In this document: positions 1-64,000 of the stretch, piece after piece | Position numbering within the stretch: position 1 is the first letter of the stretch | Layout of the letters: every line of letters starts with the position of its first letter | Source of the DNA: Pseudoalteromonas sp. R3 | Lineage (GTDB): Bacteria > Pseudomonadota > Gammaproteobacteria > Enterobacterales > Alteromonadaceae | Direction: 5' to 3' | Assembly (NCBI RefSeq): GCF_004014715.1 | Contig: NZ_CP034834.1 | Span: 868,001 to 932,000 of the forward strand | Length of the DNA stretch: 64,000 nucleotides | Program-made: the position numbers and the translations under genes | The notes under the pieces: generated by a model | What the model was told of the DNA's origin: nothing | The model's database searches: none | Seen by the model: only the letters and a program-made list of their open reading frames with translations

Positions 1-3000
1 TTTCATCTGGCCTGGGCGCAGGTGATAGCCGCCTGTTGTGGGTCGCAGGAGGTGGTATTTGGCAGTGTGATGTCTGGCCGGATGAATGGCATGGCGGGCA
101 TTGAGACCATGATGGGAATGATGATCAACACCCTGCCATTGCGTGTTTCACTGGATGAGGCTCCTGTGCTGACTCAGCTTAAGCGGGTCGATCAGAGCCT
201 CAAAGCCTTGTTGCCCTACGAGCAGGTATCGCTGGCCGAAGCACAAAAATACAGTGGCCTGGCCAGCGGCGCCACCCTGTTCAGCGCCATGCTGAACTAT
301 CGTCACTCTGCTGCGCATGACGATATAACTGCGCTGCACGACAGCAATGCTGCCTGGACTTTACTGAGTGCCAAAGAGCGCACCAATTATCCGTTTGGCC
401 TGTCGGTAAATGATTTAGGACAAGGCTTCTCGCTGGAGTATCAGATTGACCAACAGGTTGATGTAAAGCAGGTAGCGGCTTATCTGACCAATGCGCTGGC
501 AAACCTGGTGACAGCATTAAATGAGACACCGGAGCAACCTGTTTCTTACAGTATACTACCTGATCAGGCACAGCAGCATCAGTTGGTGCAGTGGCAGGCG
601 GATGCGCCCTGGTATCGCAGTGACCTGCAGATCCAACAGGTGTTTGAAGCACAAGCCGCAAAGACGCCAGACGCCATTGCACTGCAACTTAATGAGCAGA
701 CACTCAGTTATGGCGAGCTCAACGCGCAGGCTAACCAGTTGGCGCATTACTTACGTGAGCAACATAGCGTGACTGATGGTACTTTGGTAGGTTTATGCAT
801 TGGCCGCTCCATTCAGATGGTGGTAGCCACATTGGCGATTGTGAAAGCCGGCGGTGCCTACTTGCCATTAGAGCCCAATTATCCGCAGTCCCGCCTGGAG
901 TATATGCTGGCTGACAGCGGTGCGCAGGTGATATTGACTGAACAAGCGCTTTGCGAGCGGCTCTCGTTCAGTGGTGCAGAGTTAGTGTCCGTGGATAGCC
1001 ACAACAGCCGGTTTGCTAAGTACGGTACGGATAATCCGCTGTGCAATGACGCGCAGTCACCGCAGTCTCTGGCGTATGTGATTTATACTTCGGGCTCAAC
1101 CGGAAACCCTAAAGGGGTCATGACGCCGCATCGTGCGGTGGTACGTCTGGTAGATAGTCCTGACTTTATTGAGCTGGGGAGTGACACGGCGTTTTTGCAA
1201 TGTGCCAATATCGCCTTTGATGCAGCAACCATAGAGATCTGGGGACCTTTGCTCAATGGCGGTCGTTGTGTGCTGTTCCCCGATGAATATATGACGGTAA
1301 CACGTCTGGACGAGGTGATCCGCGAACAGCAGATCACAGCCATGTTCCTGACGACCGGCCTCTTTGATGAGTGGAGCCGCACCGGGGTAACTCAGAATTC
1401 ATTGCGTTGCGTGTTGTCCGGTGGTGAATCCGCGCGTCTGAACAGCTGGGAAAAAGCGCTGGCCAGTAACCCAAACTGTCAGTTTGTTCATGTATATGGA
1501 CCCACAGAGAATACTACCTTTTCCACCTGGTATGTGGTCAATACTGACGATATTGCCCGTGGCGTGCTGCCGATTGGCACCGGGATTTGCGGTGATCGTT
1601 GCTATATTTTGTCTGCACAGCAGCAGTTGTTGCCGGTGGGCGCTGTCGGTGAGCTTTATCTGGGGGGAGCCGGATTAGCTCTGGGATACCTGAATCGCCC
1701 TGAACTTAATGCTGAGCGTTTTATTGATAATCCCTTTGTGAATTTACCCGGACAGTCTCAGTATCTTTATCGTTCTGGCGATCTGGTGCGCTACGACGAG
1801 CAAGGCCAGATTGTGTATGTTGGTCGGGTAGACGACCAGATTAAGATCCGGGGTTTTCGCGTCGAGTTAGGTGAGATTGAGCACAAACTCAATGCGCTGG
1901 AGCAGGTTGAGCAGGCCTTAGTCGTGGCTCGTAAAGACCTCAGTAATAACGCCATGATAGTGGCCTATGTGGAACCTGCGGTTCAGCTGCCTGAGGACCA
2001 GACACTGGGTCACTGGTTAAGTGAGGCACTGGGCGATAGTTTACCGACCTACATGGTGCCAGGTGCGTTTGTAGCAATGACGCAGTGGCCACTCAATGCC
2101 AATGGCAAAATTGATAAACGCGCGCTGCCAGAACCCGATATGGCAGCAGGGCAGGGGCATTATGAAGCGCCCGAAACGGATACGGAAATTCTGCTCAGTG
2201 ACATCTGGTCACAATTACTCGGGATTGAAGCAAGCAATATTAGCCGCACGGCGAACTTCTTTGAACTGGGCGGACACTCACTGCTGGTGATGAAGATCCA
2301 TGCCCGGCTTAAGCAAGCCGGGTTTACGGCAGAAGCGGCGGCTATTTTTAAGGCCCAGACCCTGGCTGAGATGGCCACCACTGTGACTAAGCTGGACGAA
2401 GAAGCGCTGAGCTGGCAAGTGCCCGCGAATGGGATAACGGCTGATGCTACTGTTATCACGCCACAAATGCTGCCATTGATTGCGCTGACCCAAAATGAAA
2501 TCGATTCAGTCTGTGCGCAGATCCCCGGTGGTGTGCAGAACATTCAGGATATTTATCCGCTGGCGCCACTGCAAGAAGGCATTTTATTTGCGCACTCTCT
2601 ACAGCAGGAATTCGACCCCTATGTGATTTCTGCGGCACTGACCTTTGCTGATGACGATAAGTTTGGACGCTTCGTTACTGCATTGGAGCAGGTTGTCGCG
2701 CGCCATGATATCTTGCGTAGCGTGATCCTCTGGCGCGGCCGGGACAAAGCGATTCAGGTGGTGCAAAGAGAGGTAGGCAGTCTGGTTGAGTGGCTGGACT
2801 TTGGTGCTGAGCAAGATGTACTGGCCGCATTTAATGACTTTGTTGAACACGGCAATCATAAAATTGATGTCGAGCAGGCCCCGCTGGTACGCATGCAGGT
2901 TGTTCGGGACGAGGCCAGTGGCAAAGTCCATGCTTTGTTTAAGCATCATCACCTGATCACCGACCATGTGTCGGTTGAATTGATCCTGGAAGAACTCGCC

Positions 3001-6000
3001 ATGTGTGTGGCGGGTGAGCAGGAAAGCTTGCCACCTCAGGTGCCTTATCGCGAGTTTGTTGCCAAATCACAGCACATTGCCAAAACCCTCGACAGCGCAG
3101 CATTTTTCTCAGCCCGTCTGGGGGAAGTCGATACGCCAACTCTACCTTTTGGCCTGGCAGATACGCTGGGTGACGGGTCGAATTCGCAGGAGCTTAGCTA
3201 TGCACTGGCACCTGAGCTGGGTGAGCGTATTCGTCAGTTGTCGCGGCAGTTACAAATGGGTCCGGCGGTGCTGTTCCATGCCGCCTGGGCACAGGTGCTG
3301 AGCCACTGCTGTAATATGCAGGATGTGGTGTTTGGTACTGTCCTCTCCGGACGCATGAGTGCTGAGGCTGGTGTAGATCGTATGCTGGGTATGCTGATCA
3401 ATACCCTGCCGGTGCGTGTCCAGCTGGCCAATGTGGATGCCAGAACCTTGCTGACTCAGGTGCACGAGCAGCTGCAAGGTTTGATCCCTTACGAGCAGGT
3501 GGCACTGGCCGAGGCCCAGCGTCATTCGCAGGTGGATCCCAGTTCGCCATTGTTTAGTACCACGCTGAACTTCCGTCACTCTGAAAACCTTGATGAGCAA
3601 CAAAGCAGCCTGTACGACATTGCAGCAGTGCGTGAGCGCAGTAACTATCCATTGGACCTGTCAGTCAATGATTTTGGTGATGCGTTCACCCTCGACTTTC
3701 AGGCTGATGCGCGTGTGCCGCTGGCGCTGGTGGCAGATCTGATGAATACCGCCATCGACAACTTGTTACATCATGCCATGCGCGATTCCGAGGAATCACC
3801 GGCTCAGTGGACAGCCTATTCTGCCGAGCAGCGTCAGGCATTACTGAGTGCGCAGCAGGGGCCGGTTGTGGCCTTAGCGCAAGCCTCGGTACATCAGTTG
3901 TTTGAGCAGCAGGCCGTTAAAACGATGGACAGAGTGGCCGTCAGCTATGGCGATGACATCCTGACCTACCACTTACTCAACGAGCGCGCCAACCAGCTGG
4001 CGCATTATTTACGTGCTGAACATCAGGTGGGCCCGAATACCTTGGTCGGCCTGTGTGTCGGTCGCTCGCTGGAAATGATGGTGGCGGTGCTGGCCATCCT
4101 CAAAGCCGGTGGTGCCTATGTGCCGCTGGATCCGGATTACCCGCAGGAACGTCTGGCGTATATGGTCGAGGACACCGGTCTGTCTGTGGTGCTGACCCAG
4201 CAAAAAGTGGCTGCCATGCTGAGCGATTTTAACGTCACACCAGTGCTGCTGGATGATGCCAGCCAGTTCGCAGGCTACCCAATCAGTAACCCGGATGTGG
4301 CGCTAAGCCCTGAGAGCCTGGCCTATGTGATGTACACCTCGGGCTCAACCGGTAACCCCAAGGGCGTGATGATAAGCCATCACAACCTTATCAATTTTGC
4401 CGCGAACTGTGAGCAGCGCTACGAAATCACCGAAGCCGACAACGTGTTGCAGTTCTCGACCATGAACTTCGATATTTTCGTCGAAGAATGGCTGGCGACG
4501 CTGACTCAGGGCGCCACTTTGGTGCTGCGCGATGAAGAGGTGTCGCTGAGCCGCGAGGCCTTCATCGCCTTCTGTGACAGCCATGCTATCAGTGTGGCCA
4601 GCTTACCAACGGCATTCTGGCATATGCTGGCGCTGAGCGACGCGGAGCTTGAGTCTCTGGCGCTGCGACTGGTGATTGTCGGCGGTGAGGCGCTGGATAA
4701 ACAGTCGGTGGCCGCGCTTAAACCGGGTTTTGTGCTACTGAATACCTATGGTCCGACCGAGACTACCGTCACGGCATCGGGCTATGCCATCAGCGGCGGG
4801 TACGATGCGCCCCGCGCTGTGCCCATAGGTCGTGCCAACGTGAATACCGCGACCCTGGTGCTCAGCGAGCAGCTGACCTTATGCCCGCCGAGTGTGGTGG
4901 GAGAGTTGTATATCAGTGGTCAGTGTCTGGCCAGTGGCTACTTACATCAAAGCGAACTCACCGCCGAGCGCTTTATTGACAATCCTTACTTTGACCCGGC
5001 CAACCCTGCGCTGAGCGCCCGTTTATACAAAACCGGCGACCTGGTACGCATGGGCGCAGACGGCGAAATCGAGTTTGTCGGACGCAGCGATGATCAGGTC
5101 AAGATCCGTGGTTTCCGGGTCGAGCTGGGGGAGATAGAAAGCCAGCTGATGAGCCATGAGCTGGTGGAGTCGGCGGTGGTACTGGCCGAATCTGGCGCTC
5201 TTGATGGTACGAACAGGGGCGGCAAGGTGCTGCGTGCTTTCATTCAAAGTGCGCAAGACAGCAGCCTGATTGATGCACTGCAACAGCACCTGAGCGGTAA
5301 TCTGCCGGATTACATGGTGCCCTCGGCCTACAGCTTTGTGGACCAGTGGCCGCTGACCGCCAATGGCAAGCTGGACAAGCGCGCATTGCTGGCCCTGCCG
5401 ACTAAAACAGTAGAGCAGCCTTATCTGGCACCACACACCGACGCCGAAAAAATGGTGGTCGAGATTGTCGCCTCCCTGTTGTCGCTCGACGCCGATAAGG
5501 TGGGTGTCCACGCTAATTTCTTCGCGCTCGGCGGCCACTCCTTGCTGATTATGCAGCTGGTCAGTCAGCTGCGCGCACGTCAGTATCAGGCTGATGTGCA
5601 GGCCCTGTTCAGGGCACACACGCTACAGGACATGGCACGCCAGGTTCGGGCACTTGGGAATGAGGAATCAAGCTGTGTGCCCGCCAATTTAATTCCGGCG
5701 GACTGTAGCAAAATCACCCCGGAGATGGTGACGCTCACTGAGCTGGATGAACAACAGTTGGCCGATATTGCGGCAACCATCTCCGGTGGCATGGCCAATA
5801 TTCAGGACATCTACCCGCTGGCACCGCTGCAAGAAGGCGTGCTGTTTGTGCACACCATGAGTGAAGGGCAGGACCCGTATGTTACCAGCACCACCTTTGA
5901 ATTCGACAGCCACGAGTCGCTCGAACGCTTTAAGTGGGCACTCAATGCCCTCATTGCCCGCCACGATGTACTGCGCACCGCCATTTTATGGCGCAACCGC

Positions 6001-9000
6001 ACTACCGCACTTCAGGTGGTACAGCGCGAGGTAACGTTGCCTGTAACTGAGCTGGACTTCAGTGAGGCAAACGATGTCTGGAGCGCGTTCAGTGCTTATG
6101 TGGCCGGGCAGCCGCTGTGGATTGAGCTTGAAAACGCGCCGCTTTTACAACTGAGCGTGTGTGAAGACGCCGCGCAGGGCAAGCACTATGCGCTGCTGTG
6201 CGAGCATCACCTGATCTCAGATCACGTGTCACTGGAAATTCTGGTCCATGAATTAACGGCGCTGCTGAATGGCAATGAAACCAGCCTGGGTGAGCCGGTA
6301 CCTTATCGTGAATTTGTCGGTCGCACCCTGGCACGTACCGCGAGCCTGGACACCGAAGCCTTCTTCACGAAGATGCTGGGGGATGTCAGCGAACCCACCT
6401 TGCCTTATGGTCTGACCGATGTGCTCAATGACGGCTCAGGCATTGAAACCGTGCATGTCACCCTGGATGAGGCACAGGCGCAGCGTATTCGCCGCCTGAC
6501 CCGCCAGTATCACAGCAGTCCGGCGGCGTTGTTCCATCTGGTGTGGGCCAAAGTGCTGGGCGTATGCAGCGGCCAGTCGGAGGTGGTATTTGGTACTGTG
6601 TTATCGGGCCGAATGAGCGACGATGGCCTGAGCAGCCAGCTGATGGGGATGATGATCAATACCCTGCCGCTGCGCGTGTCGCTGAGCGGGCAGGATGCGA
6701 TGAGCCTGCTGGCGCAAATCAATGATGACCTGCGTGCCCTGATGCCGTACGAGCAGGTGTCACTGGCCGAGGCGCAGCGCTGTAGCGGCGTGAGTGGCCA
6801 GCTGCCCCTGTTCAGCGCGATGCTAAACTACCGTCACTCTGCAACGGAGGAGTCGCTGCTGGAACAGGAGGCCGGATTCAAGGTGATTGCCAGTGAAGAG
6901 CGCACCAACTATCCGTTTAATCTGTCGGTGGATGATTTCGGCGATGGCTTTGGGTTTGAGCTGCAGGTAGATAAACGTGCCCCGGCGGCGCGCATAGCAC
7001 AGTACCTGCAAGTGACCCTGACTCAGGTGCTGGATTTACTGGACAGCCAGAGCCATACAGCGGTGCAAAGCCTGTGTGTACTGGACGAGGCGGAGCGCCA
7101 GCAACAATTGCATAGCTGGAATGACACAGCGCTGGATTATCCGCGTGAGCTGTGTATCCACGAGCTGTTTGAGCACCAGGCGGCGGCCACGCCGGAGCAG
7201 ATTGCGCTGCGCTTTGGTGAGCAGACCCTGAGTTATGGCGAACTCAATGCCAGAGCCAACCAATTGGCCCATTATCTGCGCGCAGAGCACAAGGTCGGGC
7301 CGGATTCGTTAGTGGGCTTATGTGTTGAGCGCTCGCTGGACATGGTGATCGGCATTTGGGGTATTCTCAAAGCCGGTGGCGCTTATGTGCCGCTGGATCC
7401 CAACTACCCACAATCGCGCCTGGCCTACCTGATTGAGGATGCCAGTCTAAATGTTGTATTAAGTCAACAGAATGTTGCAGAAGAGGTAACGCTGGGGTAT
7501 GCTAACGTCGTTTTACTGGACGCACCAGAGTCTCATAATCACGACATATTTTCTGCTTATCCTGCACACGATTTGACGCGAGCAGAAACGGGTGTGTGTG
7601 CCCAGAGCTTGGCTTATCTGATCTACACCTCAGGGTCGACGGGTAAACCAAAAGGCGTGATGATTGAGCATTGCAATACTGTGGCTATGTTGCAGTGGGC
7701 GAAACAAGCCTACAGCGATGCTGAGCTGGATAAAGTGCTGGCATCGACGTCACTGAACTTTGATTTGTCGATTTATGAGCTGTTCTTGCCGCTGTGCTTT
7801 GGTTATCAAAGCGTGATAGTAAACAATGCCATGGCACTGGCCGAGCAGCAGCTTGATATCAGCATGATCAATACCGTGCCGTCGGCAATGAAAGCCTTAC
7901 TGGAAGTGGGTGCGGTGCCGCAAGGGGTTAAAGTGATTAACCTGGCGGGTGAGCCACTGACAGCGCAACAGGTGAATCAGATATTAGAAGCGTGTCCGGG
8001 GGTTGCCGTATGCAACCTCTATGGTCCGTCGGAAGATACTACTTATTCGACGGCGGCGCGTTTTACGTCTGCCTTGAGCCAGGTGCCGGATATTGGTCGG
8101 GTGATTGCAAACAGTCAGGCGTATGTGCTTGGCAGCGCACAAGAGCTGTTACCGACGGGCAGTGTGGGTGAGCTTTATCTGGGTGGTGCCGGTGTCGCGC
8201 GGGGGTATTTGAACCGTCCTGAATTGACGGCCGAGCGCTTTATCGACAACCCTTACTATGAAGCGGCGGGAGTTAATAACAGCAGGCGTTTGTATCGCAC
8301 CGGCGATTTGGTCCGTTATTGCGAAGATGGCCGTATAGAATTCATTGGCCGGATAGATGATCAGGTCAAGATCCGGGGCTTCCGGATTGAGTTGGGTGAA
8401 ATTGAACACCGACTTAATAACCATCCTGACGTGGTGACGTCTTTAGTGATGGCCCGGGAGCACACAGGTGGCGGACAATATTTGGTCGCGTATCTGCAAC
8501 CTTGTATCACGCGTGATACAAAAGAGGAAACACAGCAACAAGCCTGGTTGAGTGATGTTAAGCATGCGCTGGAAGGTGAATTACCGGCACATATGATCCC
8601 GGGCCAGTTCGTGTTGATAGACGAATGGCCTCTGACGCCAAACGGAAAAATAGATAAAAAAGCCCTGCCGGCGCCGCAAGGTATGTTGGCAGGACAAGAG
8701 TACATTGCACCACAAAACGATACAGAACATGCCCTGGTGGCAATTTGGAGTGAGTTGCTTGGACTGGAATCTGAGCAGATCAGTACCTGCGCTAACTTCT
8801 TCGAGTTGGGCGGCCATTCCCTGTATCTAATCAAGCTGGCCGGTGCGATTAAAACCCAGTTCGAAATCGAGCTGACATTACGGGAAATTTACGACGCTGC
8901 AGAATTAGCGGTCCTTTCACAGGTAATTGAGAGCAAGCAGGCCCAAAAATATCTCGAAGACAAAAAAGCCAATGAATCGGTAATGATGAGTGGAACACTA

Positions 9001-9003
9001 TAA
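1..9003 (+). CDS. NRPS-A, multimodular nonribosomal peptide synthetase (5' end outside window)
   Basis: Cytoplasmic peptide synthetase subunit with three visible modules. The frame is open from base 1 (FHLAWAQV...), so the GTG at 22 is an internal valine and the gene starts upstream. Domains by base: end of a C domain (1-540); A1 (610-2120), T1 (GGHSL near 2275); C (2540-3810, HHLITDH near 2945); A2 (3880-5400), T2 (near 5535); C (5800-7050, HHLISDH near 6205); A3 (7150-8660), T3 (near 8810). Codes aligned by eye to the GrsA Phe pocket: A1 DAIFLGVTFK (Ile/Val-like), A2 DIESIGTVTK (Glu at 239, resembling the bacitracin Lys code, so a basic residue), A3 DLYNNALTYK (resembles an Ala code). Both internal C domains have the dual condensation/epimerisation style (DIYPLAPLQEG, HHxxxDH). 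There is no thioesterase; the protein ends in a polar tail after T3. The stop overlaps the start of the next gene (TAATG). Bases 3981-7401 recur in NRPS-D. NRPS identity is certain; the A1-A3 substrates are tentative. Confidence 0.97.
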   Translation, partial: FHLAWAQVIAACCGSQEVVFGSVMSGRMNGMAGIETMMGMMINTLPLRVSLDEAPVLTQLKRVDQSLKALLPYEQVSLAEAQKYSGLASGATLFSAMLNYRHSAAHDDITALHDSNAAWTLLSAKERTNYPFGLSVNDLGQGFSLEYQIDQQVDVKQVAAYLTNALANLVTALNETPEQPVSYSILPDQAQQHQLVQWQADAPWYRSDLQIQQVFEAQAAKTPDAIALQLNEQTLSYGELNAQANQLAHYLREQHSVTDGTLVGLCIGRSIQMVVATLAIVKAGGAYLPLEPNYPQSRLEYMLADSGAQVILTEQALCERLSFSGAELVSVDSHNSRFAKYGTDNPLCNDAQSPQSLAYVIYTSGSTGNPKGVMTPHRAVVRLVDSPDFIELGSDTAFLQCANIAFDAATIEIWGPLLNGGRCVLFPDEYMTVTRLDEVIREQQITAMFLTTGLFDEWSRTGVTQNSLRCVLSGGESARLNSWEKALASNPNCQFVHVYGPTENTTFSTWYVVNTDDIARGVLPIGTGICGDRCYILSAQQQLLPVGAVGELYLGGAGLALGYLNRPELNAERFIDNPFVNLPGQSQYLYRSGDLVRYDEQGQIVYVGRVDDQIKIRGFRVELGEIEHKLNALEQVEQALVVARKDLSNNAMIVAYVEPAVQLPEDQTLGHWLSEALGDSLPTYMVPGAFVAMTQWPLNANGKIDKRALPEPDMAAGQGHYEAPETDTEILLSDIWSQLLGIEASNISRTANFFELGGHSLLVMKIHARLKQAGFTAEAAAIFKAQTLAEMATTVTKLDEEALSWQVPANGITADATVITPQMLPLIALTQNEIDSVCAQIPGGVQNIQDIYPLAPLQEGILFAHSLQQEFDPYVISAALTFADDDKFGRFVTALEQVVARHDILRSVILWRGRDKAIQVVQREVGSLVEWLDFGAEQDVLAAFNDFVEHGNHKIDVEQAPLVRMQVVRDEASGKVHALFKHHHLITDHVSVELILEELAMCVAGEQESLPPQVPYREFVAKSQHIAKTLDSAAFFSARLGEVDTPTLPFGLADTLGDGSNSQELSYALAPELGERIRQLSRQLQMGPAVLFHAAWAQVLSHCCNMQDVVFGTVLSGRMSAEAGVDRMLGMLINTLPVRVQLANVDARTLLTQVHEQLQGLIPYEQVALAEAQRHSQVDPSSPLFSTTLNFRHSENLDEQQSSLYDIAAVRERSNYPLDLSVNDFGDAFTLDFQADARVPLALVADLMNTAIDNLLHHAMRDSEESPAQWTAYSAEQRQALLSAQQGPVVALAQASVHQLFEQQAVKTMDRVAVSYGDDILTYHLLNERANQLAHYLRAEHQVGPNTLVGLCVGRSLEMMVAVLAILKAGGAYVPLDPDYPQERLAYMVEDTGLSVVLTQQKVAAMLSDFNVTPVLLDDASQFAGYPISNPDVALSPESLAYVMYTSGSTGNPKGVMISHHNLINFAANCEQRYEITEADNVLQFSTMNFDIFVEEWLATLTQGATLVLRDEEVSLSREAFIAFCDSHAISVASLPTAFWHMLALSDAELESLALRLVIVGGEALDKQSVAALKPGFVLLNTYGPTETTVTASGYAISGGYDAPRAVPIGRANVNTATLVLSEQLTLCPPSVVGELYISGQCLASGYLHQSELTAERFIDNPYFDPANPALSARLYKTGDLVRMGADGEIEFVGRSDDQVKIRGFRVELGEIESQLMSHELVESAVVLAESGALDGTNRGGKVLRAFIQSAQDSSLIDALQQHLSGNLPDYMVPSAYSFVDQWPLTANGKLDKRALLALPTKTVEQPYLAPHTDAEKMVVEIVASLLSLDADKVGVHANFFALGGHSLLIMQLVSQLRARQYQADVQALFRAHTLQDMARQVRALGNEESSCVPANLIPADCSKITPEMVTLTELDEQQLADIAATISGGMANIQDIYPLAPLQEGVLFVHTMSEGQDPYVTSTTFEFDSHESLERFKWALNALIARHDVLRTAILWRNRTTALQVVQREVTLPVTELDFSEANDVWSAFSAYVAGQPLWIELENAPLLQLSVCEDAAQGKHYALLCEHHLISDHVSLEILVHELTALLNGNETSLGEPVPYREFVGRTLARTASLDTEAFFTKMLGDVSEPTLPYGLTDVLNDGSGIETVHVTLDEAQAQRIRRLTRQYHSSPAALFHLVWAKVLGVCSGQSEVVFGTVLSGRMSDDGLSSQLMGMMINTLPLRVSLSGQDAMSLLAQINDDLRALMPYEQVSLAEAQRCSGVSGQLPLFSAMLNYRHSATEESLLEQEAGFKVIASEERTNYPFNLSVDDFGDGFGFELQVDKRAPAARIAQYLQVTLTQVLDLLDSQSHTAVQSLCVLDEAERQQQLHSWNDTALDYPRELCIHELFEHQAAATPEQIALRFGEQTLSYGELNARANQLAHYLRAEHKVGPDSLVGLCVERSLDMVIGIWGILKAGGAYVPLDPNYPQSRLAYLIEDASLNVVLSQQNVAEEVTLGYANVVLLDAPESHNHDIFSAYPAHDLTRAETGVCAQSLAYLIYTSGSTGKPKGVMIEHCNTVAMLQWAKQAYSDAELDKVLASTSLNFDLSIYELFLPLCFGYQSVIVNNAMALAEQQLDISMINTVPSAMKALLEVGAVPQGVKVINLAGEPLTAQQVNQILEACPGVAVCNLYGPSEDTTYSTAARFTSALSQVPDIGRVIANSQAYVLGSAQELLPTGSVGELYLGGAGVARGYLNRPELTAERFIDNPYYEAAGVNNSRRLYRTGDLVRYCEDGRIEFIGRIDDQVKIRGFRIELGEIEHRLNNHPDVVTSLVMAREHTGGGQYLVAYLQPCITRDTKEETQQQAWLSDVKHALEGELPAHMIPGQFVLIDEWPLTPNGKIDKKALPAPQGMLAGQEYIAPQNDTEHALVAIWSELLGLESEQISTCANFFELGGHSLYLIKLAGAIKTQFEIELTLREIYDAAELAVLSQVIESKQAQKYLEDKKANESVMMSGTL
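3981..7401 (+). repeat. 3.4-kb direct repeat, copy 1 (in NRPS-A)
   Basis: Runs from the N-terminal part of A2 (from the codons for ERANQLAHYL) through T2 and the following C domain to the VPLDP segment early in A3. It matches 24251-27656 with long identical tracts (for example around 5560-5660 and 6940-7180) between more divergent ones. Copy 1 carries five extra codons near 5200-5220. Both edges fall inside A domains. Outside the edges the two genes diverge sharply. Boundaries were judged by eye. Confidence 0.9.
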
Positions 9004-10829
9004 TGATTGCACAATTAGTTAAATCGGCAGCAGACCAAGGCGTTTATCTGTATGCCAAAGAGGGCGCGTTACATTTTGACCTGACGGTGGCCGAATTTCC
9101 GGCCACGCTGAAGCAGGACATCATAGCAAACAAGGCCGAAATCATCGCATTTCTGTCTCATGCACAAAGCGCAGACAGCGAGTCGCAAAGGCCGCAACCC
9201 GGACACTATCCGGATGGCTGCGTCCTCTCTTATACTCAGCAGCGCTTCTGGCTGCTGGAGCAAATGCAATCAGGTCAAAGTCAATACAATATGCCTGTTG
9301 CGCTGAATGTTGAAGGCGCACTGGAACTGACTTTGGTTGAAAAGGTGCTCAGCACTATCGTGGCACGCCATCAGATCCTGCGCACCGTTTATCGTGAGCA
9401 GGATGATGAAGTGCGTCAGCATGTTTTGCAAAACAGTGATGTTACTCTGAGCTTTGTCGATCTCAGTGACTGTGAAGGTGAGCAACAGCAGGCGCAGCTG
9501 TCTCAGTGTCTGCTTGAAGAGGCGCAGCGTCCATTTGATTTGACCCAACAACTTTCGATCCGCGGTCAGTATCTCAAGCTTCAGGGAACCGGCCATACTC
9601 AGCAAGGCGTGTTGTTGCTGACGCTGCACCACATTGCTTCTGACGGCTGGTCTATGGATGTATTGATCAATGAGTTTGTGACTCTGTATCGGGCCTATTC
9701 AGCTGAGCAGGTAAACCCGTTACCTGAACTGGCACTGCAATACGCCGACTTTGCCGTGTGGCAAAGAGACAAAATGCAGGGCGGCGAATTTGAGAAGCAA
9801 CTGACATACTGGCAGCAGGCGCTGGAAGATGCACCGCTGGCACACAGCCTGCCGACCCAGCATCATCGCCCGGAAGTAAAACAAACACAGGGGGCACATG
9901 TCACTGCCACCTTGCCTGCGTATGTAGCACAGCAACTGGGCGAGGTAGCCAGACAGGCTCATCTGAGCCCGTTTATGTTGATGCACGCTGTTTTGGGTGT
10001 GGTACTTAGCCGTCACAGCAACCAGTCAGATATTGTCATTGGCACGCCGGTAGCAAACCGCGCCGATGAGGCTCTGAGCCCGTTGATTGGTTGTTTTGTC
10101 AATACCCTGGCACTGCGCCTGAACACCTGTCACAGCACTCTGGCCGAGTACTTTGCTCATGTTCGTCAGGTGCATATGAACGCCCAGGTCAATCAGGACG
10201 TGCCTTTTGAGCAGCTCATTGATGCCTTGAATCTGCCACGTACTTCGTCTTATACGCCTTTGGTGCAGATCATGCTGACCACCAATGACAAGTTTACCGA
10301 CGGCGCCGATGAATCATCTTTACTGAATCTGCCAGACTTGAGCCTGTCTCCGCTTCAGGGCAGTCATCCGGCCATCAAATTCGATATGGAAATTGCGCTG
10401 AATATCAGCGATAAGCAGATTGAGACCATCTGGAACTACGACGTGGCCTTGTTCGACGCTGAATTTGTAGAGCAGCTAAGTGAACACTTTAACAATGCCC
10501 TGATAGCTCTGGCAGATATGTCTGCTCAGACACGTAGCACCTTGCCTTTGAATCGTCTGTCTATTCTGGGTGACAAGCTCGAATCCTATCTGATCGATGG
10601 TCTGAATAACAATGCTGCTGATTATCCTCTCGAGCAGTGTATTCATGAGATATTTGAGCAGCAGGCGATGCAGACGCCTGATCAGATTGCCGTTAAGTTT
10701 GGCAGTAAACAGCTGACCTATCGTGAGCTTAATGAGCGTGCCAACCAGCTCGCCCATTTCCTGACTCGTGAATATCAGGTTACCCGGATACCTTTATTGG
10801 CTTGTGTGTTGAGCGCTCGCTGGAAATGA
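9003..10829 (+). CDS. NRPS-B, N-terminal part of a frameshifted synthetase (docking domain, C, start of A4)
   Basis: First part of a one-module NRPS subunit. Residues 1-55 resemble a TubC-type docking domain (GVYLYAKEGALHF, then a helix ending NKAEIIAFL), which would bind the C-terminal tail of NRPS-A. The C domain follows at bases 9220-10500; it starts CVLSYTQQRFWLLEQ and carries a canonical HHIASDGWS motif near 9630, the style that joins two L-residues. The adenylation domain begins near 10630 and reads well to QVT, then runs into RIPLLACVLSARWK and a stop at 10829. The alignable reading (QVTPDTFIGLCVERS) returns if one C is added to the CCC at 10783-10785. Starts at the A of TAATG, overlapping the NRPS-A stop by one base. 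With the frame restored, the full protein would be 1174 residues (9003-12526). Either the module is dead here or the base is a sequencing error. Confidence 0.9.
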   Translation: MIAQLVKSAADQGVYLYAKEGALHFDLTVAEFPATLKQDIIANKAEIIAFLSHAQSADSESQRPQPGHYPDGCVLSYTQQRFWLLEQMQSGQSQYNMPVALNVEGALELTLVEKVLSTIVARHQILRTVYREQDDEVRQHVLQNSDVTLSFVDLSDCEGEQQQAQLSQCLLEEAQRPFDLTQQLSIRGQYLKLQGTGHTQQGVLLLTLHHIASDGWSMDVLINEFVTLYRAYSAEQVNPLPELALQYADFAVWQRDKMQGGEFEKQLTYWQQALEDAPLAHSLPTQHHRPEVKQTQGAHVTATLPAYVAQQLGEVARQAHLSPFMLMHAVLGVVLSRHSNQSDIVIGTPVANRADEALSPLIGCFVNTLALRLNTCHSTLAEYFAHVRQVHMNAQVNQDVPFEQLIDALNLPRTSSYTPLVQIMLTTNDKFTDGADESSLLNLPDLSLSPLQGSHPAIKFDMEIALNISDKQIETIWNYDVALFDAEFVEQLSEHFNNALIALADMSAQTRSTLPLNRLSILGDKLESYLIDGLNNNAADYPLEQCIHEIFEQQAMQTPDQIAVKFGSKQLTYRELNERANQLAHFLTREYQVTRIPLLACVLSARWK

Positions 10830-12526
10830 TCATAGGTACTCTGGCTATCCTCAAAGCCGGTGCGGCATACGTACCACTGGATCCGGCCTATCCGCGTCAG
10901 CGTGTCACCTATATGATGGAAAATTCCGGTGTTAAAATCATCCTTTCAACGCACTTTATTATCGAACAACTGGATTTAACCGATTACCACAGCATTTGTA
11001 TTGACGGACTTGGTAATGCACAAGTGGTTCAGACCTTTGTTGATTACCCCACCTATAATCCAAGTGAGTTGGTAAAGGGGCTGACGTCGTCAAATCTGGC
11101 CTATGCCATTTACACCTCGGGCTCGACGGGTAAGCCGAAGGGCGTGCTGCTTGAGCATAAGGGGATAGTGAATATTGCGTTTAACCACCGTCACTACCTG
11201 AAAGTAGATGAGCAAAGCAAGGTCTTACATTTTGCTTCTATGAGCTTTGATGCAGGGACCTGGGAATATGTGATGGCGTTGTTGAGTGGCGCCACTTTGG
11301 TCATTGCTGACAGTGTTCAGCGTTTGTCTCCGGAGAGTATTACTCAGTTACTTCACAGCGAAGCCATTACCCATGTGCTGTTGCCTCCGGCATTTCTGGC
11401 CATGATGGAGTTTCGTGATGACTTAGCACTTAAAGCGCTGGCTGTGGGTGGAGAAGCCTGTGATCAGGAAGTGGTTGAGCAGTGGGGGGGCTCCTACCGG
11501 ATGGTCAATGCCTACGGCCCGACTGAGATCTCTATCTGTGCAACCTGGGCTGAATTGCGTCCCGGGCAGAAAGTCACCATAGGTAAGCCCCTGAAAAATA
11601 CCAGTGCCTTTGTGCTGGACAGTAATCAGGCCTTGTTGTCACCGGGGGTAGTCGGTGAGCTGTACATCAGTGGTGTTGGTCTGGCGCGGGGTTATCACCA
11701 GTTACCTGAGCAAACCGCTGAGCGATTTGTGCCGAATCCTTATTTCGATGGCCACAATAAATGTGTAACCGAAACCTTGTATAAAACAGGGGACCTGGTC
11801 CGATATTTACCCGATGGCGAGCTGGAATATCTGGGGCGTATCGACCAGCAGGTCAAGATCCGGGGCTTCAGAATCGAAATCAGTGAAATAGAAGGTTTAC
11901 TGAGTGAGTGTCTTGATGTGGATGCCGCGGTGGTCACTGTTGTGACCAGTGCAACGGGAGCCAAACACTTAGTGGCCTATGTGCAGCTTAGCAACCAAAT
12001 CGCTGTTAATACGGCCTCTGGCCATGAAAATATTAATGACAGTCAGGCTGCAATCCAGCGGATCAAAACAGAACTGGCAGACAGACTCCCTGATTACATG
12101 GTACCCGGGATGTTTGTGCCAGTATCACAGTGGCCTTTGACCAGTAATGGCAAGATTGATAAGCGCGCACTGCCTGAGCCGGACATGACCGCGATTGAAG
12201 GGGAGTACATAGCGCCCGAAACCAGCAGCGAAAAGCGTTTGGTGGTTATCTGGGCGCAGTTACTGCATTTGCAGGAAAGTGAAATCAGTACCTCAGCCAA
12301 TTTCTTTGCGCTGGGTGGTCACTCCCTGCTGGTTAGTAAGCTGGTCAGAGCTATCACGTCGGACCCGGAATTACAGCTACAACAGATAGACATGCAGGAC
12401 ATTTTTACGGCGCAGTCGCTGGCCCAGCTGGCCCAGCACATTGACTTGCTGCGAATGCAACAGCTCAATGCGCAGGCGGCAGACAGTATCTGCGATCAGG
12501 ATTTAGTTGAGGATGGTGAGATTTAA
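10802..12526 (+). CDS. NRPS-B, C-terminal part after the frameshift (rest of A4, T)
   Basis: Continuation of the previous entry in another frame; it is not an independent gene. The TTG at 10802 is the Leu codon of the conserved LCVERS segment, and no ribosome-binding site precedes it. It holds most of A4 (SGSTG near 11120, YGPTE near 11515, NGKID near 12145) and a carrier domain (GGHSL near 12315). The A4 code is DAWLAGAICK. It resembles Phe codes of the DAWTxAAICK kind, so an aromatic or leucine-like residue is possible, but this is weak. After the T domain comes an acidic tail ending LVEDGEI, a plausible docking peptide for the TubC-type N-terminus of NRPS-C. The stop overlaps the next start (TAATG at 12524-12528). 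If translation cannot cross the indel, A4 lacks its N-terminal part and the pathway would be interrupted here. Confidence 0.9.
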   Translation: MCVERSLEMIIGTLAILKAGAAYVPLDPAYPRQRVTYMMENSGVKIILSTHFIIEQLDLTDYHSICIDGLGNAQVVQTFVDYPTYNPSELVKGLTSSNLAYAIYTSGSTGKPKGVLLEHKGIVNIAFNHRHYLKVDEQSKVLHFASMSFDAGTWEYVMALLSGATLVIADSVQRLSPESITQLLHSEAITHVLLPPAFLAMMEFRDDLALKALAVGGEACDQEVVEQWGGSYRMVNAYGPTEISICATWAELRPGQKVTIGKPLKNTSAFVLDSNQALLSPGVVGELYISGVGLARGYHQLPEQTAERFVPNPYFDGHNKCVTETLYKTGDLVRYLPDGELEYLGRIDQQVKIRGFRIEISEIEGLLSECLDVDAAVVTVVTSATGAKHLVAYVQLSNQIAVNTASGHENINDSQAAIQRIKTELADRLPDYMVPGMFVPVSQWPLTSNGKIDKRALPEPDMTAIEGEYIAPETSSEKRLVVIWAQLLHLQESEISTSANFFALGGHSLLVSKLVRAITSDPELQLQQIDMQDIFTAQSLAQLAQHIDLLRMQQLNAQAADSICDQDLVEDGEI

Positions 12527-15500
12527 TGAATGTACATCAGGCTTTCGAGTTAGCGATATCACAGGGCGTTCATCTGTATGTCGAGCAGGGCAAACTCAAG
12601 TTTAAAGCAGCAAAAGGCAGTATGACTGATGAGCTGAGAAGCGCACTCAAGGAAAACAAAACTCAGCTTATTGAGCTGTTGAGCCAGCAGGCAGAAAAAG
12701 CAACTGTGTTAACTCAGTCTACAGGCAATATTCCTGCTCTGGGGCTAACACACAGCGTGTTGTCTTTTTCACAGCAGCGCCTGTGGTTCTTAGAGCAACT
12801 ACGAGGGCCTTCAGCCGAGTATAATATCCCCCTTGCACTGGATGTGCAGGGTCGAGTGGATTTAGCGGCTGTGGAAGATGCATTCAACGACATAATGGCG
12901 CGCCACACTATTTTGCGCTCCGGTTACTATGACTCTGAAGATGGACCAAGACAGACGATACGCGAGGATGTGGCGCTTAATATCCACCAAATTGATTTGA
13001 GTAATAGCGACGAGCAGGCGACAGAGCTGGCTGCACACATAGAGCGCGATACCCTCAAGCCGTTTGATTTGACTAAAGATGTGCTGTTCAGAGTGACCTA
13101 CCTGTGTACTCACCAGTACAATGATGGCACCCAGCAGGGCGTGTTACTGCTCAATATGCATCATATTGTATCGGATGGCTGGTCGATGGAAATTCTGACC
13201 GGTGAGTTCATTCAGGCGTATCAGGCCAGAGTCAGCGGACAGCTTCCCAGCTGGACGCCATTGCCGCTGCAATATGCGGATTACGCACACTGGCAGCGTG
13301 AGACCCTGACCCAGCAAGCGCTTGCTGAGCAGCTGTCATACTGGCAGCAAAGTTTAGCCGACGCACCTGCGGTACACGGGATCATACCGGACTTTGAACG
13401 ACCTGCCACTAAGCAACTGCACGGTGATCTGGTGCGTAGTGAGCTGGGAGCCACTGAAGCACAAGCGCTGCAAAACTTAGCCCGACAGCACCAGTTAACG
13501 CCCTTTATGCTCATCCACAGTGCACTGGCCTATGTATTATCACGGCACAGCAACAGCAATGATATTGTCATCGGCACCCCGATCGCCAACCGGGGACACG
13601 CAGAGTTAGAGGGCTTGATTGGTTACTTTGCTAATACCCTGGTGCTGCGAGTCAATACCGGGCAGTCCAGTATTGGCGATTATTTTGCTCATGTTAAATC
13701 GGTGCATCTGGGCGCTCAGGCCAATCAGGATGTGCCTTTTGAGCAGCTGGTCGAAAAGCTTAACGTTCCTCGCAGCGGCGCCCATGCGCCGCTGTTTCAG
13801 ATCATGCTGACCACCAATTCTGATTATGGTGTCAGAGATCAGCAATTGGCACTGGATGGTTTACAAATCGCGCAGCGCCCTGCCAGCAGTGTGACGACTA
13901 AGTTTGATTTGGAAATTGAAGTCTCGCTAAACGAGCAGGGCGTGGCGATAGAAATCACCTATGATACAGCCTTGTATCGTGCACACCGTGTGGCCGCCAT
14001 CGCCCAGCACCTGAGTACGGTGTTGACACAGCTGGCCAGGCTGACACCAGCTGACGTGTCTGGAAAGCTAAGCGCATTATCATTGCTGTCTGACGCCGAA
14101 CGTAAGCAGCAACTTGCTGACTGGAATGATACACAGCGTGCCTACCCTCGCCAGTTGTGTGTCCATGAATTATTTGAACAGCAAGCCAAAGCCACGCCGG
14201 ATGCTATCGCCTTGCGTTTTGACGGACTTACCATGAGCTATGAGTCACTCAATACCAAAGCGAATCAGCTGGCGCATTATCTGCGTACTGAGCATAACAT
14301 CGGCCCTGATACTCTGGTTGGCTTGTGCACCGAGCGCTCATTTGAGATGGTGATTGGCATCTGGGGCATTCTCAAGGCTGGCGGTGCGTATGTGCCACTG
14401 GACCCTGAATTGCCATCTGGTCGGCTGAATTATTTGATTGAAGATGCCAGCGCTAATGTGGTGTTAAGTACACAAGAGGTGATTGAGCGGGTATCGCTCG
14501 GCGATGCGACGGTCATTGCACTGGACGGCTTCGACTTTGCTGCATACTCGGGTTCGAATATTGCGGTGAGCGACATCGGCCTGACAGCCAATCATCTTGC
14601 CTATGCCATTTATACCTCGGGCTCCACCGGTCAACCCAAGGGCGTGTTGCTGGAACATCAGGCGCTGCATAACCGCATCGACTGGATGGACAATGAATAC
14701 GGGTGTGAGCCACAGGATAAAATCTTACAAAAAACGCCCTACAGTTTTGATGTTTCGGTATGGGAATTCGTCTGGCCTATGCTCAAAGGGGCCGAGCTGG
14801 TTATCGCTAAACCGGGCGGACACAAAGACCCCGCTTATCTGAGCGAGCTGATTGAGAAAACGGGTGTAACTAAATTGCACTTTGTTCCCTCTATGCTGGG
14901 TGTGATGCTGGAGCATGGCGACCTGGCCAGGTGCAGTACTATCAGGCAGGTGTTCTGTAGTGGAGAGGCCCTGCAGGTAAGCCATGTAGAGCAGTTTAAA
15001 GTCCGGCTGCCTGAGGCGCAGCTGCACAACCTCTATGGTCCGACGGAAGCAGCCATCGATGTCAGCTACTGGGATTGTGCTTTGCCCCACGGCAGCAGCA
15101 TTCCTATCGGTAAGCCCATCCAGAATATTCAGCTATACATACTGGACGATGGGCTTAATCTATTGCCACAAGGCGCCTGCGGCGAGTTACACATTGGTGG
15201 TGATGGCCTGGCAAGGGGCTATCATAACCGCCCTGAGTTGACCGAAGAGCGCTTTATCGCCAATCCATTTTATCCGCAAAGCCCCGGTAAACGTCTGTAT
15301 AAAACCGGCGACCTGGTGCGTTTTCGTGAAGACGGCAACATTGAATATATGGGGCGGCTGGACCATCAGGTCAAGATCCGGGGTCAGCGCATTGAGCTGG
15401 GTGAAATCGAATACCACATTGGTGAGCACGCACAGGTCGATTCAGCCCTGGTCCTGGCAATGAAGGATGATAAAGGTAATCAGAGACTGGTTGCCTACGT

Positions 15501-18500
15501 TAAGCCGTCTGCTGAATTGACTGAAGAGACACAGCAGGCGCTGATTGCCTCTGTACAGGAACAGCTGGGTGAGTCGCTGGCCGATTATATGATCCCGGCA
15601 AATTTCGTATTGTTAAACGAGTGGCCACAAACGCCCAACGGTAAAATTGATCGTAAAGCGCTGCCAGTGCCGCAAAGTCTCGGCTATGAAGTGGCATATG
15701 TGGCCCCAATCACCGAGCAGGAAAAGGTGTTGGCCGAGTTATGTGCTGAGCTGTTAACCCTTGAGCTTGACGAAGTCAGCATGGCCGCCAACTTCTTTGA
15801 GTTAGGCGGGCATTCACTGATGGTGATGGAGTTGGTCAGCCGGTTGAAAAAGCAAGGCTGGAGCACCTCGGTACAGGCGCTGTTTAATGCCCGGGTGTTG
15901 GGCGAAATGGCCAAAACCATCACTGATGGCTCACCGCAGAGCGCCCCTGAACTGCCGCAAAATGGCATCCCGGCGCAATGTACACGGATCACCCCGGACA
16001 TGGTAACGCTGGCCTCGATGACTCAGAGCGAGCTGGATTCGCTGGCACAGCGCATTCCCGGCGGGGCTGCAAACATCGCGGATATCTATCCGCTGGCTCC
16101 TTTGCAGGAGAGTATTTTCCTGGTTCATAGTGCAACGGAAAAAACCGACCCTTATGTGACTACCATCACACTGGAGTTTGGCTGCAAAGATGAAATTGAC
16201 CGGTTTGTCACACGTTTCAATCAGATCATTGCACGCTATGATGTGCTGCGTACATTGGTCGCGTGGCGCGAGCGTCAAGCCCCTTTACAGCTGGTGTTGC
16301 GCCATTGTGAATTGCTGCCAACCTGGTTGTCTTTCTCTGGTCAGCAAGATGCCAGACAAAAACTAGACGCTTACGTGGCACAAGGCATACATCGTATGGA
16401 TCTGGAGCTGGCGCCTTTGGTGCAACTGGAGCTGGCCCACGACCCCGTCACAGATAAATACTGTGGCGTGCTTAAAGAGCACCACATTTTGCTCGATCAT
16501 ATCTCAGTTGAAATGATTATGACTGAGCTGGCAATGGATGAGCAAGCCTTCCGGCAATTGCCAGAACCTCTGGCGTATCGACAATTTATTGCTCAAACAC
16601 TGCACAATGCCGAGCACCTGAATACCCGTGACTATTTTACCGAGCAACTGGGTGATATCGACACGCCCTGCCATCCGTTTGGGCTGGACAGCACCCAAGC
16701 CGATGAGCTGCATTGTAACGATTTGCATGTTGAGCTGACTCTGGAGCAATCGCAACAGATCCGCACCCAGATGCAACAGCGAGGCATGAGCCCGGCGGCA
16801 TTTTTCCACCTGGCCTGGGCCATGGTAGTGTCGGCCTGTAGTCAGAGCCGGGATGTGGTATTTGGTACTGTGTTGTCGGGCAGAATGAGTGGCCAGCAGG
16901 GTATTGAGCAGATGATGGGGATGATGATCAATACCCTGCCTCTGCGTGTTAATCTGGCTGATAAACCGGCAGCAGTGCTGTTAGAGCAGGTCGACAAGTC
17001 TCTGCTCGGGTTAATGCCTTACGAGCAGGCATCGCTGACTGAAGCGCAGGCATGCAGTGGTGTCAGCACACAAACACCGTTATTCAGCGCCATTTTCAAT
17101 TATCGTCACTCCCGTCTGGCTGAAGCGTCAGCGCAAGACGGCGCACAGGCCACAGCCGCCAGAGAGCGCACTAACTATCCATTTAACTTATGTGTAGATG
17201 ACTGGGGTGAGGGTTTTTCTTTCAACCTGCAGGTTGAGCGCTCTGTTGATATTAACGCGGTGTGTGACTATGTTGCTTGCGCCATCGAACAGTTACTGAG
17301 TGCACTGAATAAAGAGTCAGACACACCTGTGGCACAGCTGGCGGTACTGACTGAGGCACAGCAGGATGCCCTGATGCTGGCGAATGTCGGCGAAGTGGTA
17401 AGCATAGATAGCGTGAGCAGTATTCAGGCCCGATTCGAGCGTCAGGTGGCCAGAGTTGGCGAGCGCACTGCACTGGTGTACCAACAAGAGTCGCTGACCT
17501 ATCATGAACTGAACGCGCGGGCGAACGCACTGGCACACTACCTGATTGACGCACACGATATCCGCTCGGATACTCTGGTAGGCCTGTGTGTGGGTCGCGG
17601 CGTTAATATGATTGTGGGCATACTGGCAATACTTAAAGCCGGTGGTGCTTATGTGCCGCTTGATCCAAATTACCCGCAAGAGCGTCTCGATTTTATCTGT
17701 CAGGATGCTGGTGTGGTACTGGTGCTGAGTGAAGATCAGGTAGCTGATGCGTTAGCGATACAAGACACGCCTGTTATCGACCTTAATCAGCTGCCACTAA
17801 CCGGCTACAGCACCGATAATGTGCAGCTGGCAGCGCATACATCAGACAACCTGGCTTATGTCATTTACACCTCAGGCTCCACGGGCAAACCAAAAGGGGT
17901 GCTGCAAACCCACCGTAATGTGGGCCGTTTGTTTGATGTGACTCAGCCCGATTTTAACTTCAGTGAAGACGATTGCTGGTGTGTGTTCCACTCCTTTGCC
18001 TTCGATTTCAGTGTCTGGGAGATCTGGGGCGCCTTGTTGTTTGGCGGCAAACTGCTGATGCCGAGCCTGGATGAAGTCAAAGACAGTCAGTTGTTTGTAG
18101 AACTGTGTCAGCGCAACGCACTGACCATTCTTAACCAGACGCCGAGTGCCTTTAAACAGCTCACCGAATATCTGGTTGCGACCCGGCAGGCGCTGCCCTC
18201 ATTGCGTAGCATCGTATTTGGTGGGGAAGGGCTTACGCCAAGTCACGTTACCCAATGGTGGACGCACTTTGCGAGTCAGCCAACTGAGCTGATTAATATG
18301 TACGGGATCACAGAAACCACAGTACATGTGACCTATAAACGCATTGAGCCGGGTGCGCAAATCAATATCGGCAGACCGCTGCGCGACCAGCATATTGTAT
18401 TGCTGGACGACGCGTTAAAGCTGGTACCTAAAGGGTGTGCGGGCGAAATCTATGTCGGCGGGGCTGGCCTGGCACTGGGCTACCTGAACCGCGAAGCACT

Positions 18501-21500
18501 CAGTGCTGAACGTTTTATTGACAACCCATTCGACAGGGGACGCTATCCCTGGCTGGGTGAACGCTTGTATCGTGCTGGTGATTTAGCGCGTTATGACGAG
18601 CAGGGCGAGCTGCATTATCTGGGCCGTCAGGATGACCAGGTGAAAATTCGCGGTCACCGCATTGAACTGGGCGAAGTTGAAAACCGTATCGCCGAGCTGA
18701 CCATGGTTGACTCAGCCCTGGTACTGGCTGTACCTGCTGTGGATGGCACACTGCAACTGGTTGCCTATGTCAAAAGTGCGCAGGACAGTGCTGATGAGCA
18801 CTGGCTAAGCCATTTAAAAGAGGCGCTTGGTGAGCAGTTACCGGCATACATGCTACCAGGCGCTATCGTCACTGTGCAGCAATGGCCGCTGACAGCCAAT
18901 GGCAAGGTCGACAGGCGCGCCTTGCCTGCGCCAGATAGCGGACTTGCTCAGCAAGCGTATGTTGCCCCGCGTAATGATACCGAGTACACCCTGGTTGGGA
19001 TCTGGGCCGAGTTGCTTAAGCTTGAGCACAGTCAGGTTAGCGTCGAGGCGAATTTCTTCGAGCTTGGCGGGCATTCTTTACTCCTTATGAAGCTGCTTGC
19101 GGGGATCCGCGAGCAACTCAACTGTGAGCTGAGCGTGAAGGATATCTTTGCGGCCACCACCATTGCACAGCAAGCGCTGCGGGTCGCGCAGCAGGCTAAT
19201 ACTGTGGTGCAGCCACCCATTGTTGCGCAACCTCGTGAGGCAAATGCCCACCTGCCATTATCGTTTGCTCAGCAGCGTCTGTGGTTTATCGATAAACTCA
19301 ATGGCAGCAGTGCCGAGTACAATATGCCGGTGGCATTTGATGTTGATGGCGAGTTAGACCTGGATGCGGCACAAGCCGCGTTAAATTGCCTGATTGCCCG
19401 GCATGAAGCGTTACGTACAGTATATCTGGAACAGGATGCGGAGCCTGTCCAACTGATCCGCAGTAAGGTGCAGCTGACGCTGACTCTGCATGACCTAAGC
19501 GACCTGAATGAGCACACCAAAGCAGACCGGCTCAGTCAGTTGCTCAAAGAAGATGCGTTAACGCCATTTAAGCTGGATAGCGACCTGATGCTGCGTGCTC
19601 AGTATATCCTGCTGAATTATGCCGCTCAGGGTGAGGCGCAGCGTGGTGTGCTGGCGTTCAATATGCACCATATTGCCTCGGATGGCTGGTCAGTTGAGCT
19701 GATGTCGAACGAGTTTATGGCGCTGTACCAAGCTGCCACTCAGGGCACCGAGGCTTCCTTGTTGCCTTTAGCTATCCAGTATGCCGATTATGCCTTGTGG
19801 CAACGCGACTGGCTGAGTCAGGAGCAAGGAGGGGCAAAAGCGCTGGAAACACAGCTCAATTACTGGCGTGAAACATTGGCTGATGCGCCGGCGGTGCATA
19901 GTCTGCAACTGGATAAAGCCCGTCCGGAAGAAAAAGCATTCAATGCCAATGGCTTCACCAGTCTATTGCCAGGCTCGCTGAGTCAGGGTCTCAAAGCGTT
20001 TGCCGAAGCGGCGCGGATCACGCCATTTATGCTGGTACACAGTGCGCTGGCCTATGTTTTGTCGCGGCACAGTAATCAGCAGGATATTGTGATTGGCACG
20101 CCGGTGGCGAATCGTGCCCAGCCAGAAGTGGCTGGTCTTATCGGATACTTTGCCAATACTCTGGTACTGCGTGTGAACACCCATCATTCTAGTCTGGGTG
20201 ACTATCTTGCTCATGTGAAAGACGCTCATATTGGTGCACAATCGCATCAGGATGTGCCGTTTGAACAGCTGGTTGATGCGTTACAGATCCCGCGTTCAAC
20301 GGCTTACAGTCCGGTGTTCCAGATAATGCTGACAACCAACTCAGAATTTGCCCTGGCAGAGCAACCAGAGCAGGGACTGGCAGGACTGACGTTTACCCCA
20401 AGACTGCCACAGGCCTGTTCGACCAAGTTTGATATTGAAATTAATATCGACCTGGATGAGGCCGGACTGACCGTCAACTGGTTGTATGATTGTGCTCTGT
20501 TCACGGAGCAACACATCGCAGCGCTGGATAAACATCTGCAAGGCGTACTCAGATATCTGGCGCGACTGACTCAGGCTCAGCTAGCCAACCCGATGGATAC
20601 ACTCCCGCTGCTATCTGAACAGGAACGTTATGAACAGTTACACCAATGGAATGATACGGTGCGGGAATATGATCAAGCGCTGTGTGTCCACGAATTGTTT
20701 GAGCAGCAGGTTGTAAAATCGCCCAATCAGACAGCTTTACGTTTTGGCGCTCAGACCATGAGCTATCGTGAACTTAATACCAGAGCGAACCAGCTTGCAG
20801 ATTATCTGCGCAATGAACACGGCGTTGGACCAGACACTTTAGTGGGGCTGTGTGTAGAACGCTCATTTGAAATGGTCATTGGGATCTGGGGGATTTTGAA
20901 AGCCGGCGGAGCTTATGTGCCGCTGGATCCTGAGTTACCCAGCGCCAGGCTGAACTATCTGGTTGCCGATGCCAGTGCCCGGGTCGTGCTCAGCACGCAA
21001 GAGGTCGCTGCGCGTGTTATGCTGGGCGAGGCCTGTGTTATTGAGCTTGATGGCTTTAATTATCACGCCTACAGCGATGCCGATATTGCACCGAGCGACA
21101 TTGGCCTGAGCGCCCGCAACCTGGCCTATACCATTTACACCTCAGGCTCTACGGGTATGCCCAAAGGCGTGCTGCTTGAGCACCAGGCGCTGCATAACCG
21201 CATCGACTGGATGGACAATGAATATCATTGCGGACCCGACGACAAGATACTACAGAAAACGCCTTACAGCTTTGATGTGTCGGTGTGGGAGTTTGTCTGG
21301 CCGATGCTCAAAGGTGCAGAGCTGGTGATTGCTAAGCCGGGCGGCCACAAAGACCCGGGCTACCTGAGCGACCTGATTGTTGAGACAGGCATCACCAAAT
21401 TGCACTTTGTGCCGTCTATGCTGGGCGTCATGCTGGAGCATGGTGACTTGAGCCGTTGTACGTCAATCCAGCAGGTCTTCTGTAGTGGTGAAGCCTTGCA

Positions 21501-22533
21501 GATCAGCCATGTTGAGCAGTTCCAAACCATGCTGCCAGCGGCGCAGCTTCATAACCTCTATGGCCCGACCGAAGCGGCCATTGACGTCAGCTATTGGGAC
21601 TGCGCGCAGCCTCATGGCAGCAGCGTGCCTATTGGTCGGCCAATCCAGAATATCCAGCTATACATCCTTGATGAGGCGCTGAACTTGTTGCCAAAAGGCG
21701 CCTGTGGCGAGTTACACATAGGCGGTGATGGTCTGGCACGTGGATATCACAATCGCGCAGACCTGACAGAGGAGCGCTTTATCGCCAACCCGTTTTACGA
21801 TGACAGCCAGCCAGGCAGCAGTCAGCGCCTGTATAAAACCGGCGATCTGGTTCGTTACCGTGCTGATGGCATTATTGAATACATGGGGCGTATTGACCAT
21901 CAGGTGAAGATCCGCGGGTTGCGCATTGAGCTTGGCGAGATTGAGTATCACATCGGTGAGCATTGCGAAGTCGACTCCGCACTGGTGATGGCACTGGGTG
22001 ACCAACAGGGTAATCAGCACCTGGTCGGCTATGTTAAACCGCACTCGCTGGGTACAGACGATACCCGGCAAGCACTTATTGATTCTATCAAAGCACAACT
22101 GGGTGAGTCTCTTGCTGAGTATATGATCCCGGCCAGTTTTGTGCTGCTGGAAGAATGGCCACAAACGCCCAACGGCAAAATTGACCGTAAAGCCCTGCCT
22201 GCTCCGGAGCACGCCGGGCTCGGTGGTGAATACGTTGCGCCTGACAGCGACACCGAGCGGACTCTGGTGACTATCTGGTCGCAGGTACTTGGCCTGGATG
22301 AAGCGCATATCAGCACGCAGGCGAGTTTCTTCTCACTGGGTGGTCAGTCTTTGCTGGTCGTCAAACTGATGAAAGAAATAGAGGCCAAGTTTGACTGCGC
22401 GCTGACCATCAAACAGTTATTTAAGTACACCTCGGTGGCTGAACAAGCCTTGCAGTTAGACGAGCTGCACGCTGCTCAGGCTCTGAAAGACAAGTTAGAA
22501 CAATCAGATAATGTAGAAAGGATTGTGTTTTAA
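12526..22533 (+). CDS. NRPS-C, three-module synthetase predicted to add Ser-Thr-Ser
   Basis: Cytoplasmic NRPS subunit of 3335 residues. The N-terminus (about residues 1-55, GVHLYVEQGKLKF, AAKG) is a TubC-type docking domain. Modules by base: C (12760-14060, HHIVSDGWS near 13160), A5 (14150-15680), T (GGHSL near 15805); C (16080-17340, HHILLDH near 16480, dual-type), A6 (17430-18930), T (near 19065); C (19250-20560, HHIASDGWS near 19666), A7 (20680-22200), T with GGQSL near 22340. Codes read by eye: A5 and A7 both DVWHFSLIDK, the serine signature; A6 DFWNVGMVHK, the threonine signature with one conservative change. These are the firmest predictions in the operon. The third C domain is internal yet of the LCL style, unlike most internal C domains here. 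No epimerisation or release domain is present. The tail ends QSDNVERIVF. Start and stop overlap their neighbours in TAATG junctions, so translation is probably coupled. Confidence 0.97.
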   Translation: MNVHQAFELAISQGVHLYVEQGKLKFKAAKGSMTDELRSALKENKTQLIELLSQQAEKATVLTQSTGNIPALGLTHSVLSFSQQRLWFLEQLRGPSAEYNIPLALDVQGRVDLAAVEDAFNDIMARHTILRSGYYDSEDGPRQTIREDVALNIHQIDLSNSDEQATELAAHIERDTLKPFDLTKDVLFRVTYLCTHQYNDGTQQGVLLLNMHHIVSDGWSMEILTGEFIQAYQARVSGQLPSWTPLPLQYADYAHWQRETLTQQALAEQLSYWQQSLADAPAVHGIIPDFERPATKQLHGDLVRSELGATEAQALQNLARQHQLTPFMLIHSALAYVLSRHSNSNDIVIGTPIANRGHAELEGLIGYFANTLVLRVNTGQSSIGDYFAHVKSVHLGAQANQDVPFEQLVEKLNVPRSGAHAPLFQIMLTTNSDYGVRDQQLALDGLQIAQRPASSVTTKFDLEIEVSLNEQGVAIEITYDTALYRAHRVAAIAQHLSTVLTQLARLTPADVSGKLSALSLLSDAERKQQLADWNDTQRAYPRQLCVHELFEQQAKATPDAIALRFDGLTMSYESLNTKANQLAHYLRTEHNIGPDTLVGLCTERSFEMVIGIWGILKAGGAYVPLDPELPSGRLNYLIEDASANVVLSTQEVIERVSLGDATVIALDGFDFAAYSGSNIAVSDIGLTANHLAYAIYTSGSTGQPKGVLLEHQALHNRIDWMDNEYGCEPQDKILQKTPYSFDVSVWEFVWPMLKGAELVIAKPGGHKDPAYLSELIEKTGVTKLHFVPSMLGVMLEHGDLARCSTIRQVFCSGEALQVSHVEQFKVRLPEAQLHNLYGPTEAAIDVSYWDCALPHGSSIPIGKPIQNIQLYILDDGLNLLPQGACGELHIGGDGLARGYHNRPELTEERFIANPFYPQSPGKRLYKTGDLVRFREDGNIEYMGRLDHQVKIRGQRIELGEIEYHIGEHAQVDSALVLAMKDDKGNQRLVAYVKPSAELTEETQQALIASVQEQLGESLADYMIPANFVLLNEWPQTPNGKIDRKALPVPQSLGYEVAYVAPITEQEKVLAELCAELLTLELDEVSMAANFFELGGHSLMVMELVSRLKKQGWSTSVQALFNARVLGEMAKTITDGSPQSAPELPQNGIPAQCTRITPDMVTLASMTQSELDSLAQRIPGGAANIADIYPLAPLQESIFLVHSATEKTDPYVTTITLEFGCKDEIDRFVTRFNQIIARYDVLRTLVAWRERQAPLQLVLRHCELLPTWLSFSGQQDARQKLDAYVAQGIHRMDLELAPLVQLELAHDPVTDKYCGVLKEHHILLDHISVEMIMTELAMDEQAFRQLPEPLAYRQFIAQTLHNAEHLNTRDYFTEQLGDIDTPCHPFGLDSTQADELHCNDLHVELTLEQSQQIRTQMQQRGMSPAAFFHLAWAMVVSACSQSRDVVFGTVLSGRMSGQQGIEQMMGMMINTLPLRVNLADKPAAVLLEQVDKSLLGLMPYEQASLTEAQACSGVSTQTPLFSAIFNYRHSRLAEASAQDGAQATAARERTNYPFNLCVDDWGEGFSFNLQVERSVDINAVCDYVACAIEQLLSALNKESDTPVAQLAVLTEAQQDALMLANVGEVVSIDSVSSIQARFERQVARVGERTALVYQQESLTYHELNARANALAHYLIDAHDIRSDTLVGLCVGRGVNMIVGILAILKAGGAYVPLDPNYPQERLDFICQDAGVVLVLSEDQVADALAIQDTPVIDLNQLPLTGYSTDNVQLAAHTSDNLAYVIYTSGSTGKPKGVLQTHRNVGRLFDVTQPDFNFSEDDCWCVFHSFAFDFSVWEIWGALLFGGKLLMPSLDEVKDSQLFVELCQRNALTILNQTPSAFKQLTEYLVATRQALPSLRSIVFGGEGLTPSHVTQWWTHFASQPTELINMYGITETTVHVTYKRIEPGAQINIGRPLRDQHIVLLDDALKLVPKGCAGEIYVGGAGLALGYLNREALSAERFIDNPFDRGRYPWLGERLYRAGDLARYDEQGELHYLGRQDDQVKIRGHRIELGEVENRIAELTMVDSALVLAVPAVDGTLQLVAYVKSAQDSADEHWLSHLKEALGEQLPAYMLPGAIVTVQQWPLTANGKVDRRALPAPDSGLAQQAYVAPRNDTEYTLVGIWAELLKLEHSQVSVEANFFELGGHSLLLMKLLAGIREQLNCELSVKDIFAATTIAQQALRVAQQANTVVQPPIVAQPREANAHLPLSFAQQRLWFIDKLNGSSAEYNMPVAFDVDGELDLDAAQAALNCLIARHEALRTVYLEQDAEPVQLIRSKVQLTLTLHDLSDLNEHTKADRLSQLLKEDALTPFKLDSDLMLRAQYILLNYAAQGEAQRGVLAFNMHHIASDGWSVELMSNEFMALYQAATQGTEASLLPLAIQYADYALWQRDWLSQEQGGAKALETQLNYWRETLADAPAVHSLQLDKARPEEKAFNANGFTSLLPGSLSQGLKAFAEAARITPFMLVHSALAYVLSRHSNQQDIVIGTPVANRAQPEVAGLIGYFANTLVLRVNTHHSSLGDYLAHVKDAHIGAQSHQDVPFEQLVDALQIPRSTAYSPVFQIMLTTNSEFALAEQPEQGLAGLTFTPRLPQACSTKFDIEINIDLDEAGLTVNWLYDCALFTEQHIAALDKHLQGVLRYLARLTQAQLANPMDTLPLLSEQERYEQLHQWNDTVREYDQALCVHELFEQQVVKSPNQTALRFGAQTMSYRELNTRANQLADYLRNEHGVGPDTLVGLCVERSFEMVIGIWGILKAGGAYVPLDPELPSARLNYLVADASARVVLSTQEVAARVMLGEACVIELDGFNYHAYSDADIAPSDIGLSARNLAYTIYTSGSTGMPKGVLLEHQALHNRIDWMDNEYHCGPDDKILQKTPYSFDVSVWEFVWPMLKGAELVIAKPGGHKDPGYLSDLIVETGITKLHFVPSMLGVMLEHGDLSRCTSIQQVFCSGEALQISHVEQFQTMLPAAQLHNLYGPTEAAIDVSYWDCAQPHGSSVPIGRPIQNIQLYILDEALNLLPKGACGELHIGGDGLARGYHNRADLTEERFIANPFYDDSQPGSSQRLYKTGDLVRYRADGIIEYMGRIDHQVKIRGLRIELGEIEYHIGEHCEVDSALVMALGDQQGNQHLVGYVKPHSLGTDDTRQALIDSIKAQLGESLAEYMIPASFVLLEEWPQTPNGKIDRKALPAPEHAGLGGEYVAPDSDTERTLVTIWSQVLGLDEAHISTQASFFSLGGQSLLVVKLMKEIEAKFDCALTIKQLFKYTSVAEQALQLDELHAAQALKDKLEQSDNVERIVF

Positions 22534-25500
22534 TGAAACCGCAACAGTTAGTCAGTCTGCTTCAGGAAAAGTTGATTTTGGTGAGTGTCTCTGACGGGTC
22601 ACTTGTAGTCGAAGCTGAAAAGGGCGCAGTCACAGCAGAGATTGCGCAACTGATCAGAGAGAATAAAACACAATTACTAGATTATTTAAGCGACAGCGAA
22701 ACACAGCCCAAGCGCCAGGCTATTACGCCGCGTACTGAGCAGTACCAGACGTTTGCACCACTGTCTTTTTCACAGCGCCGGTTGTGGTTTATCGACCAGC
22801 TGCAACAGGGAGCAGCCCAGTATAATATGCCCGCTTTGCTGACGGTTACGGGTAAGCTGGATCTGGCGGTGGCCGAGCGCGCCTGTCAGGCCATCATCCG
22901 TCGCCATGAAATACTGCGCACTGTGATAGTGGAAGGTGAAAACGGTGCACGGCAGCACATTCGTGATGATGTGGCGTTTGCGATTTCACAGAGCGATTTG
23001 AGCGCATTGGAAGCAAGCGCCCGTTCGACGCAGCTTGAAACCCTGATTGATGGAGAGCTCAGTACCCCGTTTGATCTGACCCGGGATGTGATGATGCGGG
23101 CGCGCTATATTCTGCTGGCCGACCCAGGCACTGCGCAACAAGCAGGGGTGTTGCTGTTCAATATGCATCATATTGCCTCCGATGGCTGGTCAATTGAATT
23201 GCTCAGTCAGGAGTTTCTGACTTTATATCGGGCGTTTGCACAGAATGCTGCCAATCCATTACCTGAGCTGACTATCCAGTACGCAGACTATGCGCTGTGG
23301 CAGCAAACCTGGTTACAGGAAAATGTACTGGAAACTCAGCTGGCATATTGGCAGGAAACCCTGGCCGATGCTCCTTCTGTCCACAGTCTGCCCTTAAAAC
23401 AGCCTCGCCCGGAAGAAAAGCAAAGTGCTGCCGGGTGCCAGAGCTTTAACCTTGACAGTGCACTCAGTCCGCAGCTGAGCACAGTGGCACAGCGCCACCA
23501 GATGTCGCCATTTATGCTGGTACACAGTGCGCTGAGCTGGGTACTGGCCCAGCACAGCAACCAGCAGGATATTCTGATTGGTACGCCGGTTGCCAATCGA
23601 TTGCAAAGTGAGCTGGAGCCGCTGATCGGTTTTTTTGTCAATAACCTGGTGCTCAGAACTCAGACCAGGCATGCCACGCTGGGAGACTATTTCGCGCATG
23701 TGCGCGATGTGCATCGCAATGCGCAGGCCAATCAGGATGTGCCGTTTGAGCAACTGGTTGAGCGTCTTAATGTGGAGCGCAGCCTGTCGCACGATCCGCT
23801 GTTTCAGATCATGCTGTCTATGGACAGTGAGTTTGGTGTCAGCGATCAGGCCGATGCTGGACTGGACGGACTGCACTTTGCTCAATATGAGCGCGAGATA
23901 GTGTCGCTGAAGTACGACATAGATATCGATATTACCCCACAGGATGAAGGCTACACACTGCGCTGGACCTACGATCTGGCGCTGTTTGAGCCAAATTATA
24001 TAGAGACGTTAAATCGCCATTTGAATCGGGCACTACAACTGTTCTGTGACAGTGCCGCCAGCACCGCACTTGCTCAGTTGACCCTGATGGATAAGCAGGA
24101 GCAACAGGCGCACCTTACACAACTGTGTGGACCGGGCGTGTCCTTGCCGTCTACTCCGGTACATCAGCTGATTGAAGCGCGAGTGGCCCGAAGCGAATTC
24201 CGCACAGCGGTGACGTGTCGGGATGGTGCGCTCAGTTATCAGCAGTTGAACGAACGCGCCAACCAGCTGGCGCATTATTTACGTGCTGAACATCAGGTGG
24301 GCCCGAATACCTTGGTTGGCCTGTGTGTTGGTCGCTCGCTGGAAATGATGGTGGCGGTGCTGGCCATCCTCAAAGCAGGCGGGGCCTATGTGCCGCTGGA
24401 CCCGGATTATCCGCAGGAGCGTCTGGCCTATATGGTCGAAGACACCGGCCTGTCTGTGGTGCTGACCCAGCAAAAAGTGGCTGCCATGCTGAGCGATTTT
24501 AACGTCACATCAGTGCTGCTGGATGATGCCAGCCAGTTTGCAGGCTACCCAATCTGCAACCCGGATGTGGCGCTAAGCCCTGAGAGCCTGGCCTATGTGA
24601 TGTACACCTCGGGCTCAACCGGTAACCCCAAGGGCGTGATGATAAGCCATCACAACCTTATCAACTTTGCCGCGAACTGTGAGCAGCGCTACGAAATCAC
24701 CGAAGCCGACAACGTATTGCAGTTCTCTACCATGAACTTCGATATTTTTGTTGAAGAATGGCTGGCGACGCTGACTCAGGGCGCCACTTTGGTGCTGCGC
24801 AACGACGATGTGTCGCTGAGCCGCGAGGCCTTTATCACTTTTTGTGACAGCCATGCCATCAGCGTGGCCAGCTTACCCACGGCGTTCTGGCATATGCTGG
24901 CGCTGAGCGAAGCGGAGCTTGAGTCTCTGGCATTGCGACAGGTGATTGTCGGCGGTGAAGCGCTGGATAAACAGTCGGTGGCGTCGCTTAAACCAGGCTT
25001 TGTGTTGCTTAATACCTATGGTCCGACCGAGACCACGGTCACCGCTTCCGGCTATGCCATCAGTGGCGGGTACGATGCGCCGCGCGCGGTGCCCATTGGC
25101 CGCGCCAACGTCAATACTGCGACTCTGGTACTCAGCGAGCAGCTGACGTTATGCCCGCCGGGTGTGGTCGGTGAGCTGTACATCAGTGGTCAGTGTCTGG
25201 CCAGTGGTTACTTACATCAAAGCGAACTCACCGCCGAGCGTTTTATTGATAACCCGTATTGTGACCCGGCCAACCCGGCGCTGAGCGCCCGTTTATACAA
25301 AACCGGCGACCTGGTGCGCATGGCCGCAGATGGCGAAATTGAGTTTGTCGGACGCAGTGATGATCAGGTCAAGATCCGTGGTTTCCGCGTCGAACTGGGT
25401 GAGATTGAAACTCAGTTGATGAGCCATGAGCAGGTAGAGTCGGCGGTGGTGTTGGCCGAAGCTGGTAGGCAAGGCGGCAAGGTACTTAGGGCTTTCATTC

Positions 25501-28500
25501 TTGCTGAGCAAGACATCAGCTTAATTGACGCACTGCAACAGCACCTGAGCGGCAATCTGCCGGATTACATGGTGCCGTCGGCTTACAGTTTCGTTGATCA
25601 GTGGCCGCTGACCGCCAATGGCAAGCTGGACAAACGGGCACTGCTGGCCCTGCCTGTGAAAACGGTGGAGCAGCCTTATCAGGCACCTCAAACCGACGCC
25701 GAGAAAATGGTGGTCGAGATTGTCGCTTCGCTGTTGTCGCTCGACGCTACTAAGGTGGGTGTCCACGCTAATTTCTTTGCGCTGGGCGGCCACTCCTTGC
25801 TGATTATGCAGCTGGTCAGTCAGCTGCGCGCACGTCAGTATCAGGCTGATGTGCAGGCCCTGTTCAGGGCACACACGCTACAGGACATGGCACGCCAGGT
25901 TCGGGCACTTGGGAATGAGGAACTAAGTTGTGTGCCCGCCAATTTAATTCCGGCAGATTGCACTCAAATCACCCCGGAGATGGTGACGCTCACTGAGCTG
26001 GATGAACAACAACTCGACGATATTGCGGCGGCTATCCCCGGTGGCATGGCCAATATTCAGGACATCTACCCGCTGGCACCTTTGCAAGAAGGCGTGCTGT
26101 TTGTACACACCATGAGTGAAGGGCAGGACCCATATGTTACCAGCACCACCTTTGAATTCGACAGTCGCGAGTCTCTTGAGCGCTTTAAGTGGGCACTGAA
26201 TACGCTGATTGCCCGCCACGATGTGCTGCGCACCGCCATCCTGTGGCGCAACCGCACCACTGCACTTCAGGTGGTACAGCGTGAGGTAACGCTGCCCGTA
26301 ACTGAGCTGGACTTCAGCGAGGAAGCGGATGTCTGGAGCGCGTTCAGTGCTTATGTGGCCGGGCAGCCGCTGTGGATTGAGCTTGAAAACGCGCCGCTTT
26401 TACAACTGAGCGTGTGTGAAGACGCCGCGCAGGGCAAGCATTATGCGCTGCTGTGTGAGCATCACCTGATCTCAGATCACGTGTCACTGGAAATTCTGGT
26501 CCATGAATTAACGGCGCTGCTGAATGGCAATGAAGCCAGTCTGGGTGAGCCGGTGCCCTATCGGGAATTTGTCGGCCGCACCCTGGCACGCACCGCGAGC
26601 CTGGACACCGAAGCCTTCTTCACGAAGATGCTGGGGGATGTCGGCGAACCCACCTTGCCTTATGGTCTGACGGACGTACTCAATGACGGCTCGGGCATTG
26701 AAACCGTGCATGTCACCCTGGATGAGGCACAGGCGCAGCGCATTCGCCGCCTGACCCGCCAGTATCACAGCAGTCCGGCGGCGTTGTTCCATCTGGTGTG
26801 GGCCAAAGTGCTGGGCGTATGCAGCGGTCAGTCGGAAGTGGTGTTCGGTACTGTATTATCGGGCCGAATGAGCGACGATGGCCTGAGCAGCCAGCTGATG
26901 GGGATGATGATCAACACGCTGCCGCTGCGCGTGTCGCTGAGCGGGCAGGATGCGATGAGCCTGCTGGCACAAATTAACGACGACCTGCGTGCCTTAATGC
27001 CGTATGAGCAGGTGTCGCTGGCCGAGGCGCAGCGCTGTAGCGGCGTGAGCGCTCAGCTGCCCCTGTTCAGCGCGATGCTGAACTACCGCCACTCGGCGGT
27101 GGAAGAACCGCAGCTGGAGCAGGATGCCGGATTCAAGGTGATTGCCAGTGAAGAGCGCACCAACTATCCGTTTAACCTCTCGGTGGATGATTTCGGCGAT
27201 GGCTTTGGGTTTGAGCTGCAGGTAGATAAACGTGCCCCGGCGGCGCGCATAGCACAGTACCTGCAAGTGACCCTGACTCAGGTGCTGGATTTACTGGACA
27301 GCCAGAGCCATACAGCGGTGCAAAGCCTGTGTGTACTGGACGAGGCGGAGCGCCAGCAACAATTGCATAGCTGGAATGACACAGCGCTGGATTATCCGCG
27401 TGAGCTGTGTATCCACGAGCTGTTTGAGCAGCAGGCGGCGGCCACGCCGGAGCAGATTGCGCTGCGCTTTGGTGAGCAGACCCTGAGCTATGGTGAGCTC
27501 AATAGCAGAGCCAACCAATTGGCCCATTATCTGCGCGCGGAGCACAATATCGGACCGGATTCGTTAGTGGGCTTGTGTGTTGAGCGCTCGCTGGACATGG
27601 TGATCGGCATTTGGGGTATTCTCAAAGCCGGTGGCGCTTATGTGCCATTGGATCCCGAGTTGCCTCCGGCGCGTCTGAACCACCTGGTGGAGGATGCCAA
27701 TACCGCAGTGGTACTGAGCACCGCTGTGGTTGCCGAGCGAGTGAGCCTTGGCGAAGCCTGCATTACCCGACTGGATGAGTTTGATTTTAGCGCTTATCCG
27801 GATACCAATATTGCGGTGAGCGATATCGGTCTTAACGCCCGAAACCTGGCCTATACCATTTACACTTCGGGCTCCACCGGGTTACCAAAAGGCGTACTGG
27901 TTGAGCATCAGGCGCTGCATAACCGCATCGACTGGATGGACAACGAATACGGCTGCGGGCCGGACGACCGAATTTTGCAGAAGACCCCTTACAGTTTTGA
28001 TGTCTCCGTGTGGGAATTCGTCTGGCCCATGCTCAAAGGCGCGGAGCTGGTGATTGCAAAACCGGGTGGTCATAAAGAGCCGGAATACCTCAGTGAGCTG
28101 ATTGTCACTACCGGGATCACCAAATTGCATTTTGTCCCCTCTATGCTGGGTGTGATGCTGGAGCATGGCGACCTGGCTCGTTGCACGTCCATCAACCAGG
28201 TTTTCTGTAGTGGTGAAGCGCTGCAAATAAGTCATGTTGAACAATTCAGAGCTAGTTTGCCAAAAGCACAACTGCACAACTTATATGGGCCGACGGAAGC
28301 GGCCATCGATGTCAGTTACTGGGATTGCACTCAGCCATACGGCAGCAGCGTGCCGATTGGTAAACCGATTCAGAACATTCAGCTAGTGATCTTGGACGAA
28401 GCGCTCAACTTGCTGCCACAAGGAGCCTGCGGTGAGCTGCACATTGGCGGCGAAGGTCTGGCGCGAGGCTACCATAATCGCCCTGAGCTGACGGCCGAGC

Positions 28501-31500
28501 GCTTTATCCACAACCCGTTTAAAGATGAGTTGCCAAGTGCACGACTTTATAAAACCGGCGATCTGGTGCGTTTTCGTGACGATGGCAGCATAGAATATAT
28601 GGGCCGGATGGATCATCAGGTGAAAATTCGCGGCCTGCGTATCGAGTTGGGTGAGATTGAATATCATATTGGTGAGCACACTGAAGTGGATTCGGCACTG
28701 GTAATGGCCTTGTCTGATCCGCAGGGCAACCAACGCCTGGTGGCCTACGTTAAGCCGCTTACCGAACAACCGGATACGACAAAGCAGGCATTGGCTGACT
28801 CGATTGTTACCGAACTGAGCCAGTCACTGGCCGAGTATATGATACCGACTAGTTTTGTCGTGATTGATGAATGGCCACAGACACCCAATGGCAAAATTGA
28901 CCGCAAGGCGCTGCCTGCACCGGCGCAGGCCGATTTAAACGGCGACTATGCGCCGCCGCAGAGCGACACAGAGCGCACGTTGGCGGCAATTTGGGCCGAC
29001 GTACTCACTCTTCCTGTTGAACAAATCAGTCGCGATGCGAATTTCTTCGCACTGGGCGGCCACTCTTTGTTGGTGATGCAGCTGCTGACCCGGGTGAAAC
29101 AGCTAGGCTATCAATGCCAGGCACAGGCCCTGTTTAAAGCCAGCAGTCTGAGTGCGATGGCCGCGCATCTCGACACACAACCACAGGCTCAGTTTGAGTT
29201 CAGTGTGCCGCAAAACCGTATTCCAGCGCAGGCAGGCACTATCTCGCCTGAGATGCTGCCCCTGATTGAGCTAACACAAGACAGCATTGATGCCATCATT
29301 ACCCTGGTGCCTGGTGGTGCAGCTAATGTGCAGGATATGTACCCGCTGGCGCCACTGCAAGAAGGGGTGCTGTTTGTTCATACCATGAACCAGCAACATG
29401 ACCCGTATGTCAGTACTATGGCGTTTGAGCTCGATGGCGAACAACAGCTGGCTCAGCTCATCGAAGAACTGAATTTTGTGATTAAGCGCCATGATGTGCT
29501 GCGTACCGCCATCTTCTGGCGCGGCCGCGAGCAGGCTGTGCAGGTGGTATTGCGTGAAGCCGAGTTGCCTGTGACGCTGCTGTCATTTGAGCCAGCAAGG
29601 GTGAAAGTACAATTTGAAGAGTATGTGGCAAATGCATCTCATGGCTTTGACCTCGAGTCTGCGCCGCTGATCCAGTTAATGGTTGCATCGCAGGATGAAC
29701 AGGACAAAGTCTACGCATTGCTGAAGTTTCACCACCTGATCACTGACCATGTGTCACTGGAAATACTGTTGGCAGAGCTCAGTGCCGAGAACAAGGCTGA
29801 TTTGCCCGCTCCTTTGCCTTATCGTGAGTTTATTGCCCGCTCCATGGCGCAAAGCGCTAAGCTGAACACTGCGGAGTTTTTCTCTGCGCAGCTTGGTGAT
29901 ATCGATACGCCAACCCTGCCATTTGGCCTGGCTCAGGTGACCGGCAATGGAAACGCGGTGGTAGAGTACGCTACGGAGCTAAGCCCGGCGTTGTCACAAC
30001 AGATCCGCGCTTTGTCCAGACGTCTGCAATGCAGTCCGGCAGCGTTGTTCCACCTGGCCTGGGCACAGGTGTTGAGCGCCAGTACGGGCCGCGATGAGGT
30101 GGTATTTGGTACTGTGATGTCGGGGCGGATGAACGGTATGCCGGGCATTGAGCGTATGATGGGTATGCTGATCAATACCTTACCGCTAAAAGTTAAGCTG
30201 GGACAGCAATCGGCACAGGTGGCGCTCCATGAAGTCAACGAGGCGCTCCAGTCGTTACTGCCTTACGAACAAGTCTCGCTGGCCGAAGCGCAAAGTCATA
30301 GTGCCATCAGTGGTAACACGCCTTTATTCAGTGCCATTCTCAATTATCGCCATACTGAGCAGTCCCAGCCGTCTCCAGAGGGAGGCGCCAACCTGTTGAG
30401 TACCCGTGAGAGAACCAACTATCCGTTTGACTTGTCTGTCAATGATCTGGGCGAGCAGGCCAGTTTTACGCTGGATTTGCAGATTGACCAAAGTATTGAA
30501 GCAACCCGAATTGCGGCATTAATGGATACAGCGCTGAAGGCGCTGGTCGAGGCATTAGAAAGCGATAGTACACAGCCTGTTGCCACGCTGGCCGTGTTAC
30601 CGGCAACTGAGCAAGCGCTGCAAAATGCATGGCAAAGTAACGCAGCAAACTATCCGCGAGCGGCGTGTATCCATGAGTTGTTTGAACAACAAGCCGCGGA
30701 AAATCCACAGCAGATTGCCGTGCAACTCAACGAGCAGGTCCTCAGCTATGGTGAGTTAAACGCGCAAGCCAACCAGCTGGCCGGATATCTGCGTGACCAA
30801 TACCAGATAGGTACCGGTTCCTTAGTTGGGTTGTGTCTGGGTCGCTCTCTCGATTTACTGGTGGCAACCCTGGCTATTTTAAAAGCGGGTGGGGCATACG
30901 TACCGCTGGACCCGAGTTATCCTGAATCACGTCTGGCATATATGCTTGAAGATACCCAGCTGCCAGTTGTGCTGACAGGCAAAGCTGAGCGCGACGTGCT
31001 GGCGTTTAGCCCGGTTGCTAAAGTTACTCTGGATGAGAGCCGTGCGCTCTGGTCTGCTCTGAGCCCCCAAAATCTGACTCGCCCTGCAGGGTTAACGGCA
31101 CAGTCACTGGCCTATGTTATTTATACGTCGGGCTCCACCGGTACGCCCAAAGGGGTTATGACCCCGCACCGGGCAGTCAATCGCCTGGTGTGTGACCCGA
31201 ACTTTATGACGCTCAATTCAGAGACGGTCTTTTTGCAAAGCGCCAATATTGCCTTTGATGCGGCAACTCTGGAAATTTGGGGGCCATTGCTCAACGGCGG
31301 ACGCTGTGTGCTCTATCCGGAAGCTTATCTCTCACTGGCTGGGATCAACACAGTGTTGGCAACGCAGGGAATTACGGCTATGTGGTTAACCTCGGGGTTG
31401 TTCACCGAATGGAGCAAGGCTTGTATTGAACTCAATACCGAGCCGCTGGCGCTACAGAATGTGCTGGCCGGGGGCGATGTGCTTAACCCGCAGGCAGTGA

Positions 31501-32501
31501 TGGCTGTGCAGGCGGCACTACCGAATGTGACTGTGATCAATGGCTACGGCCCGACCGAAAACACCACCTTTACTTGCTGCTATCCGGTGCCTGCAAAGCA
31601 AGATATCAGTGCAGGTGTGCCTATCGGGCGCGGCGTTCAGGGAGATCAGATTTTGATCCTGAGTCCGCAGGGGCGCAAAGTGTCAAACACTGTCGTCGGT
31701 GAGTTATGTGTTGGCGGCGATGGTCTGGCGCTGGGCTACCTCAATCAGCCTGAGCTGAGCAAAGCGCGGTTTATCGATAACCCGTATGCGGCAGAACCGG
31801 GTCAGCCTGCACACTTATATCTGACTGGCGATTTGGTGCGCTTTAACACAGAAGGGCTGATTGAATATGTCGGGCGGGTTGATGATCAAATTAAGATCCG
31901 TGGTTTTCGGGTGGAGCTGGGCGAAATCGAAAACGCCCTGAATGCAGATGAGCGGGTCGCGCAATCTCTGGTGACTGTTAACAAAGAAAAAGGCGTTATT
32001 GTGGCCTATGTTGAGCCTGTTTCTGAGGCGCATCAAGACACGTTAACTGCGCAATTAATGGCAAGCTTATCTGCAACTCTGCCTCCATACATGGTGCCCT
32101 CAGCCTGGAAACTGGTAGACACCTGGCCACTTACCGCGAACGGCAAAATTGACAGAAAGGCATTACCAGAAGTTGAGCTGACAGCTCTGGCCGCTGAGTA
32201 CGTTGCACCGCAAAACGAGCTTGAGCAACAGCTGGTCGAAATAGTGGCACGTTTGCTGGGCGTAGACGCGGGTGATATCAGTATGTCAGCCAACTTCTTT
32301 GACCTTGGGGGACATTCCTTACTGATGATGCGACTGTTGAGTGAGGTGAACACACACTGGCAGATTGAGCTGAGCGTGGGGGATGTCTTTGAATGTCAGT
32401 ATCTTGGTCAGGTTGCAGAGCTTATTCAGAGCGAAGTCGCCTTACTATCGGCCTTTGACGATAGTGATATTGACGAGGATGAAGAAGTCCTTGAGATCTG
32501 A
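22533..32501 (+). CDS. NRPS-D, three-module synthetase (basic-Ser-Val), last gene of operon, no release domain
   Basis: NRPS subunit of 3322 residues. Residues 1-55 form a third TubC-type docking domain, less typical (LILVSVSDGSLVV). Modules by base: C (22760-24060, HHIASDGWS near 23166), A8 (24160-25650), T (near 25795); dual-type C (26060-27310, HHLISDH near 26460), A9 (27400-28920), T (near 29060); dual-type C (29330-30590, HHLITDH near 29730), A10 (30660-32170), T (GGHSL near 32310). Codes: A8 DIESIGTVTK, the same as A2 (basic); A9 DVWHFSLIDK (Ser); A10 DALWLGGTFK, one change from a common Val code. The protein stops about 60 residues after the last carrier serine, in a very acidic tail (DDSDIDEDEEVLEI), with no thioesterase, reductase or terminal C domain. 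A strong terminator follows directly. Such a tail normally docks to a partner protein, so the finished chain may leave this subunit in trans. Bases 24251-27656 duplicate part of NRPS-A. Confidence 0.97.
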   Translation: MKPQQLVSLLQEKLILVSVSDGSLVVEAEKGAVTAEIAQLIRENKTQLLDYLSDSETQPKRQAITPRTEQYQTFAPLSFSQRRLWFIDQLQQGAAQYNMPALLTVTGKLDLAVAERACQAIIRRHEILRTVIVEGENGARQHIRDDVAFAISQSDLSALEASARSTQLETLIDGELSTPFDLTRDVMMRARYILLADPGTAQQAGVLLFNMHHIASDGWSIELLSQEFLTLYRAFAQNAANPLPELTIQYADYALWQQTWLQENVLETQLAYWQETLADAPSVHSLPLKQPRPEEKQSAAGCQSFNLDSALSPQLSTVAQRHQMSPFMLVHSALSWVLAQHSNQQDILIGTPVANRLQSELEPLIGFFVNNLVLRTQTRHATLGDYFAHVRDVHRNAQANQDVPFEQLVERLNVERSLSHDPLFQIMLSMDSEFGVSDQADAGLDGLHFAQYEREIVSLKYDIDIDITPQDEGYTLRWTYDLALFEPNYIETLNRHLNRALQLFCDSAASTALAQLTLMDKQEQQAHLTQLCGPGVSLPSTPVHQLIEARVARSEFRTAVTCRDGALSYQQLNERANQLAHYLRAEHQVGPNTLVGLCVGRSLEMMVAVLAILKAGGAYVPLDPDYPQERLAYMVEDTGLSVVLTQQKVAAMLSDFNVTSVLLDDASQFAGYPICNPDVALSPESLAYVMYTSGSTGNPKGVMISHHNLINFAANCEQRYEITEADNVLQFSTMNFDIFVEEWLATLTQGATLVLRNDDVSLSREAFITFCDSHAISVASLPTAFWHMLALSEAELESLALRQVIVGGEALDKQSVASLKPGFVLLNTYGPTETTVTASGYAISGGYDAPRAVPIGRANVNTATLVLSEQLTLCPPGVVGELYISGQCLASGYLHQSELTAERFIDNPYCDPANPALSARLYKTGDLVRMAADGEIEFVGRSDDQVKIRGFRVELGEIETQLMSHEQVESAVVLAEAGRQGGKVLRAFILAEQDISLIDALQQHLSGNLPDYMVPSAYSFVDQWPLTANGKLDKRALLALPVKTVEQPYQAPQTDAEKMVVEIVASLLSLDATKVGVHANFFALGGHSLLIMQLVSQLRARQYQADVQALFRAHTLQDMARQVRALGNEELSCVPANLIPADCTQITPEMVTLTELDEQQLDDIAAAIPGGMANIQDIYPLAPLQEGVLFVHTMSEGQDPYVTSTTFEFDSRESLERFKWALNTLIARHDVLRTAILWRNRTTALQVVQREVTLPVTELDFSEEADVWSAFSAYVAGQPLWIELENAPLLQLSVCEDAAQGKHYALLCEHHLISDHVSLEILVHELTALLNGNEASLGEPVPYREFVGRTLARTASLDTEAFFTKMLGDVGEPTLPYGLTDVLNDGSGIETVHVTLDEAQAQRIRRLTRQYHSSPAALFHLVWAKVLGVCSGQSEVVFGTVLSGRMSDDGLSSQLMGMMINTLPLRVSLSGQDAMSLLAQINDDLRALMPYEQVSLAEAQRCSGVSAQLPLFSAMLNYRHSAVEEPQLEQDAGFKVIASEERTNYPFNLSVDDFGDGFGFELQVDKRAPAARIAQYLQVTLTQVLDLLDSQSHTAVQSLCVLDEAERQQQLHSWNDTALDYPRELCIHELFEQQAAATPEQIALRFGEQTLSYGELNSRANQLAHYLRAEHNIGPDSLVGLCVERSLDMVIGIWGILKAGGAYVPLDPELPPARLNHLVEDANTAVVLSTAVVAERVSLGEACITRLDEFDFSAYPDTNIAVSDIGLNARNLAYTIYTSGSTGLPKGVLVEHQALHNRIDWMDNEYGCGPDDRILQKTPYSFDVSVWEFVWPMLKGAELVIAKPGGHKEPEYLSELIVTTGITKLHFVPSMLGVMLEHGDLARCTSINQVFCSGEALQISHVEQFRASLPKAQLHNLYGPTEAAIDVSYWDCTQPYGSSVPIGKPIQNIQLVILDEALNLLPQGACGELHIGGEGLARGYHNRPELTAERFIHNPFKDELPSARLYKTGDLVRFRDDGSIEYMGRMDHQVKIRGLRIELGEIEYHIGEHTEVDSALVMALSDPQGNQRLVAYVKPLTEQPDTTKQALADSIVTELSQSLAEYMIPTSFVVIDEWPQTPNGKIDRKALPAPAQADLNGDYAPPQSDTERTLAAIWADVLTLPVEQISRDANFFALGGHSLLVMQLLTRVKQLGYQCQAQALFKASSLSAMAAHLDTQPQAQFEFSVPQNRIPAQAGTISPEMLPLIELTQDSIDAIITLVPGGAANVQDMYPLAPLQEGVLFVHTMNQQHDPYVSTMAFELDGEQQLAQLIEELNFVIKRHDVLRTAIFWRGREQAVQVVLREAELPVTLLSFEPARVKVQFEEYVANASHGFDLESAPLIQLMVASQDEQDKVYALLKFHHLITDHVSLEILLAELSAENKADLPAPLPYREFIARSMAQSAKLNTAEFFSAQLGDIDTPTLPFGLAQVTGNGNAVVEYATELSPALSQQIRALSRRLQCSPAALFHLAWAQVLSASTGRDEVVFGTVMSGRMNGMPGIERMMGMLINTLPLKVKLGQQSAQVALHEVNEALQSLLPYEQVSLAEAQSHSAISGNTPLFSAILNYRHTEQSQPSPEGGANLLSTRERTNYPFDLSVNDLGEQASFTLDLQIDQSIEATRIAALMDTALKALVEALESDSTQPVATLAVLPATEQALQNAWQSNAANYPRAACIHELFEQQAAENPQQIAVQLNEQVLSYGELNAQANQLAGYLRDQYQIGTGSLVGLCLGRSLDLLVATLAILKAGGAYVPLDPSYPESRLAYMLEDTQLPVVLTGKAERDVLAFSPVAKVTLDESRALWSALSPQNLTRPAGLTAQSLAYVIYTSGSTGTPKGVMTPHRAVNRLVCDPNFMTLNSETVFLQSANIAFDAATLEIWGPLLNGGRCVLYPEAYLSLAGINTVLATQGITAMWLTSGLFTEWSKACIELNTEPLALQNVLAGGDVLNPQAVMAVQAALPNVTVINGYGPTENTTFTCCYPVPAKQDISAGVPIGRGVQGDQILILSPQGRKVSNTVVGELCVGGDGLALGYLNQPELSKARFIDNPYAAEPGQPAHLYLTGDLVRFNTEGLIEYVGRVDDQIKIRGFRVELGEIENALNADERVAQSLVTVNKEKGVIVAYVEPVSEAHQDTLTAQLMASLSATLPPYMVPSAWKLVDTWPLTANGKIDRKALPEVELTALAAEYVAPQNELEQQLVEIVARLLGVDAGDISMSANFFDLGGHSLLMMRLLSEVNTHWQIELSVGDVFECQYLGQVAELIQSEVALLSAFDDSDIDEDEEVLEI
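24251..27656 (+). repeat. 3.4-kb direct repeat, copy 2 (in NRPS-D)
   Basis: Second copy of the A-T-C segment at 3981-7401, in the same orientation and about 20 kb away. It covers most of A8, its carrier domain, the dual-type C domain and the start of A9. Downstream of the shared GATCCC the copies split: A9 here has a Ser pocket, while A3 in copy 1 has an Ala-like pocket. The mosaic of identical and divergent tracts suggests gene conversion after an older duplication. Confidence 0.9.
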
Positions 32502-32507
32502 GCCCAT

Positions 32508-32549
32508 AAAAGCAACTCGATAGCACAGTTTCGGGTTGCTTTTATTTTT
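32508..32549 (+). terminator. Rho-independent terminator of the NRPS operon
   Basis: A 13-bp stem (AAAAGCAACTCGA at 32508-32520 with TCGGGTTGCTTTT at 32531-32543, one G-T pair), a 10-base loop and a T-rich tail, beginning 6 bases after the NRPS-D stop. It shows that no further + strand gene is co-transcribed with the synthetases. Confidence 0.88.
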
Positions 32550-32958
32550 ACATTGTTGTGAATTTTTTGTTTTTTAAGCTGCGGTTAACTTGCCAGTCAT
32601 ATCCTGATGCAGGTGTTTATAAGGTGCCTGTGTCACGCGCTTGTCATATTTTGGTTCTATCTTTCTGAAAAAGTTTTAATATTTGATTAGAAAGGTTTTT
32701 TGTGAGGTTTCTATGAGCCGGATGAAGTGTGTGACAGGGCTGTCATTCAGCTTACAAAATTAAACAATTGTGCACATTTGCCAACCTTGGCGAAGGTAAT
32801 GAGTATGTTAATATTTGCGCGTAAACAACATAGTTAAACACAGATAAGCAACACCGTCGGGTACCGCCGCAGGTTAGGGCCATGACACTTATGATTTGTT
32901 TCAGGCCCAATGACGCCTGACAGAGTGACTTTTATTGTATGGATTTATGGAGATGATT
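32550..32958. other. Intergenic stretch with no clear gene
   Basis: About 400 AT-rich bases between the NRPS terminator and the lipoprotein gene. The only possible coding element is a 16-codon ORF at 32713-32763 (starting MSRMKC) with GAGG seven bases upstream; nothing else supports it. A short inverted repeat GGGCC/GGCCC lies at about 32876-32908. A promoter for the lipoprotein must lie here, but no convincing -35/-10 pair was found. Confidence 0.5.
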
Positions 32959-33630
32959 ATGAACTATGGTAACAAGGGATTAGGGTTTGCGTTAGTGCTG
33001 GGTTTATCAGCGGCCCTGACAGGATGTGGTGAAAGTAGTGAAGAGCTAAAAGAGCAATTGAACCACGACGCGAAGATGTCTTTTATTAATTCACTGGACT
33101 ACATGGCGGATTTTCATGCTAAAAAGCGCTCTATCAGCTCTGGGTACAGTGGCCTGTTTGATAGCAGTAGTGTGGTGTCGGCAGATGTACCCGCAAAAGA
33201 AGTCGGCCAGACATATAGCTACAGCTATAAAGCCATCAACAATATGATCAACCTGGGTGTTAAGGACAGCAACAGCGGCGAGAAACAGGACCGCATGAAC
33301 ACCACGTTAAAAGACGGTGCCAGTCTTTGGGTGATTGCCTGGGAAGCGAACGGGGAGCGTGCTTTATCTGTGGTAGGCAAAAAGCCAGACAATAAAGCAG
33401 ATGTTTTTAACGTACGTTTGTTTGCCAACGGCAGTTACGATGTAATGGTAGATGGCAGCAAAGTAGCCACAACCGAAAAAGGCAAAGTAACCGACTACTA
33501 CGCGGTAGGTAGCTGTGCTGAAGGTCTGCAGGTTGCAGGCAATGCGATTGACCTGTGCAATGGTGATTTTGGTAAGTCTTATTTGCTGGTCGTGGATGCC
33601 AATGGTAAGCGTGTTATGGCGGCAGAATAA
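32959..33630 (+). CDS. Predicted lipoprotein of unknown function
   Basis: A 223-residue protein with a lipoprotein signal peptide: a hydrophobic run followed by the lipobox LTGC, giving Cys23 as the lipidated residue. The chosen ATG has GGAG six bases upstream (32949-32952). In-frame TTG (32935) and ATG (32947, 32953) codons lie upstream but would lengthen the signal and lack such a site. The mature part is polar, has two cysteines near the end (GSCAEG, DLCNGD) that could pair, and a repeated beta-like pattern (FNVRLFANGSYDVMVDG). I do not recognise the family. It lies 457 bases after the NRPS operon and beyond its terminator, so a link to peptide synthesis is not shown. A terminator follows at once. 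Confidence 0.85.
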   Translation: MNYGNKGLGFALVLGLSAALTGCGESSEELKEQLNHDAKMSFINSLDYMADFHAKKRSISSGYSGLFDSSSVVSADVPAKEVGQTYSYSYKAINNMINLGVKDSNSGEKQDRMNTTLKDGASLWVIAWEANGERALSVVGKKPDNKADVFNVRLFANGSYDVMVDGSKVATTEKGKVTDYYAVGSCAEGLQVAGNAIDLCNGDFGKSYLLVVDANGKRVMAAE

Positions 33631-33637
33631 TACTTAA

Positions 33638-33670
33638 AACGCGCAGTGACCAAAGTCATTGCGCGTTCTT
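33638..33670. terminator. Terminator between convergent lipoprotein and DoxX genes
   Basis: A 13-bp stem (AACGCGCAGTGAC with GTCATTGCGCGTT, one G-T pair) around a CAAA loop at 33638-33667. The genes on either side converge, so it probably serves both strands, although neither flank has a long T tract. Confidence 0.65.
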
Positions 33671-33690
33671 AATAAGGGTAAATCGGCGGC

Positions 33691-34146
33691 TTATGCCAGT
33701 TTACCTTTTACCAACGGCTGAGACGCCAGCACCTTATGGTCGATACTGAATTTCCCTGCACCGTACGCAGCCAAAGCCAGGAAGCCACCCGCCATTGCCA
33801 CGTTTTTAAAGAACATAATAAACTGCATCTGATCCGCCAGGTCGAAGTGGAACAATAGCGCGCTTACCAGGCTAAACCCAGCAAATGCAATGGCCGTCAG
33901 GCGAGTCAACAGACCACTGAGTATCATCAGGCCACCAATGAGTTCAAATGCGATGACCAGAGGGAGTAACTCACCCGGCAAACCACTTGATGCCATATAC
34001 TGGGCATTGCCTTCAAAGTACTGAATTTTGTTCAGTGCAGCCAGAATAAAAATGGCTGACAGGCCAACACGCGCTAGCAGCGCTGCGAGATGTGATAAAG
34101 ATGTGTTTTGGTCAAATGGTTGAACGAGTTGAATTAGTTTAGACAT
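33691..34146 (-). CDS. DoxX family membrane protein
   Basis: A 151-residue inner-membrane protein with about four hydrophobic segments and the DoxX pattern: a first helix (LLARVGLSAIFILAALNKI), the LPLVIAFELIGGLMIL helix with conserved Glu, and a later segment FKNVAMAGGFLALAAYG. The family is loosely linked to oxidative-stress and respiratory functions; the biochemical role is usually unknown. A clear ribosome-binding site (GAGG) precedes the ATG. It lies downstream of the LysR gene on the same strand with a 149-base AT-rich gap, so it may have its own promoter and be controlled by that regulator. This is an inference from position. Confidence 0.85.
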   Translation of the reverse strand: MSKLIQLVQPFDQNTSLSHLAALLARVGLSAIFILAALNKIQYFEGNAQYMASSGLPGELLPLVIAFELIGGLMILSGLLTRLTAIAFAGFSLVSALLFHFDLADQMQFIMFFKNVAMAGGFLALAAYGAGKFSIDHKVLASQPLVKGKLA

Positions 34147-34295
34147 TACCGTTTCCTCAAGTTTGTAAAATCAAAGCCTGGGCTTGTGGGAAACGCCCTT
34201 AGTTGTTTTCCCCTCAGCCGATATGAAACAGTATAAATTCGTTTTTGTATTTTAAAATTTCTAAAAATCGTACTATTCGTTCTTTAAAAAAGAAT

Positions 34296-35195
34296 TTAAC
34301 TCATAAACAAAGATTCCGAAAGTAGAAAGTCAATCACGGCACGAGTGCGCTGAGGTACCTGTTTTCTTGAGGGGTACACTAAAGAGAAGACCAGAGGCTC
34401 ACTTTGCAGTTGCTCAAAAATGCGTACCAGTGTGCCCTGTTCAACTTCCTGTCGTACGGTTGAAGGCAGTAAAGTAGCCACGCCAAGCCCGCAGGCGACC
34501 ATTTGCTGTAACAGGTAGGGTGAGTTACAGCTGTGGTGTCGCTGTGGGTGGAGGAGCACTGGTTCATCATTGCAATACAGTATCTGCGCTCCTTGTTCAG
34601 CCGTTTGCTTTAGTTCTAGCCAGGGGATGGCCTCTAATTCTTTGAGGTTGTCGGGCATACCGTGCTGCGCCAGTAGCGCTGGACTTGCGAACAAAGCAAA
34701 ACGCTCCTGATGTAAAATACGGGCAACCAGAGATTCATCCCGGACAAAGCCAATACGAATGGCCAGGTCAATCTGCTGTTCAATCAAATCGAGCGGATCA
34801 TCATCGACAATGAGATCCAGGCTTATTTGCGGATAGCGCTGCGCCAGTTTATCCAGCTTGGGCAAGATGAATTTATGGGCAATGTCATGATTCATGGTAA
34901 GCCTAACCCGCCCGCTGGGTTCGGGATCTGTCAGCTGGGCTTCAATATGTTGCAAAATGCCGGTGAGCTGTCGGGCATGTTGCAGTACTTTTTCACCTTC
35001 CTGCGTTAGTTTTAACTGCCGGGTACTGCGTTGTAACAGGCGCACATTTAATTGCGCTTCTAACTGCGAAACCTGCTCACTGATGCGGGAGCGACTGGAG
35101 TGCAGGCGCCTTGCGGCCGCCGCAAAACTACCACTGTCTATTACGGTGGCGAAGATAGCTAAAAGTTTCAGAGAGTTATGATTTATTGTAATCAT
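34296..35195 (-). CDS. LysR family transcriptional regulator
   Basis: A DNA-binding regulator of 299 residues, the usual LysR length. Residues 5-64 form the winged helix-turn-helix (FAAAARRLHSSRSRISEQ, then LLQRSTRQLKLTQEG). From about residue 90 comes the periplasmic-binding-like effector domain (SGRVRLTMNHD, then the LDLIVDDDPLDLIEQQIDLA region, typical of the CrgA/DsdC-like subgroup). It is divergent from the QorB-like gene with 99 bases between the two starts, the usual arrangement for a LysR protein controlling its neighbour. The effector is unknown; quinone or electrophile stress is a guess from the neighbour. Confidence 0.93.
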   Translation of the reverse strand: MITINHNSLKLLAIFATVIDSGSFAAAARRLHSSRSRISEQVSQLEAQLNVRLLQRSTRQLKLTQEGEKVLQHARQLTGILQHIEAQLTDPEPSGRVRLTMNHDIAHKFILPKLDKLAQRYPQISLDLIVDDDPLDLIEQQIDLAIRIGFVRDESLVARILHQERFALFASPALLAQHGMPDNLKELEAIPWLELKQTAEQGAQILYCNDEPVLLHPQRHHSCNSPYLLQQMVACGLGVATLLPSTVRQEVEQGTLVRIFEQLQSEPLVFSLVYPSRKQVPQRTRAVIDFLLSESLFMS

Positions 35196-35197
35196 TT

Positions 35198-35211
35198 ATA
35201 GAACGCTCTAT
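35198..35211. promoter_or_regulatory. Candidate operator between divergent LysR and qorB-like genes
   Basis: Perfect inverted repeat ATAGA-ACGC-TCTAT just upstream of the LysR start, within the shared 99-base promoter region. The size and place suit a regulator half-site pair, but no T-N11-A match was confirmed. Confidence 0.35.
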
Positions 35212-35294
35212 TTTGAAATGACCGCCTTATGATAACAGTGATTATGCCAGACAATAAGCCCATCGACAGTAATCACACTAAGTGGAGATATAAT

Positions 35295-36149
35295 ATGATT
35301 GCAGTAACAGGAGCCAATGGGCAGTTAGGTCGTCTGGTAATCGACGCATTATTAAAGCGTGTCGCGGCTTCGCAGATTGTTGCCTTAGTGCGCACACCAG
35401 AGCAGGCGGATGAACTGGAACAGTTGGGGGTTGAACTCAGACATGCTGACTATGATAAACCAGAAACCATAAAGAGTGCGCTTGAAGGGGTAAGTAAGCT
35501 ATTACTTATATCGGGTAATATGATTGGTGAGCGGGTACGACAGCATAAAGCCGTTATCACCGCTGCACGACAAGCAGGTGTCACCTTGTTGGCTTATACC
35601 AGTATTTTACATGCAGATAAGTCGCCTTTGCAGCTCAGTGAAGAGCATAAAGCCACCGAACAGCTAATCACACAGTCGGGTTTGCCCTATGTGCTGCTGC
35701 GCAACGGTTGGTACAACGAAAACTACAGCAGTGGGATTACCGGTAGCCTTGCCGCCGGAGCCATCACTGGTGCCATGCATGAGGGGCGCATTGCCAGTGC
35801 AGCCCGCGCAGATTATGCAGAAGCGGCAGCTGTGGTTCTGACTGAGTCCGGTCATGTGGGTAAGATATATGAATTGGCGGGTGATCAGAGCTTTTCGTTA
35901 CAGACGCTGGCCGAGCAGGTGACAGAAATCAGTGGCAAAACCCTGCTAACCAACTATGTCTCTGAACTGCAGTATGCAGAGTTTCTGACTCAGGTAGGTG
36001 TACCAGCCGGTTTCGCTGCACTGCTCGCTGATGCAGAAATCCAGGCCAATGGCGGCTGGCTGAACGACCAAAGTGGCACACTGAGCACCTTAATTGGCCG
36101 GCCAACCACGCCTATGCGCGATAGCCTGACACAGCAGCTCACTGCCTGA
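35295..36149 (+). CDS. qorB: QorB-like NAD(P)H:quinone oxidoreductase (NmrA/SDR family)
   Basis: A 284-residue cytoplasmic oxidoreductase, close to the 286 residues of E. coli QorB. The N-terminus has the dinucleotide-binding motif TGANGQLGR, with an arginine soon after (ALVRTPEQ) that would select NADPH. Later features fit the atypical SDR group: LLAYTSILHAD, LRNGWYNENY and a C-terminal substrate-binding part. The start at 35295 is chosen because GGAG lies seven bases upstream and the Rossmann strand begins there; the frame is open back to 35229 but the added residues do not fit the family. The family reduces quinones with NADPH. The gene is divergent from a LysR regulator that probably controls it. 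The symbol rests on similarity, not on proven orthology. Confidence 0.9.
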   Translation: MIAVTGANGQLGRLVIDALLKRVAASQIVALVRTPEQADELEQLGVELRHADYDKPETIKSALEGVSKLLLISGNMIGERVRQHKAVITAARQAGVTLLAYTSILHADKSPLQLSEEHKATEQLITQSGLPYVLLRNGWYNENYSSGITGSLAAGAITGAMHEGRIASAARADYAEAAAVVLTESGHVGKIYELAGDQSFSLQTLAEQVTEISGKTLLTNYVSELQYAEFLTQVGVPAGFAALLADAEIQANGGWLNDQSGTLSTLIGRPTTPMRDSLTQQLTA

Positions 36150-36157
36150 TAAGCTTG

Positions 36158-37351
36158 TTAAGGATGCTCTTCTAATAAACTGAGCGACATGCTGGCGACT
36201 TTAACGCAGTTTCGTCCAGCATGTTTAGCATCGTACAGAGCACTGTCGGCCTGGTTTTGGGTGGTTTCGAACCCTTGCTGACTGATCTCCCGGCTACAGG
36301 CTATACCAACACTGATGGTTAATGGCGTGTCGCCTAGCTCAAGAGTCAGGCTTTGCTGCGCAAATGCGAGCTGCAACTTATTGGCACAAGCGACAGCCAT
36401 GTCTGGTTGCATATCAAACAGTACCAGGCAAAACTCTTCGCCACCCCAGCGAGCTAACAGATCGGCGCTGCGAAACTGCTTTTTAAGTACCTCGGCAATA
36501 CAGCTAATGGCACGGTCGCCACTGTGATGACCGTACAGATCATTGACGCGTTTAAAATGGTCCAGATCTATCATCATGACGGTGAGGGAGTCGCACTTTC
36601 TTTTACTCAGTGGTAATAGTTCATTTAATTGCCTGGCTAGTCCACGACGATTCAGCAGGCCTGTCAGTAGGTCGTGATTGGCTGCAAACTCCAGTTGCTT
36701 TACGAAGCGTCCGGCACTGAGTAACAGCAAAATAGGGGCACCTGCCAGGATCCCCAGCAGTGCTGCAACCCAAGTGTATCCGGCTACCCAGTTAAAAGCC
36801 TCGCCAATCTGTGGCAGGTTGCCCAGTGCACCTTGTAGCGTGTATAACACAGTAAATGATACTTCCAGCAATACCACACCTGCGGTGATTTGAGCTGCCA
36901 GAAACTCGTTTTTGTCTTGCCGCGCATGTTTGTAAAGTACCCAGGCGTAATGACACCGTACAGCTATCAGCCAGACCCCAATGAGCGTAATGCGCAGTTC
37001 TCGCTCGGGGTAAACGGTGGCTGTCAGCCAGGAGGCGAGCAAAACAGGCAAGACAAGCGCAGCAATTTTTCGCTTTGACGGGGTGCGCTGAACAAATTGC
37101 CAGGTGCCTATCAGCCAGGCGGAATGACCTAAAATGAGAAAACTATTGAAGGTTAAAACTCGCCACTGGACGTCGAGGTTTTGCATACTCAGCTGAGCCA
37201 AATAAGCGCATGAAAGTAGCAACATGGCCAGTGACCAGAGCCGGGTTCCGGATATGGTCTGAGTCATTTTAGAAATTACAAACAACACGGTTGCACCAGC
37301 AAGCGATGCAATCCATAGCGACAACATCAATGTAAGATCATGAACCTGCAT
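36158..37351 (-). CDS. Membrane-bound diguanylate cyclase (GGDEF domain)
   Basis: A 397-residue inner-membrane enzyme. About residues 5-220 hold six or seven hydrophobic segments forming a membrane sensor region; the GGDEF domain occupies about residues 225-390. The catalytic motif is GGEEF (residues 303-307), an active variant, and the inhibitory site RxxD is present five residues before it (R294, D297), so product feedback is expected. Other motifs: DLTGLLNRR, DLDHFKRVND, ISVGIA. It makes cyclic di-GMP from two GTP, a signal for attachment and biofilm in marine bacteria. No EAL domain is present. The stop is only 8 bases from that of the converging qorB-like gene. What the membrane region senses is not visible. 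Confidence 0.93.
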   Translation of the reverse strand: MQVHDLTLMLSLWIASLAGATVLFVISKMTQTISGTRLWSLAMLLLSCAYLAQLSMQNLDVQWRVLTFNSFLILGHSAWLIGTWQFVQRTPSKRKIAALVLPVLLASWLTATVYPERELRITLIGVWLIAVRCHYAWVLYKHARQDKNEFLAAQITAGVVLLEVSFTVLYTLQGALGNLPQIGEAFNWVAGYTWVAALLGILAGAPILLLLSAGRFVKQLEFAANHDLLTGLLNRRGLARQLNELLPLSKRKCDSLTVMMIDLDHFKRVNDLYGHHSGDRAISCIAEVLKKQFRSADLLARWGGEEFCLVLFDMQPDMAVACANKLQLAFAQQSLTLELGDTPLTISVGIACSREISQQGFETTQNQADSALYDAKHAGRNCVKVASMSLSLLEEHP

Positions 37352-37683
37352 TAAATCGACCTATTATTCTTCTACTAGCTGCCCGTGCCTTTGCGGTTAG
37401 GTTGGTAGCCCGAGCTGGGGATCTTTAAGCTTCAAGCATAGCATTGTCATACTCAGATGAGCAGGTATTGTGCGTATTTCAGCCTTTTATCAATATATTG
37501 AGGCTATCTTCACACTGGGTAATGTAAACAAAGGTAAATAGTGTTTCTCTTTTAACATATTGATATTAGATTATTTATATCTTGGGTGAGTGCAGATGGA
37601 TAGTGTCTCAATTAATCTCACTTGATAAAAACCGGCGGAGCAATTAATGTTCCCATAAGTACTTCATTTGTTAATTTATTGAT
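37352..37683. other. Intergenic region between divergent genes, no gene seen
   Basis: 332 AT-rich bases between the divergent diguanylate cyclase and anchored-protein genes. It must carry promoters for both, but no convincing promoter pair, repeat or RNA element was recognised. Confidence 0.5.
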
Positions 37684-38415
37684 ATGTTGAAAGTGTTCAC
37701 TTACATATTGATGGGCGTCTTTACGTGGTCGTCACTCGCTTTATTGCTGTTTTATGGCAATGTAAGTGCGTATTTCAGTGCGCAAGAGGCATCTGGCGAG
37801 CAGGTGAGTGCCTCTTTTAATGTATCTGAGTTGCAGCACGCTATGACTCATGAACCGGAGTTAATGGTTTCGGGTCCGCAAAATAGCCCCGTCAGGCTGC
37901 CACAGCATGAATTACAAAGTACCTATTACACTATCAACAAGGAGTCTCAAAACGCCAGGGCCTTCTTTCAATCTGGTACTACGGTGCCTTATGAGTTACA
38001 CAACGAAGCTTACCTTGAGTTAGATGTAAAAAGTATTCGTCAGTTAGGTATGGGCGATAGTTTTGAGTTTCTGATCCCGCAGACACAGGAAAAAGTGTGT
38101 GCTGAAATCGTTGAGATCACACTAACCGAGCGAGAAAAGCGTCTGATCGGGCAGATTAGTAAGCAGCCGGACGACCACTATCAGGTGCATCTGACCCTGA
38201 CCGATGACGTTATCTATGGCCAGATCCAGCTGCCCAGTGGCAATTATGTTTTTGAATCGTATGAGAAGTATGCCTGGGTGGCCGCAAAACGAAATATTCA
38301 CTCGACGCCGGCTCGGGTAAAAGGGTACGCAGCCCAAAGCCAGACTCCCGAAATAAGTGGTACTGACAACATTTCGAAACCACTAAAGCCGAAAACTATT
38401 CCTACCAGTTTATGA
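37684..38415 (+). CDS. Hypothetical signal-anchored periplasmic protein
   Basis: A 243-residue protein that I do not recognise. Residues 4-30 are strongly hydrophobic (FTYILMGVFTWSSLALLLFYG) and act as a signal peptide or membrane anchor. The rest is a polar periplasmic domain with the phrase LGMGDSFEFLIP and a beta-rich part (YGQIQLPSGNYVFESYEKYAW). This resembles N-terminal domains found before some secreted metalloproteases, but no protease motif (HExxH) follows, so it may be a stand-alone domain or a remnant. The C-terminal 30 residues are low in complexity and rich in Pro, Thr and Lys. The ribosome-binding site is weak. The gene stands alone. Confidence 0.7.
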   Translation: MLKVFTYILMGVFTWSSLALLLFYGNVSAYFSAQEASGEQVSASFNVSELQHAMTHEPELMVSGPQNSPVRLPQHELQSTYYTINKESQNARAFFQSGTTVPYELHNEAYLELDVKSIRQLGMGDSFEFLIPQTQEKVCAEIVEITLTEREKRLIGQISKQPDDHYQVHLTLTDDVIYGQIQLPSGNYVFESYEKYAWVAAKRNIHSTPARVKGYAAQSQTPEISGTDNISKPLKPKTIPTSL

Positions 38416-38525
38416 TCCGGATTACACCTTGTTGCTAAAATGTTTATTAACATGAAAAGTTTGCGTTAATAAAAATGTAATCTAGAGTATGTATTCTTGC
38501 CTCGAATTTAACGACGGGAGTATGT

Positions 38526-39518
38526 ATGAAGTTATCAAGGTTGACTCATATCACAGCTAAAGCGGTTGCAGTTGCAGCCATTGCATGGTCTGTTGGTGCA
38601 CAGGCGTTGCCACAATGTCCAGATCCAAGCTGGATTGAGCAAAATTATGCTAAACCTGAGGTACCCAGTGCCGGGTATCGCAATGGTCTTAATCGATTCA
38701 TTACCTGGCTGCCAAGCTTTCATATGGTCCACGACGAGGTTGTGGCAGAGGGCAATAGTGTAAAAGTGACAGCAAAGTTTGACTACGGTGCGATTGCACA
38801 CAAAGATCTGGAATTTGAAACTGTGCGTTTTTACCTGCGCGGACAACAAGACAGTGACTGGCATTATCTGGGTGATGCCGTGACCAACAGCGATGGCAAA
38901 GCCAGTGTCACTTTACCGGCTATGAATGCAGGTCAGTACCGTATCTATGCTGCGGTGCCCGCGGATGGAACCGGCGCAGAAGGGTTCGTGACCGTGATTC
39001 AGCCAAACACACCCGCTGTACTGTTTGATATTGACGGCACCTTGACCGAATCAGACGCGGAGCAAATAGGCGACTACACCGGCATTGATCGTGCTGATCA
39101 AAAAGAAGGTGCTTACAGCCTGGTACGTCGTTATCTGGATCTGGGATATCAGCCTGTCTATCTGACTGCTCGTGTATACTGGTATGCCAAAGGAACACGC
39201 GACTGGCTAAATTGGATGGGCCTGCCACGAGGTTTCCTGCGTACCTCTTTGAGCAATGAAACCAGCCTGTTCAGAACGGCAGAGTACAAAATTGAGCAGA
39301 TCCAGCAGCTGCAATCGCAGGGCCTGAATATTGTGCGTGCTTATGGTAATGCAAAAACCGACGCCGAAGCCTTTATCCGTGCCGGACTGGGTGCCCAAAA
39401 TAGCTTCACCATAGGCCCGGATGCCGGACATTACGGCACCACGGCGATTACCAACAATAGTTACTTTGAGCATATTACCGATCAGGTAGATACCTACCCG
39501 GCGGCGCAGTGTGAGTAA
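38526..39518 (+). CDS. Secreted HAD-superfamily phosphatase, LNS2-like
   Basis: A 330-residue exported protein. The signal peptide ends at the AQA site (residues 25-27). Residues 28-155 form a beta-sandwich-like region (VKVTAKFDYG, YYLRG-type strands). From 160 on is a HAD phosphatase domain: motif I DIDGTLTESD with nucleophile D168 and acid D170, motif II Thr in YLTARV, and a late NAKTDAEA segment in place of motif IV. This arrangement matches bacterial proteins with an LNS2 (lipin/Ned1/Smp2) or phosphatidylinositol-transfer C-terminal-like domain. The family is expected to hydrolyse a phosphate ester outside the cytoplasm; phosphatidate or another lipid phosphate is a guess. A good ribosome-binding site (GGGAG) precedes the ATG. 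It has two cysteines in the mature part, near the ends. Confidence 0.82.
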   Translation: MKLSRLTHITAKAVAVAAIAWSVGAQALPQCPDPSWIEQNYAKPEVPSAGYRNGLNRFITWLPSFHMVHDEVVAEGNSVKVTAKFDYGAIAHKDLEFETVRFYLRGQQDSDWHYLGDAVTNSDGKASVTLPAMNAGQYRIYAAVPADGTGAEGFVTVIQPNTPAVLFDIDGTLTESDAEQIGDYTGIDRADQKEGAYSLVRRYLDLGYQPVYLTARVYWYAKGTRDWLNWMGLPRGFLRTSLSNETSLFRTAEYKIEQIQQLQSQGLNIVRAYGNAKTDAEAFIRAGLGAQNSFTIGPDAGHYGTTAITNNSYFEHITDQVDTYPAAQCE

Positions 39519-39645
39519 CATATAAGTTGTGGGGGCTTATGTGAGGATAAGCCCTCAACACTTTATAATTGAGTTATATCATTCCCAGTCAGACTGCTTT
39601 TTATACATCTATTGCTATGTTTCTGTACTTCTTAAATCAAATATC

Positions 39646-39651
39646 TATAAT
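39646..39651 (+). promoter_or_regulatory. Predicted -10 element of first beta-barrel gene
   Basis: A consensus TATAAT followed by GCGCGC, 74 bases before the start codon. The same TATAAT-plus-GC-rich arrangement lies before the two downstream paralogues, which supports it. No good -35 hexamer is visible at the standard distance. Confidence 0.5.
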
Positions 39652-39724
39652 GCGCGCATCTATATTGGGGTCAATATGGACTCTGTAGTCAATATTTGTT
39701 TGAGATAGAAGTATAAGGAAGACA

Positions 39725-40426
39725 ATGAAGCAGTTATCTCTTGTGGCTGGAATAGTCACACTTCTGGCAGGTGCACCTGCCGCCGCTCACACCATTAACT
39801 TTGACAAAGTAGAAGTTGGTTACAAACGTTTTGAAGTTGATGACAAAGATCTAGAGCCATTCGGTGATTTGACCGGTATCAATCTGGCATTGAGCAAGCG
39901 CTTTGACAACCTGTATATAGAAGGCCGCTACTACAATGTGAGTGATGATCTTCACATAAGCGAAAACAACCCATTAACGCTGGCTGCAAATCAAAAGTTC
40001 CTTACTTTGGATACAGAATTTGAAATTCAGCAATATACAGTGGGTGCGGGTTATATCCACACACTGGACGAGACTTCTATTTTTGATGTGAGCCTGCATA
40101 TTGGTCGAGTTGACTTGTCAGTGGATAGTACGCTGACATTTGGTTATCAGGACGGGAGCGTGTCGGTCAAGCCATCGGGCGCATCTGGTGAGGACGATGC
40201 CACTATCTACCGTTTACGTGGTCAATATCAGACACGCGTACTGGAAAATATTGAATTAAAAGCAGGACTTGGCTACGAAAAAACCAGTGGTGAAGACGGC
40301 GATAGTGACCCGCTTTTCTTTGTTGGTGCAGGCTACCACTTTAACAACATGTTCTCGGTAAATACAGAATACCGCAAAGTTGACGACTACAACACGCTGG
40401 ACATCAACTTTAGATACAGCTTCTAA
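39725..40426 (+). CDS. Outer-membrane beta-barrel protein, tandem paralogue 1
   Basis: A 233-residue exported protein with a signal peptide (cut after AAA, residues 19-21) and alternating polar/hydrophobic strands throughout (YIEGRYYNV, VGAGYIHTLDE, LKAGLGYEK, FFVGAGYHF), ending in Phe (FRYSF), the usual signature of outer-membrane barrels. Its size suits an eight-stranded barrel of the OmpA/OprF-like or OMP_b-brl kind. The ligand is unknown. The second and third paralogues follow at once, with a matching N-terminus (INFDKVEVGYKRF) and C-terminus, and variable middle loops (YQDGSVSVKP here). The AAGGAAG-type site before the ATG is good. The last 230 bases with the downstream hairpin are almost identical to those of paralogue 2. 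Confidence 0.88.
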   Translation: MKQLSLVAGIVTLLAGAPAAAHTINFDKVEVGYKRFEVDDKDLEPFGDLTGINLALSKRFDNLYIEGRYYNVSDDLHISENNPLTLAANQKFLTLDTEFEIQQYTVGAGYIHTLDETSIFDVSLHIGRVDLSVDSTLTFGYQDGSVSVKPSGASGEDDATIYRLRGQYQTRVLENIELKAGLGYEKTSGEDGDSDPLFFVGAGYHFNNMFSVNTEYRKVDDYNTLDINFRYSF

Positions 40427-40479
40427 TCGCGTATTGAGTATAAGCAAAAGGCCGGTCATTTGACTGGCCTCACAGCAAC
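40250..40479 (+). repeat. 230-bp direct repeat, copy 1 (end of paralogue 1 plus hairpin)
   Basis: Matches 41133-41362 with three differences seen by eye. It covers the last strands of the barrel, the stop and the downstream hairpin. Upstream of it the two genes differ greatly, so the 3' ends were recently homogenised by conversion or duplication. Confidence 0.9.
40449..40470 (+). terminator. Hairpin after paralogue 1, no T tract
   Basis: Stem AGGCCGGTCA/TGACTGGCCT with a very small loop. The following bases are CACAGCAA, not T-rich, so termination is probably weak; it may instead stabilise the mRNA end. Confidence 0.5.
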
Positions 40480-40537
40480 CTATTTCGACTGTCCCCAACA
40501 ATTTCCCCAATCTGTATACATTGCCAGATGACACGTC

Positions 40538-40543
40538 TATAAT
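40538..40543 (+). promoter_or_regulatory. Predicted -10 element of paralogue 2
   Basis: TATAAT followed by CCCGCGCG, 85 bases before the ATG at 40629. The surroundings (CCCCAATCTGTATACATTG upstream and GATCATCTGATGGCGCGACT downstream) are repeated before paralogue 3. Confidence 0.5.
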
Positions 40544-40628
40544 CCCGCGCGATTTTGCGCGCTAACAGGTAACCATGATCATCTGATGGCGCGACTAATT
40601 TTTAAGGTACATATTTAAAAGGATAAAT

Positions 40629-41309
40629 ATGAAGCAGTTACCTTTTATGGCGAGTGCGCTCTGTGTACTTCTTGGCGCGCCGACCATGGCTCAAACTATC
40701 AACTTTGATAAGCTGGAAGTAGGTTATAAGCGCTTAAGCAATAAGACTGGTTATCATGACACGCTTACAGGTGTTGAGCTGGCAGCTAGTAAGCGTTTTG
40801 ACAATTACTATGTTGAAGGGCGTTACTACAGCGCAAAAGATTCACATAGTAAGCCAGTTAGCTTTACTGACGATGCTGATAATCTTTACACTTATATCGA
40901 AAGTAGAGAGCTAGATGTTAACCAGTTTACACTTGGTGCAGGTTACATTCATGAATTGGATGAGACTTCATTGTTTGATGTGAGTGTGCATATTGGACGC
41001 TTTGATCAGAAAAGCAAACACGACCTCACGCTTACCGTGCCTATACCAGCCACTATGCATAATCGCTCCAGTTCTTATGATGAAGACATCTATCGCTTGC
41101 GTGGTCAATATCAGACTCGCGTGCTGGAAGATATTGAATTAAAAGCAGGACTTGGCTACGAAAAAACCAGTGGTGAAGACGGCGATAGTGACCCGTTTTT
41201 CTTTGTTGGTGCAGGCTACCACTTTAACAACATGTTCTCGGTAAATACTGAATACCGCAAAGTTGACGACTACAACACGCTGGACATCAACTTTAGATAC
41301 AGCTTCTAA
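40629..41309 (+). CDS. Outer-membrane beta-barrel protein, tandem paralogue 2
   Basis: A 226-residue paralogue of the preceding gene. The signal peptide ends near APTMAQ. Conserved parts are the start of the barrel (INFDKLEVGYKRL), the central VNQFTLGAGYIHELDE and the C-terminal strands ending FRYSF. The differing segments (residues about 40-85 and 125-150, for example PIPATMHNRSSSYDE) would be loops on the cell surface. AGGATAAAT before the ATG gives the ribosome-binding site. It probably has its own promoter, since the upstream 140 bases are duplicated with those of paralogue 3. Function is unknown; loop variation suits exposure to phage, antibodies or grazers, but that is inference. Confidence 0.88.
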   Translation: MKQLPFMASALCVLLGAPTMAQTINFDKLEVGYKRLSNKTGYHDTLTGVELAASKRFDNYYVEGRYYSAKDSHSKPVSFTDDADNLYTYIESRELDVNQFTLGAGYIHELDETSLFDVSVHIGRFDQKSKHDLTLTVPIPATMHNRSSSYDEDIYRLRGQYQTRVLEDIELKAGLGYEKTSGEDGDSDPFFFVGAGYHFNNMFSVNTEYRKVDDYNTLDINFRYSF

Positions 41310-41362
41310 TCGCGTATTGAGTATAAGCAGAAGGCCGGTCATTTGACTGGCCTCACAGCAAC
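41133..41362 (+). repeat. 230-bp direct repeat, copy 2 (end of paralogue 2 plus hairpin)
   Basis: Partner of 40250-40479. The differences seen are one each in the CCCGCTTTT/CCCGTTTTT stretch, the TACAG/TACTG stretch and just before the hairpin. Confidence 0.9.
41331..41353 (+). terminator. Hairpin after paralogue 2, no T tract
   Basis: Same stem as after paralogue 1 (AAGGCCGGTCA/TGACTGGCCT) followed by CACAGCAA. As there, it lacks the T run of a standard terminator. Confidence 0.5.
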
Positions 41363-41418
41363 TTATTTCAACTTCTCAGTCATTTCCCCAATCTGTATAC
41401 ATTGCCAGATAACACGTT

Positions 41419-41424
41419 TATAAT
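41419..41424 (+). promoter_or_regulatory. Predicted -10 element of paralogue 3
   Basis: TATAAT followed by CCCGCCGC, 86 bases before the ATG at 41510, in a region duplicated from the one before paralogue 2. Confidence 0.5.
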
Positions 41425-41509
41425 CCCGCCGCTTTTGCGCACTCATAGATTGTGATGATCATCTGATGGCGCGACTAATTTTTAAGGTACATATTTAAAA
41501 AGGATAAAT

Positions 41510-42187
41510 ATGAAGCAGTTACCTATTGTGGCAGGTATGATCTCTGCGCTTGTAGGCGCACCAGCCATGGCACACAGCATCAATTTCGATAAAGTTGAAG
41601 TGGGTTATAAACGCTTTAGCATCGACGGTAGTGCTGCGGAAAGTTATGATACATTTACCGGTGTAAATCTGGCAGCAAGTAAACGCTTTGAGAACTATTA
41701 TGTTGAGGGGCGTTACTACAGTGTAAGTGAATCAGATAACTACAGTCGTCAATACGGGGACTATCGCTCTGTTAAATCTAGCTTCGAGCTGGATATTAGC
41801 CAGTTTACATTTGGCCTGGGTTACGTCCACGAATTGGACGAGGTCTCATTGGTTGATGTGAGCTTTCACCTTGGCCAGGTGGATCTGAAAAGTAAGCTCC
41901 ACGTCACGGATTCATACCGAACAAGCGAATATCAGCACAGTAGCTCTGATTCTGATGATGTCACCATTTATCGCTTGCGTGGTCAGTATCAGACACGTGT
42001 GCTGGAAAATATTGAATTAAAAGCAGGACTTGGCTACGAAAAAACCGACGAAGAAGGCAGTGATAGTGAGCCGCTTTTCTTTGTTGGTGCAGGCTACCAC
42101 TTTAGCGACATGTTCTCGGTAAATGCAGAATACCGCGATGTTGATGACTACAATACGCTGGACATTAACTTTAGATACAGTTTCTAA
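41510..42187 (+). CDS. Outer-membrane beta-barrel protein, tandem paralogue 3
   Basis: A 225-residue member of the tandem family. The signal peptide ends near APAMAH. It shares the INFDKVEVGYKRF start, the FTFGLGYVHELDE centre and the C-terminal NIELKAGLGYEK and FRYSF strands. Its 3' end differs more from copies 1 and 2 than those do from each other (EEGSDSEPLFF, SDMFSVNAEYRDV), while its upstream region is close to that of copy 2. The variable segments are again in predicted loops (SRQYGDYRSVKSS, TDSYRTSEYQHSSSD). It ends the array and is followed by the only hairpin of the three with a T run. Confidence 0.88.
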   Translation: MKQLPIVAGMISALVGAPAMAHSINFDKVEVGYKRFSIDGSAAESYDTFTGVNLAASKRFENYYVEGRYYSVSESDNYSRQYGDYRSVKSSFELDISQFTFGLGYVHELDEVSLVDVSFHLGQVDLKSKLHVTDSYRTSEYQHSSSDSDDVTIYRLRGQYQTRVLENIELKAGLGYEKTDEEGSDSEPLFFVGAGYHFSDMFSVNAEYRDVDDYNTLDINFRYSF

Positions 42188-42209
42188 GCGCGTATTAAAG
42201 TATAAGCAG

Positions 42210-42237
42210 AAGGCCGGTCATTTGACTGGCCTTTTTT
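42210..42237 (+). terminator. Rho-independent terminator ending the beta-barrel array
   Basis: Stem AAGGCCGGTCA/TGACTGGCCTT followed directly by a T run (six T in all). It is the same hairpin as after the first two paralogues, but here complete, so it should stop transcription of the whole array. Confidence 0.85.
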
Positions 42238-42332
42238 GATCCTCATAATAAAACGCTGAGCCTTGTTTTAATTGCACCCGCTAACTTATTCCACTAATAT
42301 TGGAAGAAATCCGGAAACTTTTTGGAATAATT

Positions 42333-42587
42333 ATGGCAGACAGTAAAAAAACTGAAGTACGCTTTTCCGTCGATGCAGACTATTTAGCTCAGCTACAGCA
42401 GCGTTTAGGGTTAAAAAAATCCAGCGATCTGACAAAAGTTGCCCTGACTTTATTAGACTGGGCCTCGGATGAGGTGGTTCATGACAGAGCCATTTTATCT
42501 GCAGATAAGCAAGGAAAAGATGTACATAGGTTAGTGATGCCTGAACTCAATAACATCAGCAAATCAAAACCGAGCGCACAACATTAG
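42333..42587 (+). CDS. Small hypothetical protein, possible ribbon-helix-helix regulator
   Basis: An 84-residue soluble protein. Its start (KKTEVRFSVDADYLAQLQQRLGLK, here cited in part: TEVRFSVDADYL) has a short strand then two helices with SSDLTKVALTLLDWA, the pattern of ribbon-helix-helix DNA-binding proteins and some antitoxins. The fit is by eye. The ATG at 42333 with GGA upstream is preferred; an in-frame TTG at 42300 would add eleven residues. The next ORF begins ten bases after its stop, so the two probably form an operon and may work together. Confidence 0.65.
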   Translation: MADSKKTEVRFSVDADYLAQLQQRLGLKKSSDLTKVALTLLDWASDEVVHDRAILSADKQGKDVHRLVMPELNNISKSKPSAQH

Positions 42588-42596
42588 GTAAACAGG

Positions 42597-43102
42597 ATGA
42601 CCGGTAACGCACAGGACAGCGACCAAAACAACACTCAGGCACCATGGCAAAACCTGGACTTAAGCACAGCCCGGGACTCATCGCCTATGGAAGCCCCGGT
42701 ATCCGATCCAGAACCACTCACAGGCAAAGAAAAAGCCGGTGTAAACCTTACCTGGGGATCATCGCAGTCTTAATTGGTTTTTTGCTCATCATTCTTAGCA
42801 TTTTTGTCTGGGGCGAAATCCGCTTTTTTAACGCCATCACAGCTAACCCAAACAACACATTAACCGCCGAACAAATGCAGGCCAAACTTGAGCTGCTCAC
42901 CAACCAGCGCGCCACCTTCCGCGCCTTCTGGTTCGACACTCTCCAGTTGATCATTCTCAACGTACTCTTCCCAACCCTTACCGCATTACTGGGGTACGTA
43001 TTCGGCACCAGCAGGAACAATGGGGGTAAGGAACGGTCCGAATCCTTGGTTAATATGTCTACCAATATCTATCTTTTATTGCTAAAAAACCTGAGAAAGT
43101 GA
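42597..43102 (+). pseudogene. Membrane protein gene interrupted by a -1 frameshift
   Basis: From the ATG at 42597 (AGG upstream) the frame codes a polar N-terminus (MTGNAQDSDQNN, then SSPMEAPVSDPEPLTGKEKA, GVNLTWG) and hits a stop at 42771-42773. From about 42757 the coding signal moves to another frame: WGIIAVLIGFLLIILSIF, FWFDTLQLIILNVLFPTL, LLGYVFGTSR, with two membrane helices. Adding one G to the GGGG at 42754-42757 joins both parts into one 168-residue protein. The second frame alone is open from an ATG at 42644, but its first 40 residues look like out-of-frame translation. Topology suggests a polar cytoplasmic N-terminus and two transmembrane helices. I do not recognise the family. It sits directly after the small putative regulator. 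Confidence 0.6.
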
Positions 43103-43106
43103 AATG

Positions 43107-43153
43107 GAGCGCTAGCCCTTAGTTCTCATAAAAACCCTGGGAGGTTAGCGCTC
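43107..43153 (+). terminator. Inverted repeat after membrane protein gene, possible terminator
   Basis: GAGCGCTA (43107-43114) pairs with TAGCGCTC (43146-43153) around a loop of about 31 bases that itself has CCC/GGG contacts. It lies 5 bases after the stop; the tail is only mildly T-rich, so termination is uncertain. Confidence 0.4.
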
Positions 43154-43284
43154 TTATATGTTCTTTAAAAATAAGGATATTTTTACAGCTGCTTAGTTTA
43201 GTGGTGGTTTGGTATGCCATTTCCACAGAGGTTAGCGCAAAACCTGCACTTTTGTTAAGCTGGATGCGCCTTAGCGATAAGGCT

Positions 43285-43316
43285 GTCGCGTCCTGCACGG
43301 ACGCGTGGATTGAAAC
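43285..43316 (+). CRISPR. Orphan single type I-C-like CRISPR repeat (no array, no cas genes)
   Basis: A 32-base unit with the length and form of type I-C repeats: it starts GTCGCGTCC, has a 7-bp palindrome CGCGTCC/GGACGCG around TGCAC, and ends GCGTGGATTGAAAC. Only one copy is present; no second repeat follows at spacer distance and no cas gene is in the window. It is preceded at once by a small hairpin (CCTTA-GCGA-TAAGG, 43269-43282) and the pair is framed by GATGCG (43263-43268) and CGCATC (43316-43321). It may be a remnant of a lost array, a solo repeat, or part of a structured element. Confidence 0.7.
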
Positions 43317-43620
43317 GCATCAACTGAACTAGCGCGGGGCAATTCATCCATGAAGCATCGCTCCTTCGGTCATCCATGACCTCACCTCAGCAAGCTGCGA
43401 AACGGTGCTTCGGTCTTGCTTCGCCCTTCACGGGTCCGTGGTTTGGTTTAACAGCAGGCTCAACGGTGTTGCTGTTCATATAACTAATGCATTGATAGGC
43501 ATGAAGTATTTTTTGTTAAATCGTTCTGCGACAGAGGAGGGATCTGGCTTGCAATGTGATTTGCGATACGACATAGTGCGGCCCGGAAAGATGAATAATA
43601 ACAATATTAAGGATAGTAGA

Positions 43621-45681
43621 ATGAAAAAGAGTGCGTTGGTATTGGCTGTGTCGGCGGCGTTGGTGGTGTTGGGTGGTTGTGCTCATTACGTGAGCTCAAG
43701 TGGTAACAGTGAGTACTCTCAGGTGCAGCACAGCCTTAAGTCCGGGGTTGAGTTACAAAACTTTAATATGAGCGTCAGGCCACAGGACGACTTTTATCAG
43801 CACGTTAATGGTAAGTGGTTAAACACGACAGAAATTCCGGCAGAGCGCTCGTCTTGGGGCAGTTTTGACAGGCTGCGTTACGAGTCGGATGAAGCAGTTA
43901 AAGCTTTGATCCAGCAAGCGCAGCAACATCCGGGTGAACACGGCAGTAGTGAGCAAAAAATTGGTGACTTTTATGCCAGTTTTATGGATACACAACGCGT
44001 GCAACAGCTCGGGCTTAAACCACTCAGTCCCCTGTTGGCCGAAATAGATGCTGCGCAGAGCTATGATCAGTTAAGCACGTTAATTGGCAAGCTGACAATG
44101 CTTAGGGTAACAACACCACTGCGGCCGTTTGCAGTCCCGGATGCCAAAAACTCGTCTCAGACTGTGTTGTATCTTATGCAAAATGGCACCGGCATGCCCG
44201 CCATAGAATATTATCTTGATGGGGATGAAAAAACGGCTCAGACGCGCCATCAGTATCTGCAATTTGTCGCAGAGCTGTTGCATCTCAGTGGTGAGCCTAA
44301 GCCATATGCACGTGCTCAGGCACTACTTGAGCTAGAGACCAAACTGGCCGAGGTGATGTTAAGTCGTTCTCAGTCGCGTCAGCTCAGTCTTGTTTACAAT
44401 CCGCGTTCGCTTGATCAGTTACGCACTACTTTTGGAAAATTTAACTGGGAAAATGCAGCCCAGGCAATGGCGTTACCAGAAATGGATAAAGTGATCCTGA
44501 TGCAACCCGATTTCTTCACTGGGCTGGGAGCGTTGTTTGGCAAGGTGTCGGTGCAGGATTGGCAGACTTACCTCAGGTTTCACACGCTAAATCACTTTGC
44601 AGCACAACTGAGCGAGCCATTTGTCGCAGCACACTTCAATTTTTACAAGCACACGTTGCGCGGTGTTAAAAAGATGGAGCCTCGCTGGCAGCGAGGGGTA
44701 GCTCTGATCAGCGAAACTTTGGGTGAAGAGGTGGGCAAGCTGTATGTCGACGCACATTTTTCGCCCCAGGCGAAAGCAAAAATGGAGGAGATGGTCCGTA
44801 ACCTCATAGCTGCCTATAGTGACAGCATTAATGAATTGAGCTGGATGAGTGACGAAACTAAAGCCGCTGCACAGGAAAAGCTGGCCAAAATTCGTTATAA
44901 AATCGGTTATCCTGATGTCTGGCGCAGTTACAACTTTGAGATCCGCCGGGATGATCTGATTGGTAACGTTATGCGGGCTAATCAGCACAATTTTAAATAC
45001 GAAATGGCTCAAATCAATCAGCCGGTTGACGAACATAAATGGGAAATGACACCGCAAACGGTCAATGCCTACTACCATCCGCTGAAAAATGAGATTGTTT
45101 TCCCTGCCGCAAGGTTACAGCCACCGTCGTTCGATTTATCGGCCGATGATGCTGTGAATTATGGGGCAATTGGCGCGGTTATTGGTCATGAGTTGAGTCA
45201 TGGGTTTGATGATCAGGGGGCGCAGTTTGATGGTGACGGGAACATTCGCAACTGGTGGGCGGAGCCCGACCTGGCGGAGTTCAAAGCCCGTGGCGATGCG
45301 CTGGTTGCACAGTTCAATCGTTATCGCCCTTTTGAGGATGTGGCTATTGATGGTCGTTTGACGCTGGGCGAAAACATTGGAGACTTGGGGGGCGTCACAT
45401 TGGCATATAAGGCTTATATGCTGTCTCTGGCGGGCAAAGAAAAAACCGTGCTGGATGGATATACGCCTGAGCAACGCTTTTTTATTGGCTTTGCGCAAAA
45501 CTGGCGTACTAAAAAACACGAAGCGGCGTTGCGTCAGCGCTTAGTCACAGATGTACATGCCCCGGAAGCGTTCCGTGCCAATGGCCCATTGTCTAACTTT
45601 ACGCCTTTCTATGAGGCGTTTTCTGTGAAAGAGGGCGATAAGCTTTATCGGCCACCCAGTGAGCGCGTTAAGATCTGGTAA
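43621..45681 (+). CDS. M13 family zinc metallopeptidase lipoprotein, copy 1
   Basis: A 686-residue neprilysin/PepO-type endopeptidase. The signal peptide has lipobox LGGC with Cys20 as the lipid site, so the enzyme is membrane-tethered in the envelope. Residues about 45-430 form the M13 N-terminal domain (VRPQDDFYQHVNGKWL); the rest is the catalytic domain with NAYYHPLKNEIVFPAA, the zinc motif HELSH (H523, E524, H527), the third ligand in ENIGDLGG (E584, with D588) and the usual end ...RVKIW. It cuts small peptides outside the cytoplasm. The start at 43621 is chosen over 43405 because it begins the signal peptide, has AGGA upstream and gives exactly the length of copy 2. A perfect 12-bp terminator follows. 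Confidence 0.93.
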   Translation: MKKSALVLAVSAALVVLGGCAHYVSSSGNSEYSQVQHSLKSGVELQNFNMSVRPQDDFYQHVNGKWLNTTEIPAERSSWGSFDRLRYESDEAVKALIQQAQQHPGEHGSSEQKIGDFYASFMDTQRVQQLGLKPLSPLLAEIDAAQSYDQLSTLIGKLTMLRVTTPLRPFAVPDAKNSSQTVLYLMQNGTGMPAIEYYLDGDEKTAQTRHQYLQFVAELLHLSGEPKPYARAQALLELETKLAEVMLSRSQSRQLSLVYNPRSLDQLRTTFGKFNWENAAQAMALPEMDKVILMQPDFFTGLGALFGKVSVQDWQTYLRFHTLNHFAAQLSEPFVAAHFNFYKHTLRGVKKMEPRWQRGVALISETLGEEVGKLYVDAHFSPQAKAKMEEMVRNLIAAYSDSINELSWMSDETKAAAQEKLAKIRYKIGYPDVWRSYNFEIRRDDLIGNVMRANQHNFKYEMAQINQPVDEHKWEMTPQTVNAYYHPLKNEIVFPAARLQPPSFDLSADDAVNYGAIGAVIGHELSHGFDDQGAQFDGDGNIRNWWAEPDLAEFKARGDALVAQFNRYRPFEDVAIDGRLTLGENIGDLGGVTLAYKAYMLSLAGKEKTVLDGYTPEQRFFIGFAQNWRTKKHEAALRQRLVTDVHAPEAFRANGPLSNFTPFYEAFSVKEGDKLYRPPSERVKIW

Positions 45682-45708
45682 CACAGCACTCTACAGCATC
45701 AATCGACA

Positions 45709-45742
45709 CAACAACCGCAGGCTGTTCTGCGGTTGTTGCTTC
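45709..45742 (+). terminator. Terminator after M13 peptidase copy 1
   Basis: Perfect 12-bp stem CAACAACCGCAG/CTGCGGTTGTTG with a six-base loop, then CTTCAAG. The stem is strong; the T tract is poor. Confidence 0.7.
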
Positions 45743-45901
45743 AAGGAACCTGGCATCACATGAGGTGTGCATAGCCCAGGAATATACCCTGTACTTACCT
45801 TATGCCAAGATAACAGTAAATTCAGTCATACCCAGAACCGACTATTCCATACATTACTTAAATCAGTAATATGGTTTTTATAAGCACTACGAGGTACGTA
45901 T

Positions 45902-47277
45902 ATGGAAAAGGAATTAGAGCGAAAGCTAACAGGGCTGCCAGATAAAGTCACAAAGCTTGAGGGTGACGATGCAATCTTGTTGTGGCTAAAAGGCAAAGAC
46001 GCCTGGAATAAATGGATGGAAGAACACCCAGGTTCTAGCATTACGTTTACAGATATAGATTTTAGCCCTGAGTTTATTAAGGCGCGATTAGCCAGTTACA
46101 ATCAGTTGCCAGAGTTACTTGAATGGTCCAAGAGCAAGCAATTAATTTCATTTGAGGAGTATCAGTTCCATGGAAATGTATACTTCGACAATGTCAAATT
46201 TTACAGTGATGTAAGCTTTGAGGGGGCAATTTTTCGAGATGAGTTAATATTTTTTGACTCGAAATTCTACTCTGATGTCGACTTCTCAAGAGCTGTATTC
46301 TGTGGGTCGCATACTTTGTTTCATAATGTAGAGTTTCTCAAAGATGCCAAATTTGTATTCTCGCGTTTTGAGAGCTTGACTGATTTTTTGAATGTAAAAT
46401 TTAGTACAGCAAGTTTTTTTAGTGCTACTTTCGAAGGGAATTCTGCATTTCAAGAAATTGAAATTAAAGGAAAAGCTGTATTTACAGATGCTTTTTTCGA
46501 GAGAAAGGTTGATTTTAGATTGAGGAGTTTTCTTGGAGAGCTTTTATTCAACAATGCAACTTTTGAAGGTGCTTGTTCTATTTCCTCAAGTTGTGATAAT
46601 AAGGCTCTTCTTACAAGCACAAGAAGATTGACCTTTCAAGGTGCCGATTTTAGAAGGTGGCTGAAAATTGATGGTTATTTCACCTGCATTCCTGATATGA
46701 GGGCAACAAAAACTGGCCACCATGTGGATTTGAGCGGGTTGAGGGTAATGTTAAGGCGAGGTTTTGTTCAAGAAGGTTGGGGGGTTGAAAAAGCAATTGA
46801 TCCTGCCGATTCAGAGCGATTGTGTCGGCTGAAAGAGCTTGCTGAGTCAAATAAGGATCATAAACGAGCATTGGAGTTCCATGCTGCTGAAAGTACTGCT
46901 CGGAGGTGGGGGATCTAAGTCCATTACAGTCAATGCTGGATATTGTTTATTCACTCACAAGTAATTATGGACAGAGTATCGCGAGACCTTTCTCTTACTT
47001 ACTATTATCAATAGTACTATTTGCTATATTTAGCATCAAACAACCTGAATGTATCCATAAAGACGAAGGTGCATTCATAACTGCACTAACAGTTTCTATC
47101 GCTACTGTCACGCCATTCATCTCAATATCTAAAACAGAGCGCGAAGCAGGTATCAAAAAGCTATATGGTGATAAGACTCCGGAAGATTATGGCCTCTACA
47201 GCTATGCTCACGCAGGAGGATCATTTATCTTCATATTCTTAACCGGCCTTGGCCTGAGAAACCGATTCAGAATTTAA
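45902..47277 (+). pseudogene. Pentapeptide-repeat membrane protein, split by a -1 frameshift
   Basis: Two overlapping frames make one gene. The first (45902-46918) codes a polar start, then about residues 75-230 of pentapeptide-like repeats with Phe at regular spacing (VSFEGAIFRDEL, VDFSRAVFCG, LLFNNATFEG), and a charged linker (KELAESNKDHKRALEFHAAE). It stops after RRWGI. The second (from 46906) continues GDLSPLQSMLDIVYSLTSNYG, cited in part as DIVYSLTSNYGQS, and two membrane helices (YLLLSIVLFAIFSI and FIFIFLTGLGL). In related pentapeptide proteins such a helical linker and membrane part follow directly. Adding one G to the GGGGG at 46908-46912 restores a 458-residue protein. The gene is clearly more AT-rich than its neighbours, suggesting transfer, and lies between the two M13 genes. 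Good ribosome-binding site (GAGG). Function unknown. Confidence 0.75.
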
Positions 47278-47296
47278 CTTACATTCTGAAACTAAA

Positions 47297-47323
47297 CAAA
47301 CCTCGCAACAGCGGGGTTTTTTT
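47297..47323 (+). terminator. Rho-independent terminator after pentapeptide-repeat gene
   Basis: Stem AAACCTCGC/GCGGGGTTT around AACA, followed by a run of T (seven in a row). A canonical terminator 20 bases after the stop. Confidence 0.85.
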
Positions 47324-47526
47324 ATGTCTAAGCAAAGGAGGCCAGTTCGCTTTCCCTTTCTTTTTTGTAACATTTTTTCTGTCTGATTTTTTCAAATCAT
47401 TGATATTAAATAAAAAAGATATTGGAGAGTATGCGTGTGTACATGCCGAAACATCTTTGGCTTGTGTATTTTGCGCTGCTGGGTGATATTTTTGCCCGCT
47501 AACACACAATAATAAGAGGGAAACGC

Positions 47527-49587
47527 ATGAAAAAAACAGCATTAGTGATTGCTTTGACAGCTGCACTGGCAGCTCTGGGTGGGTGTTCATCACAAGGTGA
47601 ACGCGGTACTCAGGTCGTCGCCCCGCAGAAGGCGCAGGCGCTTAAATCGGGTATTGAGCAAAGCCATTTTGATACGAGTGTCAGGCCGCAGGATGACTTT
47701 TTCCAGTATGTAAATGGTAGCTGGCTTGCGAATACAGATATTCCGGCGGATAAGGCGTCCTGGGGTAGTTTCGACCGTTTGCGGTTTGAGTCGGATGAAG
47801 CGGTAAAAACGCTGATCCACGAAGCGCAGCAACAGTCGGGCAAAGCAGGCAGTAGCGAGCAGAAAATCGGTGATTTGTACGCCAGCTTTATGAATGAGCA
47901 GGCGCTTGAGCAACTTGGGCATAAACCGTTGCAGCCGCTGCTGGCAGACATTGCCGCGATTGACTCATACGATCAGCTGAGTACGCTGATGGGCAAACTG
48001 CAAAGGCATCAGGTTACTACGCCTTTAGGTGTATTTGTGGTACCAGATGGCAAAGATGCACGCTTCAATGCCTTGTATGCGGCGCAAGATGGCATAGGTA
48101 TGCCAGACAAAGACTATTACAGTAAAGACGATGATAAATCTGTGCAGCTGAGGGCCGACTATCAGAACATGGTGGTGACCATGTTGCGTTTGATTGGGGA
48201 GCCAAACCCCGAAGCACAGGCCAGGGCGGTGCTTGCGGTTGAAACTAAGCTGGCTGATATTATGTGGAGCCGCACCAAAAGCCGCGAAATCAGCCTGATC
48301 TACAACCCCCATGGTACTGCTGAGTTTGAGGCAAAACTGGGTAAACTTAACTGGGATAACGTATCAGCCGGGCTGGGCCTGCCGGCGCAAGACAAAATCA
48401 TTGTTATGCAGCCAAGCTACTTCGAAGAGTTGGGCACATTATTCGATCAAATCTCCCTAGCGGATTGGCAAACCTATCTGAAGTTTCACACAGTCAACAG
48501 CTTTGCAGAGTTGCTGAGCTCGCCCTTTGCTGATGCCCGGTTTGCTTTTTATAGTAAATCATTGCGAGGGGTGACTGAGCAGCAGCCAAGATGGCAACGT
48601 GGTGTGGTTATGACCAATGCAATGTTGGGCGAAGAAGTCGGCAAGCTGTATGTGGCCAGACACTTTTCGCCTGCGGCAAAGGCCCGCATGGAGACTCTGG
48701 TACAGAACCTGATTGCAGCGTACCGAATGAGTATCGATAACCTGGACTGGATGACTGACGAAACCAAAGCTGCGGCGCAGGATAAGCTCACCAAAGTCAG
48801 TTATAAAATAGGGTATCCCGATCACTGGCGTTCCTACGATTTTGAGATCAAAGCCGACGATCTGGTTGGCAATGTGATCCGCGCCAGAGGACATGAGACA
48901 GACTTCCAACTGGGTCAGGTTGGTCAGCCGGTTGATCAGACTAAGTGGGAAATGACACCGCAAACAGTGAATGCCTACTATCACCCGCTGAAGAACGAAA
49001 TTGTGTTTCCTGCCGCGATATTGCAGCCGCCGTTTTTTGATATGAGCGTGGATGATGCCGTCAATTACGGCGCCATAGGTGCCGTGATAGGGCATGAACT
49101 GGGACACGGGTTTGATGATCAGGGGGCGCAGTTTGATGGTGATGGTAATATACGTAACTGGTGGCAGGACGCCGATCTGGACCAGTTTAAACAACGTACC
49201 GATGCACTGGTTGCACAGTACGATAGCTATAAACCGTTTGCAGATGCCGCAGTAAATGGTCGCATGACACTGGGCGAGAACATTGGTGATTTAGGTGGCC
49301 TGACTGTGGCTTACAAAGCTTACTTGCTGTCACTATCGGGTAAGGACAAAGAAATCATTGACGGCTATACGCCAGAGCAACGCTTTTTTATTGGCTTTGC
49401 GCAAAGCTGGAGAACCAAAAAGCGTGAAGCGGCGGCGCGTCAGCGTTTGATCACGGATGTACACTCTCCGGCGCAGTATCGGGCAAATGGTCCTTTATCT
49501 AACTTTACGCCTTTCTACGAGGCATTTGCTGTGAAAGAAGGCGATAAGCTTTTCCGACCACAAAGCGAACGCGTTAAGATCTGGTAG
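47527..49587 (+). CDS. M13 family zinc metallopeptidase lipoprotein, copy 2
   Basis: Paralogue of the peptidase at 43621, also 686 residues, with every key residue at the same number: lipobox LGGC with Cys20, zinc motif HELGH (H523, E524, H527) and third ligand E584 in ENIGDLGG. The start has the same VRPQDDFFQYVNGSWL-type opening and the C-terminus ends RVKIW. GAGGG lies seven bases before the ATG. The two copies differ through most of their length, so the duplication is not recent. They presumably cut different peptide sets at the cell envelope. A role in degrading the cell's own or foreign bioactive peptides, given the NRPS genes nearby, is possible but not shown. Confidence 0.93.
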   Translation: MKKTALVIALTAALAALGGCSSQGERGTQVVAPQKAQALKSGIEQSHFDTSVRPQDDFFQYVNGSWLANTDIPADKASWGSFDRLRFESDEAVKTLIHEAQQQSGKAGSSEQKIGDLYASFMNEQALEQLGHKPLQPLLADIAAIDSYDQLSTLMGKLQRHQVTTPLGVFVVPDGKDARFNALYAAQDGIGMPDKDYYSKDDDKSVQLRADYQNMVVTMLRLIGEPNPEAQARAVLAVETKLADIMWSRTKSREISLIYNPHGTAEFEAKLGKLNWDNVSAGLGLPAQDKIIVMQPSYFEELGTLFDQISLADWQTYLKFHTVNSFAELLSSPFADARFAFYSKSLRGVTEQQPRWQRGVVMTNAMLGEEVGKLYVARHFSPAAKARMETLVQNLIAAYRMSIDNLDWMTDETKAAAQDKLTKVSYKIGYPDHWRSYDFEIKADDLVGNVIRARGHETDFQLGQVGQPVDQTKWEMTPQTVNAYYHPLKNEIVFPAAILQPPFFDMSVDDAVNYGAIGAVIGHELGHGFDDQGAQFDGDGNIRNWWQDADLDQFKQRTDALVAQYDSYKPFADAAVNGRMTLGENIGDLGGLTVAYKAYLLSLSGKDKEIIDGYTPEQRFFIGFAQSWRTKKREAAARQRLITDVHSPAQYRANGPLSNFTPFYEAFAVKEGDKLFRPQSERVKIW

Positions 49588-49814
49588 TCTCTAGTCTGGC
49601 TTAGACTATTTCCTCAGGCGGCACAGTCGTGTTCGCCTGAGTGATACCGCCTCCTTCACACTTGTACAAATTCTTCACTGCCTTGGTCGGGCACAAAGCA
49701 CGACGAGCAACCCGGCATAATAAAATCAGCAAAATAAGTTATTTAATTGAAAGCTTTTTGTTACTGTGTTTTTATGCTCATTGTGGGTAAAACATCAATC
49801 AGGGTAGGGAAATA

Positions 49815-51248
49815 ATGCATAATAAAAAAAGGTTTTTAGTTTTGGCTGTCGCCGCTGGCGTGCTGAGCGCTTGCTCTTTTAATCAAAACCCCGAAGGGTC
49901 TTATTCTGGGGATGATAGGGTTAATTTAGGGGGCGCTTCCCAGCTGTTGCCAGCAGGCGGTTTCGTTGCGGTTGATTTACCAGCATTAATTGCAGACAAA
50001 ACACGTAGCGAGTTAACCGCAGAGCTATATGAAAAGTTAGAAAAAAACACAATAGCCAAAGATGGTGAAACAAAACAGTTGAATTCCGAAATGCTCGGTT
50101 ATCTCGAAGCCAATGATTACTGTAGTGCAGACACAGATGCAGATGAAGACGCCTGTATTGCTGAACGCGAAATGCTCAGCTTTGCTGTGCAGCAATATGC
50201 CTCTTATGGAACGGATAAACAACTGGCGATCAGAAATCGGGTACAGGATAGAATTTTATCTGCCTCTACCCAGCGTTGTAACTTATACAAGGTCTATCTG
50301 AAGCGTATTGAATCCCGAAACAACTTCTGGCTGGGAACGGTGACTACGGTGTTTGGCGGTGCGGGGGCTGTGTTTACCAGTGAAAGCGCTTCCAGGATCC
50401 TGGCCGGACTGGCGGGTGTAACGAGCGGGGTGAGGGCTGAATTCAATCAAGCCTACCTGGCCAATCAGGCGACGGAACTGATTGCCAAAGGGATCGACCT
50501 GAAAAGGCGTGGTATTAAGGCTGAAATTACACTGAGGCAGCAAGAGACAGATGTCCAGAAATACTCTTTATTTGGCGCAGTCAGCGATGCACTTGAATAC
50601 CATGGCGCGTGTAATATTCTGACCGGGCTTGAAGTTGCCAGCAAAGCCGTTGATAACCTGGAAGACCCTGATTTCAGTGTGCTCACCAAAAACCTCTATC
50701 GTAGTAAACATCTTGAAGAAGTGATGGATGGTACATTACCGGCAAACTTCAGATATGCTGAGCTGGCGAATGAAACACTGGCGGCGGTGCCAGAGAAAAC
50801 CCCCAGTGATGAATTCAAACGGTTATTCCACTCGGTGCTGATACCAGACACAGACACGCCGATCACAACACAAGTAAACGGTGTGCTTGGTAAGTTAGTC
50901 ACAGATAGCAAGATAAATGCGGCACGGCAGGCAAGTATCATGGCATTAACAGACGCCGGCGGTCAGCCCTGGCTGCCTCAGCTGGATACGCGCTTAACCC
51001 AGTATAGGGCTGCTCAATTAGACCGCTTTATGGCGCTGGAACGCAGCTTACTCTTACCCGATGATGGCAAGCTGCACAGTGCTCAGATGCTGAATAAAGA
51101 AATTAAGCAAATGGTGCAAGAAGTGCAGCTGATGAATGAGAAGCTGCAAGCAGGCTTAACACTGCTGGGAGATGCACAATTTGATATTAACGACAATAAC
51201 AAGATTGCTGAGGTTTATCAGTGGATAAACGACGCTATCCCTGACTAA
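49815..51248 (+). CDS. Large predicted lipoprotein of unknown function
   Basis: A 477-residue protein with a lipoprotein signal (MHNKKRFLVLAVAAGVLSAC, Cys20 lipidated) and a GGGA-containing site before the ATG. The mature part is mostly helical and polar. It has four cysteines in the first half (YCSADTDADEDAC, QRCNLYK and HGACN). Residues about 170-200 contain a weakly hydrophobic Gly/Ala-rich segment (TVTTVFGGAGAVFTSESA, then ILAGLAGVTSGV) unlike a normal soluble lipoprotein. The C-terminal 100 residues look coiled-coil-like (MLNKEIKQMVQEVQLMNEKL). I do not recognise the family. It stands alone and ends at a strong bidirectional terminator facing the second NRPS gene. Confidence 0.82.
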   Translation: MHNKKRFLVLAVAAGVLSACSFNQNPEGSYSGDDRVNLGGASQLLPAGGFVAVDLPALIADKTRSELTAELYEKLEKNTIAKDGETKQLNSEMLGYLEANDYCSADTDADEDACIAEREMLSFAVQQYASYGTDKQLAIRNRVQDRILSASTQRCNLYKVYLKRIESRNNFWLGTVTTVFGGAGAVFTSESASRILAGLAGVTSGVRAEFNQAYLANQATELIAKGIDLKRRGIKAEITLRQQETDVQKYSLFGAVSDALEYHGACNILTGLEVASKAVDNLEDPDFSVLTKNLYRSKHLEEVMDGTLPANFRYAELANETLAAVPEKTPSDEFKRLFHSVLIPDTDTPITTQVNGVLGKLVTDSKINAARQASIMALTDAGGQPWLPQLDTRLTQYRAAQLDRFMALERSLLLPDDGKLHSAQMLNKEIKQMVQEVQLMNEKLQAGLTLLGDAQFDINDNNKIAEVYQWINDAIPD

Positions 51249-51269
51249 TCGTTTAAGCAGCATAAACAA

Positions 51270-51304
51270 AAACAGGGCGCTACTTCACGGGCGCCCTGTT
51301 TTTT
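51270..51304. terminator. Bidirectional terminator between lipoprotein and second NRPS
   Basis: Stem AAAACAGGGCGC/GCGCCCTGTTTT-type around TACTTCACGG at 51270-51300, with A-rich and T-rich flanks on the two sides. The genes converge here, so it should stop transcription from both. Confidence 0.9.
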
Positions 51305-51329
51305 ATCTCGCGTATTGCTGATGCAGGGT

Positions 51330-54300
51330 TTACGTCAGTTCAGCTTCTGCCAACTGACATAGCTCATGCAGTACTTTGACATAAGCGTGTGCCAGCCCTT
51401 CAATGGTCTCCCGACGGTGAATGGCATGACTGAAAGACCAGTGGAAGCTGATCTGTCCCTGGTTCACAAAACAGTCGATCCCCAGCAAGGCAGAGCGATG
51501 GGCTTTCGGGCTGTGTAGCGGCCCGATGGCGTCATCGCTTATCACCATCTTAGGCGATGCATTGCCCTGACTGACAAACTGGCCAAGATAGTTAAACTCT
51601 ATCTGTGGCTTAGGCAAGTGCTGCAGCTGCTCAGCCTGATCACTGGCATAATTCAGTACCCCGTAGCCCATCCCTTTGTTCGGCACTGCGTCCAGCTGCG
51701 ACTGAATGCTTTGCAGGCCGCTCACCAGATCCGCATGCTGGTCAAGCTGCAATACCACTGGGTAGATTTTAGTAAACCAACCCAGAGTGCGGCTGATGTC
51801 GACACTGTCCACGCCGGGCAGTTCATCCCGTCCGTGACCTTCAAGGCTCACGGCAAGGTGGTCGGCGCCATGCCACTGGGCTATTACCCGATGCAAAGCA
51901 GTCAGTAACAGTGCATTGATCTGGGTTGAAAACGCCTGTGGAATGGTCCGCAATAACGTATCGGTGCGGGTTTCATCCAGCGCAACTGAGACCACTTCGG
52001 CACACGCTTCGGTGTTGTCCTGCACCGCAAAATCCTGAGGCAGGGCCGGCACTTTGTCGAAGGGCAGGCTGCGCCAGTAATTCAGCTCATCTCGGTACAC
52101 ACCGGCATGTTCTGCCAGGTGATGACCCCACTCAATGTACGATAAGGTCGTGGGCAGCAATGTCTCGGCTTGTGGCTCGGCACTTTCAATCAGCTGATAC
52201 AGGTCCTCAAAAATGGCGCGCCAGCCCATCATATCAATCGCCAGGTGGTGCATAATAAACACCAGCTTTTGAGGTCGGTGCTGTCCACAATCGAATAATA
52301 AGACCTTGCTGATCGGCCCCAGTTGCAGATCCAGGCTGGCCTGAGCATCTCCGGCTATGAGCTGAAGCTGCTCTGCCATCAGGCTGTCGTCATGCTGGCT
52401 TAAATCATGATACTCAAGCATCAGACCTGCGTCTGTCTGGTCTATCCTTTGTTGCCATTGTCCTTCCTGACGCTCAAAGCGCAGGCGGAAGATCTCATGA
52501 TGCTTGTCCAGCTGTGTGACTACCTCAGCAATAAAGTCTGGCGACTGAGGCTGTAACAAAGTGAAGGCAAAAGCCTGATTCCAGTGGTGTTGCTCGGCAA
52601 ATCCTTGCTCGAAGAAACGTGCCTGAATAGGCACCAGCGGGCCAGACAGGCGGGCTTCAACCGGCGCCTGTTCACAGCCGGTGAGTGCCGTACAGCAGGC
52701 CGCCACCTGGCTCAGGGTTTGCTGTGCCAGCAGATCCTTCACCTGCAGACGCCAGCCGTCGCGTTTCAGACGAGCACCAAGCTGAATGGCAATCAGTGAA
52801 TCGCCACCCAAAGAGAAGTAGTTATCGGCAAGCGAAATTTGCGTTGTTTCCAGGCTCAGTAACTCGGCCAATGCCACTACCAGTGCGTGTTCTGCGTCAC
52901 TTTGCGGTGCGACGCGCTGTGCTTCACCTGTTTTTATCAGGTTGAGCTCGGGCAGCTTCTTACGGTCTACCTTAAGACTTGGCAGGCGCGGCAGCGCCGT
53001 GAGTTGCTGATATACGCCAGGTCTGTGGGTTTGCGGTAAATGGGCCTCTGCATGGGCTCTGAGTGCGCTTTGCAGATCATCGTCTGTGTCTTCGCGCGCC
53101 ACCCAGTAGGCGACCAGCACTGGCTTGTTGTTTTGTGTGGCCAAGGGTTTGACTGCCACACACAGCTCTTTTACGCCAGCCAGAGTTGCCAGTTGGTTTT
53201 CAATCTCTTCTGGCTCCAGACGCACCCCGTTCAGTTTCACCTGATGGTCGCGGCGTCCTGCATAAAGGTATTCACCCTGTTGATCCCGCCAGACCAAATC
53301 ACCACTGCGATAGTAGCGCTGGCCGTTCAGGGTAACAAAGGCGCGGCGGGTTAACTCGCTGTCGTTGCAGTAGCCCTGTGCCAGTTTGAGCCCGCTGAGC
53401 AGCAGTTCGCCAGTGACGCCATCGGGAACCGGATTGAGGTTGTGATCGACCACCACGGCGGCGATTGGTCCGGCCGGGTTGCCTATTTTGACTGCTTGTT
53501 CAGGGTCAAAGGTTCGCGGCGCGCGCCAAAACAGACTGTCGACACAACATTCGGTCGGGCCATACAGGTTAATTAGCTCGCTGCCGGGCAGGGCCTGATA
53601 AAATGCCGTGACGGTTGACGCCTTGAGGGCTTCACCGCCGGCTTTGACATATCTCAGGCTATCCAGGGTGGCAAACTCGGGCTGTTGCAACAAAATGTCC
53701 AGCATACTGGGGACCAGGTGCAACTGACTGATATGGTTATCTCTGAGCAGGGCTATCAGTCGGTCCGGTTCATTGTGCACGTCGGCCGGGGCCAGATACA
53801 AACTGCTGCCACAGGCCATAAAGGGCAACAAGGCATTGATTGAGGCGTCGAACACCACTGGTGTGATCAACAAACAGCTATCCTGAGGCTGCAAGTCAAA
53901 TTCACTGACATGCCAGCGAATATGCTCAGCCAGCGCCTGGTGGCTGATCTCAACCCCTTTAGGCTGACCCGTTGACCCCGAAGTAAAGAGTATATAGGCC
54001 AACGCACTGGGCCCGGGTAACTCGCACGCCGGGTGAATTGTGCTGGCAAGGGCCGTAGGCGTGTCGATGTGGCATTGTGGCACGGTGAGTGCCTGGCAGC
54101 TGTCCAGTAAGGATTCCTCACAGATCAGGATTTTAGCCTTGACCTTATTGGCGATGTACTCGATACGTTCTGCCGGGAAGCCCGGGTCTGCAGGCACATA
54201 GACACCACCTGCATACCAGATGGCCAACAGTGCGCGTATTAAGTCCACCGAACGAGGCAGCGCCAGAACTACGGCATCGCCCGGACAACAACCCTGTGCA

Positions 54301-57300
54301 ATCAGGCCGTGTGCCAGCGCTTTTGCATTGGCTTCCAGCTCAGCAAAGCTGACGTCCTGTGTACCATCGGTCAGGGCCGTTGCCTGTGCTCTGAGTGCAA
54401 CCTGCTGGCTGAACTCATCCAGCAAGGTGGTGTTTTGCGCGGCGTTCACAGGTGCTGCGCAGACCAATGCCGTTTCAGACAGTTGCAGCGGCTGGTGTGC
54501 GTCTTCAACCAGTCGGTTCAGATTGGCGCACAGGCTGTCGAGCAATGTCTGGATCCCTGCACGGTTGTACCTGGCTGTTTTATAGCCCAGGTTAAGGCTG
54601 AACGTGTCGCCCGGGCAAACGCTCAGGGTCAGGCCAAAGGCGGTATTTTCTCTCGCGTGTAAATCACAGATAGCCAGACCGTCACCGCGCATCATGTCTT
54701 CGTCAACCGGGTAGTTTTCAAACACCAGTATGCTCTCGTACAGGTCGTCTTCGGCGTCAATCTGTGCCCATTTCTTGATCTCCTGAGCAGAGCTGAATTG
54801 CCAGGTCATCAGGGCGCTTTGACAGTCGCTGATCTGCTGAACCAGCTCGCTACCCGTTTGTCGAGGCTGACAGTCTACTATCATAGGCAGGGTATTGATA
54901 AACAGGCCTGTCATATCCAATATGCCGGTCATGTCGGTGGGACGGCCAGAAACCGTTACGCCAAAGACTACCTGATTACTATGGCATACAGTGCTGAGAG
55001 TCAGTGCCCAGGCAGCCTGTACCAGGTTGTTTAATGTGGTGCCTTGTTGTTCTGCATGCTCACGCAGCTTGGCAAACTGCTCATCGCTCAGCGTCTCGCT
55101 CAGCATAGCGAAATTCTGCGCTTCATCTGATGTGGATGGCGCCAGCAATAATTTACGCTGCTCAGGCAAGGCCGCTAAATAGGCTTGCCAGAACTGCTGC
55201 TGAGCTTGTTTATCTCGCCCGGCAACCAAATCAACATACTCGCGATAAGGCGTCAGAGCGCGCATTTGGGTGCCCGGCTTTAATGCCGCAGATAACTGTT
55301 GCAACAGATTAGCCTGAGACCAGCCATCGAGGATGATATGGTGATAGGTCCAGCAAAACAGGGTGCGTTGCTCGCTTAGGCGGATCAGTTGCAGACGAAA
55401 TTGCCCTGGCTGTGCCAGGTTGAATTCCTGATAGCGGCTGCTCGTGAGTGCCTGATCTATTTGTTCAGCCTGTTGCACTGAGCCGGTGAGATCGAGGTGC
55501 TCTAGCGGCGGGGCCATTTGCGTATGGACCACCTGAGCGTGTTCGCCCGAAGATAAGAAGTGGAAACTGGTACGCAAAATCGGGTTGTGGTCTATCAGAG
55601 TTTGCCACGCACCTATGAAGGCTTCCTCATCCAGCGTCTCGGTAAAGGTCCAGTAAAGCTGGCAAATGTACACGCCCTTGCCCGGATCAGCCAGAGTATC
55701 AAACGCAATACCTTGCTGCACCGGCGTCAGCGGATAAACATCGGCTACGTTATTCAGTGTCAGTTGCTGCTCGGTCAGGGCCTGTGTTAGCTCACCCATG
55801 GCTTCCTGGTTGAGCCGGTTGGCAGAGAAGTCGCTCGGCCACAGGTTTACGTCATCGCTGTTTTGCGGTGTTTCTAATGCCTGCCACAGAGTATTTGCCA
55901 GTGTATTTAAAGGACCCGCCAGCAAATCCGGGTTAACGATTAAGCGGCTGTGTAGCTGTCCCTGATCGAGCCAGAAAATCACCTCCAGCAAATAAGGACG
56001 GTTATTTTCCGGTGCCGCGTTGTCACCCAGTGGCAGGTGATGTAACGGTGCACTCAACAGCGCGTCTAGCGTATCCTCAGCGCTAAAGTCACCGAGGAAA
56101 TTAAAGCTTAGCCAGGCCTTTGGCAGCGCACTTAATTGCTCGCGCAGGGCTGAATCAAAACTCAAGTAGCGCGCCAGATTGTAGCTTAACCCTTGCTCGG
56201 GCACGGCGCGGAGCTGTTCTTTGATACAGCCAACCAGATCCGTTTGCTGTGCTTTGCCCTGAAGCAGAACCGGATAAATGCTGGTAAACCAACCTGCTGT
56301 GGCCGAAACATCCAGCTGTTCGTCATAACTGTGGCGGCCATGGCTTTCTAAGTCCAGAACCAGCGCATCTGTTTTCAACAACCCGGTCAGTGACTGATAC
56401 AGCCGGGCAATCAGGTACTCCTCCAGCGTACACCGCATGCGCTGACATGCTTTATGCAGTGCCTGAGTTGCTGCGCTGCTCAGGGTGTGTTTCACGGTGG
56501 TGGCATCACCATACAGGTTCTCTTCATAGTCGCTTTGCAAGGCCTTATCGACCCCGCTGAGTTGCCATTTGGGTGACAACCAGTAGGTGTTGATCTCACT
56601 GATGACTTCCGGCTTTTGAGCCTGCTCGACCAGGTGCTCTGCCCACTGCCGGTAACCGGATTGTGGCGCGGTTAGTTTGGCGTCAGGGTTTGCCAGTACA
56701 TCGGCCAGATCTTTCATCAGCAGACGCCAGGAAACACCGTCAATTAATAAGTGGTGACATGCCACCAACAGGTATTGCTGCGGTTGTTCATTGTGCGTTG
56801 CGCAGATGCGGGCAAAGACCAGGTTGCAACCTTGCCAGGGGTCGACCATTTGATGCACCTGATTGGCAAATTCATGCAATACCTGAGTCCGGGTTTCTTC
56901 ATCCTGCCAGTGTAGTTCAGCGTCAATCACCTGATAGAGCGGCGCGTGGCTTTGCTGCTTGTCATACAGCCACTGCATGTGCTGACCCTGTTGCTCACTA
57001 AATCGGGTATGGAACAGGTCGTATACCTCAGCCAGTCTGGCCACCGCGGCATTCAACTCGCTTTGCCCGATACTCAAATCCAGCGCAAAGATGGCACTTT
57101 GGTCCCAGCCTGCGGGGGTGGCAAATTGCTGAGCAAAAAACCACTGCTGGATTGGCGTCAGCGGCACCTGTCCGTAATTTTGTACCGCCTGGTTGTGGCG
57201 GGTGACCAGTTGATCGCTTAATGGCGCCAGAGCCGCCAGCGTTGGGTTGCTCATAAATTGTTTGGCAGTGAGTTTAATGCCCTGTTTGGCAGCAGCGGCA

Positions 57301-60300
57301 ACCACTTCCAGCGCTGAGATGGAATCACCACCGAGTGTGAAAAAGTTGTCTGTGTCACTAAAATCGTTGCGTTTTAGCACTCTGGCCCAGATAGTTCTCA
57401 GCGGACTGAGGGCATCAGGTACTGCTTTGCTATGATGTACGGATATGGCATTTGGTGCCGGACGCGCCAGTTTGTCCTGCAACTGTTGTAGCAGGGCTTT
57501 TTTGTCGGCTTTGCCGTTACTGGTGAGCGGAAAGTCATTCACCGCATGCAAATACGCTGGGATCATATAAGCAGGTAAGCGGCCCTGTACCTTAGCCTTG
57601 AAAGCCGCTTCGTCTATATTGGCATCGGCGGTAGCTGCCATTTTCAGGCAGGCAACAATGCAGGGGTCGCCTGCATCTCGTTGCCATACCATAGCTTCAC
57701 AGGCTTCGACCTGTGGCAAAGCGGAAAACGCCGCCTCAATCTCACCCAGCTCGATACGAAAACCGCGGATCTTCACCTGATTGTCTTTGCGTCCGCGATA
57801 GACCAGCTCGCCACTGGGGTGCCATTTGGCAACGTCGCCACTACGGTAAAGGCGTTGTTCGCGCCCATCCAGCTGTTTTGTCACAAAGCGCTCCGCGTTA
57901 AGTTCTGGCCGGTGTAAATAGCCCAGCGTAACGCCGTCACCACCAACAAACATTTCACCATATACCCCCAGCGGTTGCGGTTCACCTTGTTCGTTCAGTA
58001 CCCAGATAGACAGGTCATCGAATTGACGACCGATCACATTACCCACGCCTGAGGTTAAGTCTGCGGCTGTGATCTCCCGATAGGTGTTATGAACTGTGGT
58101 TTCTGTGATGCCATACATATTGATCAGGCGGTGCTGTCGCTCGGGATAGCGCTCAAACCACGGTTGCAGCTGCATGATATCTAGTTTTTCACCGGCAAAA
58201 ATCACATAGCGAAGTGCGTCATATCGGAACTGATTATGACTCAGGTGCGCGCGCATCAGCGCCAGGAACGCCGTGGGTGTCTGGCTTAATATAGTGACCT
58301 GCTGATCGTGAATAAAGCGGTCAAACTGCTCTGGTGCACGACACACCCATTGTGGCACCAGGGCAATGCGGCCGCCATATAACAGCGCTCCCCACATTTC
58401 CCAGACCGATACATCAAATCCGTAGGAGTGGAACAGGCTGAACACATCCTGCTCGCTGAAGTGATAGTTTTGTTCATTGGACTTGAGCAGACGTACCACG
58501 TTCCTATGATTGACCATCACGCCTTTGGGGCGTCCGGTTGAGCCAGAAGTAAATATGACATAACAGGGTAGTTCGGGGTCACGCCGCGCCAGTATCTCTG
58601 CCCGGTCATAGTCAGTGGCTTCGCCTTTTTGCAGCTCACTCAGTGCCAGCCAGGGCGCACCACTGGCGGCGACTATCTCGCTGGGTGTCTGATCGACAAT
58701 AAAGGCGGCAACACTGACGTCCTCTAGTATGGTAGCGATCCTGTCTTGCGGTACATGGGTATCGAGCGGGATATAGGCCGCGCCCAGCTTGAGCACCGCG
58801 ATGATGGAGGCGATTAAATCCAGTGAGCGCTCGACGTTAATGGCAACAAAGTCTCCGGCAGCAATATTCAATGCCAGTAAAGACGCAGACACTTGCTCAG
58901 CACGCAGGTTGAGTTCGCGATAGCTCAATGCTTCGCCCTCATAATTGACGGCAATGCGGTCACCAAAACGCGCTGCTGTTTGTTCAAAAGCAGTCGCCAA
59001 GTCGGTCACCGGGTATTGGGTTTGCGCCGCACTGAACCGGGCAATCTGCGCCTGCTCCTGGGGCGCCACCACAGATACCTCGGCCAGTGCGCTATGCTCC
59101 AGCAGCTGAGTCATGACGCCTTGCAGGTTGGCGCCAAAGCGCGCTATGGTGCCGCGCTCAAAGCGTTGCGTGTTGTATTCAATGGCCAGCCCCAGTCCCT
59201 GGTCATCTTCAACCAGGGTAAAGGTGGCGTCAAATTTAGCGCTATGCATGTCCAGCGGTAACGCCCTGAACACGCTGCCATGTTGCTCGGTATTGGCTTC
59301 AATACCATGCATCTGGCTGTCGAATACCACTCGTACTAAGGGGGTTTCGCCCTCGACACGTTCGACGCCCAGTGCATCGACAATACGGTCAAAGGGGGCG
59401 TGCTGGTATTGTATGGCAGATGTAAAGCGCTGACTGATCTGTGCCAGCAGTTGCGCGGTGTTGTCTGCCTCATCCAGGTCGACTACGAAGGGCAACATGT
59501 TGACAAAAAAACCTATCTGCGACTGGCTTTGTGGTACCTGACGGTTTGCGAACGGTGTGCCAATAATGACTTTGTCACTGTTGTTGTAGCGCCCCAGTAA
59601 CAAGGCCATGGCAGCCAGGCCGAACTGGTAAGGCGTAGTGCTGTATTGCTTACAGCAGGTGTTGATTGCCTCACTGAGCTTGCTATCTAAGCTCAGTCGG
59701 AAGATTTCTCCCTGATTGAGATTCTCGCCGCTCTCTTCATAGTCGTAGGGCAATACAGAGTGCTTTGGCTCGCTGCCGATTAAAGTTTGCCAGTATGAAA
59801 CGGCGTCATTCACCGCGCTTTGGTTGCTGTCATGGCGCTCCCAGTAGGCAAGATCTTTCACCTGCAAAGGTAAAGTGGCTAACGTCGCCTGGGTCGCCCG
59901 ACAATGGCTTTCATATAGCTCAGCCAGCTCCTGTTGTAGTATCCGTACTGACCAGCCGTCAGCAATAACATGGTGAAAGTTAAATAACAGTATCTGACGT
60001 TCTTCGGCGCAATTTAGCAGGGTAACCCGAAACAGCGGAAGCTGGCTCAGATCAAACGGTGTCCGTGCCAGGTGACGCAGTGTCAGAGTGAGCTCATCGT
60101 CACTGTGTGTTCGGCAATCCTGCTCTTCAATGGCGACTGTAAAGGGGCTTAACACCTGCTGCACCGGCCGACCTGCCAGGCGTTTAAACACGGTACGCAG
60201 GCTACAGTGACGCACGACCAAATCGCTCAATGCGGCGCTGAAGGCGGTTTTATCGAAGCTGCCGTGGATTTCTAAAGCAAAGGGGATGTTATAGCCCGGA

Positions 60301-63300
60301 TCCTGGCTTTGTAGTTGGTTGATAACCCATAATCTTTCCTGCGCATAACTGAGAGGATAGCAGTCTTGCGGATCAAAATGGACTGACAGCGCCTGGCTGC
60401 TTTGCTGAGTGGCCTCTGAGGCAATAGCGGTTAAAAAGTCACCCAGTTTAGGGTTGGCAAATAAGGTTGCAACCGGGATCGAAAGTTCGAGTGCCTGATT
60501 AATTTGATGCAATAAACGCATAGCCAGGATGGACTGACCGCCGAGTGCAAAGAAGTCGCTATTGCGGTCGGCCTGTGGCACGCCCAGTAGCTGCTGCCAG
60601 TGAGAGACCACGATGTTTTCCCAGTCATCAAACGGACGCTCGTCAAGCAGAACAGAATCGTCGCTTGCCTTTATTTGCGGCTCAGTCAGCGCCCGATAGT
60701 CGAGCTTACCATTGGCGGTCATCGGCAGCTCTGAAAGGCATTCGTATACCCCGGGCTGCGCATAGGCCGGGAGTTCACCTGCCAGCTCTGCGGTGACCTG
60801 TGACAGGTCAATGTCAGTGTTGGGTTCGGCGACCAGATAAGCCGCCAGATACAATTCGCCCTGACGGTCATTAAACGCGCGTACCGCAGCGTTGGCTACG
60901 TTCGGGCAATTACGCAAACAGGCCTCAACTTCTGCCGGCTCGACCCGAAACCCTCGGATCTTGAGCTGATTGTCCAGTCTGCCGCCAAATTCCAGATTGC
61001 CGTCTGGCAGGTAACGCACCCGGTCGCCACTGGCGTACAAACGTTCAGTGCCGACTTCTGGCAGCGTCAGTTCAGTAAACTTCTCGGCATTGAGTTGTAC
61101 ACTGTCGAGGTACCCTGAGGTTAGTCCCATACCGGCAATATACAGCTGGCCCCAGCTGCCGTCAGCCACGACCTGTAATTGCTCATCCAGTACGTACAAG
61201 CGCGTATTATTCAGCGCCTTACCCAGAGGTGCATGTGCGGTGTGATAACGGGTTGCCGTAAAGTCGCCATGATTGGCCGGGCAATAGCTGCTGACATAGA
61301 AGGTTGATTCCGTGGGTCCGTAGCCATTCACAATCTGTAGTGGTTGATGACAGGCATCCAGCACTGCGTGCATCAGTTTGAGGTCACCAGCCTGGCCTCC
61401 GGTGAGCAGGGTTTGCAGACCGTCAAATACCTCTGGGCATTGACGTGCTAATTCATGGAACAAGGCCGTCGTCAGGAACATATGGCTGATCCCGCGTGCA
61501 CTGATGTACTGGCGCAGCGTATCCGGCGCCATTGCCGCCTCGCGTGGCACCACGGTCAGTTCACCACCGTGTAGCCAGGCACCCCAGAGTTCAAACAGGG
61601 CGGCATCAAAGGAGATATTCGCTATTTGTGAGATCACCGACTGACAGCTCAGGTCGGTATAGTTGTTGTTACAAACCGTACGCAGTATGGCGCCATGAGA
61701 GACAGGCACTGCTTTTGGCAAACCGGTTGACCCTGAGGTGAATAATACACACAGCGGATCCGTTAAGGTGCGGTCACACTCTGGCAAAGTAACGTCTTTG
61801 GGTGTTGGGGTTTCATTTAAATTCAGGCACGGACAGGGAAGTTCAGCATCCAGTACCTCCTTTACATCACTCAGTAACACTTTTGCGTCACTGGCCTTTA
61901 GCAGGTGTTTGATGCGTGACAGAGGATAATCCACAGAAACGGGCACATACACGGCACCCAAGCGTACTGTGGCCAAAATTGCGATAAGCCCCTGGCTGCC
62001 TTGCTGATAGCACAGCGCGACTTTATCGCCTGCGATGATGCCCCGCTGGTGCAACTGCTGTGCTATCTGCTCTGTTTGCTGCTGTAGTGAGTCATAATCC
62101 AGGCTTTGCTTGTCGCAGCTTAAGGCGGTGCGCTCACCGTGAAGCTGCACCTGCTCACGAAAGTAACTATAAACATTCCTGGTCTTTGGCAGCGCCAATT
62201 CAGTGTTATTGCGCTCGCACAGGATCTCGGTGCGCTTTTGCTCAGATACGCAGTTTAGTTTGCCTACGCGCTTGCTGCTGTCCTTCACCAGATCTTCGCA
62301 CAGAGTGAGCCAGTTATCGATAAAGTCGTCGGCATAGACTGAGTCCATCGCTTTAAGTGCGTACTCAAAGCACAGCTCAACCCGGTCATTGCTGGCCAGT
62401 ACATTCATAGTCAGCGGGAATTTTGCTTGCTGTGCATCCACGGCAAACGGTGCCATATCGAGTCCGGGCAACTGAATGTCAGGCTGAGCCTGCACCCAGG
62501 AAAACAATACCTGCACCAGGTCGCGTTTAGCGCCGGTCGCTGCGCCTTCGCTGCTTTGCAGGATATGATGATAGGGCAGTTCGGCGTGCTCCAGTACACT
62601 CAGACAGTGCTCTTTTACCTGCCCGGCCAGCGCTGTGAAGCTTTGCTGCGGGTCAACTTCGGCCAGCAGCGGCAAGGTATTAATGAAAAAACCAAGCGTA
62701 TATTGTTGTGCTTCTTTGCGCTCCGACGCAGGCAGGCCAATGACAAACCGTGACTGGCGGCTGTAATGCCATAAAAGCACCTGAAAACTGGCCAGATACA
62801 GCATGTTTTCAGACACCTGTAAGCGCACAGCCAGTTGTTTCATAGCCGTGCTCAGCGGGGTTGGAATTTCACGGCGCACTGTGCCAGCCTTATCGCCCGC
62901 ATCTATCACTCCCGCGACGGGAAACGCCAGTGCCTGTGCTTCATTTAAGTAGTCGTGCCAGAAGGTTTGCTGTCTTGCACAGGCCGGACTTTGCAGCCAT
63001 GCGTGCTGCATTCTGGCATAGTCGCTGTAACGACCTGCCTGCGGCCAGTGGGTTGTTTGCAGATCAGATTGCTGCCACAGCTCGGTGAGTTCGCGTAAAA
63101 ATAAGGCGCCAGAGCTGGCATCTGCAACAATATGGTGAAACACCAGCGCCAGCACATGATCCTCGTTGCCCAACTCAATGAGCGCACAGCGTAATAGTGG
63201 TGGCTGAGACAGATCGAAGCAGGTCGTCAGTAATTGCGACTGATACACATCAGCAGCAGCTTTCAGTCTTTGGGTCTCATCATCGTACTCAGTTACGCAC

Positions 63301-64000
63301 AAATGCTCGACTTGCAGTTTTGGTGGAGTAACCAGATGGGTGGTTAGCTCACCTTCTTCTATGCGAAAAGCGGTATGCAAGATCTCATGACGAGCTGCAA
63401 CCTGGTTCAGACAGGCGGTGAGTTTCTCGCTGTCCAGTGTGCCCTGAATGCGTAATGCAATGGGAATATTATAGCGGGCGTGTGCGCCCTCGTGTTGCTC
63501 GACAAACCATAAGCGCTCGGCACTGAGTGACGGCCGGGCAAAGCGCTGAGCGTCAGTGGTGGGTGCGGACCAGCTGCTGGATTCCGGCTGGCCGGGTTGT
63601 GCCAGTAGCAGCGTGGTTTGCTGAGCTATGCTGGTGGCCTGATAAAAGTCTTTAATGCCGGCCACACTATTGAGTGCCTGACAAGCCTGACGATGCGCCT
63701 GGCTCAGTTGCAGCGAGTCAACTCCGAGTTCAAACAGATTGGTATCAAGTGCGACGGGGTGACCCAGCAGCGCCTGCCAGATTGCCTGTATGGTGTGCTC
63801 TTGCTCGCTTCCTGCTCTGTCGGCAATCTGTGGCTGAGACACCTCAGCCTGTACGGATTCGCTCAGGCGTTGCTTATCAATTTTGCCGCTGACATTGAGT
63901 GGTAATACTTCTCGCTCGCTCCAGCGGGTTGGCACCATGTAATAGGGGAGTCGCTTAGCCAGATAAGATTGCAGTGTTTGTGCGCTTATTTCACAATCGG
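51330..64000 (-). CDS. Second NRPS, multimodular with two epimerisation domains (5' end outside window)
   Basis: The 3' part of a large synthetase gene. The frame stays open to base 64000 (reading DCEISAQTLQSYLAKRLPYY before the Met at 63938), so that Met is internal. In order of translation, by base: end of an A domain and T (FELGVDSL, near 63740); C (HHIVADASS near 63138), A (SGSTG near 61730), T (GGQSI near 60540); C (HHVIADGWS near 59970), A (near 58540), T (GGDSI near 57330), E (HHLLIDGVSW near 56750, ESHGRH); C of D-accepting type (HHIILDGWS near 55340), A (near 53975), T (GGDSL near 52805), E (HHLAIDMMGW near 52240, EGHGRD, EFNYLGQF). Codes: DAFFLGGFYK, DVWSIAMVHK, DANHKGLVDK; none is assigned with confidence. 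Two residues should be turned to D-form. There is no thioesterase: the protein ends about 20 residues after the last E domain, so a partner must take the chain. Its style differs from NRPS A-D. Confidence 0.96.
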   Translation of the reverse strand, partial: DCEISAQTLQSYLAKRLPYYMVPTRWSEREVLPLNVSGKIDKQRLSESVQAEVSQPQIADRAGSEQEHTIQAIWQALLGHPVALDTNLFELGVDSLQLSQAHRQACQALNSVAGIKDFYQATSIAQQTTLLLAQPGQPESSSWSAPTTDAQRFARPSLSAERLWFVEQHEGAHARYNIPIALRIQGTLDSEKLTACLNQVAARHEILHTAFRIEEGELTTHLVTPPKLQVEHLCVTEYDDETQRLKAAADVYQSQLLTTCFDLSQPPLLRCALIELGNEDHVLALVFHHIVADASSGALFLRELTELWQQSDLQTTHWPQAGRYSDYARMQHAWLQSPACARQQTFWHDYLNEAQALAFPVAGVIDAGDKAGTVRREIPTPLSTAMKQLAVRLQVSENMLYLASFQVLLWHYSRQSRFVIGLPASERKEAQQYTLGFFINTLPLLAEVDPQQSFTALAGQVKEHCLSVLEHAELPYHHILQSSEGAATGAKRDLVQVLFSWVQAQPDIQLPGLDMAPFAVDAQQAKFPLTMNVLASNDRVELCFEYALKAMDSVYADDFIDNWLTLCEDLVKDSSKRVGKLNCVSEQKRTEILCERNNTELALPKTRNVYSYFREQVQLHGERTALSCDKQSLDYDSLQQQTEQIAQQLHQRGIIAGDKVALCYQQGSQGLIAILATVRLGAVYVPVSVDYPLSRIKHLLKASDAKVLLSDVKEVLDAELPCPCLNLNETPTPKDVTLPECDRTLTDPLCVLFTSGSTGLPKAVPVSHGAILRTVCNNNYTDLSCQSVISQIANISFDAALFELWGAWLHGGELTVVPREAAMAPDTLRQYISARGISHMFLTTALFHELARQCPEVFDGLQTLLTGGQAGDLKLMHAVLDACHQPLQIVNGYGPTESTFYVSSYCPANHGDFTATRYHTAHAPLGKALNNTRLYVLDEQLQVVADGSWGQLYIAGMGLTSGYLDSVQLNAEKFTELTLPEVGTERLYASGDRVRYLPDGNLEFGGRLDNQLKIRGFRVEPAEVEACLRNCPNVANAAVRAFNDRQGELYLAAYLVAEPNTDIDLSQVTAELAGELPAYAQPGVYECLSELPMTANGKLDYRALTEPQIKASDDSVLLDERPFDDWENIVVSHWQQLLGVPQADRNSDFFALGGQSILAMRLLHQINQALELSIPVATLFANPKLGDFLTAIASEATQQSSQALSVHFDPQDCYPLSYAQERLWVINQLQSQDPGYNIPFALEIHGSFDKTAFSAALSDLVVRHCSLRTVFKRLAGRPVQQVLSPFTVAIEEQDCRTHSDDELTLTLRHLARTPFDLSQLPLFRVTLLNCAEERQILLFNFHHVIADGWSVRILQQELAELYESHCRATQATLATLPLQVKDLAYWERHDSNQSAVNDAVSYWQTLIGSEPKHSVLPYDYEESGENLNQGEIFRLSLDSKLSEAINTCCKQYSTTPYQFGLAAMALLLGRYNNSDKVIIGTPFANRQVPQSQSQIGFFVNMLPFVVDLDEADNTAQLLAQISQRFTSAIQYQHAPFDRIVDALGVERVEGETPLVRVVFDSQMHGIEANTEQHGSVFRALPLDMHSAKFDATFTLVEDDQGLGLAIEYNTQRFERGTIARFGANLQGVMTQLLEHSALAEVSVVAPQEQAQIARFSAAQTQYPVTDLATAFEQTAARFGDRIAVNYEGEALSYRELNLRAEQVSASLLALNIAAGDFVAINVERSLDLIASIIAVLKLGAAYIPLDTHVPQDRIATILEDVSVAAFIVDQTPSEIVAASGAPWLALSELQKGEATDYDRAEILARRDPELPCYVIFTSGSTGRPKGVMVNHRNVVRLLKSNEQNYHFSEQDVFSLFHSYGFDVSVWEMWGALLYGGRIALVPQWVCRAPEQFDRFIHDQQVTILSQTPTAFLALMRAHLSHNQFRYDALRYVIFAGEKLDIMQLQPWFERYPERQHRLINMYGITETTVHNTYREITAADLTSGVGNVIGRQFDDLSIWVLNEQGEPQPLGVYGEMFVGGDGVTLGYLHRPELNAERFVTKQLDGREQRLYRSGDVAKWHPSGELVYRGRKDNQVKIRGFRIELGEIEAAFSALPQVEACEAMVWQRDAGDPCIVACLKMAATADANIDEAAFKAKVQGRLPAYMIPAYLHAVNDFPLTSNGKADKKALLQQLQDKLARPAPNAISVHHSKAVPDALSPLRTIWARVLKRNDFSDTDNFFTLGGDSISALEVVAAAAKQGIKLTAKQFMSNPTLAALAPLSDQLVTRHNQAVQNYGQVPLTPIQQWFFAQQFATPAGWDQSAIFALDLSIGQSELNAAVARLAEVYDLFHTRFSEQQGQHMQWLYDKQQSHAPLYQVIDAELHWQDEETRTQVLHEFANQVHQMVDPWQGCNLVFARICATHNEQPQQYLLVACHHLLIDGVSWRLLMKDLADVLANPDAKLTAPQSGYRQWAEHLVEQAQKPEVISEINTYWLSPKWQLSGVDKALQSDYEENLYGDATTVKHTLSSAATQALHKACQRMRCTLEEYLIARLYQSLTGLLKTDALVLDLESHGRHSYDEQLDVSATAGWFTSIYPVLLQGKAQQTDLVGCIKEQLRAVPEQGLSYNLARYLSFDSALREQLSALPKAWLSFNFLGDFSAEDTLDALLSAPLHHLPLGDNAAPENNRPYLLEVIFWLDQGQLHSRLIVNPDLLAGPLNTLANTLWQALETPQNSDDVNLWPSDFSANRLNQEAMGELTQALTEQQLTLNNVADVYPLTPVQQGIAFDTLADPGKGVYICQLYWTFTETLDEEAFIGAWQTLIDHNPILRTSFHFLSSGEHAQVVHTQMAPPLEHLDLTGSVQQAEQIDQALTSSRYQEFNLAQPGQFRLQLIRLSEQRTLFCWTYHHIILDGWSQANLLQQLSAALKPGTQMRALTPYREYVDLVAGRDKQAQQQFWQAYLAALPEQRKLLLAPSTSDEAQNFAMLSETLSDEQFAKLREHAEQQGTTLNNLVQAAWALTLSTVCHSNQVVFGVTVSGRPTDMTGILDMTGLFINTLPMIVDCQPRQTGSELVQQISDCQSALMTWQFSSAQEIKKWAQIDAEDDLYESILVFENYPVDEDMMRGDGLAICDLHARENTAFGLTLSVCPGDTFSLNLGYKTARYNRAGIQTLLDSLCANLNRLVEDAHQPLQLSETALVCAAPVNAAQNTTLLDEFSQQVALRAQATALTDGTQDVSFAELEANAKALAHGLIAQGCCPGDAVVLALPRSVDLIRALLAIWYAGGVYVPADPGFPAERIEYIANKVKAKILICEESLLDSCQALTVPQCHIDTPTALASTIHPACELPGPSALAYILFTSGSTGQPKGVEISHQALAEHIRWHVSEFDLQPQDSCLLITPVVFDASINALLPFMACGSSLYLAPADVHNEPDRLIALLRDNHISQLHLVPSMLDILLQQPEFATLDSLRYVKAGGEALKASTVTAFYQALPGSELINLYGPTECCVDSLFWRAPRTFDPEQAVKIGNPAGPIAAVVVDHNLNPVPDGVTGELLLSGLKLAQGYCNDSELTRRAFVTLNGQRYYRSGDLVWRDQQGEYLYAGRRDHQVKLNGVRLEPEEIENQLATLAGVKELCVAVKPLATQNNKPVLVAYWVAREDTDDDLQSALRAHAEAHLPQTHRPGVYQQLTALPRLPSLKVDRKKLPELNLIKTGEAQRVAPQSDAEHALVVALAELLSLETTQISLADNYFSLGGDSLIAIQLGARLKRDGWRLQVKDLLAQQTLSQVAACCTALTGCEQAPVEARLSGPLVPIQARFFEQGFAEQHHWNQAFAFTLLQPQSPDFIAEVVTQLDKHHEIFRLRFERQEGQWQQRIDQTDAGLMLEYHDLSQHDDSLMAEQLQLIAGDAQASLDLQLGPISKVLLFDCGQHRPQKLVFIMHHLAIDMMGWRAIFEDLYQLIESAEPQAETLLPTTLSYIEWGHHLAEHAGVYRDELNYWRSLPFDKVPALPQDFAVQDNTEACAEVVSVALDETRTDTLLRTIPQAFSTQINALLLTALHRVIAQWHGADHLAVSLEGHGRDELPGVDSVDISRTLGWFTKIYPVVLQLDQHADLVSGLQSIQSQLDAVPNKGMGYGVLNYASDQAEQLQHLPKPQIEFNYLGQFVSQGNASPKMVISDDAIGPLHSPKAHRSALLGIDCFVNQGQISFHWSFSHAIHRRETIEGLAHAYVKVLHELCQLAEAELT

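Follow-up and report, generated by a model that had tools for sequence, protein, structure and literature searches.

Concerted evolution, very probably by recurrent gene conversion, of two A-T-C segments in a Pseudoalteromonas NRPS assembly line

Results

Organization of the locus

The window analysed here is a stretch of 64,000 nucleotides from the marine Pseudoalteromonas sp. R3 (contig NZ_CP034834.1, positions 868,001 to 932,000) carrying genes of an NRPS assembly line in which 17 A domains were counted by motif. Gene A lies on the plus strand at 1..9003, its open frame starting about 4 kb before the window, and is followed on the same strand by gene B (9003..12526), which is read here as two overlapping frames of 608 and 574 amino acids and forms one frame of 1176-1183 codons in the seven relatives compared. 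Gene D, the fourth NRPS gene of the window, occupies 22533..32501, also on the plus strand.

Genes A and D share a unit whose edges are the A1 motif of one adenylation domain and, via T and C, the A2 motif of the next; it includes Asub, T, C and the following linker. Copy A is located at 3979..7401 (plus strand; LKAGGAYVPLDP) and copy D, with the same domains, at 24249..27656 (plus strand). The pocket letters of the two copies are identical, and the next A domains differ: copy A is followed at 7402..9003 (plus strand) by the remainder of an A domain whose pocket is of the DLY type and then by T, and copy D at 27657..29656 (plus strand) by the remainder of one whose pocket is of the Ser type (DVW..LID) and what lies beyond. 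The substrate names (Ser and others) are presumptive, having been assigned to the pockets from code tables.

Self-comparison of the window by BLAST gave a single match of 3467 bases (3979-7444 against 24249-27699, 92.4%). The copies themselves are 92.9% identical, with 241 differences in 3408 ungapped aligned bases, 180 of them at third codon positions, and their longest identical runs measure 251 bases (6925..7175, plus strand), 138 (from 5530), 113 (from 6073) and 107 (from 4288). This agrees with the preliminary description, which had reported long matches, some identical for more than 100 bases, between strongly different flanks: the 600-base flanks are 42-54% identical and the edges are abrupt. 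In the global alignment, identity steps at 3978/24248 from 40% in the 60 columns before to 97% in the 60 after, and it is 43% from about 7458 onward. A 15-base stretch of copy A (5197..5211, plus strand) is missing from copy D in the window; in the seven other genomes described below the two copies agree (present in three, absent in four). The window's genome has no third complete unit, and the best remaining match in it is a 284-base piece at 73%.

Silent-site differences between the window's copies are clustered, not even. Of 1040 synonymous-informative codons 154 differ. The longest run without change spans 100 codons; permutation gave a mean of 34, and 0 of 20,000 shuffles reached the observed length. 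Among the eight genomes with both copies, third-position clustering was significant by longest run (p < 0.05) in seven, the exception being G102, and by variance in six, the exceptions being G051 (p 0.057) and G102, so that the silent-site mosaic goes beyond chance in the window and in most of its relatives. The copies of G102 have eight third-position differences, unclustered.

Copies in other genomes

Matches were found in 10 of the 108 genomes of the genus searched, and in eight of them, the window's included, the two copies occupy the same pair of positions, separated by about 20.3 kb. The remaining two, G094 and G001, have incomplete copies and for this reason were omitted from the identity, edge, site-pattern, tree, clustering and nearest-copy comparisons; copy D of G106 was used although it ends about 33 bases before the edge. 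Neither a single-copy genome nor one with the intervening 20 kb deleted was shown among the ten matching genomes, G001 and G094 being fragmented there.

Assemblies break or collapse at the unit, which bears out an earlier warning and calls for caution. Contigs of G094 terminate within the copies, and one contig end of G106 falls here. In G001, the ninth genome, the unit is collapsed to one contig of 3239 bases, with breaks at the motifs that edge the unit elsewhere; two contigs that differ in their lead-ins share their last 67 bases, at A1, and these 67 bases, which open the 3239-base contig, probably represent the repeat overlap. Judged from sequence, the contig ends of G001 and G094 speak for two copies in these genomes as well.

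Inside the unit the copies group by genome. Identity of A to D within one genome is 0.906-0.996 in the eight genomes; comparisons across P. rubra-group genomes give 0.88-0.93 for A-A, D-D and A-D alike, and the other genomes are about 0.66 identical to G102. Of the 16 copies, 15 resemble their own genome's partner most. The exception is copy D of G051, which matches copy A of G106 slightly better (0.9086) than its partner in G051 (0.9055). When quartet site patterns were counted for 28 genome pairs, 10133 sites supported grouping by genome, 323 grouping by locus and 384 the cross arrangement (3081, 320 and 378 over the 21 pairs without G102), and third positions taken alone give the same picture. 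In the unit tree the two copies of a genome form a sister pair in seven of eight genomes (starred in five) and the position label switches eight times. The copies of G106, 91.1% alike, are not sisters, bootstraps are weak for the G051 (71) and G053 (63) pairs, and several deep branches are weak. A single clade of all A copies was rejected by an AU test (p 1e-60), also when G102_A was exempted from the clade (p 3e-4).

Outside the unit the grouping is by position. The corresponding site patterns are 401 for genome, 4841 for locus and 117 for cross in the left flank and 144, 3499 and 86 in the right flank, where the first 600 bases after copies A and D cluster by position, not genome. In the flank tree A and D are separated with 100/100 support, all eight genomes being placed by position (G106_D with 47% of columns). 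Across seven genomes, columns in which A is fixed for one letter and D for another number 0 inside the unit and 404 of 1309 in the flanks. As a further control, three Ser modules of the cluster, 72-77% alike, stay positional in six P. rubra-group genomes, with 1583-1791 site patterns for locus against 137-187 for genome (15 pairs); G106 was omitted from this control because the first module of its gene C is of another type.

G102 departs from this in several respects. Its Ser and Val modules are also homogenised, the Ser modules, the same that stay positional in the six P. rubra-group genomes, being 98.5-99.1% alike; its copies A and D differ by one residue, near the pocket, of 200 compared from A3 on; and its left edge is displaced outward by about 140 bases relative to the other genomes. 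The proposal of break points inside the A domain thus stood for the P. rubra group and G001, with edges at the A1 and A2 motifs; the left edge of G102 is not at that place. Direction of conversion could be told in G102 only. There the start of the DLY-type A domain following copy A is 98-99% identical, as far as A2, to four Ser modules, and conversion therefore came from the Ser side. In the P. rubra group no direction emerged, as the next A domain begins with sequence about equally similar (0.71-0.75; G000, G007 and G054) to several modules.

Third-position GC

In all three lineages third-position GC is higher in the converted stretches than in the rest of the cluster, that is, silent sites are richer in GC where conversion is frequent. 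There is no simple dose effect in the P. rubra group, where more-alike copies are not higher: third-position GC of the unit is 0.65-0.67 in G007/G052 (copies 97% identical), 0.67-0.68 in G000 (93%) and 0.67 in G051 (91%). Homogenised windows exceed other windows in GC at first and second positions too (0.492 against 0.444 in G102; 0.519-0.529 against 0.509-0.517 in the seven other genomes), so amino-acid make-up shares in the rise. From the few changes in the G007/G052 pair, equilibrium GC was 0.566 in the unit (16 AT-to-GC, 33 GC-to-AT) and 0.506 in the control (204 and 299).

Of twelve additional Pseudoalteromonas cluster stretches, 11 had fewer than four homogenised windows; the one with 22 such windows gave a third-position GC of 0.543 against 0.462. 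For other bacteria 61 NRPS loci were taken, 59 with enough windows and 32 with at least four homogenised and at least four other windows. The effect in these 32 was small: the difference averaged +0.018 and was positive in 20 loci (Wilcoxon p 0.007). Several of the loci overlap or share one strain, and in most Photorhabdus loci the difference was near zero.

Discussion

Concerted evolution and its alternatives

The comparison shows same-genome grouping inside the unit, same-position grouping outside it, mosaic tracts and conserved positions. Paralogues that group by genome next to sequence that holds positional orthology mark concerted evolution, and a non-reciprocal exchange that leaves flanks unexchanged marks gene conversion; both were found here. 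We consider it very probable that the two 3.4-kb stretches are old paralogous NRPS parts held in concerted evolution by recurrent gene conversion. Such repeated conversion, previously read from the alternation of identical and divergent tracts within one pair, is strongly supported, more by the comparison of genomes than by that alternation. The accompanying idea that whole modules move was not borne out: both positions are old, the flanks group by position and the unit is overwritten in place. Since both window copies have the same pocket letters, two positions are at present kept alike and no new ones are made.

Homologous recombination between two direct repeats would copy tracts from one to the other while the flanks stay unexchanged, and the act itself would be gene conversion of the RecA type. 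Conversion would halt where flanking A-domain sequence is too diverged, and the well-conserved A1-A2 stretch would therefore set the edges of the unit. As predicted from sequence, two positions of the line would retain the same activating pocket, carrier and condensation domain despite a different next A domain.

Among the alternatives, one-off copying events in each lineage in place of continuing conversion fare best and are still improbable. Three lineages could each have undergone one whole-unit event, and G102, with its few and scattered third-position differences, resembles one recent event. Against this, the copies of the sister genomes G007 and G052 were homogenised once these genomes had diverged (site patterns 142 for genome, 4 for locus and 6 for cross), and mosaic identity runs beyond chance occur in seven of eight genomes. 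Slightly less probable is that exchange between strains, not between the copies of one genome, erased the positional signal, to which the affinity of G051 copy D to G106 copy A and the weak deep branches of the unit tree might point; ordinary exchange of this kind acts at one position, would leave A and D apart like the flanks and the Ser modules, and does not fit the own-genome partner being nearest for 15 of 16 copies. As an addition to recurrent conversion, between-strain exchange may contribute to the grouping pattern, given that same affinity, the non-sister copies of G106 and the weak bootstraps.

Recent duplication in the window's strain, protein-sequence selection alone and assembly artefact were each tested and rejected. 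High identity with sharp edges in one genome is what recent duplication with no later exchange would look like; it is refuted by both copies standing at the same two positions in eight genomes with positional flanks, and the order of the 15 modules compared, judged by first pocket letters (fifth and sixth places not used), agrees between the window's genome and G102 apart from small differences in two, which leaves this account hardly credible. Equally hard to credit is that purifying selection for the same substrate keeps the copies alike. The shared pocket letters of the window's copies would fit it, but third positions follow the genome grouping too, Ser-type modules share pocket letters yet are 72-77% identical in six P. 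rubra-group genomes, and silent sites grouping by position with amino acids by genome were not seen. That collapse or copy-over in assembly made the copies alike is the least credible of all, even though assemblies do break here (G094, G001 and the contig end of G106), because both copies are present in eight genomes that vary in amount and place of difference, with 241 differences in the window.

The rise in third-position GC points to GC-biased conversion without proving it; GC-rich DNA may instead convert more readily, or a GC-rich module may have spread after import. It is a tentative thought, with the balance rather against it, that Pseudoalteromonas NRPS lines are a natural laboratory of GC-biased paralogue conversion, in which converted modules of any substrate have silent sites pushed to G/C relative to their same-gene neighbours and A1-A2 is a recurrent landing strip defining an A-T-C exchange unit with one C domain that serves two unlike A domains downstream. 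If the GC link is true, it offers a direct within-gene test of GC-biased conversion in bacteria.

Relation to known systems

The locus is an unusually clean natural experiment: homogenisation has affected the same two positions in three or more lineages, its edges are sharp, and the genes concerned also contain controls that were not converted. In NRPS engineering, the A-T-C exchange unit is fused in the C-A linker and its C domain is matched to the next substrate. Unlike in that unit, the edges here lie at A1/A2 (in the P. rubra group, and at the left edge in G001), and the next A domains differ in pocket letters. A1 and A2 thus present themselves as natural fusion points for an A-T-C swap, with one C domain before two different A domains, and this bears on the dispute over C-domain gatekeeping.

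Medema et al. (2014, PMC4256081) describe NRPS/PKS domains, those of calcium-dependent lipopeptide NRPSs being named, that group by cluster, not position, and hold internal recombination responsible. Domains group together instead of by position in our case too; their A and C domain trees are drawn between clusters for different compounds, unlike the single A-T-C unit followed here with mapped edges, controls on both sides and at silent sites, and three or more lineages within a single genus. Baunach et al. (2021, PMC8097286) report A-core exchange with break points at conserved A-domain motifs, a feature shared by our unit, and one A-T-C-A exchange (BP17, iturinic lipopeptide). In the trend they describe, the A core is exchanged and the C-A linker and Asub-T interface stay native; here, in contrast, the unit extends beyond the A core to Asub, T, C and the next linker, and pocket letters are unchanged. 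Calcott et al. (2020, PMC7486941) place recombination hotspots between C and A and between A2 and A4 and argue against coevolution of C and A domains; theirs are hotspots for A-domain substitution, ours the edges of a repeatedly homogenised two-copy unit. Booth et al. (2022, PMC9205934) treat intragenomic A-domain exchange and name gene conversion as a homogenising force, their case being a specificity change by a single exchange, whereas here a pair is kept alike. Higher GC in recombining bacterial genes was reported by Lassalle et al. (2015, PMC4450053) as a relation across genes and clades, and here it concerns paralogous modules converting within the same genes.

Among the matches listed in searches on NRPS recombination, concerted evolution, gene conversion, P. 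rubra NRPS and GC-biased conversion, in literature mostly outside subscription, no title or abstract opening reporting this unit was found. Concerted evolution of NRPS domains is already published; what is added here is the recurring A-T-C unit edged by A1 and A2, and its link to GC.

Results

The NRPS genes begin roughly 27 kb ahead of the window start, end at position 32501 and encode 17 A domains, as counted by motif; they lie on a contig of 1.33 Mb in a genome of 5.8 Mb in two contigs. The repeated A-T-C unit is found as copy A at 3979-7401 and copy D at 24249-27656, aligned over 3408 sites of which 241 differ; at the protein level, 46 of the 1136 codons that were compared differ. Its top named-genome matches are Pseudoalteromonas rubra S2471, S2676 and S2599 and Pseudoalteromonas sp. 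XMcav2-N. In both copies Pfam detects an AMP-binding domain (profile position 28 onward, up to the end), the C-terminal domain that belongs to it, a carrier domain and a condensation domain. The left edge falls within the A1 motif (LTYHLL|NERANQ in copy A, LSYQQL|NERANQ in copy D) and the right edge directly past the A2 motif, LKAGGAYVPLDP, of the following A domain. The unit is therefore a module plus about 50 residues, bounded by a well conserved stretch near the start of the A domain. In four genomes, for the types of module examined and with homogenised pairs left aside, the five best partners showed identities of 0.66-0.77 across the 270 bases that end at A2, a figure flattered by ranking on that same identity, and of 0.56-0.71 across the 180 bases after it.

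The binding pocket starts with D-I-E and is identical in both copies of the window; the acidic residue at this place presumably indicates a basic amino acid as substrate. The C domain carries the His motif EHHLISDH. Copy A is followed by an A domain of DLY type and copy D by one of Ser type, which puts the same C domain in front of two different acceptors. Among the 15 literature matches listed of 1,451, none named a product of this cluster in its title.

Three NRPS genes are frame-broken in the window's genome (9003-12526 and two upstream, roughly 14 kb and 9 kb from the window start), each by a single-base gap relative to the related genome G054; intact frames occur in the relatives compared, and the breaks reflect either decay or sequencing error. 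A second NRPS gene with an open frame of 5108 codons occupies the minus strand at 51330-63998 and beyond. Elsewhere in the window there are three tandem outer-membrane beta-barrel-like genes (39725-42187; mutual DNA matches of 82-89%), two PepO-like endopeptidase genes scoring below the curated cut-off (43405-45681 and 47527-49587; about 76% DNA identity in parts, with a pentapeptide-repeat gene between them), and a gene at 38526-39518 matching in Pfam the LNS2/PITM domains, which are typical of eukaryotes.

A match to the unit (E up to 1e-60) was detected in 10 of 108 genus genomes, and both copies in eight, the window's own included, always 20.25-20.30 kb apart. Within the unit, orthologous copies are no closer to each other than crossed copies (A against D between genomes), and the nearest copy is the same-genome partner for 15 of 16 copies. 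In 150-base windows across the seven P. rubra-group genomes, mean identity within genomes exceeded that between genomes in all 23 windows of 3979-7392, and outside this interval within-genome identity dropped to background. Both copies carry a 15-base stretch in three genomes and lack it in four, the mixed state occurring only in the window's genome. We are highly confident that two copies kept alike by recurrent gene conversion is the best explanation, if slightly less so because the unit tree pairs copies A and D of one genome in seven genomes and not eight. The lone exception to the nearest-partner pattern is copy D of genome G051 (0.9086 to copy A of genome G106, 0.9055 to its own partner); exchange between strains, rather than between copies of one genome, is counted as a rival, but a very improbable one.

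Homogenisation of the unit extends to two further lineages. The unit of the first, G102, is about 66% identical to that of the window, its own two copies being 99.6% identical; its left edge lies about 140 bases further out and the right one falls on the same A2 motif. Homogenisation is cluster-wide here (loci L106, L107 and L109), also covering four modules of Ser type (98.4-99.0% across 1.66-1.77 kb) and three of Val type (99.1-99.6% across 1.3-2.5 kb), whereas under the same filter (80% over 250 bases; 36-68 kb of cluster per genome) the A/D pair is the sole repeat in the seven P. rubra-group genomes. The same G102 loci include an A domain that is a chimera: it starts like a Ser module, changes over at A2 and carries a DLY pocket. 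In the second lineage, G001, the unit (about 70% identical to that of G102) is a single 3239-base contig. The first 67 bases of this contig, at A1, also form the ends of contigs that carry two different lead-ins. A further contig end starts with 67 bases stopping at ...AYVPLD, the A2 edge.

Third-position GC was compared between homogenised 300-base windows and the rest of the same cluster; windows overlap by half, which makes the p values of this comparison look too strong. It was 0.478 against 0.333 in G102 (125 and 203 windows), 0.684 against 0.568 in G000 of the P. rubra group (39 and 315 windows), 0.659-0.682 against 0.556-0.609 in the six other genomes of that group, and 0.363 against 0.280-0.286 in G001, whose unit contig reached 0.371. 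Just 2 of the 203 other windows of G102 reached 0.45 and just 4 of its 125 homogenised ones fell below 0.40; 19 of the 315 other windows of G000 reached 0.66. The nine homogenised A cores of G102 had 0.443-0.483 and its six others 0.297-0.357, and its un-homogenised Val-type module had 0.357 against 0.45-0.477 for the three homogenised ones.

Discussion

Third-position GC is raised on three clearly distinct baselines and also inside single genes, which makes selection on codons for expression an unlikely explanation. The simplest reading is GC-biased conversion, which the data suggest without proving, though some results go against it.

Ser modules 72-77% alike keep their position in six P. 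rubra-group genomes, while the unit, more than 90% alike, does not; this contrast fits the model described in PMC4256081, in which pairs stay trapped while similar enough to recombine. A third A domain with the unit's pocket letters, in gene C of G106, shares 69% identity with the unit across 1.17 kb and was not drawn into homogenisation. In this gene (L096-L097) the first A domain has a pocket of DIE type, against the Ser type of the other genomes examined, which marks a natural substitution in a single strain; the gene's first two modules are much less window-like than those of genome G053, most 100-base windows lying at 0.4-0.8.

Concerted evolution of NRPS domains has been described in PMC4256081, break points within A domains in PMC8097286 and PMC7486941, and one A-T-C-A exchange in PMC8097286. 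New in the Pseudoalteromonas unit are edges that have been mapped and that recur, together with matched controls and a GC mark.
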